Assembly: GCA_003024785.1 (NCBI GenBank)
Contig: PUQB01000249.1
Span: 115,471-179,470, forward strand
DNA: 64,000 bases
Source: Selaginella tamariscina
Taxonomy: Eukaryota; Streptophyta; Lycopodiopsida; Selaginellales; Selaginellaceae
Direction of reading: 5' to 3'
In this document: positions 1-64,000 of the stretch, one piece after another
Numbering within the stretch: position 1 is the first letter of the stretch
How the letters are laid out: each line of letters starts with the position of its first letter
The notes under the pieces: model-generated
Databases searched by the model: none
The model's input: the letters and a program-made list of their open reading frames with translations, nothing else
What the model was told of the DNA's origin: nothing
Made by a program: the position numbers and the translations under genes

Positions 1-2218
1 GTTCATTTTCGAGCCAACTTGCATAAGTATGGACATTGAATGGTCCACCCATTCCTGGGTATCATCAAGCTTCTCGTGAGCTTTAACTTTGTTGCTGGAA
101 TGCTCCCTAAGATTCTTCACCTGTGCCGCAATACTACCAAAAAGAAAATCACTTCAGTTATGTAAACCAAGAAACCCCATATGTACTAACCTTGAACCAA
201 GCTCAGAATCCTCACGAACTCTTTTTTAGCTGGACTGGATTCTTGTTCTTGCCGCAAAGAACGACACGGAAGGATAATGTCTAGAGCATGTTGGTTCCTT
301 CTGCATATACTCGCAGCGCCTCTCTTGTAGTACTCCACAGATTGCTCGTTTGAAGGCACCGTTGCGGTGGGAAGGAAACAATTGAAGAAAACCGTGCTGT
401 TCAACGGAACAGCGTTGTCTCTGAGCTTCTTCACAATCTCTTTGCCGAATAGAGTTTTCAGGTACTCAGAAAGGGTGACAGGCTTGATGTAATTTTCCGA
501 CTTCGTGCACTCGTGCATGGCCAAGAGCATGACAAGTCTGGCCACGATCTCCCCACGAACACCTTCTAGCACCAGCCCGTCTACGCAAACCTCGATCAGC
601 TTGGATACAAACTTGCACAAGTAAGCATCCGAATTGTAGTGAAGTAATGTCGCAGCTGCAGCAGCAAGAGCAGGCTCTGCAGCGGAAGCCGTGTATACCT
701 GAAACAAAGAATAATATTACAATATCTACACACAGTTATAGAAATGTAAATGATGTATATCCCATGTGGTATGTCACACGCACACACACACACACACCCT
801 TTTCCGGTCCTTAGAGAATTTGACTATAGTCCTCATGTGCCTAGCAGCGAGTTGTTGTGGCAGTGTCCCCCATGCAACGACGTCGAGTCCAATGAGACAT
901 GCAAAAACGGCAACCGCAACGTCCCTAGTCACCCAATCTGGTGTCTCTAAGTCGACATCCTTTCCCAGCAGCTTCTTCATAGCTAGATCAATGGTTGCAT
1001 TCACCTGGTTATCTGCGTCAACGCATCTCATGTAGGCAGCCCAAAGAGGCCGTCCATATTGCAAAACTTGTTTTGGACTGGTCTCGCCATCTCCAGTTGT
1101 GACCAGCACATCGCTTCTACCTACCAGCCAGATTGGGTCATACAGCTGGTGAGTGCCAATCAATAGTCTCACTCGTGAACTTGGATCGTCCTCGTAAGAT
1201 GCGGCCAAGTCTGCCACAGTACTGTCCGTCCCAATCGCTAAGCTGAAAAAGCAGTTTCTCGAAGGCACGTACTTGAGCATCCTCCTGAAGCTTACAAACT
1301 CTGGAGACGAGAGTTCACCTGCCTCATCCACGCAGAGCAGCAGGAACTTCTCTGCTTTTGCTAAGAGTCCAGGCGTGGTGCTAAAAAGCCTCCGTAGACT
1401 TTTGTGCATTCTTTGTAGTAAGAAGCAAGGTCCTTGTTATCACGTGAAGGTGCAGTGACTAGATTGTTATCCATGATGTCGTTGTATGCTGACATTATCT
1501 CTGAAGCAATCTCCTCATTTTCCATCTGGGAATTGATCCACTCTTGACAATCCTTGGAGGATTTGTTGAGCACCGAGATGATACTGCCTATAAGTACAAC
1601 AACGCTCAACTCATCTGCCTCTGCCTTCTCCACAAGGTCCGCAAGAAATGGGGTACGACGGGGAAAGCCCGTGCTCTTCCTCTTGAGGCAGGATATGTAC
1701 AAGACATACATGTCCTGGCGCCATAGCTCGCACACCAGTCTCGACTTGCCCCAACCGCTGCTCTGGATAATAGGTGCCAAAGGAACGTACTTGCGAGTCG
1801 GATCCCACGAAGACGCATTTTCCCTCAGGCACTTCCCCAAAAGATCGAGCACATCCTCATATCCAGTGTGAGGCAGCTTCCAAGCCTTCTTGGCCGCAGC
1901 CATGTCCTGCCTCCGATAAGCCTCCGCTGCTGCCTTTGCTGGGTCTCGAACAGGATGTAGCGGCTGAAGAAGACTTATCACAGCACTATACGTCTCACAC
2001 TCCTTCAACGATTTGAAAAACGCCGGCCGATCCTCGACACGAATCCCGCGCGTATCTCCCTGAATTCCCTCACCTTCTAGTATGACGTTGAGCAACCCGA
2101 AAAACTTGCTTTCATTATCAATATAACCCTCCAAGAATCTCGCCTCGATTTCAGAAATCTGGAATGCGTCCTCAGGCTGCTTGCCGCTCCCAAGCTCAAA
2201 ACGGTGAGAAGACGCCAT
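1..2218 (-). pseudogene. Crinkler/RHS-type P-loop NTPase, copy A (3' end off the window)
   Basis: The likely start is the ATG at 2218. Exon 1 (2218-798) encodes a P-loop at about residues 152-161 (QSSGWGKSRLV). It then encodes a Walker-B-like FLLLCVDEA and the segment QYGRPLWAAYM. This order resembles the P-loop ATPase associated with Crinkler-type effectors of fungi, oomycetes and a few other eukaryotes (family knowledge, from memory). Intron 1 (699-797) has its GT donor inside a TG repeat and a TTTCAG acceptor. Exon 2 is 191-698, intron 2 is 134-190 (57 bp), and exon 3 starts at 133 and leaves the window. A frame change lies between about 1,361 and 1,440. A 1-bp loss in exon 2 near 225 (relative to copy C) breaks phase with exon 3. 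No LxLFLAK-like leader or signal peptide is seen. The function is inferred, and this copy is probably inactive. Confidence 0.7.
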
Positions 2219-3479
2219 AGCCGCGACCTATGAACCCTAGGTTTCTAAAATATCTAATGGAATATACCTAGGATATGCTTGGACCTATGGACAGCCTCGG
2301 AATCCGCGTGCGTATTCTCCGGCGTAGAGACAGTCCGGGTGCGATAGCGCTGTCATGGCCGTTACGTTAACTAAAAACCCTTCGGTTCGCATGTACTCTG
2401 GTCCTCGGGACTCTTTTACCCTCGTGGGCAATATTAAAGGCATATTTAATCACCTTGGCGAAAGAATATAGTTTGATTATTTAATAAATATAAATATAAA
2501 TAATTAAGATTTTTAATTTTATTTATTTTATATAAAAATATTTATAAAATTGAGAAATTTACAATTTTAATTTATTTTTATTTTATTTTAAAAATAAAAT
2601 TTATTAAATTTAAATTAACGACATGAAGGTAAATATGTCTCACCCTTGCCTTCACCCTCACACGAGGGTGAAGGCACATGTGAACCGCCTCTTACATGCG
2701 GCCCTCACCAAGGGGAGGGATTAAAATTCATGGTTACAGTCGGCCCACTAACACACACGCACACACAACTACTTGCATTGGTACAATTATATTAGATTTG
2801 CAAGATTATCTAATCCTGACAATTTTTTATTTACAGAGTTATCCAACATATAATTAACGGATATCAAGGAAAATAACATAATAACATATACATTGCAAAA
2901 ATTAAAATATGAAATTTCTTGTTATATAACATACATTTGGATAAATAACAAAAAATAGTTTTTTATTTCATTTTAATTTGTTATATATATTTAATGAGTT
3001 TAATTTTATTGTATTTAGCGTATAAGAACTATCCTTGAGAGAGCTTTGGCTTAATTATTTTTAAATTTTACTTTTATAATAATGAAAATATTAAATAAAA
3101 TCCTAAAATTAAAATAATTTCTATTTTAACTTTTAATTTAGTAATGTATTAAAGTACATTATGTGTTGATTTCATAAGGATATTTATATAAAATTAAAAA
3201 TGTATTTTTGTGTGTGTGTGTAAATACCATAAAAATTATGTGCGTGTGTAGAGAGAGAGAGATACATATACATGTTAACATTATATGCTTGTGTTTATTA
3301 GTAATAAAGCATATATAATTGTAAACACATAGTAGAATATAACATAATCTGTATGTATAATGTATTTATGATATACATAAAGCATTGATATAATATATAT
3401 TAATATATCTAATAATACAACTTGTCCATACGTAATATAAATTATACATTGTTATATCTCTATCATTTTAATATGACTT
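2219..3479. other. AT-rich upstream region of NTPase copy A
   Basis: No gene is seen. Just upstream of the copy A start is a moderately GC-rich block with a GGTATATTCC stretch near 2,262 that could act as a TATA element on the minus strand. The rest is AT-rich, with short TG and GA microsatellites near 3,205-3,262. The same region recurs at 31,846-33,059 upstream of copy C, with only small indels. Confidence 0.6.
2648..2675. repeat. Perfect 12-bp stem hairpin
   Basis: GCCTTCACCCTC, spacer ACAC, then GAGGGTGAAGGC form a perfect inverted repeat in otherwise AT-rich DNA. It is conserved in the duplicate near 32,270-32,300. Its role is unknown; it could be the core of a small fold-back element. 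Confidence 0.7.
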
Positions 3480-6427
3480 GGAAGATAATGAGGCGAATAC
3501 TCCAAGGAAGCAACAATAGCATATATTCTTTTTTGTGAATAGGCCATCGAATTTGTGCAGTATCCAGCTTTTTTTAGAAAAAGGACACTGGATGTCCTTT
3601 CTATTGCAATACACCACCAATTGTAAAATCGAAAACGTCACACTCTACCTCAAATGGATCTTCAAAGATGGGTAGCTACAAAACTGGTTCAGAAGAGATA
3701 GCTTCTTTGAGTTTGACAAATGCACATTGGCACTTTGTAGTCCAATGCCATGGAATGTTCTTCGTGAGATTTGTCAATGGGGCTTGTTATCTTCGAGTAA
3801 TCTTTTATGAACCTGTGGTAATAACCTATTAAATCAAGAAATGATCTGACTTTATACACATCTTTCAAGATTGTCCACTCGATAATATCTTGAACTATTT
3901 TTGAATTCATCACAACTTTCCTACCTGATATCGAGTGTCCAAGAAGTCTATCTTGGTTTGACCAAATGCGCCTTTGTTTTCCTTAGCATACAATTGGTTC
4001 TCCCTCAATCTTTAAATTACCTTTTTCAAGTGTTCTGCATGTTCCTCAATTGTCGAACTAAAGACCAGAATGTCATCAATATACACTATTATGAACTCAT
4101 TTAGATAATCTTTAAACACATTATCCATTATTGTGCAAAAAGTTGCTGGAGCATTGCATAATCCGAATGGCAAGATTAGAAACTCAAATGATCCATAACG
4201 CATTCGAAAAGCAATCTTCTCAATGTTATTCTTTGCTACCCGAATCTGATGGTACCCAAATCTCAAGTCTATTTTTGAAAAATACTTCGCTTTTGATAAC
4301 CTATCAAATAAGTCATCCACTCATGAAAGAGGATACTTATTTTTGATAGTTATCGCATTGAGCGCTTGATAGTTCACACACATCTGCATCATACCATCTT
4401 TTTTTATTACAAACAAGATTGGTGCACACTAGACCGAATGTGTCCTCGACTAATCAATTTCGTCAGCTGTCTCTTCAATTTCACCAACTCTTGAGGGTTT
4501 AACCGATATGGGGCTCTTATCAGTGAAGACGAACATGGTAAAATCTCTATTTTATGATCCACACCTTGATGTGGAGGTAGCTAGGTGATAAGTTTTTGGC
4601 AACATGTCCTTACACATGTTTAAGACTTCCAAAATGGGACCAGGAACTAATTCTTGACCATCCCCTATTTTGACTTCATTATATCTAGAATCATTACAAG
4701 AAATACACGTTCCCGATGTTTAACCACCTTACGAAATTGAGTTAAGGTGAGAAACATAGGATTCCAATCATTATTAGTTAGTGTTTCTATCCTGAGCATC
4801 GTTTTTCTAATCCTCCTTGTTCGCTGCTAGTGTGATTCGATTATCCCTAGATCCCCTCATTTCGATTACATGTTTATGAAACCATTCCATACCCAACACA
4901 AAGTCGAACCCCGTCATATTCAAGACAACTAAGTCTAGCTTAGCCTTTCAACTTTTGATTTAGACAAGAACTGCCATTGCTATATTCTTAATATTTTAAA
5001 AACCTTTGCCAAAATTGATCTTTACTTCACTCATCTTTATTACATCCAAATTCAATTGATGAGCTAGACTAGTCGATATGAAATTGTATGTTGCTCTAGT
5101 ATCGATTATCATTCGGACTTGGTCCCCTCGTATCCTTCCTGTCAAATATAGCAAAGGGTCAATTTTATCTTGAATAGCGAATAAGGCAAGTTGTGTCTGG
5201 CACAACATTAGCTCTTCTGATTCATCTTCTAAATCTTTAAGTATCTCGGGTTGAACAACTTCCTCTTTTACCATCGCCTTGAAATGACCCAATTGTTGTG
5301 AGGGTGCTCGATATTCTCTAGCATAATGACCAGACTTGTTGCAATTATAACATTTTGGAACTCCGCACGGAGGAGCAGACTTTGGAGCCGGGCCCTTGGC
5401 CTGCTGAGGTGGTGGTAACACTAATGGTTTAAGAGATCCGATGGGTCTTGATGTGTCCAAAAACTTAGAACTGCCAACAAAGAGACTTACACTTCGTTTT
5501 GATGGTGATTGAGTTGATCGTTTATCAAACCTTCTCCACCTAACGTTGGAGTATAACTCCGTGGTTTAGGTTTTGATTCCTCACCCTTATTGTACAAGTC
5601 TTCTAACAACATGCCTAAGCAACTTTTTGAGCTGCCTCCTAACATTCTTGATAGCTTGTTGGTTTATACCTTAGGATTTCCTTTTGCATCTTTTCATTCA
5701 AGTTAGCCATGAATCAACTTCGAGCTTCATCATCACTCATATTTGAGACCAAACGCTGTACACTTTCAAACCGGTAAACATGGTCCACCTGGTTTTCATG
5801 AACTCCTTGTTTACAAGTTACCAAATCAGCACGCAATTGGTCATCCGGCATATACTATTTTTTGATCTTCCTTTTTATGTGTTTTCAGTTGTTTCAATAT
5901 CCACGTTCACCTTCAACAATCCACCACCAAGTCTTAGCTTCTCCTTTAAGAAACTGCTTGGCACATGCAATCCTTTCTGTCTTTCTCACACAAGCAACCT
6001 TGAAATAACTTTCCATATCATATAACCAGTCATCCAGAATTTTGTAGTCTTTTGGACTCATAAATTCTAAAGACTTGACTAGCTTTAATTTATTAGGACC
6101 ACTACCACCTTCATCTGTCGAAGAATCTGATTCAGAGAGACCTGACTTTGAATCATGCTTCTTCTTTTTTCTTTGTGTGTCTGGTTATGGAACATCTTGT
6201 AATGTGGTAACCATTGAAATTCGATCAGCAACATTACCAATTCGATTGTTCAACCCTAAAATATCCCCTTGAAGTTTGTTTAGGGCATTCATCATTATTT
6301 CTTGCCAACCAGGCCGCTATCTAACCCTAGGGGGTTGACCTGGGTCAGCTTCATCCATCTCCTCATTTTGAGCCTCTGCGACAGCCCTCTTTGCCTCAGG
6401 CTTTGGTTGCTTTCTCTTACTCATCAT
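3480..6427 (-). pseudogene. Ty3/gypsy gag-pol remnant P1
   Basis: Read on the minus strand, gag starts near 6,427 (MMSKRKQPK). A CCHC knuckle CYNCNKSGHYAREY lies near 5,310-5,350. A retropepsin follows at about 5,090-5,130, with IIDTRATYNFIS where DTG is expected. Reverse transcriptase at about 4,012-4,320 retains LPFGLCNAPATF and the catalytic YIDD. A short RNase H start (FEVECDVFDFTIGGVL) lies near 3,640. The element is cut off inside RNase H around 3,480, so integrase and a 3' LTR are absent. Several frame changes and stops make it a dead copy. It is duplicated as P2. Confidence 0.85.
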
Positions 6428-6737
6428 ATTGAACTCTAATTTCAACACTTGGAGAATATGCTTGGAATATTCCTAATACGAAGTTGGAAACTCCCTACAT
6501 AGGTTCTACACCCACACACATCAATTTAAACCAACACAAGACTTTCGGACATACCTAAAATCTCATGCCGACTTGCTAAGCAAGTGTTCTTCGAAGATTA
6601 ATAACTCACATGATCAAACTCTCTGCACATAATATAAACATGTCAACCGAAAGTGATAGAGTAAATCAAGAATTTAGATTATCTAAACACTAAAACACCT
6701 TATGACTTAAAGCAGTCATACTAACCGTAGAGAATTT

Positions 6738-6749
6738 GCTTTGACACCA
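6738..6749 (-). promoter_or_regulatory. Primer binding site of P1
   Basis: The minus strand reads TGGTGTCAAAGC, close to the TGGTATCAGAGC site used for initiator-Met tRNA priming (10 of 12 match). It sits 2 nt from the LTR end at 6,752, as expected for a 5' LTR/PBS junction. This fixes the LTR orientation as minus. Confidence 0.7.
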
Positions 6750-6751
6750 AT

Positions 6752-7149
6752 TGTCAGAGTTTTTACCTGGTGCCATGAAGGTGGCTTGCCAGATGCCAAC
6801 CCTAAAATCCCTCTCTGGAAACCCCCATGTTATTTGGTAAAGTACTCGTGTTAGGAACCCATCACTTAGGAACTCATACCCCCAATTGGCCAAGTCCACG
6901 GTTAAGGCTCACCTCATGAGTTAGGATGTGTGGGCTAGCCGAGTTACAAGTATCGTTCCTAGCTTGGCGTGGATGAGGCAGTCGGAGCAAGGCCTCATCC
7001 ACTAGTCTTATGGAACGTGAACTTGGGCAATCATTCTAGGCATGCAAGCGGGTTGACAGTCCCAAGAATTGACTAACTCCTTGGACAGTCAAAAGGGTGA
7101 AATCTTGCCAACGATAAGGGTAGGCTAACCCAAAGGTGGGACATACCCC
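6752..7149 (-). mobile_element. Partial LTR (family X), 5' LTR of P1
   Basis: On the plus strand it begins TGTCAGAGTTTTTACC, which is the 3' end of a minus-oriented LTR. It is homologous to the first part of the LTR at 36,364-37,132. It stops abruptly at about 7,149, where it is fused to a plus-oriented LTR. Compared with the duplicate, roughly 970 bp are missing at this junction. Confidence 0.75.
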
Positions 7150-8424
7150 GTCACATAAATAAGGTAGAGTATGTAGGAGTGAGGGTTCCTGGGTTCATGA
7201 CTGAGCTCGTTACTCTTCTCCCGGTGCAAGCTCTAGCTTGTGTTGTCAAGGCACAACCCTCTGTTGTGCTGCCCTAACTTCCAGATGACAGGGGTACGTC
7301 AGTAGCTTACCCTTAACGTTGGCGAATCCATGCATGGGAAGTCTTGTCGAGATGCACGTTTCAAGAGGCAGAGGTTGAGGCTTGTCTCCAACCTCCTCCA
7401 CATCAAGCTAGGTGTAACACTCACGGCCAAGCAAGGCACATCCGTGTCCTTGTCCAACTGTGGGCGTGGGATCTTGTTTGATTGGTTCACGTTGCCTAGT
7501 TCCTGAGGGTTCACTGAGGGGTTCTAGAGTTGGCATTTAGGAGCCACGTTTGTGGCACTTGGTGCAACTCTTGAATCTAAGGGCTATCGCATGATAGCCC
7601 ACATCGTGGAAGGTAGTGTCACATGGAGATGTGACACTGGGCTAGACGTCACACGATACAACGCCCGAGGCACGCCCTTTGGGGTTGTATCATGGGCTTG
7701 TCATCAAGGAGTTGGATACCCTAGCAAACAGACATGCTTGTGCTCGCACTAGGGTGCTAAGCCTTGGGCATTTGCTCAAGGGAGGTTAGGTCTTGTAACT
7801 AGGTGTGCTTAGGCACACTTGGCTAGGGAGTGTTCTCCTTAGAATCCAGGGGTTGAACAACCTAAGCTTGTTTAGCAGAAGTCTTTTCGTGAAACACTCG
7901 CAAGGTCATGTACTTAGGGTTATCCAAACCTAGCCTTAGGGAGTTTGCTTAGCAAAGCACTTGTGTTCGCCTACGGCGCACACTCGTGTCCTCACTAAGT
8001 ATTAGCCGGTCTAGGGTATGACTTGGCCACTCAAACACTTAGGGGTTAGTTGTGGTTTAGGGTACCCCTTGTTGCCTAAAGGGGTTGTACTCCTGAATGA
8101 GGGTGATTCCTCAAGGGGTAAGTGATGATGCCTTGGCTCTGTCACGGGGGTATGTGTGAGGCACATCTCCTTTGTGGGGTTAGGGCATGAGCCTGCCTAG
8201 GTCTACTGGGACATGATCCTAAAGTTTACTTGGGTTATCCTCTAGGGTTCAGGGGATGGTCGACTTAGGGTAGGACTTAAGTCTTCTGCCTAATTGGACA
8301 TCTGAGTCAGACTCTTAGGGTTATCTTGGAAGACTTAGTGTTGCTCACACAGGGTGATGACGCCAAATGGCCACTTAGCAATCACATGTTTTCACGTGTT
8401 GGCCTTTTGGGTTAAAACTCTACA
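7150..8424 (+). mobile_element. Truncated solo LTR (family Y)
   Basis: It is homologous to the full solo LTR at 37,293-38,992 but lacks about the first 440 bp. It ends GGTTAAAACTCTACA at 8,424, followed by CTTGG (8,425-8,429). That is the same 5-bp target duplication seen on both sides of the copy in the second unit. Small ORFs inside it are not genes. Confidence 0.75.
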
Positions 8425-8429
8425 CTTGG

Positions 8430-9167
8430 GATAGGTTGCATTCAACTCCCCACACCAATTGGATGGTAAGTCCTGCTATAAGTGGCAACTACATGTGTTT
8501 TTGGGATATACAGTTTACAACCCCCCAGAGAGAATGGTTTTCACAAACGTCTTGAAGAACAAGGATAAATGGTAGCTTAGCTTCTGTTTTAGATGAAAGA
8601 ATATTCTTAATATATATGAATATTAGATTCACAGTGTAATTAATAATATATTTAATAATTTTTAAACATGTTTAAATTACTATTTTAAAAAGTTTACGTT
8701 AAACAAAATATTCTTTATATGTTAATATATTTTATAAATCAATTGTGGAGACTGCATATTATTAAATATCTAATAATTTATAAACATATTAAAATATGGA
8801 TAAAATACGAATATATTTTATGAATCACTGGTGGAAATTGCAATGACATGTTTAAACATGTTCCATTGTTATTATTGAATTAGAACAAACGCTAAACAAT
8901 TTAACATTTTGAACGGTATATCACATACATATGAAATATGTCGCACTACATGTGAAACGTGGAGATTAAAACATGTTTAATTCTTATTTTTCATATTATT
9001 ATTACATTTTTAACACCTAAACAATAAATAATGATCATTTTCAATAGTCACCATGCATAACATGCTGTAACATACCTTTCAATACTTAACATTTTACTGA
9101 TATATTATTTATAGATTTTTATATACATAAACATTATGTAAGAACTTAAACGGTGGAGTTGAAAATA
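8430..9167. other. AT-rich 3' flank of NTPase copy B
   Basis: No gene is seen. The region is conserved with 18,921-19,776 and 38,998-39,729, always directly downstream of an NTPase copy, so it travelled with the gene family as part of the original duplicon. Confidence 0.6.
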
Positions 9168-10854
9168 TTAATCCTCCGCCTCGGGTTCATCGTGGTCAGG
9201 TGGGAACTCAAGCGGCATAGTCACTGTTTTACGGGGTCTCTTCGTCACAGTCTCCTCCTCCTCCTTGTCACAGTCTCCTCCTCCTCCTTGTCCACGTATT
9301 GAATATATCCCAGAGGGATTAAACCCTGCAACACCTTCCTCTCCGAATCAGTTGAATCTCTGAATATGTCTTCACATGTAGTGGCAAGGACCCGCAGCAA
9401 ATCCCTCAGACTCTTATCTTTGATGAAGCCATAATCCAAGCCTTCCGCAATTACACAGTCCGCCTTTACCTCCACACTGTTCATTTTCGAGCCAATTGCA
9501 TAAGTATGGACATTGAATGGTCCACCCATTCCTGGGTATCATCAAGCTTCTCGTGAGCTTTAACTTTGTTGCTGGAATGCTCCCTAAGATTCTTCACCTG
9601 TGCCGCAATACTACCAAAAAGAAAATCACTTCAGTTATGTAAACCAAGAAACCCCTATGTACTAACCTTGAACCAAACTCAGAATCCTCACGAACTCTTT
9701 TATTAGCTGGACTGGATTCTTGTTCTTGCCGCAAAGAACGACACAGAAGGATAATGTCTAGAGCATGTTGGTTCCTTCTGCATATACTTGCAGCACCTCT
9801 CTTGTAGTACTCCACAGATTGCTCGTTTGAAGGCACTGTTGCAGTGGGAAGGAAACAATTGAAGAAAACCGAGCTGTTCAACGGACAACGTTGTCTCTGA
9901 GCTTCTTCACAATCTCTTTGCCGAATAGAGTTTTCAGGTACTCAGAAAGGGTGACAGGCTTGATGTAATTTTCCGACTTCGTGCACTCGTACATGGCCAA
10001 GAGCATGACAAGTCTGGCCACGATCTCCCCACGAACACCTTCTAGCACCAGCCCGTCTACGCAAACCTCGATCAGCTTGGATACAAACTTGCACAAGTAA
10101 GCATCCGAATTGTAGTGAAGTAATGTCGCAGCTACAGCAGCAAGAGCAGGCTCTGCAGCGGAAGCCCGTGTATACCTGAAACAAAGAATAATATTACAAT
10201 ATCTACACACAGTTATAGAAATGTAAATGATGTATATCCCATGTGGTATGTCACACACACACACACACACACCCTTTTCCGGTCCTTAGAGAATTTGACT
10301 ATAGTCCTCATGTGCCTAGCAGCGAGTTGTTTGTGGTAGTGTCCCCCATGCAACGACGTCGAGTCCAATGAGACATGCAAAAACGGCAACCGCAACGTCC
10401 CTAGTCACCCAATCTGGTGTCTCTAAGTCGACATCCTTTCCCAGCAGCTTCTTCATAGCTAGCTCAATGGTTGCATTCACCTGGTTATCTGAGTCAACGC
10501 ATCTCATGTAGGCAGCCCAAAGAGGCCGTCCATATTGCAAAACTTGTTTTGGACTGGTCTCGCCATCTCCAGTTGTGAACAGCACATCGCTTTTACCTAC
10601 CAACCAGATTGGGTCATACAGCTTGTGAGTGCCACTCAATAGTCTCACTCGTGAACTTGGATCGTCCTCCTGAGATGCAGCCAAGTTTGCCACGGTCCTG
10701 TCCGTCCCAAGCGCTACGCTGAAAAAGCTCCTCCTGAAGCTTACAAACTCTGGAGAGGAGAGTTCACCTGCCTCGTCCACGCGAACTTCTTTGATTTTGC
10801 TAGAGAGTCCAGGTGTGGTGCTAAAAAGCCTCCGTAGACTTTTGTGCATTCTTT
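9168..10854 (-). pseudogene. Crinkler/RHS-type P-loop NTPase, copy B (5'-truncated)
   Basis: This is a paralogue of copy A covering only the part after the P-loop. Similarity to copy A stops sharply at 10,854, where LTR sequence of element Q1 begins. The Walker A region is therefore absent. Exon 1 remnant is 10,273-10,854, intron 1 is 10,175-10,272, exon 2 is 9,667-10,174, intron 2 is 9,611-9,666 and exon 3 is 9,168-9,610, ending in an acidic tail before TAA. Relative to A it lacks in-frame pieces around LKYVPSRNC, and the hydrophobic strand before VDEA is changed. A 1-bp insertion near 10,330 and small indels near 9,885 break the frame. A short Glu-rich tandem duplication lies near 9,250-9,290. 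It is inactive as an ATPase. Confidence 0.7.
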
Positions 10855-11006
10855 ATAAGTTAGAATATTCCCCAGGGAGATACGAATATAACCTGGGAGA
10901 GAGATCTATATATAGATCTATGTGGAGAAGCTTTGGGGACACTATGGGGGTGGTTGGGTGGTTTTAAGAGGGTCTCTAGTATTGTACTTGTTGGTGCCTA
11001 ACCAAA

Positions 11007-11018
11007 TGGTATCAAAGC
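11007..11018 (+). promoter_or_regulatory. Primer binding site of Q1
   Basis: TGGTATCAAAGC matches the initiator-Met tRNA site TGGTATCAGAGC at 11 of 12 positions. It lies just after the presumed 5' LTR end. The same site occurs at 41,576-41,587 in Q2. It supports plus orientation and plant-type priming. Confidence 0.75.
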
Positions 11019-11039
11019 TATTTGTGGGTATGGGTGGGA

Positions 11040-13735
11040 AGGAGAGGATAATACCGCCGAGGAATGAACAAATCAAGAGATTGTGCTCGAGCTACACACT
11101 ACAATGAAAAGTTCAAAGAAATTTCAAGAGGATGTAAATGGCAGTTGGATACTATTGAAGATCAATTTGCTCAAGGAATTGTTGGTGGTAAAAGCCGAGT
11201 ATTAGGTCTTCGTGTTTTGCCTTTTTCTAGTAAAATCTACATATGAGGCTATGAGATAGCAAACTTGCTTATTGCACAAGGAGTGACTACCGAGCATGCT
11301 ATGATAGTTATATCAATGGCCTTGAAGAATAAAGTTGCGAGGTGGTGGACACACTGTTAGAGTTTTAACCGGAGGGCTAACACGTGGCAACACGTGGCCG
11401 CCAAGTGGCCTTCTAACGTCAATTCCCTATGTGAGCAACGCTAAGTCTTCCAAGATGACCCTAGAGTCTGACTCAGATGCCTAGTTAAACAGACTTAGAG
11501 TAATACCCTAAGCCCCTAAAATGACCATCCTTCGAACCTTAGAGGATATCCCGAGTAGACTTTAGGTTCCTATCCCAGTAGACCTAGACAGGCTCATGCC
11601 CTAACCCCACAAAGGAGATGTGCCTCACACATGCCCCGTGACAGAGCTAAGGCATCGTCACTTACCCCTTGAAGAATCACCCTCATCCGGGAGTACAACC
11701 CCTTTAGGGCAACAAGGGGTACCCTGAACCACAACTAACCCCTAAGGGTTTGAGTGGCCAAGTCATACCCTAGACCAACGGCTAATACTTAGTGAGGACA
11801 CGAGTGTGCGCCGTAGGCGAACACGAGTGCTTTGCTAAGCAAACTCCCTAAGGCTAGGTTTGGAATAACCCTAAGTACATGACCTTGCAAGTGTTTCACG
11901 AAAAGACTTCTGTTAACAAGCTTAGGTTGTTTAACCCCTGGATTCCAAGGAGAACACTCCCCTAGCCAAGTGTGCCTAAGCACACCTAGTTACGAGACCT
12001 AACCTCCCTTGAGCAAATGCCCAAGGCTTAACACCCTAGTGCGAGCACAAGCATGTTTGTTTGCTAGAGTATCCAACCCCTTGATGACAAGCCCATGACA
12101 CAACCCAAAGGGCGTGCCTCGGGCGTTGTATCGTGTGACGTCTAGCCCAGTGTCACATCTCCATGTGACACTGCCTTCCACGATGTGGGCTATCATGCCA
12201 TAGCCCTTAGATTCAAGAGTTGCACCAAGTGCCACAAACGTGGCTCCTAAATGCCAACTCTAGAACCCTCAGTGAACCCTCAGGAACTAGGCAACGTGAA
12301 CCTAGTCAAACAAGATCCCACGCCCACAGTTGGACAAGGACACGGATGTGCCTTGCTTGGCCGTGAGTGCTACACCTAGCTTGACATGGAGGAGGAGGCT
12401 GGAGACAAGCCTCAACCTTTGCCTCTTAGAATGTGCATTCCGACAAGACCTCCTAGGCATGGATTCGCCAACGTTAAGGGTAAGCTATTCCAAAGGTGGG
12501 ACGTACCCCTGTCATCTGGAAGTTAGGGCGGCACAACAGAGGGTTGTGCCTTGACGACACAAGCTAGAGCTTGCACCGGGAGAAGAGTAACGAGCTCAGT
12601 CATGAACCTAGGAACCCTCACTCCTATATACTATCTTATTTATGTGACAGACCCCCCCCCCGTTTTCCTGTTTACATTAGTGAGCTAGCATGGAATCTCA
12701 TTCCCAGAGGAAATATACTTGGTGAGTTAATTAATGACTCATTAACCCCTAAACCTTAACTTGAGGGGTTTAGGGCATGGAGTTAGGGCAACCCTAGGGC
12801 TAGGTCAACCCTAAGGGTGTTTCTACCCATATCCGACATGCTGAACTCACCGAGAGACCCAAAAACCTAACTGGGACACGGAAAACCAGGGTAAGAGTTT
12901 TTTAGATGGAAGTGCTAACTTCGCCCAGAGTTTCTTGCAAATACCTAATGACACCTGGCCGGACCATCACTAGATATCCAAGTGCACTAAGCGGGCCTGT
13001 TTCTTCTACACCTAGGGCTTATCAACATAGTACAGTAGGTAACAACAATCAACCTTCAAAGTAAAAGGTCGAGTCATAGTAAAAACTATGACACACACAT
13101 TCGAAACCAGTGCTAATTAGCTCACCAGGAGATGATTGCAACTTATCTAAGCTATTTAAGGAATATGTTTCTTAGTTCAATGTCTCTCGTGCAAGACACG
13201 AATTGCGACATTTGGACCTTGGACAACTACATTGAGAAGTTAAGTCAGTTATTGTGATGTGTACTTGACGCGTCTACAGACCAACAGAAGGATTGCTTTA
13301 TAGATGGGTATGAAGTGCTAACTTGCGTAGACATCTTAACACAGTAGTTTAGTTCAAGAGTTTGGAGAAGTTATTTGAGTATGCTCAGTTGTTAAATAAG
13401 GAAGAGAAGGTGCTTAAGAAGAATGAGTGATGTGACAAGAAGTGGGTAGGAGCACTTCTCCAAGTCCTCGTGAGCACCAGGAGTATCGAGGTAACATTAA
13501 TTGTACTAAGCCAACGTCTAAGCTAGTGGCCTCTAGTTCTTATTGCACTATTAACAAGCCTAAGAAGATTGTTAAGGTGTTTAATAATGAACATTGCCAC
13601 ATGTATGGAGATGCTAGACATTGGAAAGCAGATTGTCCAAGGAGGAAAAAGCCCAAGGGCAGAAGTTTTAATGGTGGAGAGGAGCACAAAGGAGACATCT
13701 TTAAACCACGAGGTAATTTTCTACTCGATAGCTAA
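11040..13735 (+). pseudogene. gag of Q1, split by a solo LTR
   Basis: A gag fragment upstream includes MALKNKVARWW just before 11,350 and resumes after the LTR at 13,099. Near 13,595-13,640 there is a zinc-knuckle remnant, CHMYGDARHWKADC, where the second Cys of the CCHC is Tyr. It is followed by a Lys/Arg-rich tail. Several in-frame stops occur. The reading is based on position in the element and the knuckle remnant. Confidence 0.6.
11355..13093 (-). mobile_element. Solo LTR (family Y) nested in gag of Q1
   Basis: On the plus strand it runs from TGTTAGAGTTTTAACC to AAAAACTATGACA (1,739 bp). It is flanked on both sides by CACAC (11,350-11,354 and 13,094-13,098), a 5-bp target duplication. 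The minus orientation follows from the P1 LTR/PBS junction. It contains telomere-like CCCTAA/TTAGGG clusters and a C homopolymer near 12,653. ORFs within it are spurious. Confidence 0.85.
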
Positions 13736-13799
13736 ACTACATGGCACGAGAGGAGCCACACACACACTTGGCTATTGTGATGGAGGGATGACTTGGTGA

Positions 13800-14640
13800 G
13801 CATCCAGTGTGAATTCTTATGAATAATAGGAGTATTGATAACTTTGTGTCAACAAAGTTAGTGCAGGAGTGCGATTTGCCGACGAAGATTGTGCCTTAGT
13901 ACGAGATTGAGGGCTCAACTACTATCACGCAATGTTGGAGTGCTTGTATATAGGAGTTCCCTAGCTGGTGGAGACTTTCCTTCTTGTGGAGCTAGCACAT
14001 GTGGATCTCATCCTTGGGATGAGCTAGTTGGAGCGTGTGGATCCTAAGATCTTCCTCGGTGATATTCTTATTTACAGTAAAAATATGAAGGAGCATGTGG
14101 AGCATTTGCAGAGAGTCCTTTAGTTGTTGGAGAACAAGCTCTATGCAAAGAAGAGCAAATGTGTGTTTGTTCAATGCGAGGTGGCAGTGGTGGAGCAATG
14201 GCTAGTTCCTAGCAACGTACAAGAGTTATGAAGTTTCTTGGGCATGGCTAGTTATTATCATTGGTTTGTTAAAGACTATGCTAAGAAAGCTTCCATATTT
14301 ACTAGGTTGTTGAGGAAAGAAGTTCCTTTTGTATGGAGTGCTTTAGAGGAGAGTAGTTTCCAAGTTTTGAAACAAGTCTTGGTATGTATTGCACATCTTT
14401 TTAAGCCTTACGGGGTATCCTGTGATGCGAGTGGAGCAGCCATTGCAGCTGTACTTATGCAAGAGGGGAGGCCTATTGTTTATGAAAGTCATACTTTAAA
14501 TCCTATAGAGCAACGATACTTGATGTATGAACAAAATCTACTGGCTATTGTTAATGCATTACAAGTTTCAAGGTGTTTACATATCACAAGTCTTTGGTGT
14601 ATCTGTTCACATAGAAAGAGTTAAACTCTTTTACAAGCTT
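13800..14640 (+). pseudogene. RT/RNase H remnant of Q1
   Basis: Around 14,060-14,130 a reading resembling DILIYSKNMKEHVEHL follows the usual catalytic YxDD position of gypsy RT. At 14,238-14,624 the segment MGMASYYHWFVKDYAKKAS continues into SCDASGAAIAAVLMQEGRPI and ESHTLNPIEQRYLMYEQNLLAIV, which is typical RT connection and RNase H sequence. Stops at about 14,229 and elsewhere break it. Confidence 0.8.
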
Positions 14641-14919
14641 GTTGGATGGTTAAGCTCATGGAGTTACGTGAATTTCCCATTGAGCATTGCGTAGGGAAGG
14701 CTAATGTGGTGACAAATGCTTTGTCATGCATAGGAAAGCCACAGTGGTTGGAGAATTCCAAACACAGTTATGTAATGCATTAACAAAGATGGTCAATGAG
14801 TTTAACCATGTAGTTCAGCATGCTGAAGCACAAAACGCTGACGTGGAGGAGCTCAAGGGACAATTGCAGCCATCGTTCTCTTTTTAGGATGTAGTTCTAT
14901 ACTACAATAATTGGGTATA

Positions 14920-15894
14920 TGTCAGAGTTTTTACCTGGTGCCACAAAGGCGGCTTGCCAGGTGCCAACCATGGAAATCCCCTCTTTAAAAACCCCACGAA
15001 ATCTGGTAAAGTAACCCATATTAAGAACCCAACCCTTAGGAACTTAAACCCCCAGCTGACCAAGTCCACAAACGAGGCTCACCTTGTGAATCAGGATACA
15101 CGGACCAGCCGAGCTACAAGTATCGTTCTTAGCTTGGCATGGTTGAGGCAGCCGGAGCAAGGCCTCAACCACTATTCTGTATAACGTGAACTCGGGAAAT
15201 GCCTTTGAGCTTGCGAGCATGTTTTCGGACCAAGGAATTTGACTAACTCCTTGGAAGTGACGTACCCAGTCACAAAGGGGAGATCTTGCCAATGATAAGG
15301 ATAGTTTAATTCAAAGGTGGGACGTACCCCTGTCGTGTGGAAGTTAGGGTGGCACAACAGAGGGTTGAGCCTCGACGACACAAGCTTAGCTTGCACCGAT
15401 AGGAGGTTAACGAGCTCTCTTTTGAACCTAAGAAGCCTCACTACATACACTCTACCTTAATTATGTGACGGATCCCCCCCCTGTTTTCCTAAATGAGTAA
15501 GTGGGTTGGCATGGAAATGCCAGCCCTTAATGAAAATGCATTGCCTAACCTAACCCTAAACCTAACTCCTAGGGGGGTATTAGGGCGTGGGGTTAGGGCA
15601 ACCCTAGGGTTAGGTCAACCCTAGGGGTGTCCCTAACCCTTTTTTAACAAGCTATACTTTTACGGAAAACCTATCTTGGAACGTCAAACCGAGGGAGAGT
15701 TTTCTAAATGGAAGTGCTAGCTTTACCTAAAGTTTCTTACAAATACCTAACGACACCTGACTGAACCATCACTAGATATCCAAGTGCACTATGCGGGCCT
15801 GTTTCTTCTACATTTAGGGTTCGTCACACAACTCGGTAAGTAACAACAATCAAACCCCAAAGTAAAGGGTCGAGTCATAGTAAAAACTATGACA
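14920..15894 (-). mobile_element. Solo LTR (family X) nested in Q1 pol
   Basis: On the plus strand it runs from TGTCAGAGTTTTTACC to AAAAACTATGACA (975 bp), with GTATA duplicated at 14,915-14,919 and 15,895-15,899. Its two ends form a near-perfect 15-bp inverted repeat. It shares one half with family Y LTRs but differs in the other half. The same insertion with the same flank is at 45,445-46,418. Confidence 0.85.
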
Positions 15895-16899
15895 GTATAT
15901 CTGTTCTATATTTCCATCATGATTGCATGAAGACTGGTCACTTTGAGGAGGTAAATGTATGAGTTGATTAAGAAGAGGTTTTATTGGAGGAATATGAAAG
16001 CTGAATATTGCAAGACTTATGACAAGTGTCAGCAAGTAAAGGTACCCATAGAGAAACCAGGTGGGTAATTAGTACCATTGCCTATTCCAATCATGCAGTG
16101 GGGCAGTATCTATATGGACTTTATCATTCATTTACTAAGGCCACATAGGGAGAATGAGCAGGTGTGGGTCATTATGGACAAGTTGACAAAGTTTGTAAGT
16201 TAGTTCCCTTATAACAACATATTCATTAATTAAAAACTTTAATTAATTTTGACATTTTATTACTTATTTGATTAGTATTATCTAAATAATATAAAATATA
16301 ATAAAAAATATTAAAGTAATGAATATGTGGTTTTAGGGAAGAATGTGAATGCCTTAGAACTGGTTACAATGTATTTACAAAATGTATTTCCCATCCATGA
16401 ATTTTCAGATGATATTGTAATTTATCGGGACTTCAAGTTCACTTCTAATTTTTTAAGAGGCCTTTCTTTCTAAGTGCATAGAAGGGAAGCTTAAGTTGTG
16501 TAATGGAGATCATTTCGAGATAGATGGGCAAACAGAGAGGGTAAACCAAGTTCTAAAAAATATGTTGAGGTGTACTACCAACTAGAAGAAAGGCTAGTGG
16601 GATAAGTATATCCATTACTCGAATTTGCCTACAACAACAGCCAACACAATGGGATTGGGATGAGCCTATATTATGCTATGTTTGAACAACATCCCAAGAC
16701 AACTATGCTATGTTTGAACAACATCCAAGACAACTTTTAAGATGGGGTTAGCAAGTAACAACACCCAAGCCAAAATAAGGAAGCTAAAGATTTGAGTGTT
16801 GAGCTTGAGAATATTCAAAGTTTGTGTAAGAAGACTTACAACAGCTCAGAATCAAATTATTAAGTTTGCTAATAAGCACAAAAACTTCTAATAGTTTCA
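15895..16899 (+). pseudogene. Integrase remnant of Q1
   Basis: The reading contains LIKKRFYWRNMKAEYCKTYDKC, which fits the H2C2 zinc-binding region. It then gives WGSIYMDFIIHLLRP and VWVIMDKLTKFV, which fit the start of the integrase core. A later block around 16,540-16,640 resembles the VNQVLKNMLRC helix region. It is interrupted by stops and by the 137-bp insert at 16,204. Confidence 0.7.
16204..16340. mobile_element. MITE-like insert with terminal inverted repeats
   Basis: The ends TTCCCTTATAACAACATATT and the reverse complement of the right end (TTCCCTAAAACCACATATTC) match closely over about 22 bp. They enclose AT-rich DNA without coding capacity. No clear target-site duplication was found, so the exact ends are uncertain. 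The duplicate copy is at 46,728-46,866. Confidence 0.4.
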
Positions 16900-17038
16900 T
16901 GTGGGAGATTACAACCTAAGAGAGAAGGGGATAGATTTATGTGTGCGTGGAGAAGCCTTTGGGGAGGGACTAGAGGCAACTCGGGGTGGTCAAATGGTTC
17001 TGAAAGGGTCTCCTAGTATTGTACGTGTTGGTGCCTTA

Positions 17039-18037
17039 TAGTATTACCACGGTTAATTATAACCCTCGAGACACAAGTTTAAAACTAAATGGTATAGTCT
17101 ATACATTATCATCGAAATACAATAAACAACACATCAACGCTATTAGATCTAGAAGGGAAGAACAAAAATTAACACAAATATTAATAATTGCATAGTAAAT
17201 GCACAAACACTAATTGCATCTATGTATTATTCTATTTTATTTTATTTGATGGAACTATCATGTTTATAAATTAAAATGTCTCATTGGACAAGGCAACAAA
17301 TTAAGAATTAGTACTAATGAGAATATCTTTTGGAAACCAAGGTGTGATTAATAATAAAATACATGGGTTAATTAGGTGCAACCACTAAATTATCTCAAAT
17401 ACAACATAAAATGGTCACACTCCAAAGGCAACCCCATCCCTAACTCTTCCTCCCAATGAATTTTCATTTTGGAGTTCATCACAACAAACAATCATATCCA
17501 AACAGCCATTAGCGAAGCATCCATTTACACTCAAGGTAATTCCACATATGATTCAATACCCATACCCTCTTTTTCTTTATGGTTCAATATTACATGGCTT
17601 TCCATTTGAGAATTGACTCACAACAAAAAAACTCATGTAATTTTACTTGAAGGACATCACCAAACCAAGGTATTATAAGTAGCAACTATAGGGCATCATG
17701 AGCATAGCACACAAATGGATTTACTTATGGTGCCCCAAAACTACACATCCACAATCTTAAAGGGTAGGATTGGTACATGTGGTAGGAAAATGCTCAAGTA
17801 TATAAAGACAAAGGTCGAATTAAGAAGGGAGCTTTAGGAGCTGCACATGTTGTGCAAAAAAGAGAGAAAAATAAGAGGAGTTCATTGTATTTAACTTTTT
17901 TGTTTTGAATATAGTACTCTCCTTGTCCATAACATGTTCCCTTGAGCACCTTACCTATGTCATCCATCTAGACACTGCTAATTGTTTCTCCAAGTTATAG
18001 TAAGTGTAAGACGCTTTTATTTGTATTTAGTGATGGT
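17039..18037. other. Non-coding region after Q1
   Basis: No gene is recognised. A strong TATA-like stretch, TATATAAAG, lies at 17,799-17,807, so part of this could be the U3 of an unrecognised LTR. The sequence is repeated almost identically at 47,565-48,556 and defines the right limit of the large tandem duplication. Confidence 0.5.
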
Positions 18038-18537
18038 GTGTGCTCCAGACTCCTACTTTTTTTGTGAGTTAAACTATTTTCTTATACACACAAGTTGGTG
18101 ACCTCACTGTTATTATGATCACACTTCACTTATTATAGATTATGAGGATTTATTGCTAATATTCCAGATATATTACAACACTAGTAAGTGGCCCATTCGG
18201 CATCCACATAGGACCCCACTTAGCCTATGGCTCCTCATGCTTATGGATTATGGATTCTTGCATTGCAAATTGAATAGAGAGTGTGATAATGTTTCAATAC
18301 TTTCTACCATAGTCTAATTCACTGACCATGTCAGAAAGTAGGCCATAACTCCAAATTTTGTTCTTATTTCTTAAGTAGGGTATATTCAATAGAATAATTA
18401 TGTATTTTATTAAAATATATTATATGTATTTATATTGTATATAAAGTTTTCTTTTACAAAATTAAACATGGATTTTGCATAATGTTAAGCTACAAATTGG
18501 TCGTCAGGGACTCCACATGCCAGATGTGGTGTTACTA
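18038..18537. other. Unique AT-rich spacer
   Basis: I see no gene or repeat here. It has no counterpart in the second unit, where element A begins instead. Confidence 0.5.
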
Positions 18538-18920
18538 TGAAGTCTTAGGGGTTAGTCGTGGTTCAGGGTGCCCTAAAGGGGTTGTATTCCCGGATAAAGG
18601 TGATTCCTCAAGGGGTAAATGACGATGCCTTAGCTCTGTCATGGGGGTATGTGTGAGACACATCTCCTGTGGGGTTAAGGCATGAGCATGTCTAGGTCTA
18701 CTAGGATAGGATCCTAAAGTCTATCAAGATATCCTCTAGGGTTCGGGGGATGGTCATTCTAGAGGACTTAGGGTAGGACTCTAAATCTTTGTTTAACTAG
18801 GCATTTGAGTCAGACTCTTAGGGGGTCATCTTGGAAGACTTAACGTTGCTCACACATGGTGATAACACGGGATGGCCACTAAGTAGGCACGTGTTGGCCC
18901 TTCGGGTTAAAACTCTGACA
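18538..18920 (+). mobile_element. LTR fragment (family Y)
   Basis: It is homologous to the last third of the Y LTRs and ends GGTTAAAACTCTGACA at 18,920. The 5' part is missing. The small minus-strand ORF at 18,818-19,000 is not a gene. Confidence 0.7.
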
Positions 18921-19776
18921 ATTATAATGAGTGAGAAGCATATTTCATAATCCATTACCATGTGTGTCCAAAATAGATTTAAAATGTTTATTTGAAACAT
19001 TTTTTCATTTTCCTTAAAAATCTTGTTAAATTAGAATATTTATGGTATATACTAGAATACTAGCGTATCTTTTAGACGGTGGTGGAGATTTTATATTGTT
19101 AATGACATGTTTAATAATTTTTAAATATGTTTAGATCAAAAATATTCACTATAGGTAAATGTTGCTAATGATATGGTTAGTAATTTAAATATGTTTTAGA
19201 TGAAAGAATATTTTTAATATATATATATGAATATATTAGATTCACAGTATAATTAATGATATATTTAATAATTTTTAAATATGTTTAAATTACTATTTTA
19301 AAAAGTTTAAAGGAGGATGTTAAACAAAATATTCTTTATATAGGTTAATATATTTTATAAATCAATGGTGGAGATTGCATATTATTAATGAAATATCTAA
19401 TAATTTATAAACATGGATAAAATATGAATATATTTTATGAATCAATGGTGGAAATTGCATATTACTAATGACATGTTTAAACATGTTCCATTATTATTAT
19501 TGAATTAGAACGAACGCTAAACAATTTAACATTTTTAATGATATATCACATACACGCACTACATGTGACACGTGGAGATTTCAATTAATTTGTTATAATG
19601 TTTATTAATCTAGAATTTAATTTATTACAGTATCTTATCTTTCATATTATTATTACATTTTTAACACATAATGGTCATTTTCAATAGTCGATATATTATT
19701 TATAAATTTTTATATACATAAACATTACTTATTTGTCTATTTTCTTAAATCCAAACGGTAATACAAGTTGAAAATA
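18921..19776. other. AT-rich 3' flank of NTPase copy C
   Basis: Similar to 8,430-9,167 and 38,998-39,729. No coding sequence is seen. Confidence 0.55.
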
Positions 19777-21416
19777 TTAATCCTCCGACCAATCTTCCTC
19801 CTCGGGTTCATCGTTCATCGTGATCAGGCGGGAACTCAAGCGGTGTAGTCACTGTTTCACCGGGTCTCTTCTTCACAGTCTCCTCCTCCTCGTCCACATG
19901 CTGAATATATCCCAAACCCTGCAACACTTTCCTCTCCGAATCAGTTGAATCTCTGAATATGTCTTCACATGTAGTGGCAAGGACCCGCAGCAAATCCCTC
20001 AGACTCTTATCTTTGATGAAGCCATAATCCAAGCCTTCCGCAATTACACAGTCCGCCTTTACCCCCACACTGTTCATTTTCGAGCCAATTTGCATAAGTA
20101 TGGACATTGAATGGTCCACCCATTCCTGGGTATCATCAAGCTTCTCGTGAGCTTTAACTTTGTTGCTGGAATGCTCCCTAAGATTCTTCACCTGTGCCGC
20201 AATACTACCAAAAAGAAAATCACTTCAGTTATGTAAACCAAGAAACCCCATATGTACTAACCTTGAACCAAGCTCAGAATCCTCACGAACTCTTTTATTA
20301 GCTGGACTGGATTCTTGTTCTTGCCGCAAAGAACGACACGGAAGGATAATGTCTAGAGCATGTTGGTTCCTTCTGCATATACTCGCAGCGCCTCTCTTGT
20401 AGTACTCCACAGATTGCTCGTTTGAAGGCACCGTTGCGGTGGGAAGGAAACAATTGAAGAAAACCGTGCTGTTCAACGGAACAGCGTTGTCTCTGAGCTT
20501 CTTCACAATCTCTTTGCCGAATAGAGTTTTCAGGTACTCAGAAAGGGTGACAGGCTTGATGTAATTTTCCGACTTCGTGCACTCGTGCATGGCCAAGAGC
20601 ATGACAAGTCTGGCCACGATCTCCCCACGAACACCTTCTAGCACCAGCCCGTCTACGCAAACCTCGATCAGCTTGGATACAAACTTGCACAAGTAAGCAT
20701 CCGAATTGTAGTGAAGTAATGTCGCAGCTGCAGCAGCAAGAGCAGGCTCTGCAGTGGAAGCCGTGTATACCTGATCTACACACAGTTATAGAAATGTAAA
20801 TGATGTATATCCCATGTGGTATGTCACACACACACACACACACACACCCTTTTCCGGTCCTTAGAGAATTTGACTATAGTCCTCATGTGCCTAGCAGCGA
20901 GTTGTTGTGGCAGTGTCCCCCATGCAACGACGTCGAGTCCAACGAGACATGCAAAAACGGCAACCGCAACGTCCCTAGTCACCCAATCTGGTGTCTCTAA
21001 GTCGACATCCTTTCCCAGCAGCTTCTTCTTAGCTAGATCAATGGTTGCATTCACCTGGTTATCTGCGTCAACGCATCTCATGTAGGCAGCCCAAAGAGGC
21101 CGTCCATATTGCAAAACTTGTTTTGGACTGGTCTCGCCATCTCCAGTTGTGACCAGCACATCGCTTCTACCTACCAGCCAGATTGGGTCATACAGCTGGT
21201 GAGTGCCACTCAATAGTCTCACTCGTGAACTTGGATCGTCCTCGTAAGATGTGGCCAAGTCTGCCACATACTGTCCATCCCAATCGCTAAGCTGAAAAAG
21301 CATTTTCTCGAAGGTACGTACTTGAGCATCCTCCTGAAGCTTACAAACTCTGGAGACGAGAGTTCACCTGCCTCGTCCACGCAGAGCAGCAGGAACTTCT
21401 CTGCTTTTGCTAGAGA

Positions 21417-21995
21417 TGTTAAACCCGTAATTTTCTTACTCTCCGTACTTCGATAAACCCGTACTAAGGGTCTGTCGGATTAAATTACAGACGTAATCAG
21501 ACATCAGAAATCAGGAAAGAGGGTAAGGATGGCAAGGTGTATAGTAGGTAGCAGTACTATGGATCCCGTCATAGTACTGGAAAACAAGAATAGTATACTA
21601 CATAATAGGAATATGAGCAAGAGATAGACGTATTGAGAGAGAAAGGAAACTTATATTATGTCCGCTCACGGCACATAGTACAATACAACAGCATACTCGG
21701 GATGCTCTTCTAGTCCTAATTTAGTCTATTTATACCGTACTAATTACCACAACTGACTCCTAACCTTATCCATTCGGTTACTATAACTCCTCCTTATCCT
21801 TATCCATAAATGCCATACTCCGCTTCTACGTATTGCGGTAACGCCCCGTAATGCGGTAGTGCATCCGTAACTCGTACTCCGATATATCCTTTCCACTCTC
21901 GGTTTTCATAATATATATTGTTTTTGATATTTTCCCATTTACATTGCCCATGAAATAACAAGAAAATCTACTAACGTCTAACTATGCTCCTAACA
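21417..21995. mobile_element. Solo LTR, 579 bp, in copy C exon 1
   Basis: It begins TGTTAAACCC and ends CTCCTAACA, so the ends are TGTTA and TAACA. It is flanked by AGAGA at 21,412-21,416 and 21,996-22,000. Copy B has the uninterrupted site GCTAGAGAGTCCAGG, confirming the insertion point. It is unrelated to the X/Y/A/B LTRs. No internal retroelement sequence is present. Confidence 0.9.
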
Positions 21996-22796
21996 AGAGA
22001 GTCCAGGCGTGGTGCTAAAAAGCCTCCGTAGACTTTTGTGCATTCTTTGTAGTAAGAAGCAAGGTCCTTGTTATCACGTGAAGGTGCAGTGACTAGATTG
22101 TTATCCATGATGTCGTTGTATGCTGACATTATCTCTGAAGCAATCTCCTCATTTTCCATCTGGGAATTGATCCACTCTTGACAATCCTTGGAGGATTTGT
22201 TGAGCACCGAGATGATACTGCCTATAAGTACAACAACGCTCAACTCATTTGCCTCTGCCTTCTCCACAAGGTCTGCAAGAAATGGGGTACGACGGGGAAA
22301 GCCCGTGCTCTTCCTCTTGAGGCAAGATATGTACAAGACATACATGTCCTGGCGCCATAGCTCGCACACCAGTCTCGACTTGCCCCAACCGCTGCTCTAG
22401 ATAATAGGTGCCAAAGGAACGTACTTGCGAGTCGGATCCCACGAAGACGCATTTTCCCTCAGGCACTTCCCCAAAAGATCGAGCACATCCTCATATCCAG
22501 TGTGAGGCAGCTTCCAAGCCTTCTTGGCCGCAGCCATGTCTTGCCTCCGATAAGCCTCTGCTGTTGCCTTTGCTGGGTCTCGAACAGGATGTAGCGGCTG
22601 AAGAAGACTTATCACAGCACTATACGTCTCACACTCCTTCAACGATTTGAAAAACGCCGGCCGATCCTCGACACGAATCCCGCGCGTATCTCCCTGAATT
22701 CCCTCACCTTCTAGTATGACGTTGAGCAACCCGAAAAACTTGCTTTCATTATCAATATAACCAAGAATCTCACCTCGATTTCAGAAATCTGGAATG

Positions 22797-22806
22797 CGTC
22801 CTCAGG
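22797..22806. repeat. Left target-site duplication of the Mutator-like element
   Basis: CGTCCTCAGG, identical to 31,795-31,804. The uninterrupted site is visible in copy A at about 2,167-2,176, followed by CTGCTT exactly as after the right copy. Ten bp fits the 8-11 bp duplications of Mutator-like elements. Confidence 0.95.
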
Positions 22807-22900
22807 GGGCACGGCGAAATTCGAGTGCAGGTCAACGAGCTTGACCTAGATTCGTAAATATTCTTGAATATTCGTTGTTCCGTACGAATTCCGTCTAGAT
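22807..22900. repeat. Left imperfect terminal inverted repeat
   Basis: Aligns without gaps over about 34 bp to the reverse complement of 31,700-31,794 in the TCGAG, GCAG and CGAGC blocks. GAATATTCGTT then recurs about 60 bp in. Similarity is patchy rather than perfect, as in many old Mutator-like elements. Confidence 0.6.
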
Positions 22901-23156
22901 ATTCTCAAATATTTTGTACGGAAATTTTTCGTATTGCCAAGTGTATACACCTTCCAAAATTTTAAGAATATTCTAGAATATTCTAGTGCGGCGGCCGCAT
23001 ACAAAATATGGTAGTATATTTGTTGTATTTAAAGAAATATACGTTAAATTACTTAAAAATATGTAAGCATAAAATTACCATTAAAATTTATATTGAAAAT
23101 TATAAGTTTGAAATAAAAATATAAAACCGAAGCTGTTTGAAAACAAACCAAACACA

Positions 23157-26100
23157 CTAAATAGATGGTGGAGGATGGAGGTTCCTTGGTAGCATCAATA
23201 AAGAACTTAGTTCACGGGGTGCAAGTGTACGACGTTGCAAATGCTTGACAACTCGAGGATCAGCTCCCAGTACACGCTTGTAAACAAAATACATATGTTT
23301 GCAAGGCACCCACTGACGACCATTGCAGAACTCCGAGCATGAACAAGATGGTGCGCTGCAAATGACAACCCAAGCAGATGTATGGTCGTTGTCACATACT
23401 CTGAAGCGAATGCATGTTGGAGGATCAACCACGTCAACTTCTGCGACATATGCTCCCAACGTCAAACATGCTTCAAAACTTACCTGTTGTTTCTTAGACA
23501 TCCCTAAAGGTGTTCTTGTTGCACGACCACTTGCAGGAACAGGAGGTCCACGAAATTGTGCAGGGGGTGTTGAAAATCCAGTGACTCCAACAGGAACTGA
23601 AGGAACATGAGGTGTTGAAAAACCTGGCACTCCTGCATGAGCTGAAGGAAGCCCAGCTAGCATAAAACCTGATCTTGCCAGATCATTGATCTCCATTGCT
23701 ATCAGCTTCGTGCCCACTTGAACTTTCCAAACCGAGGTAGAAGCTGGCGGAGAAACAATAGTTGGTCTTGGATGTCTGCTGCAAAGCATGTTTGTTGGAC
23801 AAAAATACATCATTTGTGAGCGAAAGCATTCTTCACCAGTTTCTTTGTCATTGTATCTGATCCTTCCAAAAAAACAAGGAGCAGCCACTCGATTACCACT
23901 AGGACTGATCTTTTTGTCACAAGCACTCCACTGACCTCCTGAAGAGGGAAAGCCTGCCAGACATTTCACAGAACTTCTTTCACCACATCTTCTAATCGCC
24001 CATTGTCCAGGTGTAACATCTTGTTCTTCAACCAGAACATATTCTTCATGTTCTTCTGCAAGTTGAAAATCCAATCGTCGCTTCCGTCTACACTGTGTTG
24101 GAATAACCTGTTCACTATAGAAGATGTCCGGTCGGTGGGATCGTTCAGCCTCTGACCCCATATTTCTTTGCACAGTGCGATGTTCAACATTCGTGGCAGC
24201 CACAAAAGCAGTATCCTGCATGCTTGATGGAGCAACATCTTCAACTAAGTCGATGATAACCTTTGCTGTAGGTGTTGTTGAGTTAGCATTTGACATTCTT
24301 CTCTCGAACCTTGCTGAGAGCTCCTCTGAAGTCGGCCCGGAACCACTATACCTTCCATCTCTAAAAGCCTTCACAAGAGCACATTGTCGCACTGATTCAG
24401 TCAGGTCGTGGATTGTAGCTTGGTACAATGAAATGTATTTTGAATCTCTAGCCCTCCTCCATCTTCCGTGAACAGACTCCGACTGGTTTGTCATGGGCAC
24501 AACCCTTGCAGCATTCTCCGGCATGCTTTCAAGAACAACATTTGAAATATGATTCTTCTGTCTTTCCCACCATGAAAACCACGTCTGCATAACTCCAACA
24601 TCCTTCACATTTTCATTCCAAAAGCGGAAAAGATTATTTTCAATTTCTTCACGATCAGTTGTTGATGTGGCTGTTGGCCATGATCTCAAAAGTTGAAGAT
24701 GTTGTTGTTGATGTTCAAGAGGGACCCACTTCCTTGTCACACGTTGTATGGCTTGTTCATAGTGAAAGATACAGCTCCGTTCACGTCCAGGAATTTCTTG
24801 GCCATTAAAGAACACATTCCTAATTGCTTGCCAGATCGCTCCTGCTTCATCGGACATAAACCCAGCGAACTGCACATTGTAGATTCCCTTCTCGGAACAG
24901 ACATCCAACATAGCACGAAAAAACTTCTCCACAGCTCCAGCCGTTTGTCTCTTCATGTCACCATAAGCAATGGTGGATAATCGGCGCACACTATAAAATA
25001 ATCAAAGAGTTAAGCAAACAACAAAAAGATAACATCTTACTTTGGGTCGTAAACATGCAATGCCAGAGTGATCCACTTATCAACAACACGGTGTGTGTGA
25101 TCAAGTAGAACCCAACTCTTCTGCAAAGGGCCAAGAGGAGGTTGGCACATCCTTACATAATCGATTCCAGAACCTGGCCCTGAAACCGTCATCTTAAAAA
25201 CTAATGCCTGGTCGTCTGAACCACGGAAATTCATCCCAGGATAGTGAATCACGTGGATGAATGGGATAGACAACCTTCGTTTCAGCTCCAATAATCCATC
25301 AATATTCTCTGGCATTTCAGCAGCAGTTCTCTTTGCGGACGCTACCCATTGACGAACTCTGCATCAAAGGTATTATCAAAGAATGCTCAGCACAAAGTAA
25401 AACTCTAATTGTACCTTCGATTGTTTGATAATGGTTGCAAATGATCCATGAGCTTATCCCAACTTCCAGGCTCAGAATTATCTAATAGGAAACCAAAGAT
25501 AGCATCTTTACATGCTGCCATTTCGATGACTCTTGGACTAGCTCTGGGAGTTCTTTCTGTTGCATTCTGGACCGCCATATGCATTTCTTCTGTTCGATGC
25601 AGAAACACCATCACCCACTGGATGTGAATGTTTTCCCTGGTGGATAAACAATCTAGTCTTGGTTATGTCGTCTGGGAAAACGCAAAACGCCACAGCATGA
25701 CAAACTTCAAGGCACAATGGATTTTCTTTACAGAAAAAACATGTCAATCCTTTTGCCAGTTTGTCGATTGAAGGTGGGGAAACAATACATCCTTTCCATT
25801 TAGTGCAGTTCGGAAATCCTGCCTTAGAAGCAGGGCAGTCCGGGTTGATACAGCAAAGGCTCCCAACACATTTGCTCCTGGACACCCTCGCTTGAAAATT
25901 CCAGTTGCTGGTCGTTCCTGCTGTCCAGGTATGTCCATCCTCTTTCCGATTCATTCCTTTGTATTTGTATTCGGAAGGAGGGAGCTCAAAAATGACATCC
26001 CCATCATACGCAATAGGCAATTCATTTGTATGAATGATCGTGGAACCCTCGATAAGAATTCTTCCCTTTTTGCAGGTATTAGAAGTGAAAAGGTCCTTCA

Positions 26101-26391
26101 ACGTTGAGTATTCAGAGTCAGAAGCAACGACAAGCTTAAACAATGGTCCTTCATCCGGTAACAAAACATATCCTGGATTATCCTTCCCCCAGCATCTTGG
26201 TCCTCGTTTATTTCGATCTCTAAAGCAGATTGCCCATGAAGAAGTTTAAAAAGACGAACACTTTGCCAATCAAAAATGCCAAAGAACGTTCTAATCTGAT
26301 TAGTAAGAATGATTCCAACACCATCTATCACAGGAACATCGTGATCCAAATTGCCGTAAACAATCCTGGCCATTTTGCAAGCAGTTACCAC
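23157..26391 (-). CDS. MULE transposase (zinc region, DDE core, SWIM finger)
   Basis: The likely start is at 26,391 or the next Met (MARIVYGN). A frame change lies near 26,180. At about 25,540-25,860 there is a Cys/His-rich region (CCINPDCPASKAGF, two further Cys, then GKHSHP) resembling the WRKY/GCM1-type DNA-binding zinc domain of many MULE transposases. Introns are 25,359-25,414 (56 bp) and 24,991-25,040 (50 bp). The core has WVLLDHTH (first Asp) before intron 2. After it come FAGFMSDEAGA (second Asp) and ERSCIFHYEQAI (C..H, then Glu), fitting the MULE DDE pattern. A 610-aa open frame runs from 24,989 to 23,157. It includes an unassigned Cys-rich stretch and a C-terminal SWIM finger CSCSEF..VPCKHMYFV. 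All catalytic positions appear kept, but the N-terminal frame change may disable it. Confidence 0.8.
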
Positions 26392-27105
26392 AAACGTGAC
26401 AGAAAAACAACAGCATTACTAATCATCTTTTGGTAAATATCGGATATTACCATTTCAAAAATTCACAATCATGACTCAACGTGGGCGAATATTTAATTCA
26501 AGGAAACGTATAGATCTTAGATGCTAATATAGTATAGCACTTCACGTAGAGATAGAGCAATCTTTATTGTCTTTTAAATAAATGTGTGTCTAATCTACAT
26601 TCATCTGACATATTTATTTATGACTTGTTTATATTCTGTTAATTTATTTAATAATTATTATTATTTGATAGTATTTTATAAATGTGTACTATTGTAGACA
26701 TTATAAATACATATTTTTACACGAATATTTATTTAATTATATAATAATATGTTTTTTTAACATACAAATTTTACTTAAATATGTGTTTGTATTTGTATCC
26801 TTTTATATATGTTATTTATCGCAAGTATTGTATATACTGTTGCATGGTTTGATTAAACACAGTTTTATGGTTAAGGTCAAAGGGTTAAGGTTAGTTTTAG
26901 GGTAAAGGTTTAGGGATTTCTTCTCCATTCTCCATTGCCGAGAGGGCACTTTTGTTTTTTTTCGCGGCGCTCTTGTTCTCCATTTGCCGACAGAGGCTAG
27001 TGTGAACGTCACGGCGACATGGCTATACGTAAAATCTTATGTATATTCAACATCAATTTCTGTACATGTATGTGCAAATTCAGTAGGATTTCTTTATTCA
27101 CCAAT

Positions 27106-27106
<1 letters not shown>

Positions 27107-27143
<37 letters not shown>

Positions 27144-27184
27144 GCCGATTTCGGCAGGAATTTTGTGTGTGTGTGTGTGTGTGT
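27107..27184. repeat. CA array - hairpin - TG array
   Basis: About 34 bp of CA repeat, then CCTGCCGA-TT-TCGGCAGG (27,141-27,158, perfect 8-bp stem), AATTTT and about 20 bp of TG repeat. The whole block can fold into one long hairpin, and the alternating arrays are Z-DNA-prone. Confidence 0.8.
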
Positions 27185-27365
27185 TCGCACACACACACAA
27201 ATAACATTTATACACACAAGCAACATTACACATACACACACAAGCAACATCATACACATACACAAACAAGCAACATTACACATACACACACAAGCAACAT
27301 CATACACATACACACACAAGCAACATGATACACATACACACACAAGTAACATTTTACACACACGT
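27185..27365. repeat. Minisatellite of about 24-27 bp units
   Basis: At least six imperfect repeats share an ACACACAAGCAACAT core, with ATTACACATAC or CATACACATAC between them. They look expanded from the adjacent CA array. Related short units recur near 27,690-27,760. Confidence 0.75.
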
Positions 27366-27459
27366 ATCACATTATGATATTATATATACAACATTAGACT
27401 TGTATACATGTGTGTGTGTGTGTGTGTGTTTATATATATAAATACATACTTAAAAAGAC

Positions 27460-27469
27460 TTGTTTACAT

Positions 27470-27514
<45 letters not shown>

Positions 27515-27580
27515 TATATATATATATATTATATATATATTATATTATACTTATATATATATATAAGTATATGAATCTAA
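27460..27580. repeat. AT dinucleotide array
   Basis: About 120 bp of nearly pure TA repeats with minor interruptions, ending in a short palindrome around ACTTATATATATATATAAGT. Prone to cruciform formation and length errors. Confidence 0.85.
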
Positions 27581-27972
27581 GACTTGTATATATGAGATGA
27601 CGCTTTTCGTTTGTATATACATACATGTGAATAGATATGAATATACCCATATTCAGAATCTCTCTCTCACACACACACATCACAAAACACACAAAACAAC
27701 ATTGCACACATACACACACAAGTAACATTATACAGTGAGCACACACACAAACAACATTACACATGTACAAATATGTATGTGTGTGCGTGCGTGTCCATAT
27801 ATATTGATAGGCATACATATACAGTAAATGTGTGTCCATAAATTAGAACAACTCACCACACACTCTTATTAGTTGTTGTAATTGCAGAATGAGGCAAGGA
27901 CAAGTAAGAGACTGCGAGATAAATACAAGACTTTGATAATTCAGGAACATACGTCAAGAAGCTCTTGTAGAT

Positions 27973-30900
27973 ATGGCTCCAAAACCTCGTGGCAAGAAAG
28001 GAGGCCGAGGAGGTGCCAAGCAACAACTGCACGCGAGAGATGATGCTGACGAACACTGAACTGTGGATAGTTGCAAGTCATTGATGAACATGCTATGGTA
28101 AGTGAATGGATGCCTAAGATAGGGAGATCGCAGGAAGCTCTGCAGAACACGGTAATGTAGATGAAGTACCGGACATTGATCTTGGCAGTAAAGCGTTCAA
28201 CAAAAGAGGAAACTGGATGCTCCTGAGGATGTTGCCGAATCATATGCAATTCCGGAACGGCTGACACTTGAGGCTCCATCCAAGCTTCTTCGGGATCTTG
28301 TTATTCGGTATGACACGGATATTGACACATCGCTACAAGGACGAGACCACTACGTTCCAGTTGAGCTTGGCGAGCCTCCGCATATCCCGGTTCACAGGTT
28401 GCTCCACACCAACGTTTGAGGAATGTCACTAAGGATGGCGTGAAAGACCTTGTTGATGGATTAGAGCTGAAGGATTTTACCAGGAGACGTCGATGTTCAC
28501 CTTATCTTTCGAACCACAGCTAAGTGCAGACGAACGCCGAAGCTGGAATGAGTCAGAAGCACAGGTAGATAGAGAGTTTGAAGCGATTTGCATAAGCCAG
28601 CATTTTCTGCGTGGTACCGATTTTTAAAGATGCAAAGTTTCTGGTGTGGGATGGGAATCATCGTCGGGTTGCTTTGAACACTCTGCTTGCTGAAGAGCCA
28701 GGCTTGAAATGGACTTTGCGTGTACGTGCAACACTCATAGCATCCACAGCACAGGAGGAGAAGAGACTGATCGCTGCTTGCAATCGGTTGAATGAGTAAG
28801 TGACTTGTTTGTTTCATTATTTAAATACTAAACAAATGTTGTTTTGTTTTGCAGAGCAACTGCTCGTGTGGTTCCTACAACGATCATTCACACCTTGCAG
28901 TTCTTACGGAATTATTGTCTGAAGTTGCAGATCTTTCTATCGATCATGTTCTTCGCGGGATGCCAGAGGAAGATAGAAAAGCTGTGGAAGTGTGGAGATC
29001 GAACAGAAAAGAAGACGTTTGGTACGAGTATCCAAAGACGACATTGGTGAAGATTTTTTGGGAGGTAATCTTTTCTTCTTCTTTTGATCGTTTTTTGATT
29101 TTCGGTTTGTTTTGCAGAATCAACTAAAGCGACAAATCGCTACAAAACTTGCGAACAAGAAACCAAACCAGATAGAATCTCAAATCCTCTCAGCGTTTAC
29201 AAGACATTCACCGTTTGAATGAACAAATTCCTCACCATTGCTGATCCGGCGGTCGCAAAGATTGGTTCAAGGCGATCACAGATATCACTATCAAACCATC
29301 GACGAAGCAAATAACCTGGAGAAGCTTCAAATGCTCGCGAAGTCCCAGCTTCCTTCCAACGTCAAGGTTGATATCCTTGGAAGCTTGTGCACATTCAAGA
29401 ACGTGGCGTTCTTGAGAAGCTGGTGAACATGACGGAGAAAGACAAGAAGGAAGGTGTCACCGGCTGGCCTGACAAGGACTTCATCAAGTTTTTGCACATC
29501 TTTACTTACTGGTTCCAGGTAATTTAATATTTATATTTTTCATTTTTATTCGTTTTATCGTGCCAGGTCGGGAGGCAGCTAAAGAGCTTTTGGTCGAGCA
29601 TGAGCAGTAGTTAGAGTTTATGGCATGGTATACGAAGATGCACAATGAAATTAAGTTGGATATGTACCAGAACATGCTCGAGAACAAGGAGTTCGGTGCG
29701 ACAATTCCACCTCTCGACTATTTGAGCTGGAAAAATCTGCAAAAAGAATGGCATTCAGGCAAGTCTTTTTTTTGTTTCTTTACAGATTTTTATCTATTTT
29801 TCAGGTTTTTAAAATGGAAAAACGATGCACTCCCTGAAGATTTCAAAGAGTGGATGGATGTTACCAAGGATTCTAGCATGTGGAGCCGGTTGTTACGTGA
29901 TATCAGTGATTACGAAGTGGAACACTGTCCTTTCTGGCTGGATTTCCTTCCTGGTGACTGTCCCGAATGGGAGATGGCCAGCTATAAGATACACAAGGAT
30001 GATCGGCGAGAGCTATTATGGAAGAACGACAGTGCAAGGAAGCTCCATGTGAAGATGGATATCAGGTATGCTAGATCGGCGAGCAAGGTCAGCAAGGGAC
30101 AGCTTCTTCTTCAGCCCCATCCTTCATCTCGGCTGGATTGGAAGAAGATGATATGTTGAGGATGGTGATGCCTGAGAAGGGAAATGGAAGCTGGGAAATC
30201 ATTCATGCAGATTCAGAGAACCTTGCAGTCCAGTACTTCAAAGCCGGAAGGCCTTTTCCGTCAGGATTGAAGGAGCTTGAGGATTGGATCGTGAGTCACA
30301 AGTCAAGTTGGACTATTCATGTGTTTGGTGCGAAGCCTCCACCAAAATGCATCCAGGGAGCTGTTGATCTCGTTGTCATCGACCCGCCTACCGGATGCGT
30401 TGCTGAGGCAGGCGGGATGGTGGATCAATACACGAAGTTCTCGGATGCTTTGCTGAAGAACTTGGTGAACCTTGCTTTCGGGATATTAGACAGAGCTGGC
30501 CATGTGGTAGTGTTTGTGCTACCGGATGATGTTCTAGCTTTGAAGAACACTGCAGAAACTTGCAAGCTAAAGTTTCTGCAGATGAGTTATGTGCACACGA
30601 CAAAGTCATGGGGATACCGTTTCTCTAGAAAGGTAATTCTTCTTTTTGAGAATGTCATTTTTTAATGTTTTTTTTTCAGGAAAGCATCATTGCCATGTGT
30701 ATTTTTGGTTCCCCCTACTCTAAGGTTGCCAAGAACAAGGAGATCTTGGACACTCGCTACACTCTTCTTTTGATGAGCCAGAAGATTTCCAGCTCCCATG
30801 GTATAATGTTGTTTGTTATTTCTCATGTTCTAATATTGTAACTTTCAGGATTTCAATTGGCCCGAAATCTCCCAAGTTGTTTGCGATGCTAGTGGAGAAG

Positions 30901-31497
30901 CTCACAAAGCCTGGTGGAACTGTCGTGGATCTAACAGTGGGAACCGGTGCTAGTATTCTTGCAGCTTTTCACACAGGGAGACATGGTTATGGAATCGACA
31001 TCAACAAGGATCTGGTTTTAGCAGCCAGAGATGTCTTCAGGAAGGTCATTCCAAGTGTTACATGAAGGTGGTGGGGATGATCAAGTTGTTTCCATGATTA
31101 CTCCTTTTGATGAGTGGAAGAGGGCCATGGAAACAGAAGCACAGGATTTGCCTTTGGCTAGCGACAACGATGGAGACCAGGATCCGCCTTCTCGAAACGA
31201 CAGGATGTTGTTACAGAAGTCCGTGGAGCACAACGACGAGTCATCAGATGAGTCAGCAGAAGAGAGATCATACGAGTCATCAGATGATGAGTGAGATTTG
31301 TTTTTCATTTCTTTGGTTTTAAACTTTAATATGTTTTCAGTATTGTTCTACCAGACTACGCTAATCAGATGGCAAAGAAAATGGTTGAAGAGTTCGAAGT
31401 TTACGAAGACAGATTTTGGAGAAACGTTCACGACACCGTAACAATGCATTCATTAACGACGAGGCACTGGCTGGTGGAAACGAGTCTTCATGATTGA
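27973..31497 (+). CDS. ParB-like domain fused to a beta-order DNA methyltransferase
   Basis: A plausible start at 27,973 gives a basic, AT-hook-like N-terminus (PKPRGKKGGRGG); the exon order to about 28,200 is unclear. A coding stretch at 28,207-28,420 ends in IPVHRLLHTN. A frame change leads to NVTKDGVKDLVDGL, and VWDGNHRRVAL lies at about 28,650. These fit a ParB N-terminal domain with a GxHRxxA-like box. Introns are 28,796-28,854, 29,065-29,117, 29,519-29,566, 30,633-30,679, 30,801-30,848 and 31,291-31,340 (47-59 bp). The catalytic motif DLVVIDPPTG (about 30,370) precedes the AdoMet-binding VVDLTVGTGASILAA (about 30,915). This is the order of beta-class N6-adenine or N4-cytosine methyltransferases. 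An acidic ESSDESAEE tail and a last exon ending at 31,497 follow. Frame changes near 28,415, 28,900, 30,080 and 31,055 suggest decay or sequence error. The exact base methylated cannot be read. Confidence 0.65.
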
Positions 31498-31699
31498 GTT
31501 ATGTTTTATTGTAATTTTTATTTAGTTTGATGCGGTATTTATATAAAAATATAATTATAGTTATAAATATAAATAAAAAAAAAAAATAAATATAAATATA
31601 AATATATAAATATATATGTCAGATTAACCCCCAAATTTGTGAAACTTACACATTACCATGCCGCCATGATTGCCCGCCCGCGCCGCACCGAAATATTCT
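31498..31699. other. AT-rich 3' region of the methyltransferase gene
   Basis: AT-rich with an A-run near 31,575; a likely 3' UTR and polyadenylation area. No other feature is seen before the right terminal repeat. Confidence 0.5.
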
Positions 31700-31794
31700 T
31701 TTATACAAAAACGAATATTCTATACGGAATGGAATATTCCGGTATGACGGAAATCCGTACGCTCGGCAAACTGCGCTCGAGGAAATGTCGGATC
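31700..31794. repeat. Right imperfect terminal inverted repeat
   Basis: Reverse-complement partner of 22,807-22,900, sharing the CGAG..GCAG, CGAGC and GAATATTCGTT blocks. It is followed at 31,795-31,804 by the second copy of CGTCCTCAGG. Confidence 0.6.
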
Positions 31795-31845
31795 CGTCCT
31801 CAGGCTGCTTCCGCTCCCAAGCTCAAAACGGTGAGAAGACGCCAT

Positions 31846-33059
31846 AGCCGCGACCTATGAACCCTAGGTTTCTAAAATATCTAATGGAATATACCTAGGA
31901 TATGCTTGGACCTATGGACAGCCTCGGAATCCGCGTATTCTCCGGCGTAGAGACAGTCCGGGTTAGCACTGTCATGGCCGTTACGTTAACTAAAAACCCT
32001 TCGGTTCGCATGTACTCTGGTCCTCGGGACTCTTTTTACCCTCGTGGGCCACATGTAATATTAAAGGCATATTTAATCACCTTGGCGAAAGAATATAGTT
32101 TGATTATTTAATAAATATAAATATAAATAATTAAGATTTTTAATTTTATTTATTTTATAAAAAATTTATAAAATTGAGAAATTACAATTTTAATTTATAT
32201 TTATTTATTTTAAGAATAAAATTTATTAAATTTAAATTAATGACATGAAGTAAATATGTCTCACCCTTGCCTTCACCCTCACACGAGGGTGAAGGCACAT
32301 GTGAACCGCCTCTTCATGCGGCCCTCACCAAGGAGAGGGATTAAAATTCATGGTTACAGTCGGCCCCACTAAACTAATCCTGACAACTTTTTATTTACAG
32401 AGTTATCCAACATATAATTAACGGATATCAAGGAAAATTACATAATAACATATACATTGCAAAAATCAAAATATGAAAATTTCTTGTTATATAAACATAC
32501 ATTTGGATAAATAAAAAAAATAGTTTTTTTTCATTTTAATTTGTTAATATATTTAATGAGTTTAATTTTATTGTATTTAGCGTATAAGAACTATCCTTGA
32601 GAGAGCTTTGGCTTAATTATTTTTTAAATTTTACTTTTATAATAATGAAAATATTAAATAAAAATCCTAAAATTAAAATAATTTCTATTTTAACTTTTAA
32701 TTTAGTAATGTATTAAAGTAATTATGTGTTGATTTCATAAGGATATTTATATAAAATTAAAAATGTATTTTTTTGTGTGTGTGTGTAAATACCATAAAAA
32801 TTATGTGCGTGTGTAGAGAGAGAGAGAGATACATATACATGTTAACATTATATGCTTGTGTTTATTAGTAATAAAAGCATATAATAATTGTAAACAATAG
32901 TAGAATATAATAAATATGTATGTATATGTATTTATGATATACATAAAAGCATCGATATAATATATTTAATATATCTAATAATACAACTTGTCCATACGTA
33001 ATATAAATTATACATTGTATATCTCTATCACTTTTAATATGACTTGGAAGATAATGAGG
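31846..33059. other. AT-rich upstream region of NTPase copy C
   Basis: Near-identical duplicate of 2,219-3,480, including the GCCTTCACCCTC hairpin and the TG/GA microsatellites. It contains no gene. The start of copy C is at 31,845. Confidence 0.65.
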
Positions 33060-33167
33060 CGAATACTCCAAGGAAGCAACAATAGCATATATTTCTTATC
33101 ACTTTTAATATGACTTGGAAGATAATGAGGCGAATACTCCAAGGAAGCAACAATAACATATATCTCT
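33026..33167. repeat. 71-bp direct tandem duplication
   Basis: A block starting TATCACTTTTAATATG occurs twice with a 71-bp period. The other unit (about 3,461-3,530) has it once, so it arose after the 20-kb duplication or was lost in unit 1. Confidence 0.8.
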
Positions 33168-36040
33168 TTTTCATGAGTAGGCCATCGAATTTGTGCAGTA
33201 TCCAGCTTTTTTAGAAAAAGGACACTGGATGTCCTTTCTATTGCAATACACCACCAATTGTAAAATCGAAAACGTCACACTTTACCTCAAATGGATTTCA
33301 AAGATGGGTAGCTGCAAAATTAGTTCAGAAGAGATAGCTTCTTTGAGTTTGACGAATGCACATTGGCACTTTGTAGTCCAATGTCATGGAATGTTCTTCG
33401 TGAGATTTGTCAATGGGGCTGCAATCTTCGAGTAATCTTTTTGAACATGTGGTAATAACCTATTAAATCAAGAAATGATCTCATTCATACACATCTTTCA
33501 AGATTGTCCACTCGATAATATCTTGAACTATTTTTGAATTCATCACAACTTTTCTACCTGATTCGAGTGTCCCAAGAAGTCTATCTTGGTTTGACCAAAT
33601 GCGCCTTTGTTTTCCTTAGCATACAATTGGTTCTCCCTCAATTTTTAAAACACCTTTTTCAAGTGTTCTATATGTTCCTCAATTGTCGAACTAAAGACCA
33701 GAATGTCATCAATATACACTATTATGAACTCATTTAGATAATCTTTAAACACATTATCCATTATTGTGCAAAAAGTTGCTGGAGCATTGCATAATCCGAA
33801 TGACAAGATTAGAAACTCAATGATCCATAACGCATTCGAAAGCAATCTTCTTAATGTTATTCTTTGCTACCCGAATCTGATGGTACCCAAATCTCAAGTC
33901 TATTTTTGAAAAAATACTTCGCTTTTGATAACTTATTCAAATAAGTCATCCACTCATGAAAGAGGATACTTATTTTTTATAGTTATCGCATTGAGCGCTT
34001 GATAGTTCACACACATCTGCATCATACCATCTTTTTTTTATTACAAACAAGATTGGTGCACACTAGACCGAATGTGTCCTCGACTAATCAATTTCCGTCA
34101 GCTGTTTCTTTAATTTCACCAACTCTTGAGGGTTTTAACCGATATGGGGCTCTTATCAGTGAAGACGAACATGGTAAAATCTCTATTTTATGATCCACAC
34201 CTTGATGTGGAGGTAGCTCAGGTGATAAGTTTTTGGCAACATGTCCTTACACATGTTTAAGACTTCCAAAATGGGACCAGGAACTAATTCTTGACCATCC
34301 CCTATTTTGACTTCATTGGTATCTAGAACCATTACAAGAAATACACGTTCCCGATGTTTAACCACCTTACGAAATTGAGTTAAGGTGAGAAACATAGGAT
34401 TCCAATCATTATTAGTTAGTGTTTCTATCCTGAGCGTTGTTTTTCTAATCCTCCTTGTTCGCTGCTAGTGTGATTCGATTATCCCTGGATTCCCTCATTT
34501 CGACTACATGTTTATGAAACCATTCCATACCCAACACAAAGTCGAACCCCGTCATATTCAAGACAACTAAGTCTAGCTTAGCCTTTCAACTTTTGATTTA
34601 GACAAGAACTGCCATTGCTATATTCTTAATATTTTAAAAACCTTTGCCAAAATTGATCTTTATTTCACTCATCTTTATTACATCCAAATTCAATCGATGA
34701 GCTAGACTAGTCGATATGAAATTGTATGTTGCTCTAGTATCGATTATCATTCGGACTTGGTCCCCTCGTATCCTTCCTGTCAAATATAGCAAAGGGTCAA
34801 TTTTGTCTTGAATAGCGAATAAGGCAGGTTGTGTCTGGCACAACATTAGCTCTTCTGATTCATCTTCTAAATCTTTAAGTATCTCGGGTTGAACAACTTC
34901 CTCTTTTACCATCGCCTTGAAATGACCCAATTGTTGTGAGGGTGCTCGATATTCTCTAGCATAATGACCAGACTTGTTGCAATTATAACATTTTGGAACT
35001 CCGCGCGGAGGAGCAGACTTTGGAGCCGGGCCCTTGGCCTGCTAAGGTGGTGGTAACGCTAATGGTTTAAGAGATCCGATGGGTCTTGATGTGTCCAAAA
35101 ACTTAGAACTGCCAACAAAGAGACTTACACTTCATTTTGATGGTGATTGAGTTGATCGTTTATCAAACCTTCTCCACCTAAACGTTGGAGTATAACTCCG
35201 TGGTTTAGGTTTTGATTCCTCACCCTTATTGTACAAGTCTTCTAACAACATGCCTAAGCAACTTTTTGAGCTGCCTCCTAACATTTTTGATAGCTTGTTG
35301 GTTTATACCTTAGGATTTCCTTTTGCGTCTTTTCATTCAAGTTAGCCATGAATCAACTTCGAGCTTCATCATCACTCATATTTGGGACCAAACGCTGTAC
35401 ACTTTCAAACCGGTAAACATGGTCCACCGAGTTTTCATGAACTCCTTGTTTACAAGTTACCAAATCAGCACGCAATTGGTCATCTGGCATATACTATTTT
35501 TTGATCTTATGTGTTTCCAGTTGTTTCAATATCCACGTTCACCTTCAACAATCCACCACCAAGTCTTAGCTTCTCCTTTAAGAAACTGCTTGGCACATGC
35601 AATCCTTTCTGTCTTTCTCACACAAGCAACCTTGAAATAACTTTCCATATCATATAACCAGTCATCCAGAATTTTGTAGTCTTTTGGACGACTGGCTTTA
35701 ATTTATTAGGACCACTACCACCTTCATCTGTCGAAGAATCTGATTCAGAGAGACCTGACTTTGAATCATGCTTCTTCTTTTTTCTTTGTGTGTCTGGTTA
35801 TGGAACATCTGGTAATGTGGTAACTGTTGAAATTCAATCAGCAACATTACCAATTCGATCGTTCAACCCTAAAATATCCCCTTGAAGTTTGTTTAGGACA
35901 TTCATCATTATTTCTTGCCAACCAGGCCGCTATCTAACCCTAGGGGGTTGACCTGGGTCAGCTTCATCCATCTCCTCATTTTGAGCCTCTGCGACAACCC
36001 TCTTTGCCTCAGGCTTTGGTTGCTTTCTCTTACTCATCAT
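33060..36040 (-). pseudogene. Ty3/gypsy gag-pol remnant P2
   Basis: Duplicate of P1. Gag starts at 36,040. The knuckle and the DTR-type protease site are at about 34,700-35,000. RT with FGLCNAPATF and YIDD is at 33,645-33,845. The RNase H start is near 33,250. It has additional indels relative to P1, for example a break just before FEFLILPFG and a loss near 35,690. It ends inside RNase H, with no integrase. Confidence 0.85.
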
Positions 36041-36349
36041 ATTGAACTCTAATTTCAACACTTGGAGAATATGCTTGGAATATTCCTAATACGAAGTTGG
36101 AAACTCCCTACATAGGTTCTACACCCACACACATCAATTTAAACCAGCACAAGACTTTTGGACATACCTAAAATCTCATGCCGACTTGCTAAGCAAGTGT
36201 TCTTCGAAGATTAATAACTCACATGATCAAACTCTCTGCACATAATATAAACATGTCAACCGAAAGTGATAGAGTAAATCAAGAATTTAGAGTTATCTAA
36301 ACTAAAACACCTTATGACTTAAAGCAGTCATACTAACCGTAGAGAATTT

Positions 36350-36361
36350 GCTTTGACACCA
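36350..36361 (-). promoter_or_regulatory. Primer binding site of P2
   Basis: Minus-strand TGGTGTCAAAGC next to the LTR end at 36,364; identical to the P1 site. Confidence 0.7.
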
Positions 36362-36363
36362 AT

Positions 36364-37132
36364 TGTCAGAGTTTTTACCTGGTGCCATGAAGGTGGCTTG
36401 CCAGATGCCAACCCTAAAATCCCTCTGGAAACCCCATGTTATTTGGTAAAGTACTCGTGTTAGGAACCCATCACTTAGGAACTCATACCCCCAATTGGCC
36501 AAGTCCAGGTTAAGGCTCACCTCATGAGTTAGGATGTGTGGGCTAGCCGAGTTACAAGTATCGTTCCTAGCTTGGCGTGGATGAGGCAGTCGAAGCAAAG
36601 CCTCATCCACTACTCTTATGGAACGTGAACTTGGGCAATCATTCTAGGCTTGCAAGCGGGTTGACAGTCCAAGAATTGACTAACTCCTTGGACAGTCAAA
36701 AGGGTGAAATCTTGCCAACGATAACGGTAGGCTAACCCAAAGGTGGGACATACCCCTACTGTTGTGTGGAAGTTAGAGTTGTGCCTTGATGACACAAGCT
36801 TAGCTTGCATCGGTAGGAAGATAACGAGCTCTCTTTTAAACTTAGAAGCCTCACTACATATACTCTACCTTATTTATGTGACAGACCCCCCCCCCCCCTT
36901 GTTTTCTTAATTGAGTAAGTGGGCTAGCGCCCTTAATGGTATTAGGGCATGGGCCTAGGGTTGGGTCAACCCTAGGGTGTCCCTAACCCTTTTTGACAAG
37001 CTATACTTTGCAAAAACCTACCTTGGAAGGTCAAACCGGAGGAGAGTTTTCTAAATGGAAGTGTTAGCTTCGCCTAGAGTTTCTTGCAAATACTAACGAC
37101 ACCCAGCCAAACCATCACTAAAAACTATGACA
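36364..37132 (-). mobile_element. LTR (family X), 5' LTR of P2
   Basis: TGTCAGAG...AAAAACTATGACA on the plus strand, 769 bp. It is about 200 bp shorter than the solo X LTRs because of an internal deletion just before the right end (ATCACTA joined to AAAACTATGACA). It has a long C homopolymer near 36,888. Confidence 0.8.
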
Positions 37133-37287
37133 GGGCTGATGTACCATGGGCCACTTGTGAAGAGGAACCTAAAGGATAAAGACTTATGGGAGTCATATCT
37201 ATCTTGAGTGTCTCCTTGAATCATTCTAGGGGCATAGTTGAACTTAGTCGAGGTTATGTGGGTTAGGAGGGCCCCCTTGTGGTGAAC
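37133..37287. other. Spacer between two LTRs
   Basis: 155 bp of unassigned sequence between the P2 LTR and the target duplication of the next solo LTR. It is absent from unit 1 because of the deletion at 7,149. Confidence 0.5.
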
Positions 37288-37292
37288 CTTGG

Positions 37293-38992
37293 TGTCATAG
37301 TTTTTACTATGACTCGACCCTTTACTTTGGAGGTTGATTATTGTTACCTACTGTACTATGTTGACAGACCCTAGATGTAGTGAGAAACAGCCCCGCTTAG
37401 TGCACTTAGGTGTTTAGGGGTAGTCCGGCCGGCTATCTTTAGATGTCGCGAGAAACTCTAAGCGAAAGTAGCACTTACCTTCTAGAAACCCACCCCGATT
37501 TTGATGTCCTAGTAAGATGAGTTTGGCATGTTAAATAGGGTTAGAAACACCCCTAGGGTTGACCTAACCCTAGGGTTACCCTAACCCACGCCCTAAAAAC
37601 CCCCACCCCTTGGGTAGGTTTAAGGGTTAGAGCTAGGCTAAGTTAAACACTCTCATTAACTTAATAAGGGGCTAGCTAATTTAGTGCCAGCCCACTTACA
37701 CATACAGGAAAAGAGGGGGGGTCTCCGTCACATAAATAAGGTAGAGTATGTAGGAGTGAGGGTTCCTGGGTTCATGACTGAGCTCGTTACTCTTCTCCCG
37801 GTGCAAGCTCTAGCTTGTGTTATTAAGGCACAACCCTCTGTTGTGCCGCCCTAACTTCCAGATGACAGGGGTACGTCGGTAGCTTACCCTTAACGTTGGT
37901 GAATCCATGCATGAGAGGTCTTGTCGAGATGCACGTTTCAAGAGGCAGAGGTTGAGGCTTGTCTTCAACCTCCTTCACATCAAGCTAGGTGTAGCACTCA
38001 TGGCCAAGCAAGGCACATCCGTGTCTTGTCCAACTGTGGGCGTGGGATCTTGTTTGACAGGTTCACGTTGTCTAGTTCCTGAGGGTTCACTGAGGGTTCT
38101 AGAGTTGGCATTTAGGAGCCACGTTTGTGGAACTTGGTGCAACTCTCGAATCTAAGGGCTATCGCATGATAGCCCACATCGTGGAAGGCAGTGTCACATG
38201 GAGATGTGACACTAGGCTAGACGTCACACGATACAACGCCCGAGGCACGCCCTTTGGGGTTGTGTCATGGGCTTGTCATCAAGTCCCTTGAGCAAATGCC
38301 CAAGGCTTAGCACCCTAGTGTGAGCACAAGCATGTCTGTTTGCTAGAGTAGGTCTCGTAACTAGGTGTGCTTAGGCACACTTGGCTAGGGGAGTGTTCTC
38401 CTTGGAATCCAGGGGTTGAACAACCTAAGCTTGTTTAGCAAAACTCTTTTCGTGAAACACTCGCAAGGTCATGTACTTAGGGTTATCCAAACCTAGCCTT
38501 AGAAAGTTTGCTTAGCAAAGCACTCGTGTTCGCCTACGGCGCACACTCGTGTCCTCACTAAGTATTAGCCGTTGGTCTAGGGTATGACTTGGCCACTCAA
38601 ACTTAGGGGTTAGTTGTGGTTTAGGGTACCCTTGTTGCCCTAAAGGGGTTGTACTCCCAATGAGGGTGATTCCTCAAGGGATAAGTGATGATGCCTTGGC
38701 TTTGTCACGGGGGTATGTGTGAGACACATCTCCTTTGTGGGGTTAGGGCATGAGCCTGCCTAGGTTACTGGGACAGGATCCTAAAGTTTACTTGGGTTAT
38801 CCTCTAGGGTTCAGGGGATGGTCATTCTAGGGGACTTAAGGTAGGACTCTAAGTCTTCTGCCTAATTGGGCCTCTGAGTCAGACTTTAGGGTTATCTTGG
38901 AAGACTTAGCGTTGCTCACACAGGGTGATGACACCGAATGGCCACTTAGCAGTCACATGTTTCCGTGTTGGCCCTTTGGGTTAAAACTCTAA
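37293..38992 (+). mobile_element. Solo LTR (family Y)
   Basis: Starts TGTCATAGTTTTTACTATGA and ends near GGTTAAAACTCTAA. CTTGG at 37,288-37,292 and 38,993-38,997 is the 5-bp target duplication. It is about 1.7 kb and lies opposite in direction to the Y LTRs in Q1/Q2. The terminal CA seen in unit 1 is lost here. Confidence 0.85.
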
Positions 38993-38997
38993 CTTGG

Positions 38998-39729
38998 GAT
39001 AGGTGCATTCAACTCCCCACACCAATTGGATGGTAAGTCCTGCTATAAGTGGCAACTACATGTGTTTTTGGGATATACAGTTTACAACCCCCAGAGAGAA
39101 TGGTTTTCACAAACGTCTTGAAGAACAAATGGTAGCTTAGCTTCTGTTTTAGATGAAAGAATATTCTTAATATATATGAATATTAGATTCACAGTGTAAT
39201 TAATAATATATTTAATAATTTTTAAACATGTTTAAATTACTATTTTAAAAAGTTTACGTTAAACAAAATATTCTTTATATATGTTAATATATTTTATAAA
39301 TCAATTGTGGAGACTGCATATTATTAAATATCTAATAATTTATAAACATATTAAAATATGGATAAAATACGAATATATTTTATGAATCACTGGTGGAAAT
39401 TGCAATGACATGTTTAAACATGTTCCATTGTTATTATTGAATTAGAACAAACGCTAAACAATTTAACATTTTGAACGGTATATCACATACATATGAAATA
39501 TGTCGCACTACATGTGAAACGTGGAGATTAAAACATGTTTAATTCTTATTTTTCATATTATTATTACATTTTTAACACCTAAACAATAAATAATGATCAT
39601 TTTCAATAGTCACCATGCATAACATGCTGTAACATACCTTTCAATACTTAACATTTTACTGATATATTATTTATAGATTTTTATATACATAAACATTATG
39701 TAAGAACTTAAACGGTGGAGTTGAAAATA
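38998..39729. other. AT-rich 3' flank of NTPase copy D
   Basis: Near-identical to 8,430-9,167. No gene. Confidence 0.6.
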
Positions 39730-41417
39730 TTAATCCTCCGCCTCGGGTTCATCGTGGTCAGGTGGGAACTCAAGCGGCATAGTCACTGTTTTACGGGGTC
39801 TCTTCGTCACAGTTCCTCCTCCTCCTTGTCACAGTCTCCTCCTCCTCCTTGTCCACGTATTGAATATATCCCAGAGGGATTAAACCCTGCAACACCTTCC
39901 TCTCCGAATCAGTTGAATCTCTGAATATGTCTTCACATGTAGTGGCAAGGACCCGCAGCAAATCCCTCAGACTCTTATCTTTGATGAAGCCATAATCCAA
40001 GCCTTCCGCAATTACACAGTCCGCCTTTACCTCCACACTGTTCATTTTCGAGCCAACTTGCATAAGTATGGACATTGAATGGTCCACCCATTCCTGGGTA
40101 TCATCAAGCTTCTCGTGAGCTTTAACTTTGTTGCTGGAATGCTCCCTAAGATTCTTCACCTGTGCCGCAAATACTACCAAAAGAAAATCACTTCAGTTAT
40201 GTAAACCAAGAAACCCCTATGTACTAACCTTGAACCAAACTCAGAATCCTCACGAACTCTTTTATTAGCTGGACTGGATTCTTGTTCTTGCCGCAAAGAA
40301 CGAACAGAAGGATAATGTCTAGAGCATGTTGGTTCCTTCTGCATATACTTGCAGCACCTCTCTTGTAGTACTCCACAGATTGCTCGTTTGAAGGCACTGT
40401 TGCAGTGGGAAGGAAACAATTGAAGAAAACCGAGCTGTTCAACGGAACAGCGTTGTCTCTGAGCTTCTTCACAATCTCTTTGCCGAATAGAGTTTTCAGG
40501 TACTCAGAAAGGGTGACAGGCTTGATGTAATTTTCCGACTTCGTGCACTCGTACATGGCCAAGAGCATGACAAGTCTGGCCACGATCTCCCCACGAACAC
40601 CTTCTAGCACCAGCCCGTCTACGCAAACCTCGATCAGCTTGGATACAAACTTGCACAAGTAAGCATCCGAATTGTAGTGAAGTAATGTCGCAGCTACAGC
40701 AGCAAGAGCAGGCTCTGCAGCGAAGCCGTGTATACCTGAAACAAAGAATAATATTACAATATCTACACACAGTTATAGAAATGTAAATGATGTATATCCC
40801 ATGTGGTATGTCACACACACACACACACAACACCACCCTTTTCCGGTCCTTAGAGAATTTGACTATAGTCCTCATGTGCCTAGCAGCGAGTTGTTGTGGT
40901 AGTGTCCCCCATGCAACGACGTCGAGTCCAATGAGACATGCAAAAACGGCAACCGCAACGTCCCTAGTCACCCAATCTGGTGTCTCTAAGTCGACATCCT
41001 TTCCCAGCAGCTTCTTCATAGCTAGCTCAATGGTTGCATTCACCTGGTTATCTGAGTCAACGCATCTCATGTAGGCAGCCCAAAGAGGCCGTCCATATTG
41101 CAAAACTTGTTTTGGACTGGTCTCGCCATCTCCAGTTGTGAACAGCACATCGCTTTTACCTACCAACCAGATTGGGTCATACAGCTTGTGAGTGCCACTC
41201 AATAGTCTCACTCGTGAACTTGGATCGTCCTCCTGAGATGCAGCCAAGTTTGCCACGGTCCTGTCCGTCCCAAGCGCTACGCTGAAAAAGCTCCTCCTGA
41301 AGCTTACAAACTCTGGAGAGGAGAGTTCACCTGCCTCGTCCACGCGAACTTCTTTGATTTTGCTAGAGAGTCCAGGTGTGGTGCTAAAAAGCCTCCGTAG
41401 ACTTTTGTGCATTCTTT
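39730..41417 (-). pseudogene. Crinkler/RHS-type P-loop NTPase, copy D (5'-truncated)
   Basis: Duplicate of copy B. Exon 1 remnant is 40,837-41,417, intron 1 is 40,736-40,836, exon 2 is 40,229-40,735, intron 2 is 40,174-40,228 (55 bp) and exon 3 is 39,730-40,173. Unlike B, the frame across the GTLPQQLAARHMRTIV segment is intact. However, 1-bp changes near 40,170, 40,303 and 40,723 break other parts. It lacks the P-loop because element Q2 starts at 41,418. An active ATPase is not possible. Confidence 0.7.
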
Positions 41418-41575
41418 ATAAGTTAGAATATTCCCCAGGGAGATACGAATATAACCTAAGAGAGATGGGGAGATCTATATATAGATCTATGTGGAGAAGC
41501 TTTGGGGACACTATGGGGGTGGTTGGGTGGTTTTAAGAGGGTCTCTAGTATTGTACTTGTTGGTGCCTAACCAAA

Positions 41576-41587
41576 TGGTATCAAAGC
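41576..41587 (+). promoter_or_regulatory. Primer binding site of Q2
   Basis: TGGTATCAAAGC, as in Q1; initiator-Met-type priming site. Confidence 0.75.
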
Positions 41588-41599
41588 TATTTGTGGGTA

Positions 41600-44283
41600 T
41601 GGGTGGGAAGGAGAGGATAATACCGCCGAGGAATGAACAAATCAAGAGATTGTGCTCGAGCTACACACTACAATGAAAAGTTCAAAGAAATTTCAAGAGG
41701 ATGTAAATGGCAGTTGGATACTATTGAAGATCAATTTGCTCAAGGAATTGTTGGTGGTAAAAGCCAGTATTATTGGTCTTTGTGTTTTGCCTTTTTCTAG
41801 TAAAATCTACATATGAGGCTATGAGATAGCAAACTTGCTTATTGCACAAGGAGTGACTACCGAGCATGCTATGATAGTTATATCAATGGCCTTGAAGAAT
41901 AAAGTTGCGAGGTGGTGGACACACTTAGAGAGTTTTAACCCAGGGCTAACACGTGGCAACACGTGGCCGCCAAGTGGCCTTCTAACGTCAATTCCCTATG
42001 TGAGCAACGCTAAGTCTTCCAAGATGACCCTAGAGTCTGACTCAGATGCCTAGTTAAACAGACTTAGAGTAATACCCTAAGCCCCCTAAAATGACCATCC
42101 TTCGAACCTTAGAGGATATCCCGAGTAGACTTTAGGTTCCTATCCCAGTAGACCTAGACAGGCTCATGCCCTAACCCCACAAAGGAGATGTGCCTCACAC
42201 ATGCCCCCGTGACAGAGCTAAGGCATCGTCACTTACCCCTTGAAGAATCACCCTCATCCGGGAGTACAACCCCTTTAGGGCAACAAGGGGTACCCTGAAC
42301 CACAACTAACCCCTAAGGGTTTGAGTGGCCAAGTCATACCCTAGACCAACGGCTAATACTTAGTGAGGACACGAGTGTGCGCCGTAGGCGAACACGAGTG
42401 CTTTGCTAAGCAAACTCCCTAAGGCTAGGTTTGAATAACCCTAAGTACATGACCTTGCAAGTGTTTCACGAAAAGACTTCTGTTAACAAGCTTAGGTTGT
42501 TAACCCCTGGATTCCAAGGAGAACACTCCCCTAGCCAAGTGTGCCTAAGCACACCTAGTTACGAGACCTAACCTCCCTTGAGCAAATGCCCAAGGCTTAA
42601 CACCCTAGTGCGAGCACAAGCATGTTTGTTTGCTAGAGTATCCAACCCCTTGATGACAAGCCCATGAACAACCAAAGGGCGTGCCTCGGGCGTTGTATCG
42701 TGTGACGTCTAGCCCAGTGTCACATCTCCATGTGACACTGCCTTCCACGATGTGGGCTATCATGCCATAGCCCTTAGATTCAAGAGTTGCACCAAGTGCC
42801 ACAAACGTGGCTCCTAAATGCCAACTCTAGAACTCTTAGTGAACTGGAATGTGAACCTAGTCAAACAAGATCCCACGCCCACAGTTGGACAAGGACACGG
42901 ATGTGCCTTGCTTGGCCGTGAGTGCTACACCTAGCTTGACATGGAGGAGGAGGCTGGAGACAAGCCTCAACCTTTGCCTCTTAGAATGTGCATTCCGACA
43001 AGACCTCCTAGGCATGGATTCGCCAACGTTAAGGGTAAGCTATCCAAGGTGGACGTACCCCTGTCATCTGGAAGTTAGGGCGGCACAACAGAGGGTTGTG
43101 CCTTGACGACACAAGCTAGAGCTTGCACCGGGAGAAGAGTAACGAGCTCAGTCATGAACCTAGGAACCCTCACTCCTATATACTACTTATTTATGTGACA
43201 GAGGCCCCCCCCCCGTTTTCCTGTTTACATTAGTGCTAGCATGGAATCTCATTCCCAGAGGAAATATACTTGGTGAGTTAATTAATGACTCATTAACCCC
43301 TAAACCTTAACTTGAGGGGTTTAGGGCATGGAGTTAGGGCAACCCTAGGGCTAGGTCAACCCTAAGGGTGTTTCTACCCATATCCGACATGCTGAACTCA
43401 CCGGAGCCACCCAAAAACCTAACTGGACACGGAAAACCAGGGTAAGAGTTTTTTAGATGGAAGTGCTAACTTCGCCCAGAGTTTTTGCAAATACCTATGA
43501 CACCTGGCGGACCATCACTAGATATCCAAGTGCACTAAGCGGGCCTGTTTCTTCTACACCTAGGGCTTATCAACATAGTATAGTAGTAACAACAATCAAC
43601 CTTCAAAGTAAAAGGTCGAGTCATAGTAAAAACTATGACACACACATTCGAAACCAGTGCTAATTAGCTCACCAGGAGATGATTGCAACTTATCTAAGCT
43701 ATTTAAGGAATATGTTTCTTAGTTCAATGTCTCTCGTGCAAGACACGAATTGCGACATTTGGACCTTGGACAACTACATTGAGAAGTTAAGTCAGTTATT
43801 GTGATGTGTACTTGACGCGTCTACAGACCAACAGAAGGATTGCTTTATAGATGGGGTATGAAGTGCTAACTTGCGTAGACATCTTAACACAGTAGTTTAG
43901 TTCAAGAGTTTGGAGAAGTTATTTGAGTATGCTCAGTTGTTAAATAAGGAAGAGAAGGTGCTTAAGAAGAATGAGTGATGTGACAAGAAGTGGGTAGGAG
44001 CACTTCTCCAAGTCCTCGTGAGCACCAGGAGTATCGAGGTAACATTAATTGTACTAAGCCAACGTCTAAGCTAGTGGCCTCTAGTTCTTATTGCACTATT
44101 AACAAGCCTAAGAAGATTGTTAAGGTGTTTAATAATGAACATTGCCACATGTATGGAGATGCTAGACATTGGAAAGCAGATTGTCCAAGGAGGAAAAAGC
44201 CCAAGGGCAGAAGTTTTAATGGTGGAGAGGAGCACAAAGGAGACATCTTTAAACCACGAGGTAATTTTCTACTCGATAGCTAA
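41600..44283 (+). pseudogene. gag of Q2, split by a solo LTR
   Basis: Same organisation as in Q1: MALKNKVARWW before 41,920, then resumption at 43,646 and the degenerate knuckle CHMYGDARHWKADC near 44,143-44,185. Multiple stops. Confidence 0.6.
41925..43640 (-). mobile_element. Solo LTR (family Y) nested in gag of Q2
   Basis: Duplicate of 11,355-13,093, with CACAC at 41,920-41,924 and 43,641-43,645. The left end is altered (TTAGAGAG instead of TGTTAGAG). Confidence 0.8.
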
Positions 44284-44347
44284 ACTACATGGCACGAGAG
44301 GAGCCACACACACACTTGGCTATTGTGATGGAGGGATGACTTGGTGA

Positions 44348-45188
44348 GCATCCAGTGTGAATTCTTATGAATAATAGGAGTATTGATAACTTTGTGTCAA
44401 CAAAGTTAGTGCAGGAGTGCGATTTGCCGACGAAGATTGTGCCTTAGTACGAGATTGAGGGCTCAATTACTATCATGCAACGTTGGAGTGCTTGTATATA
44501 GGAGTTCCCTAGCTGGTGGAGACTTTCCTTCTTGTGGAGCTAGCACATGTGGATCTCATCCTTGGGATGAGCTAGTTGGAGTGTGTGGATCCTAAGATCT
44601 TCCTCGGTGATATTCTTATTTACAGTAAAAATATGAAGGAGCATGTGGAGCATTTGCAGAGAGTCCTTTAGTTGTTGGAGAACAAGCTCTATGCAAAGAA
44701 GAGCAAATGTGTGTTTGTTCAATGCGAGGTGGCAGTGGTGGAGCAATGGCTAGTTCCTAGCAACGTACAAGAGTTATGAAGTTTCTTGGGCATGGCTAGT
44801 TATTATCATTGGTTTGTTAAAGACTATGCTAAGAAAGCTTCCATATTTACTAGGTTGTTGAGGAAAGAAGTTCCTTTTGTATGGAGTGCTTTAGAGGAGA
44901 GTAGTTTCCAAGTTTTGAAACAAGTCTTGGTATGTATTGCACATCTTTTTAAGCCTTACGGGGTATCCTGTGATGCGAGTACTTATGCAAGAGGGGAGGC
45001 CTATTGTTATGAAAGTCATACTTTAAATCCTATAGAGCAACGATACTTGATGTATGAACAAAATCTACTGGCTATTGTTAATGCATTACAAGTTTCAAGG
45101 TGTTTACATATCACAAGTCTTTGGTGTATCTGTTCACATAGAAAGAGTTAAACTCTTTTACAAGCTTGTTGGATGGTTAAGCTCATGG
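44348..45188 (+). pseudogene. RT/RNase H remnant of Q2
   Basis: MGMASYYHWFVKDYAKKAS and ESHTLNPIEQRYLMYEQNLL are readable at 44,786-45,151. An internal deletion removes part of the AIAAVLMQEG segment present in Q1. Non-functional. Confidence 0.75.
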
Positions 45189-45444
45189 AGTTACGTGAAT
45201 TTCCCATTGAGCATTGTGTAGGGAAGGCTAATGTGGTGACAAATGCTTTGTCATGCATAGGAAAGCCACAGTGGTTGGAGAATTCCAAACACAGTTATGT
45301 AATGCATTGAAAAGATGGTCAATGAGTTTAACCATGTAGTTCAGCATGCTGAAGCACAAAACGCTGACGTGGAGGAGCTCAAGGGACAATTGCAGCCATC
45401 GTTCTCTTTTTAGGATGTAGTTTATACTACAATAATTGGGTATA

Positions 45445-46418
45445 TGTCAGAGTTTTTACCTTGGTGCCACAAAGGCTTGCCAGGTGCCAACCATGGAAAT
45501 CCCCTCTTTAAAAACCCCACGAAATCTGGTAAAGTAACCCATATTAAGAACCCAACCCTTAGGAACTTAAACCCCCAGCTGACCAAGTCCACAAACGAGG
45601 CTCACCTTGTGAATCAGGATACACGGACCAGCCGAGCTACAAGTATCGTTCTTAGCTTGGCATGGTTGAGGCAGCCGGAGCAAGGCCTCAACCACTAGTT
45701 CTGTATAACGTGAACTCGGGAAATGCCTTTGAGCTTGCGAGCATGTTTTCGGACCAAGGAATTTGACTAACTCCTTGGAAGTGACGTACCCGGTCACAAA
45801 GGGGAGATCTTGCCAATGATAAGGATAGTTTAACTCAAAGGTGGGACGTACCCCTGTCGTGTGGAAGTTAGGGTGGCACAACAGAGGGTTGCGCCTCGAC
45901 GACACAAGCTTAGCTTGCACCGATAGGAGGTTAACGAGCTCTCTTTTTGAACCTAAGAAGCCTCACTACATACACTCTACCTTAATTATGTGACGGAGCC
46001 CCCCCCTGTTTTCCTAAATGAGTAAGTGGGTTGGCATGGAAATGCCAGCCCTTAATGAAAATGCATTGCCTAACCTAACCCTAAACCTAACTCCTAGGGG
46101 GGTATTAGGGCGTGGGGTTAGGGCAACCCTAGGGTTAGGTCAACCCTAGGGGTGTCCCTAACCCTTTTTTAACAAGCTATACTTTTACGGAAAACCTATC
46201 TTGGAACGTCAAACCGGGGAGAGTTTTCTAAATGGAAGTGCTAGCTTTACCTAAAGTTTCTTACAAATACCTAACGACACCTGACTGAACCATCACTAGA
46301 TATCCAAGTGCACTATGCGGGCCTGTTTCTTCTACATTTAGGGTTCGTCACACAACTCGGTAAGTAACAACAATCAAACCCCAAAGTAAAGGGTCGAGTC
46401 ATAGTAAAAACTATGACA
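45445..46418 (-). mobile_element. Solo LTR (family X) nested in Q2 pol
   Basis: Duplicate of 14,920-15,894, flanked by GTATA at 45,440-45,444 and 46,419-46,423. Confidence 0.85.
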
Positions 46419-47424
46419 GTATATCTGTTCTATATTTCCATCATGATTGCATGAAGACTGGTCACTTTGAGGAGGTAAATGTATGAGTTGATTAAGAAGA
46501 GGTTTTATTGGAGGAATATGAAAGCTGAATATTGCAAGACTTATGACAAGTGTCAGCAAGTAAAGGTACCCATAGAGAAACCAGGTGGGTAATTAGTACC
46601 ATTGCCTATTCCAATCATGCAGTGGGGCAGTATCTATATGGACTTTATCATTCATTTACTAAGGCCACATAGGGAGAATGAGCAGGTGTGGGTCATTATG
46701 GACAAGTTGACAAAGTTTGTAAGTTAGTTCCCTTATAACAACATATTCATTAATTAAAAACTTTATATTAATTTTGACATTTTATTACTTATTTGATTAG
46801 TATTATCTAAATAATATAAAATATAATATAAAAATATTAAAGTAATGAATATGTGGTTTTAGGGAAGAATGTGAATGCCTTAGAACTGGTTACAATGTAT
46901 TTACAAAATGTATTTCCCATCCATGAATTTTCAGATGATATTGTAATTTATCGGGACTTCAAGTTCACTTCTAATTTTTTAAGAGGCCTTTCTTTCTAAG
47001 TGCATAGAAGGGAAGCTTAAGTTGTGTAATGGAGATCATTTCGAGATAGATGGGCAAACAGAGAGGGTAAACCAAGTTCTAAAAAATATGTTGAGGTGTA
47101 CTACCAACTAGAAGAAAGGCTAGTGGGATAAGTATATCCATTACTCGAATTTGCCTACAACAACAGCCAACACAATGGGATTGGGATGAGCCTATATTAT
47201 GCTATGTTTGAACAACATCCCAAGACAACTATGCTATGTTTGAACAACATCCCAAGACAACTTTTAAGATGGGGTTAGCAAGTAACAACACCCAAGCCAA
47301 AATAAGGAAGCTAAAGATTTGAGTGTTGAGCTTGAGAATATTCAAAGTTTGTGTAAGAAGACTTACAACAGCTCAGAATCAAATTATTAAGTTTGCTAAT
47401 AAGCACAAAAACTTCTATAGTTTC
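46419..47424 (+). pseudogene. Integrase remnant of Q2
   Basis: Same readable segments as Q1 (zinc-binding region, WGSIYMDFI, VWVIMDKLTKFV), with stops and the MITE-like insert at 46,728-46,866. Confidence 0.7.
46728..46866. mobile_element. MITE-like insert, duplicate copy
   Basis: Counterpart of 16,204-16,340 with the same TTCCCT...AGGGAA ends and two small insertions. Confidence 0.4.
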
Positions 47425-47564
47425 ATGTGGGAGATTACAACCTAAGAGAGAAGGGGATAGATTTATGTGTGCGTGGAGAAGCCTTTGGGGAGGGACTAGA
47501 GGCAACTCGGGGTGGTCAAATGGTTCTGAAAGGGTCTCCTAGTATTGTACGTGTTGGTGCCTTA

Positions 47565-48556
47565 TAGTATTACCACGGTTAATTATAACCCTCAAGACAC
47601 AAGTTTAAAACTAAATGGTATAGTCTATACATTATCATCGAAATACAATAAACAACACATCAACGCTATTAGATCTAGAAGGGAAGAACAAAAATTAACA
47701 CAAATATTAATAATTGCATCAGTAAATGCACAAACACTAATTGCATCTATGTATTATTCTATTTTATTTATTTGATGGAACTATCATGTTTATAAATTAA
47801 TGTCTCATTGGACAAGGCAACAAATTAAGAATTAGTACTAATGAGAATATCTTTTGGAAACCAAGGTGTGATTAATAATAAAATACATGGGTTAATTAGG
47901 TGCAACCACTAAATTATCTCAAATACAACATAAAATGGTCACACTCCAAAGGCAACCCCATCCCTAACTCTTCCTCCCAATGAATTTTCATTTTGGAGTT
48001 CATCACAACAAACAATCATATCCAAACAGCAATTAGCGAAGCATCCATTTACACTCAAGGTAATTCCACATATGATTCAATACCCATTCTTTTTCTTTAT
48101 GGTTCAATATTACATGGCTTTCCATTTGAGAATTGACTCACAAACAAAAACTCATGTAATTTTACTTGAAGGACATCACCAAACCAAGGTATTATAAGTA
48201 GCAACTATAGGGCATCATGAGCATAGCACACAAATGGATTTACTTATGGTGCCCCAAAACTACACATCCACAATTTAAAGGGTAGGATTGGTACATGTGG
48301 CAGGAAAATGCTCAAGTATATAAAGACAAAGGTCGAATTAAGAAGGGAGCTTTAGGAGCTGCACATGTTGTGCAAAAAAGAGAGAAAAATAAGAGGAGTT
48401 CATTGTATTTAACTTTTTTGTTTTGAATATAGTACTCTCCTTGTCCATAACATGTTCCCTTGAGCACCTTACCTATGTCATCCATCCAGACACTGCTAAT
48501 TGTTTCTCCAAGTTATAGTAAGTGTAAGACGCTTTTATTTGTATTTAGTGATGGTG
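47565..48556. other. Non-coding region after Q2
   Basis: Near-identical to 17,039-18,037, including TATATAAAG at 48,317-48,325. Homology to unit 1 stops exactly where the LTR of element A begins. ORFs here are not conserved between the two copies. Confidence 0.55.
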
Positions 48557-49081
48557 TGTCACGACCCGATACAGGATACATGATACAAGATACAGGATCC
48601 GACATACAGGATTCAGCCTACAGGATACGGGATACAGGATTCGGCCTGCAGGATATTCCCACAGGATATTCCCGCAGGATATTCCTACAGGATATGCCTG
48701 CAGGATATTCCACAGGATATGCCTAGAGGATATTCCACAGGATATGCCTAGAGGATATTCCACAGGATATGCCTAGAGGATAAGGGTCACTATTTTTAGC
48801 TCATGACTAGATTAGACTCATGACCAGATTAGCTTGGAGTTGTGAGCATAAAAGCTCCGACCCAATTGTTGTACAATCATTTACTATCAACAGTCTTACT
48901 ACGATCAATCTTGTCTTGTCTTGTTCTTGCCTTGCTCTTGTCTTGCTCCTGGTTCCTGTCCTGTTTCTGTCTGGCTCCAGATTCTGATCCTACTCCTGTC
49001 CTGCTCCTTGTCCTGCTCCTGAGTCAAGCCTCCTTGTTCTCAGAATCCTGTTGTCTTTTTTTCCTGGATCGTGGCTTGACA
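48557..49081 (+). mobile_element. LTR of gypsy element A, left arm
   Basis: Starts TGTCACGACCCGATA and ends GGCTTGACA. It has a CATAAAAG TATA-like box at 48,847-48,854. The U3 part contains short tandem repeats. The start and end sequences recur inverted at 59,609-60,032. Confidence 0.8.
48640..48782. repeat. CAGGATAT-type minisatellite in the LTR U3
   Basis: About nine units of 17-24 bp built on ACAGGATAT, the last three nearly identical (CACAGGATATGCCTAGAGGA). A diverged inverted counterpart lies at about 59,875-60,000. Possibly enhancer-like repeats. Confidence 0.8.
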
Positions 49082-49083
49082 GT

Positions 49084-49093
49084 TTGATAGTAA
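49084..49093 (+). promoter_or_regulatory. Putative self-priming site of element A
   Basis: TTGATAGTAA, 2 nt after the LTR end, is the exact reverse complement of TTACTATCAA at 48,881-48,890. That segment lies about 33 bp downstream of the TATA-like box, where the transcript should start. No tRNA 3'-end complement is seen after the LTR. This is the Tf1/sushi-type self-priming arrangement. Confidence 0.6.
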
Positions 49094-49181
49094 CTGCTTT
49101 CATAGCTTTCCGATTTCCAGTTACTTTTTTTTTTCTCCTTGATTCTTTTCCTTCGTTTTCCTCCTTTTTCTTTCATAGATC

Positions 49182-50142
49182 ATGTCTGATTTTGAGCACT
49201 TTCAACGCGAGCACCAAATGTTGCTTCATGAGCTGGCCACTTTGTGCCAAGTGGTCACCGATCTACAAGGTTCCACCAACGCGGCGCATGTAGCTGCTGA
49301 TGCATCCTCCAAGGCTGCTGCGCATGCTCTCTCTCAAGCATCAGTGGTTTCCTCTTCATCGAACTTTTCTCCGGAGCCGAAGATCAGCATGCCTGAAAAG
49401 TTCAGTGGCAATCGCGCCGATTTCCAAGGTTTCCTGAATCAGATCCGGCTCTTGATCCGCATGCAACCACGCCGTTATTCAACTGATGCACAAAAGGTTG
49501 GCCTTTTGGCATCCTTGTTAGTTGGATCTCCACGGGTTGGGTTGCCCCTTTGCTGGAACGTGACGACCCATTGATGGAGGATTTTGAAGGTTTCGTGGCT
49601 GCCTTTGAAGCCTGCTTTGGAGATCCCGATAAGTACCGTTCCGCATGCACGAAGTTACGGAAGCTCACACAAGGATCCAGACCAGCTTCCGTTTATGCAT
49701 CCGAATTTCAACAATTGCGCACGAACATTCCATGGGACGAGACTGCATTGATCGAACACTTCCATTTTGGGCTGAGGGATGACGTGAAGGACCTTCTCCT
49801 TACACGTTAGCGGAGATCATGCAACAGGCCGTTCGCTGCGACAATCGTTTGTTCGAGCGCCGTCAGGAAAAATCCCGCCAGCAGTTCCTGCTAACTAATC
49901 CTGTAGCCGTAGCACATGTTCCTACGACACCTTCTAGAGCAGTTCCTATGGAGGTTAACAAATCCAAGCGTGGCCCACTTTCCACTGCTGAGAAGCAACG
50001 TCGTCGAAGTGAGAACCTATCCTTGTATTGTGGTGAAGCAGGACACAAGGTGGCGGAATGTCCTAATAAAGCCAGGAAGTTCAAGACGCGTGAAGCCGAA
50101 GCTGAAGTTCAGTCAGAAAACTTCAATGTCCACTTCGTCTAG
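49182..50142 (+). pseudogene. gag of element A, left arm
   Basis: Starts MSDFEHFQREHQMLLHEL. The capsid-like region contains PEKFSGNRADFQGFLNQIRL and EDFEGFVAAFEACFGDPDKY, typical of gag in Tf1/sushi-like chromoviruses. Frame changes near 49,540 and 49,805 split it into three frames. The zinc knuckle is damaged: SLYCGEAGHKVAEC lacks the first Cys. Confidence 0.85.
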
Positions 50143-50153
50143 GAGCCGCGAAG

Positions 50154-50640
50154 TTGGACGTAGGTGCAGGCTCCATTGGTGCTGCTCATACCATTCCATC
50201 ACTCAAGTTTCCTGTACACATTCGCCTCAATAATCGAGAGCTCAAGGAGTTTGCCCTGTTAGACACTGGTGCAAATGCATGCTTCATGGATGACACGTTT
50301 GCAGCTCAGCATGGCATTCCGGTGGTGAAGTTGAAGCGTGCAGTTCTGTAAGGTGGCCGATGGTCATTTGATTGCTTCTGGTGCAGTTACCCACGCTATC
50401 ACACCTCTCCCTTGCAGTCATGGCGCATTCAACTGTTCGATTTCCTTCAACTGATCAAGACTCGGTCGATCCCTCATTTTTGGCATGCCATGGTTCGTTG
50501 TTGCAAATCCGCAGATCGACTGGAGGTCTAAGGACGCTCACGTTTTCCTCTCCAGCAGCTAGGATCACTCCTGTACCTTCTGCGTGCAGGATACATCCTT
50601 GGTGTCTGAGGCAGTACAAGCTACAGGATTGACCGTGCCT
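50154..50640 (+). pseudogene. Protease region of element A, left arm
   Basis: FALLDTGANACFMDDTFA is an aspartic retropepsin active site (LLDTGA). A frame change follows at about 50,350. Downstream is a low-complexity region rich in CCTGT/CAGGATT. It is cut by element B at 50,940, so no RT, RNase H or integrase of A is present. Confidence 0.8.
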
Positions 50641-50939
50641 ATTTCTGTACCAGTGTTGAAGGCTCCTTCTCGACAGGATTCACCTCATGTCAATTCCTCA
50701 GCACATCCGCAGGCTCTCTCCACTCCTGTAAGTTTGTGGATTCCTGTATAGGGTTCTTCCAATCCTGTATCATTGTCGAAGGTCCTCCTCAACAGGATCC
50801 ACCTCCTGTTGGTTCGTTAGCACACCCACAGGCTCTCCTCACTCCTGTGCATCCACGGACTTCTGTACAGGATTCTTCCAATCCTGTACAGTTGTCAACA
50901 TCCACACCTGTTTCTCCCAATCCTGCCTCTTTTCGTTAC

Positions 50940-51407
50940 TGTTAAAGGTAAAATATTAGGAGCATAGGACGTCCTACTGTAGAGAGAATAAGGGTAGGAA
51001 GGTCCGTAGTAAGCATGGAAGGAAAGGCTGTGAAAGAGGAAAATCCTTACCGAGAGGAAAAGGAAAAGGAAAGGTGAAGGGAAAGGAAAAGGTAAAGGAT
51101 GACATGGCGAGAGGAAGAGTAGTTAAGGGAAGTTAGGGCAACGAAGGAGGGGTCTCCATTTGAAGTTCTAGCAGGAGATAAAGGTTCTCTACACTTTGTC
51201 TTTTGTATTCATGTTAGTAATGAAAGGTGCATATTAGAGAATCTTGTATGTGTGTATGTCTACTCTGATATATATATAGATATATTGAGAGTTGAGGAAG
51301 GAAAGGGTGTAGCCTTTCCTGTACGTTGTATGAAAGGTTTCCTGTCTGTGTGAAGGAAACAGGTTAAATAGGAAAAGGTGAGGAGCAGAGCCTTTTCCTG
51401 TTTAACA
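50940..51407 (+). mobile_element. 5' LTR of element B
   Basis: 468 bp, TGTTAAAGGTAAAATATT to CCTGTTTAACA. It lacks an internal block of about 85 bp that the other two B LTRs contain (CAATGAATGG...GGGAGAAGT). Confidence 0.85.
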
Positions 51408-51409
51408 AT

Positions 51410-51421
51410 TGGCGACCACGG
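51410..51421 (+). promoter_or_regulatory. Primer binding site of element B
   Basis: TGGCGACCACGG begins 2 nt after the LTR and starts with the TGG that pairs with the tRNA CCA end. The tRNA species is not assigned. The inverted copy near 56,856 reads TGGGACCACGG. Confidence 0.6.
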
Positions 51422-51515
51422 AGGGATTTCGCCATTGCAGTGTTAGCATTCATTGAGAAAAGAAGCTAAAAAGATAGAATTCTCATTCTGAAAAGGCTCG
51501 AAGGTGTAGAGCCGG

Positions 51516-53420
51516 ATGTGTAAAGGAAAAGGAATGAATGGAACCTTGGAGGAACCATTGTCGCCTGATCCAGCCTTAGCTGATCAAAGGAATCAAAGGC
51601 AGGCCAATAGAGTGGCTGCCCAACAGCAACCTGAAACTGACGAAAATAGACGTCAAAATATCCTTGGCAAGATAGTAGAGGATATTGCAGAAACAATACA
51701 GAAATCTGAGGCTGATCCAGAGAATTGGAGGCAGTATCAAACAGCTGGTTTAGAGGAAACAGTGAGAGGAGGAGTGCCTGTTCATATACCGAGATTGCAA
51801 GGAGAAGGATCTCCTGAGAACTCCCGAAGAGGAAGGGAGGAAGGTGTAAGAGGAAATACACCAGAGCAAAGGGATTATTACAAATATGGCACTTTTCCCG
51901 GGAATGTTTGGGGGTACGGTGATGTATCCCACATTCTCTGCAGGAAAGAAGGAAAATCCGAAAAGGCACTTACAACAGTTTGAAGAGGTAGTAAAACTGT
52001 ATAAGGTGACGGATGCAGAAAGGCTGCTTATATTTCCACATACATTGAAAGGAAATGCCTCTGATTGGTATTATGATTTAGAAAAGGAAGTCAGAGAGAT
52101 TATCAGAAGGTTACTGATGCATTTAAGGAATATTTCAGAAAGGAGGAATTGCCGGAGGAACATTTAGAGAAGTTAAGGACTATCCTTCAAGGCAAAACAG
52201 AAAAAGATAGATGAATATACACACCGTTTTAAGAAACATGAGAAAAAGTGTAAGGCATATGTGAAGATGGATGCCTTATTGCAATGGTATAAGCAAGGGT
52301 TGCTAAAACCATATAGAGATCTAGCACTTACTATCAATGAAAAGGATAGAGAGGATCTCATTAATCAATTAAAAATATATGAGAAGAAGAGAAGGCAGAT
52401 AGAAAAGATTGCAGAAGGAAAGCTGAAATATATGGAAGAAAGGAAGAATCCTCTGATGAAGAAGAAGAGGAAGCTGATGTAGTAAAAGTTCGAAAATATC
52501 CTATAGATGAGAAAGCATTGGCTCAAATGATGAAAACTTTAAAAGGAATGACAGTTAAAGAGGAGTTAAAGGAAAAAGTATGGTGTACTAAATGTAATAA
52601 TCCTGGTCATACGGTAGAGGAATGTAGACTGCAATTGCCTACATGCCAGATATGCGGAAAGGAAGGACATGTGGTAGGAACTGCAACATTTCCTAAATCA
52701 GAATGTGGCTAGTATAGAGAGAGAAAGGAGAATGGATGAACGTCCACCTCCTAGAAGGTTCCCACCTAATAGGAACCGTGGAATGAGAGGAATGATAATG
52801 CTGTTCCTTATGAGAACAGGAACAATATATATGGCAGAAGGAATGAAGTTCCTTATCAGAATAGGAATACGGATATTATGACGAAGGAATGATAATCCTT
52901 ACGAAATTAGAGAGGAAAGGTATTATGCAGGAAGAAATGGTCCATATAAGGTGTGGCAGAATGATAGACCTTATCCTGAAAGAAATGATAGGCAATATAG
53001 AGGAGAGGAAAGACCATATCAAGGTCAAAGAGGCAGAAATGATTCCTATAACAAGGAAATGATAAACAAGGACCAGGGTAGGAATTTTCCTTCCCAGGTT
53101 TGTTATACATGTGGTGAAACAGGACATATCTCTAGGGAATGTCCTAGGCGGAAGGTACAACCTCCTACTTCCACCAAACGACTAATGTGCAGCCTACAAC
53201 ACGGCTTATTCAAATAGAGGAGGAAAAGGATGAGTATCCACCCGTTGCAAGGGCAGTTATAGCTCTTCAAGAGAAGAAGAAGGAATCCTCTTTGATGGAG
53301 AAGGAGGTAGTTACTATTCCTAACAAGAAGGAGAGCTTGTTACAGGAAAATGTAAGAGCAGGAGCAGGATCTGACCAGAAAGGTCAGACTGATAACGAAT
53401 CAGAAGGTACAGAAAGGTGA
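51516..53420 (+). pseudogene. gag of element B
   Basis: Starts MCKGKGMNGTLEEP. The capsid-like region reads KRHLQQFEEVVKLYKVTDAE and LIFPHTLKGNASDWYYDLEK. It is followed by a Glu/Asp and Lys-rich stretch and three zinc knuckles: CTKCNNPGHTVEEC (about 52,590), CQICGKEGH (degenerate) and CYTCGETGHISREC (about 53,100). Frame changes occur near 51,910, 52,110, 52,190, 52,480 and 52,700. A second, inverted copy exists at 55,312-56,760. Confidence 0.8.
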
Positions 53421-53605
53421 TATAGATAAAGGTGAACAAAGTTTTTCATTATTACCATTACATGATAAAACAATGGACTCCATGTATCACCAAGCTATAA
53501 ATCAGGAGATAAAGATTACGCTTGGACAGTTGATAAAGGTAGCTCCTTACATAAGAAACCAGATATTAAATGCATTAAGTTTAGTTCAGCAAACATCACC
53601 TTCAC

Positions 53606-54007
53606 GTGAAGGATACAGTTTGTAAAATGGATAAGGAAGTACTGTATGAAGGTGATTATGATGGACATGTTCCTTGCATCACAGTATATGTGGGAAGGAA
53701 TAAGTTAAAGAGAGTATTAATAGATGGAGGTTCAGGTGTGAATTTTATTGAAGAAGGAGAATGTAAAAGGATGGGTTTAGGACCTATCCAACCTGCTCCA
53801 TTTAACCTTAAAATGGCTGATCAACAAAGTGTAAGGTCATTAAGCATAATGAGAGGAGTCACTATCACAGTAAAAGGATTCAAATATAGGATATCCTTGC
53901 TTGTCCTACAAAAAGAAGAAAAGGACATTGTTTATACTATGTTCTTAGCCAGAATATGGATTAAGTCTGATAAGGTTATTCAGAATGGAGAAGAACAGGA
54001 AAGATGA
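53606..54007 (+). CDS. Retropepsin-like protease of element B
   Basis: A 133-aa open frame with KRVLIDGGSGVNFIEEG. The active-site position reads D-G-G-S rather than D-T/S-G-A, a variant known in some plant gypsy proteases (VDGGSS-type). It continues with NLKMADQQSV and GVTITVKGFKYRISLLVL as in retropepsins. It is open to its stop, but upstream gag is broken. Confidence 0.65.
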   Translation: MKDTVCKMDKEVLYEGDYDGHVPCITVYVGRNKLKRVLIDGGSGVNFIEEGECKRMGLGPIQPAPFNLKMADQQSVRSLSIMRGVTITVKGFKYRISLLVLQKEEKDIVYTMFLARIWIKSDKVIQNGEEQER

Positions 54008-54633
54008 TGGTAGAAGGAGAAGGAAAAATCAATGATCTACAATCATACTAAAAGGTATGTTAAAAAGGAAATCCGACCTCTTGTTTTAAAGAATATGACT
54101 GGTTTAATGGGTTAGATGACCAGAAAGAGGTAGAAATCCTGAAAGCATATCCTAACTTGAAGGTCTTAACAAATATTGACCTTCACGTAATGCTGAATGG
54201 AAAGAAAATTGTTCAGCAGAAGGAAAACGACAGACCTGAATTACAAGAAATGTTTTATAAGGCAATCCTGTATAAGATTGATTTGCAGGAACAACCTTCA
54301 GAGTATACATATGTGTATACCACAGATCCTTAAAGCAAGTGAATATAAACACAGAAAGTAAGCCAAAGGAACAGGAAGGAAATACTATTCAGGAACAGGA
54401 AGGAAAAACTATTCAGGAACAGGAAGAGAAAGCAAATCCTGATCCTAAGGAACAAGCTGCAGGAAATCAAATGCTGCAACTTAAGGTATCAACTTCCAAC
54501 CAAGAACTTGGGAAAGTGAAGAACAACTTTTGGAAGTATAAAGGAGAGAATCCACAGTACCATGAAGATAAACATCCAAAGAAGGAATAGGATAGTTGCC
54601 GTGAGGACACAGCAACAAATAAGGAGGGGGCAA
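54008..54633 (+). other. 3' tail of element B with purine-rich tract
   Basis: A degraded reading with FYKAILYKID-like and QEQEGKTIQEQE repeat segments; no RT motifs. AAGGAGGGGG at 54,621-54,630 directly before the LTR is a good polypurine tract. Confidence 0.6.
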
Positions 54634-55185
54634 TGTTAAAGGTAAAATATTAGGAGTATAGGTCTCCTGTAGAGAGAATAAGGGTAGGAAGGTCCGTAGT
54701 AAGCATGGAAGGAAAGGTTGTGAAGAGGAAAATCCTTACCGAGAGGAAAGGAAAAGGAAAAGGTGAAGGAAAAAGAAAAGGGTAAAGGATGACGTGGCGA
54801 GAGGAAGAGTAGTTAAGGGGAGTTAGGGCAACGAAGGAAGGGTCTCCATTTGAAGTTCTAGCAAGAGATAAAGGTTCTCTACACTTTGTCTTTTGTATTC
54901 ATGTTAGTAATGAAAGGTGCATATTAAGAATCTTGTATGTGTGTATGTCTACTCTCAATGAATGGATCTAACAAGGCAATAGCCAAAATCCATTCTTGCC
55001 CTTGACTTTGGAGACTAGTCATAGTGGCAATGGGAGAAGTCTGATATATATATAGATATATTGAGAGTTGAGGAAGGAAAGGGTGTAGCCTTTCCTGTAC
55101 GTTATATGAAAGGTTTCCTGTCTGTGTGAAGGAAACAGGTTAAATAGGAAAAGGTGAGGCAGAGAGACCCTTTTCCTGTTTAACA
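54634..55185 (+). mobile_element. Second LTR of element B
   Basis: 552 bp, same ends as the first LTR. It serves as the 3' LTR of B and at the same time precedes a truncated second B leader at 55,186. Confidence 0.85.
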
Positions 55186-56859
55186 ATTAAGAGCCGGATG
55201 TGTAAAGGAAAAGGATATTCTCAGGTTATTGATGCTTTTAAGGAATATAGACCTTATCCTGAAAGAAATGATAGGCAATATAGAGGGAGGAAAGACTATA
55301 TCAAGGTCTATCATTTGCCACGCCTTATATGGACCATTTCTTCCTGCATAATACCTTTCCTCTCTAATTTCGTAAGGATTATCATTCCTTCTGTCATAAT
55401 ATCCAGTATTCCTGTTCTGATAAGGAACTTCATTCCTTCTGTCATACATATTGTTCCTGTTCTCATAAGGAACAACATTATCTTCCTCTCATTCCCACGG
55501 TTCCTATTAGGTGGGAACCTTCTAGGAGGTGGACGTTCATCTGTCCTCCTTTCTCTCTCTATGCGAGCCACATTCTGATTCAGGAAATGTTTACAGTTCC
55601 TAGCCATATGTCCTCCTTTCCGCATATCTGGCATGTAGGCAATTGCAGTCTACATTCCTCTACTGTATGACCAGGATTATTACATTTAGTACACCATACT
55701 TTTCCTTTAGCTCCTCTTTAACTGTCATTCCTTTTAAAGTTTTCATCATTTGAGCCAATGCTTTTTCATCTATAGGATATTTTTGAACTTTTACTACATC
55801 AGCTTCCTCTTCTTCTTCATCAGAGGATTCTTTCTTTCTCCATATATTTTTCAACTTTCCTTCTGCAATCTTTTCTATCTGCCTTCTTTCTTCTCATATT
55901 TTTTAATTGATAATGAGATCCTCTCTATCCTTTTCATTGATAGTAATGTTAGATCTCTATATGGTTTTAGCAACCCTTGCTTATACCATTGCAATAAGGC
56001 ATCCATCTTTACATATGCCTTACACTTTTTCTCATGTTTCTTAAAAACGGTGTGTATATTCATCTATCTTTTCTGTTTTGCCTTGAAGGATAGTCCTTAA
56101 CTTCTCTAAATGTTCCTCCCGGCAATTCCTCCTTCTGAAATTTCCTTAAAAGCATCAGTAACCTTCTGATAATCCTCTCTGACTTTCTTTTCTAAATCAT
56201 AATACCAGTCAGAGGCATTTCCTTTCAATGTATGTGGAAATATAAGCAGCCTTTCTGCATCCGTCACCTTATACAGTTTTACTACCTCCTCAAACTGTTG
56301 TAAGTGCCTTTTCGGATTTTCCTTCTTTCCTGCAGAGAATGTGGGATACATCACCGTACCCCAAACATTCCCGGGAAAAGTGCCATATTTGTAATAATCC
56401 TTTGCTCTGGTGTATTTCCTCTTACACCTTCCTCCCTTCCTCTTTGGAGTTCTCAGGAGATCCTTCTCTTGCAATCTCGGTCTATGAACAGGCACTCCTC
56501 CTCTCACTGTTTCTCTAAACCAGCTGTTTGATACTGCCTCCAATTCTCTGGATCAGCCTCAAATTTCTGTATTGTTTCTGCAATATCCTCTACTATCTTA
56601 CCAAGGATATTTTGATGTCTATTTTCGTCAGTTTCAGGTTGCTGTTGGGCAGCCACTCTATTGGCATGCCTTTGGTTCCTCTAATCAGCTAAGGCTGGAT
56701 CAGGACGATGGTTCCTCCAAGGTTCCATTCATTCCTTTTCCTTTACACATCCGGCTCTACACCTTCCGAGCCTTTTTCAGAATGAGAATTCTATCTTTTT
56801 AGCTTCTTTTCTCAATGAATGCTAACACTGCAAATGGCGAATCCCTCCGTGGTCCCAAT
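55186..56859 (-). mobile_element. Fold-back partial copy of element B
   Basis: 55,186-55,311 is a plus-strand patchwork: B leader, a few gag codons, then sequence matching 52,970-53,020. At about 55,312 the strand flips, and up to 56,859 the sequence is minus-strand B gag. It includes the two knuckle regions near 55,560-55,690 and the RHLQQFEEVVKLY segment near 56,270. It ends at the primer site beside the inverted LTR. Protease is absent. Confidence 0.8.
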
Positions 56860-57448
56860 TGTTAAACAGGAAAAGGGTCTCTCTGCCTCACCTTTTCCTA
56901 TTTAACCTGTTTCCTTCACGCAGACAGGAAACCTTTCATACAACGTACAGGAAAGGCTACACCCTTTCCTTTCTCAACTCTCAATATATCTGTATATATA
57001 TATCAGACTTCTCCCAGTGCCACTATGACTGGTCTCCAAAGTCAAGGGCAAGAACGGATTTTGGCTATTGCCTTGTTAGATCCATTCATTGAGAGTAACA
57101 TACACACACACAAGATTCTCTAATATGCACCTTTCATTACTAACATGAATACAAAAGACAAAGTGTAGAGAACCTTTATCTCCTGCTAACTTCAAATGGA
57201 GACCCTCTTCCTGTTAGAACTTCTGTGAGACCCTTCTGGAGACCCTTCTCCTTGCCCTAACTCCTTAACTACCTTCCTCTCGCCACGTCATCCTTTTCCT
57301 TTTCCTTTTCCTTCCTTTTCCTTTTCTTTTCCTCTCGGTAAGGATTTTCCTCCTTCACCGCCTTTCCTTCCATGCTTACTACGGACCTTCCTACCCTTAT
57401 TCTCTCTACAGTAGGACGTCCTATGCTCCTAATATTTTACCTTTAACA
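56860..57448 (-). mobile_element. Inverted LTR of element B
   Basis: 589 bp, plus-strand TGTTAAACAGG...CCTTTAACA; minus orientation. It contains the internal block missing from the first LTR and extra CTTCTGTGAGACCC sequence near 57,220. Confidence 0.85.
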
Positions 57449-59512
57449 ATGGCAAGAAAGAGAGAAAAAGAAGAAGGAACAGGAGAAGGAGATTGAAAAA
57501 CAGGGGAGTCAGATATAAGAAAGGTAAAAGAGGACGTAGGAGTTACTTGGAAGGCAAAAAGATGAAAAGGAGCAGGATCAGTGGCAAGTTCATGCGTAAT
57601 GGTAAGAACTCAGAGAGGAGGAGGGAGCTATGATTGAAAAAGAGGAAGGATCTTGGGGGTGGAATAGAAGAAGAGTAATGAAAAGAGACAGGATTGGGAG
57701 AAACATGTGTGGATGTTGACAAGTGTACAGGATTAGAAAATCTTGTATAGAAGTCTGTGGATGCACAGAAGTGAGAAGAGCCTGTGAGTGTGCTGACGAA
57801 CCAATAGGAGGTGGATCTTATTGAGGAGGAACTTTCGACACTTATACAGAATTGGAAGAACCCTATACAGGAATCCGCGAACTTATAGGAGTGGAGAGAG
57901 CCTGCAGATGTGCTGAGGAACTAACATGAGGTGAATCCTGTCAAGGAGGAGTCTTCAACACTGATACAAGAACAGGCACGATCAATCCTGTAGCTTGTAC
58001 TGCCTCAGACATTAAGGATGTATCTTGTACACAGGAAGGTACAGAATTGATCCTGGTTTCCAGAGAGGAAAACGTGAGCATCCTAAACCTCCAATCGATA
58101 TGAGGATTTACAACAACGAACCATGGCATGCCCAAAATGATGGGAGTCGACCAAGTCTTGATCAAGTTAAAGGAAATCGAACAGTTGAATGCTCCATGAC
58201 TGCAAGAGAGAGGTTTAGTAGCATGGGTAACTATGCCAAAAGCAATCAGACGACCATCGGCCACCTCTACAAGGACTGCACGCTTCAACTTCACCACCGG
58301 AATGCCATGTTGAGTTGCAAAGTGTTATCATGAAGCTGCATTTGCATCAATGCCTAACAGGGCAAACTCCTTGAGCTCTTGATTATTGAGATGAATGTGT
58401 ACAGGAAACTTGAGTGATGAAATGGTATGAGCAGCACCAATGGAGCCTGCACCTACGTCCAACTTTGTGGCTCCTAAATAAAGTGAACATTGAAGTTTTC
58501 TAGCTGAACTTCAGCTTCAACTTCACGCGTCTTGAACTTCCAGCTTTAATAAGACATTTCGCTGCCTTGTGTCCTGCTTCACCATAATACAAACATAGAT
58601 TCTCATTGCGGCGACGTTGCTTCTCAGCAGCAGAAAGTGAGCCACGCTTGTATTTCTCAACCTTCATAAGAACTACTCTAGAAGGTGTCGCATGAGTATG
58701 TACCACAACTACAGGATTGGTTTGCAGGAACTACTGACGGGATTTTTCCTGACGACGCTCAAACAAGTGGTTGTCGCAGCGAACGGCCTATTGCATGATT
58801 TCCGCTAATGTTTGGGCATCTAGAAGGTCCTTCAACCCAAAATGAAAATGTTCGATTAATGCAGTCTCGTCCCAAGGAACGTTCATGCAAAGTTGCTGAA
58901 ATTCGGATGCATATACAGAAGCTGGTCTGGATCCTTGTGTGAGCTTGCGTAACTTTGTGCATGCGAAATGGTACTTATTAGGATCTCCAAAGCAGCATAT
59001 ACAGAAGCTGGTCTGGATCCTTGTGTGAGCTTGCGTAACTTCGTGCATGCGAAATGGTATTTATCAGGATCTCCAAAGCAGGCTTCAAAGGCAGCCACGA
59101 AACCTTCAAAGTCTTCCATTAATGGGTCGTCACGCTCCAGCAAGGGGGCAACCCAAGCCCTTGGAGATCCAATTAGTAAGTATGCCTAAAGGCCAACCTT
59201 TTGCGCATCAGTCGAGTAGCGACGTGGTTGCATGCGAATCAAGAGTCAAATCTGATTCAGGAAACCTTGGAAATTAGCGCGATTGCCACTGAACTTTTCT
59301 GGCATGATGATCTTTGGCTCTGAAGAAGTGTTCGATGGAGAGGAAACCACAGATGTTTGAGAGAGAGCCTGTGCAGTAGCCTTGGAGGATGCATCAGCAG
59401 CTGCATGTGCCACGTTGGTGGAACCTTGCAGATCTGTGACCACTTGGCGCAAAGTGGCCAGCTCATGAAGCAATATTTAGTGCTTGCGTTGAAATTGCTC
59501 AAAATTGGCCAT
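57449..59512 (-). pseudogene. gag-protease of element A, right arm
   Basis: Inverted counterpart of 49,182-50,939, extending about 220 bp further 3' than the left arm. Gag starts at 59,512 (MANFEQFQRKH, followed by a stop). EDFEGFVAAFEACFGDPDKY is near 59,070-59,130. The knuckle reads NLCLYYGEAGHKAAKC near 58,580 and lacks the second Cys. A 341-bp open segment at 57,941-58,297 covers the region after the protease active site (KLKRAVLVEVADG, IILGMPWF). Confidence 0.85.
58909..59080. repeat. 86-bp tandem duplication in right-arm gag
   Basis: The segment starting GCATATACAGAAGCTGG occurs twice at an 86-bp period, shifting the gag frame. The left arm has it once. Confidence 0.85.
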
Positions 59513-59608
59513 GATCTATGAAAGAAAAAAAGAGGAAAACAAAGAAGAAGAATCAAGGAAAAAAAGTAGTTAGAAATCGAAAAGCTATGAAAGCAGTTAT
59601 TATCAAAC

Positions 59609-60032
59609 TGTCAAGCCACGATCCAAGAATAAGGAAGTGAGAAGAACAAGGAAGCTTGACTTAGAAGCAGGACAAGGAGTAGGACAGGAACTAGGAACCA
59701 AGAACAAGACAAGAGCAGGAGGCAAGGAGCAAGACAAGACAAGATTGATCGTAGAAAGACTGGTGTTGATAGTAACTAATTGTACAACAATTAGGTCGGA
59801 GCTTTTATGCTCACAACTCCAAGCTAATCTGGTCATGAGTCTAATCTGGTCATGAGCTAAAATAGTGGCCCTTATGGCATATCCTGTAGTATATCCTATA
59901 GGAATATCTTACATGCATATCCTGTAGGTATATCCTATAAGCATATACTATAGGAATATCCTGTAAGTATATTCTATAGGCATATCCTGTAACCCGTATC
60001 TTGTATCCTGCATCCTATATCGGGTCGTGACA
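59609..60032 (-). mobile_element. LTR of element A, right arm
   Basis: Plus-strand TGTCAAGCC...TATCGGGTCGTGACA, 424 bp. The TATA-like CTTTTATGC is near 59,805. The transcript-start segment GTTACTATCAAC is kept, while the adjacent priming site has one mismatch (TTGATAATAA). Confidence 0.8.
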
Positions 60033-60340
60033 ATATCTTGGAGAGCAAATGAAAATTGCTTATTTGACTAATGGTTTAAAGGGCAGTACTTTGTAAGGAC
60101 AACTGGTGACTAGTCCTAGTAAGACTTATAATGAAAAGTGGAACCAGCTCTCAACAGATGAACGATGATTAGGTGAGCAAAACGCATAAGAAGGAAAGAA
60201 AGTACTTTGGAATGAAATTCAAAGAAAAGTTCAAACCTCGAAAGTTTCATAAGATTACTTCAATTGTGGAGATCTTAATCATACAGTTAGTGAATGTCTC
60301 AAGAAGAGGATGATTCACAAGAAATTCACCTATGGTGTAA
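60033..60340 (+). pseudogene. Unrelated gag remnant with a knuckle-like motif
   Basis: The plus-strand reading gives LGEQMKIAYLTNGLKGSTL and later YFNCGDLNHTVSEC, which looks like a decayed CCHC knuckle of another gypsy gag. Several stops. The source element is not otherwise present. Confidence 0.4.
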
Positions 60341-61169
60341 GAAACAAGCTATTAACATGGGAAACTCTCTTATGTGCAGAAATCATTATTCACACAGTAT
60401 AAGAAACATTTCCCAGTTAATGTTTAGGGATTTCATCTTTGGGATAACTTTATATATATTACTTATCTCGTTTCTAAGGTCAAGAATAAGATTTTGCTTT
60501 AGTCATTGCCATGTTACAACATTTATAAGATATCTTACTCATAAGACAAGAATATTTTCATTAGACAATATATCATAATTAAACTTCTCATGAAGATTTT
60601 CTCTCTCATGCTCTGCTATATAGCTCTCTTAACCTTCTCTTTTCCTCTTTAGCCCTAATTTAATCATGTCCTTCCCTACCTCCTCATATTAGCCATCATA
60701 ATTGTATGCTTCCTACTTCCATAGGATCCTTTCTACCACCATAAGATTCTTTTTATCACATATACACATGATTTATAATTTCCTTTCATATGAGTTATTC
60801 CTCCACAATAGAAAAGTTCTATGTATGCAATATTCCTAAATGCTATATTTTTATCTTTAACACTATTCCCCACCTTGAAACTTGTAGTGTCCTCACTATA
60901 ACTATCCTAATTCTTCCTTTTGATATTGATCTTCATGGTACTCTAGATTTATTTCTTTATACTTTTGAAAGTTTTTTCTCTCTTCCTTGAGTTCTTAGGA
61001 CCAAAATGAAGAAAATCAAGTTTTTTAACTCCAAGTGTCAACTTCCAACCTAGGCTCACCATTTGCTTTCTCTTCATGTTATTGAACAATTATTTCTTCT
61101 TGTTGCTAAATAGTTTTCTCTTCCTGCTTATTTGGCTTATTTCTATCTTGATAGACATAAACCTTTATG
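60341..61169. other. AT/CT-rich region, nothing recognised
   Basis: Pyrimidine-rich on the plus strand. It may be decayed minus-strand retroelement leader, but I cannot align it to anything in the window. Confidence 0.4.
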
Positions 61170-63530
61170 TAGTGCTAAAAGAAAAGAAACTGTTCAGCAA
61201 GAAGAAAAATATAGGCCCAAATTACAAGAAAAGTTCTATAAAGCAATCATGTATAAAATTGATTTACAGGAATAGCCTGTAGAGTATATATGTATATACC
61301 ACAGATCCTTCGCAAGGATATGCTTTTAAGATTTTTACCTCTTCCTGATCATTTAACCCATTAAACTAATCATATCCTTCTAAACAAGAGGTTAATTTTC
61401 CTTTTTAACATACTGCCTAGTTTTACCTTCTCCTTCTCCCAGTTTTATCTTTCTTATTAGATTTCAACCAAGGTCTACCTAATAACATGATATATATAAT
61501 AATGAGTAACACCTTATACTTTAAGCCTTTTACGAATATAGTCACTCCTCTCACTATACTTACAAGCTTAATTAAAAGGAGCATGTTTAATAAGGCCTAA
61601 ACCCATTTTCTTACAAGCATATTCTTCAATAAAGTTAACTCCTATACCTCCATCTATAAAAGCTCATTTTATTATTATTTCTACCAACATATACTGTGAT
61701 ATTAGATACATACCCATCATAATCAATTTCTTTTTCATAATGCTTCTCTACTTAGTAAATTTCATGTCCTATATAAGTAGGTAGAAATTTTGGAATAATG
61801 TTCAACATTTACAAAATCTGATTTTATCACATGATAGTATGTAGACATGAAGAGATGAACATTCATTTTCAGGAATGAGATCTCCTTGAGTTTATTTCAA
61901 ATCATAATTAAAAAAAACCAAGAATAGTCTAAAAGATCTAAAAATAACATATTTTATTTTAGGAAGGAATATTCTAAAATAAAAGAATATTTATGTGGAA
62001 TAGAGTATCTATGTAAAACAAAGTATTTTGGTGAAGATGATGTGGCAAAGTCAATGGCTTTGAGTGCATTGAGTCAAGAAATCATAATCATATTAGGACA
62101 ATAATACATTCTCTTCATGTCTACGTACTATCACGTGATAAATATACAGAATTTCTTTCTCTGTTGTCACAAATTCCTGTTTCTAACATTTGCTTTATTT
62201 TGAACATGTTACTGCTCTCACAACATGCTAATTCTCTCTTCCACATTAATGAATCGAGCTCCAAATTGTTGTTTGGGAGTATTGTTTGAAGTATAAGGTT
62301 GATTCCTAAGACAATTTGGAGAAATATGTTCTTTCTACCACATGTCTAACAAGTAAAATTAATGAAATTTCTTCATTGTACTTCTCTTTGTTTATATTAT
62401 TTTGATCTTCATAAATTTCTTTTCTTTGATAGGTCCTATGTAAGATGTCTCATTGCTTCCTATATTAGGCTTATATGGTGAAGCATAACTAGTTTAATTC
62501 TCTTCATGCAACTTATTATTTCCTCATGTGTAAAGAGCATCCCTTATATTATTAAAAGGATTTCTGTTTCTTTCTTCTTCCTAATTCCCAATCTATGTCT
62601 CATAATAGAACTTCCTATTACGAGATGGAAACGAGTAACATGATGTTGCCTCATAGGAAGCGGCTTGTCATACCGACCTTTTTTTCTTTTTTATTTTTCC
62701 TTTCTCTTTCTACACGTGTCACATTTTAATTAATAAAATATTTATAGTCTTTTGATAAACTTCTTTATCACAAATTTGACATTTTGGTAACTGTAGTCTA
62801 CATTCATCTACAGTATGCCCATGATTTTTACACTTGGCACACCATACCTTAGCATTTAATTCCTTATACACAATACTCATTTTAAAAATCTTAACCAACT
62901 ATAATAATATTTTTTCATCAACCTTATAGTCTTGAACCTTAATAGGTTCTTCCCTCATCATTTGAACTATCCTCTTTTTTCTTTGAAAACTTTATCTTTC
63001 CTTTTGTTATATTATCTATTTATCTCCTTTTCTTTTTTTAAATATTTTACAAAATCTTTCTTGTCTACTTCCTGAATTGTCATTTACATAATTCTTATAT
63101 GGCTTTTACAATCCTTCTTATACCATTGAAGCAAAGCATCTTCTTTAAGATATAGTTTACATTTCTTTCATGCTTCTTAAAAAGGTGTGTATATTCTTAT
63201 ATAATTTAAGTTTTTCCTTATAGGATATTCTTAAGCTTCTCTAAATGTTCTTATGGCAACTCCTTTTTAAAATATTCTTTAAAAGCTTTTGTAACATTCT
63301 TATAATCTTCTTTCGCATCTTTCTCTAATTTATAATACCAATCAAATGCATTTCCTTTTAATATGTGAAGAAATATAAGTAACTTATTTACATTGCTTAC
63401 TTTATACAACTTTACAACTTTCTCAAACTGTAACAAGTGTTTTTTAAGATTTTCCTTCTTTTCTACAAAAAATATTAAGTATATCAATGTTCCTCTTAGC
63501 ATTCCAATAAAAATGTCATATTAAACATTC
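61170..63530 (-). mobile_element. Old, diverged relative of element B (gag and protease)
   Basis: Minus-strand segments match element B. At about 61,600-61,740 a protease reading parallels IDGGxGVNFIEE and CKxMGLG. At about 62,770-62,850 the knuckle CAKCKNHGHTVDEC and CQICDKE are kept. At 63,251-63,502 there is KKENLKKHLLQFEKVVKLYK and LKGNAFDWYYKLEKD. A short piece at 61,170-61,320 matches the B tail on the plus strand, so there is an inversion point at about 61,320. It is much more diverged and AT-rich than B. Confidence 0.75.
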
Positions 63531-63551
63531 TTGGTGGACTTTCTATACCAC

Positions 63552-64000
63552 TGTCATAGTTTTTACTATGACTCAACCCTTTACTTTGGGGTTTGATTGT
63601 TGTTACTACCGAGTTGTGTGACGAACCCTAGATGTAGTAGGAAACATGCCCACTTAGTGCACTTGGGTATCTGGTGATGGTCCGGCCGGGTGTCATTAGG
63701 TATTTGCAGGAAACTCTAGGTGAAGCTAGAACTTACCTTCTAGAAACTCTCCCCTGGTTTGACATTCTAGGTTATAAAGTATAGCTTGTCAAAATAAGGG
63801 TTAGGGACACTCCTAGGGTTGACCTAACCCTAGGGTTGCCCTAACCCCACGCCCTAATACCCCCCCCTAGGGGTTAGGTTTAGGGTTAGGTTAGGACAAC
63901 CAGTTTCTCTAAGGGCTGGCATTTCCGTGCCAGCCCACTTACTCATTTAGGTAAACAGGGGGGGGGGGGGGGGTCCGTCACATAAATAAGGTAGAGTATA
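63552..64000 (+). mobile_element. Start of an X/Y-family LTR, runs off the window
   Basis: Starts TGTCATAGTTTTTACTATGA and follows the X/Y LTRs through the CCCTAGGG-rich section and a G homopolymer of about 18 (63,957-63,974). Confidence 0.8.

Follow-up and report, generated by a model that had tools for sequence, protein, structure and literature searches.

A Mutator-like transposon family of Selaginella tamariscina with a putative ParB-methyltransferase gene and terminal palindrome arrays

A ParB-methyltransferase gene inside a transposon is not unprecedented. In the brown alga Ectocarpus, the element Sola1-1_Ec32 carries, on the strand opposite the transposase, a gene for a protein with ParB and N4/N6 methyltransferase parts, and the passage describing it proposes that the element modifies itself (PMC12477816). 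The same passage cites similar proteins from red and green algal transposons (its refs 50 and 51, of which ref. 51 concerns the red alga Bostrychia), which by its description are of the same accessory kind. Retrotransposons of dinoflagellates and charophytes have reportedly taken up cytosine methyltransferases (PMC5890265); they share with the element reported here the pairing of a transposable element with a DNA methyltransferase, but theirs is a C5-cytosine enzyme in a retrotransposon, whereas ours is of N6/N4 type in a DNA transposon.

We analysed a stretch of 64,000 nucleotides (hereafter the window) that contains a Mutator-like element of 8,988 bp (22807–31794). As the first-pass annotation had proposed, the element holds two divergent genes, a transposase on the minus strand and a ParB-methyltransferase on the plus strand. 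What is new is the Mutator-class version of a transposon ParB-methyltransferase, which we set beside the algal cases by description. Like the Ectocarpus gene, ours combines both domains in one protein (1063 aa here, 1104 aa in the account of Sola1-1_Ec32), lies on the opposite strand to the transposase and is located inside the element, the ParB-like part being the weak point of the comparison (PMC12477816). By the same account, Sola1-1_Ec32 belongs to the Sola1 superfamily and measures 21.5 kb, as opposed to about 9 kb for the Mutator-like element, and the present element differs from it in having palindromes arrayed near its ends and copies whose frames are open (PMC12477816).

The ends of the insertion are exact. 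A 10-bp target-site duplication, CGTCCTCAGG, flanks the element on the left (22797–22806) and on the right (31795–31804), and blastn within the window finds the same site uninterrupted in a duplicate copy of the surrounding sequence, copy A, at about 2167–2176, where the pieces pairing 1364–2176 with 21998–22806 and 2154–2751 with 31782–32372 meet; the earlier claim of a precisely delimited insertion with a visible empty site is thus borne out. The duplication lies within the 8–11 bp (typically 9 bp) expected of MULEs. At the 20 loci fetched from the genome, a script found target duplications of 8–12 bp at 12 loci, of 6 bp at one (L015) and none at seven; because the script lets the boundaries shift and keeps the longest match, 11–12 bp are upper values. 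The duplication of L011, read by eye, is 9 bp, and 9 bp is often obtained if the element is taken to start at GGGG. Terminal inverted repeats are present in degenerate form: the ends of the window copy score 49, whereas 500 shuffles of them average 30 and one of these scores as high; the ends of L029 score 75. The left end, GGGCACGGCGAAATTCGAG, recurs in 19 of the 20 fetched places, which were picked by their match to it, and is one base off in L024; the DNA ahead of it is different at each place. The right end usual for the family reads ...AATGTCAAACCC and that of the window copy ...AATGTCGGATC, the last 5 bp of which are atypical for the family. A search of Rfam at the gathering threshold returned no match.

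The transposase gene comprises an N-terminal exon region (25408–26415) with a Cys/His motif resembling WRKY/GCM1 fingers, a middle exon (25040–25363) and a main exon with an open reading frame of 610 aa (23157–24989), all on the minus strand. Candidate motifs of the MULE-type DDE class were read by eye: DHTH in the middle exon supplies a candidate first catalytic Asp, and the main exon contains SDEAGAIWQAI, CIFH and a C-terminal SWIM-like CxC...CxH motif (CSC...CKH). Pfam gave no MULE, SWIM or WRKY match and nothing else relevant on the transposase; its label rests on these motifs together with the anatomy of the element. Across a 561-bp transposase piece, the 40 places scored out of 126 candidates, the window being one of them, show 100% identity, and both large transposase stretches (614 and 337 codons) are open in six of 19 spanning copies (L013, L016, L023, L026, L027 and L028). 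Other copies are damaged: L014 has lost some 370 bp from the transposase part, and a short segment of that part is inverted in L024. The transposase counts of L024 (30 synonymous, 89 nonsynonymous) were left out as a probable misalignment across that inversion.

The ParB-methyltransferase gene (27973–31503, plus strand) is broken in the frames of the window copy, a correction to the first-pass annotation. In L027, the copy for which full splicing was modelled, seven introns of 47–59 bp yield an open protein of 1063 aa with a ParB-like domain and an N6/N4 DNA methylase domain by our own intron model. Five of the 19 spanning copies (L016, L018, L020, L025 and L027) have open methyltransferase stretches no shorter than 322, 314 and 212 codons. 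The coding region of the window copy, introns counted in, shows 27 gap runs relative to L027; since the local duplicates around the insertion also differ by many one-base gaps (71, with 80 mismatches, over 10.9 kb), assembly error and real decay are inseparable in this copy.

The two domain assignments are of unequal strength. The methylase label is confirmed by Pfam, where PF01555 matches a window piece at E 7.6e-7 and the L027 protein at E 3.5e-8 (34.1 bits, cut-off 26.7; residues 868–921, profile positions 165–218 of 221), and the L027 protein further matches the phage DNA methyltransferase family phrog_67 over residues 609–992 (E 7.5e-11) and phrog_498 over 732–933. Within the methyltransferase exons (29805–31290), motif IV (DPPT, 30381–30392) lies ahead of motif I (GTGAS, about 30937–30954), which is the beta-class order, and both phrog matches span the two motifs. 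In beta-class enzymes DPP is usually followed by an aromatic residue, the catalytic motif being (D/N/S)PP(Y/F/W). Motif IV departs from this pattern, being DPPT in the window copy as well as in L027 and L046, and the enzyme may therefore be inactive or altered. The adenine methyltransferase M.MboIIA (PDB 1g60) aligns locally to the DPP and GxG regions in the same order, with an E-value of 0.62 for the whole match and a DPP-region alignment of −2.3 bits that is not significant; its chain has 260 aa, compared with 1063 aa here, and DPPY in place of DPPT. The ParB-like assignment is weak: exon 1 (27973–28795) contains VWDGNHRR, a DGxHR-type motif of the ParB/DndB-type fold, and DndB matches below the cut-off (E 0.0014 and 0.0054, the latter on the L027 protein). 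Among the labels first given, methylase holds, ParB is weak and WRKY/GCM1-SWIM is a by-eye reading. No homologue was found in the protein collections searched, with this protein among the queries, nor in viral-contig, phage and plasmid collections.

A first look at the window's own 300.7-Mb genome gave 128 left-end candidates and 126 transposase candidates, 40 of each kind being scored. Forty copies were judged, namely (i) the window copy, (ii) 19 picked by their left end and (iii) 20 picked by their transposase; L012, at a contig end, lies outside this set. All belong to one family, they sit at different genomic places, and every one of the 40 carries the methyltransferase gene, whole or in part, including all 20 transposase-picked copies (a 1.4-kb slice in 19, a longer stretch in one). 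Two outcomes had been named beforehand as pointing to a one-off capture, a transposase regularly lacking the methyltransferase and a methyltransferase at a fixed host locus; neither was seen among the copies examined, and such a capture is rejected. Two apparent exceptions proved to carry the gene: in L019 a nested LTR element interrupts it and the gene resumes beyond, and in L044 it is displaced by a 6-kb insertion. Of the left-end copies, 17 of 19 are colinear and complete, the others being L019, which is without about 300 bp (L027 element positions 5748–6047), and L021, in which 31% of the ParB exon is in place and the methylase part is inverted. The 17 colinear copies differ by a median of 0.43% substitutions (range 0.011% to 3.5%, 136 pairs). 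A family of pseudogenes is ruled out, as the window copy is broken yet other copies have open transposase and methyltransferase stretches; so is bacterial or phage contamination, by the spliceosomal introns and by copies on many contigs of the 300.7-Mb assembly.

Comparison of the window and L027 suggests that the methyltransferase gene has been under purifying selection between these two lineages. The two copies are separated by 29 synonymous changes over 657 sites and 19 nonsynonymous changes over 2379 sites, corresponding to a dN/dS of about 0.18 (p 7e-9, or 9e-5 assuming a synonymous fraction of 0.33). The decayed copies L039 and L046 together show 37 synonymous and 75 nonsynonymous changes (Fisher p 0.0012 against the window/L027 counts). 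The test concerns one sequence pair, and the control from decayed copies is taken from a different part of the gene, its own dN/dS being near 0.5 rather than 1. Counts from L011, L022 and L019, which sum to 26 synonymous and 39 nonsynonymous, were kept out of the test.

Both terminal regions combine the degenerate inverted repeat with palindromes. In the window, GAATATTC occurs at 22866, 22966 and 22976 within the left region (22807–23000, plus strand), which holds a palindrome array, and at 31713 and 31732 within the right (31680–31794, minus strand). Six listed copies have five occurrences on the left and three on the right; the count per colinear copy is eight in 16 of 17 and seven in L026, and every occurrence in these copies lies less than 200 bp from an element end (8/8 in the 16 copies, 7/7 in L026). 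VANDALs are MULEs. Arabidopsis VANDAL21 (Hi) resembles the present element, by description, in encoding an accessory protein, VANC, and in having short-motif arrays in non-coding parts; in the sections describing it, its motif, YAGTATTAY, also occurs in introns and intergenic parts, and VANC brings about a loss of DNA methylation without being described as a methylase (PMC5735166).

Palindromes confined to the vicinity of the two ends, in an element with its own gene for a DNA-methylating enzyme of bacterial type, suggest that the element may mark its own DNA. We tentatively read the family as recently amplified and probably autonomous, with an accessory protein that would bind and methylate the element's own ends and thereby help it, a reading we believe almost as readily as we doubt it. 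The ParB-methyltransferase would then serve the element as a functional component: the ParB-like domain would bind the GAATATTC palindromes close to both ends, the beta-class domain would methylate adenine (or N4 of cytosine) there, and the mark would shield the element's ends and promoters from host silencing or, alternatively, would tell the transposase which ends are ready for cutting. Self-marking is to us the likeliest mechanism for this gene, judged from sequence. The specific form in which a Mutator transposon writes N6-methyladenine or N4-methylcytosine on its own eight-palindrome array, as a restriction-modification-like self-recognition that escapes silencing or licenses transposition, is a doubtful proposition. 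The DPPT form of motif IV, the weak ParB-like match, the possibility that the palindromes are transposase sites, the searches without a homologue and the single-pair selection test count against self-marking. In favour of the overall reading are the number and identity of the copies, the target duplications, the gene's presence in all judged copies, the open L027 protein with its methylase matches, the apparent selection and the terminal palindromes, together with the corresponding proposal by the Ectocarpus authors for the Sola1-1 gene (PMC12477816).

An unlikely but serious alternative is that the protein is catalytically dead and binds DNA as a VANC-like anti-silencing or transposition cofactor, its methylase fold only recognising DNA. 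The missing aromatic residue after DPP and a motif I of DLTVGTGAS, where M.MboIIA has DCFMGSGTT, are in line with this, as are the conservation and apparent selection of the gene and the likeness of the terminal non-coding arrays to VANC21 target arrays; the GxG core and DPP are nevertheless retained in the right order, and PF01555 scores above its cut-off. Subterminal repeats bound by the transposase are usual in DNA transposons. That the GAATATTC palindromes, strictly terminal as they are, are such sites, with the methyltransferase acting on host DNA, the silencing machinery or the replication timing of transposition, is in our estimate quite unlikely; nothing speaks directly against it, and one site could serve both proteins. 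It is improbable that the gene is a passenger, captured once by the ancestor of the burst and hitch-hiking without benefit to the element: one capture would explain the co-occurrence, since all copies seen are one recent family, but the dN/dS of about 0.18 against about 0.5 in decayed copies, the seven introns of the L027 model, which suggest long residence in eukaryotes, and the same gene type reported, in the passage concerned, from an unrelated algal transposon (PMC12477816) argue otherwise.

In this eukaryotic genome of 300 Mb, a Mutator-type element has been recently active and is present at high copy number. Self-marking by an N6/N4-type enzyme of a eukaryotic DNA transposon is so far a proposal in the literature we found, as stated in the passage on Ectocarpus (PMC12477816). 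The family is good material for studying it: there are more than 100 candidate places and several open-frame copies, the copies are nearly identical in sequence, the methyltransferase gene is apparently under selection, and the palindromes are confined to the element's ends. In a land plant, such marking would, if true, be a DNA-modification system beyond the known plant enzymes. The occurrence of a ParB-methyltransferase both in a Mutator-like element and in Sola1 suggests that transposons have perhaps acquired accessory genes of this kind more than once.

The Mutator-like insertion at 22807–31794 is directly flanked by the target-site duplication CGTCCTCAGG (22797–22806 and 31795–31804), and the site is uninterrupted in copy A, the neighbouring duplicate, which bears out the 8,988-bp insertion proposed in the first-pass annotation. 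Fetched copies of the family usually end in GGGGCACGG...AATGTCAAACCC, compared with which the right tip of the window copy is atypical. By script, target-site duplications of 8–12 bp were found in 12 of 20 loci and one of 6 bp in L015; among the seven loci where the script gave none, L012 runs off its contig, L019 carries an interruption, L021 is rearranged, L011 has a 9-bp duplication by eye, and L014, L018 and L020 show no duplication by script or eye. The insertion site in copy B, the duplicate holding the element, lies within the counterpart of a 285-codon ORF (1361–2218, minus strand) with a P-loop-like GWGKSRL motif and no Pfam match, which we presume to resemble Crinkler-like/RHS-type multigene proteins; an adjoining ORF family has copies at 774–1409, 20824–21303 and 40504–41412. 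The surroundings include a large segmental duplication (1–18041 versus 20072–48559, pieces about 94–98% identical), where one-base gaps are in places nearly as common as mismatches (71 versus 80 in 10.9 kb), a sign of long-read indels left uncorrected, and an inverted repeat of several kb (48675–52972 versus 55303–59989, pieces 84–96% identical) that makes up a large, imperfect palindrome and contains ORFs resembling those of retrotransposons.

We searched the assembly (300.7 Mb, 1,391 contigs) with the left 300 bp of the element (128 first-look candidates, 40 scored, of which the window matches at 100% and the 39 other places at 91–92%) and with a 561-bp transposase piece (126 candidates, 40 scored, window included, all 100% identical). 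From the first search, 20 of the 39 other scored places were fetched and 19 judged, L012 being left out; from the second, 20 of the 40 scored places, none overlapping the 20 left-end places, were compared over a 1.4-kb slice taken where the methyltransferase should lie. In these samples, both biased toward close copies, the methyltransferase gene or part of it was present in 40 of 40 judged copies (the window, 19 left-end and 20 transposase-selected), and the proposed pairing of the two genes thus recurs, with the methyltransferase at least partly retained, in other insertions of the same genome. All four tested parts of the gene lie in order in 17 of the 19 left-end copies, with 97–100% of each covered; in L019 a nested LTR element interrupts the gene and about 300 bp are missing, and in L021 31% of the ParB exon is in place and the methylase part is inverted. 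Slices matched in 19 of 20 transposase-selected places (L039 at 88.7% over 927 aligned columns), and in the 20th, L044, the match was found beyond a 6-kb insertion. Nested insertions were thus seen in two copies. The LTR element nested in the gene (locus L019/L031/L032) has repeats of about 860 bp and, by eye, a Ty3-type integrase; the nested 6-kb element (locus L053/L044/L054) has repeats of about 383 bp and lies in the intergenic microsatellite region, which in the window (26984–27800) is rich in (CA)n/(TG)n/(AT)n tracts and varies strongly among copies. Pairwise substitution rates among 17 colinear copies (136 pairs; median 0.43%, range 0.011% to 3.5%) look like a recent burst, with the proviso that repeats may seem more similar than they are after polishing with short reads.

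The leftward gene comprises an open transposase exon of 610 codons (23157–24989) and an ORF of 208 codons (25538–26164). Its assignment as a WRKY/GCM1-SWIM MULE transposase is tentative: the motifs visible by eye are HSHP within a Cys/His finger, DHTH, SDEAGA, CIFH and, at the C terminus, a CxC...CxH resembling a SWIM domain, but Pfam does not recognise them, and the Mutator label therefore depends on these motifs and, in addition, on the length of the duplication and the terminal inverted repeats. The divergent orientation of the two genes and the DNA methylase domain of the rightward one were upheld, while the ParB-like domain is a weak DndB match. For copy L027, an intron model without transcript support (seven introns of 47–59 bp, six GT-AG and one GC-AG) gives a stop-free protein of 1063 aa, or 1013 aa if the last intron is unspliced. 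The host is a eukaryote, with short introns and with Ty3-type elements that by eye resemble those of plants. Residues 868–921 match PF01555 (E = 3.5e-8), residues 609–992 align to the phrog_67 DNA methyltransferase (E = 7.5e-11), and the DGNHRR region gives the DndB match (E = 0.0054, below cut-off). Searches of protein, viral, phage and plasmid collections returned no homologues. Motif IV precedes motif I, the order of beta-class enzymes. The match to the M.MboIIA structure is weak (E = 0.62; motif IV part −2.3 bits), and motif IV reads DPPT versus DPPY in M.MboIIA, which makes a catalytically dead DNA-binding cofactor a main rival reading.

The window holds 14 occurrences of the palindrome GAATATTC; five are inside the element, and all five lie at its two ends. 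Exactly eight occurrences were counted in 16 of 17 colinear copies and seven in L026, every site lying within 200 bp of an element end, and six copies inspected in detail contained none in the interior. In L029 the left-hand palindromes are spaced by 10, 42, 68 and 10 bp and the right-hand ones by 21 and 19 bp; these spacings suggest a protein array whose binder may be either protein. That the palindromes belong to the transposase is another main rival.

A further main rival holds that the methyltransferase gene is a passenger. Between the window copy and L027, once every position six columns or less from a gap is excluded, the gene differs by 29 synonymous and 19 nonsynonymous changes on 657 and 2,379 sites (dN/dS about 0.18, p = 7e-9; 1.2e-5 and 9e-5 at a synonymous fraction set to 0.30 and 0.33), a test on one informative pair whose window member is broken and mosaic. 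Across the whole gene of the window copy there is no bias to C>T/G>A changes (26 versus 32 reverse, 11 transversions), unlike in the decayed copies L039 and L046; at the left end of the window copy they number 10 versus 4. L039 and L046, which serve as the control and were counted over the 3′ part of the gene only and without gap filter, give dN/dS of 0.50 and 0.48, not 1, and their combined 37 synonymous and 75 nonsynonymous differences depart from the window copy (Fisher p = 0.0012). Synonymous/nonsynonymous counts over the gene are 7/5 in L011, 1/0 in L014, 1/1 in L015, 0/0 in L018, 7/12 in L022, 0/5 in L023, 1/1 in L024, 2/9 in L026 and 12/22 in L019 (part). We read these comparisons as probable selection on the gene in the pre-burst lineage, with mostly neutral decay after insertion. 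Against the main subfamily the window copy is a mosaic (13 mismatches in the left end and 37 in the ParB exon; 2 in the main transposase exon and 1 in the main exon of the methylase), a pattern that either uneven polishing or gene conversion between subfamilies may have produced. L039 and L046 are older copies whose differences from L027 are mostly C-to-T/G-to-A (52 of the 79 substitutions in L039 and 28 of the 44 in L046; 52 versus 15 and 28 versus 12 reverse), the kind of excess that cytosine methylation of silenced copies by the host would leave.

Among the open-licence papers searched, none describes a ParB-methyltransferase carried by a Mutator-like element. A transposon of another superfamily, Sola1-1 of the brown alga Ectocarpus, is reported to encode a protein with a ParB-like and an N4/N6 methyltransferase domain (PMC12477816). 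VANC of the Arabidopsis VANDAL elements is an example of an element-encoded protein acting through short motif arrays (PMC5735166). For the present family the favoured reading, at somewhat less than even likelihood, is that the element supplies a DNA-marking accessory of its own: the ParB-like domain would recognise the element ends, the methylase domain would write a mark there, and the element may benefit through anti-silencing or through licensing of transposition.
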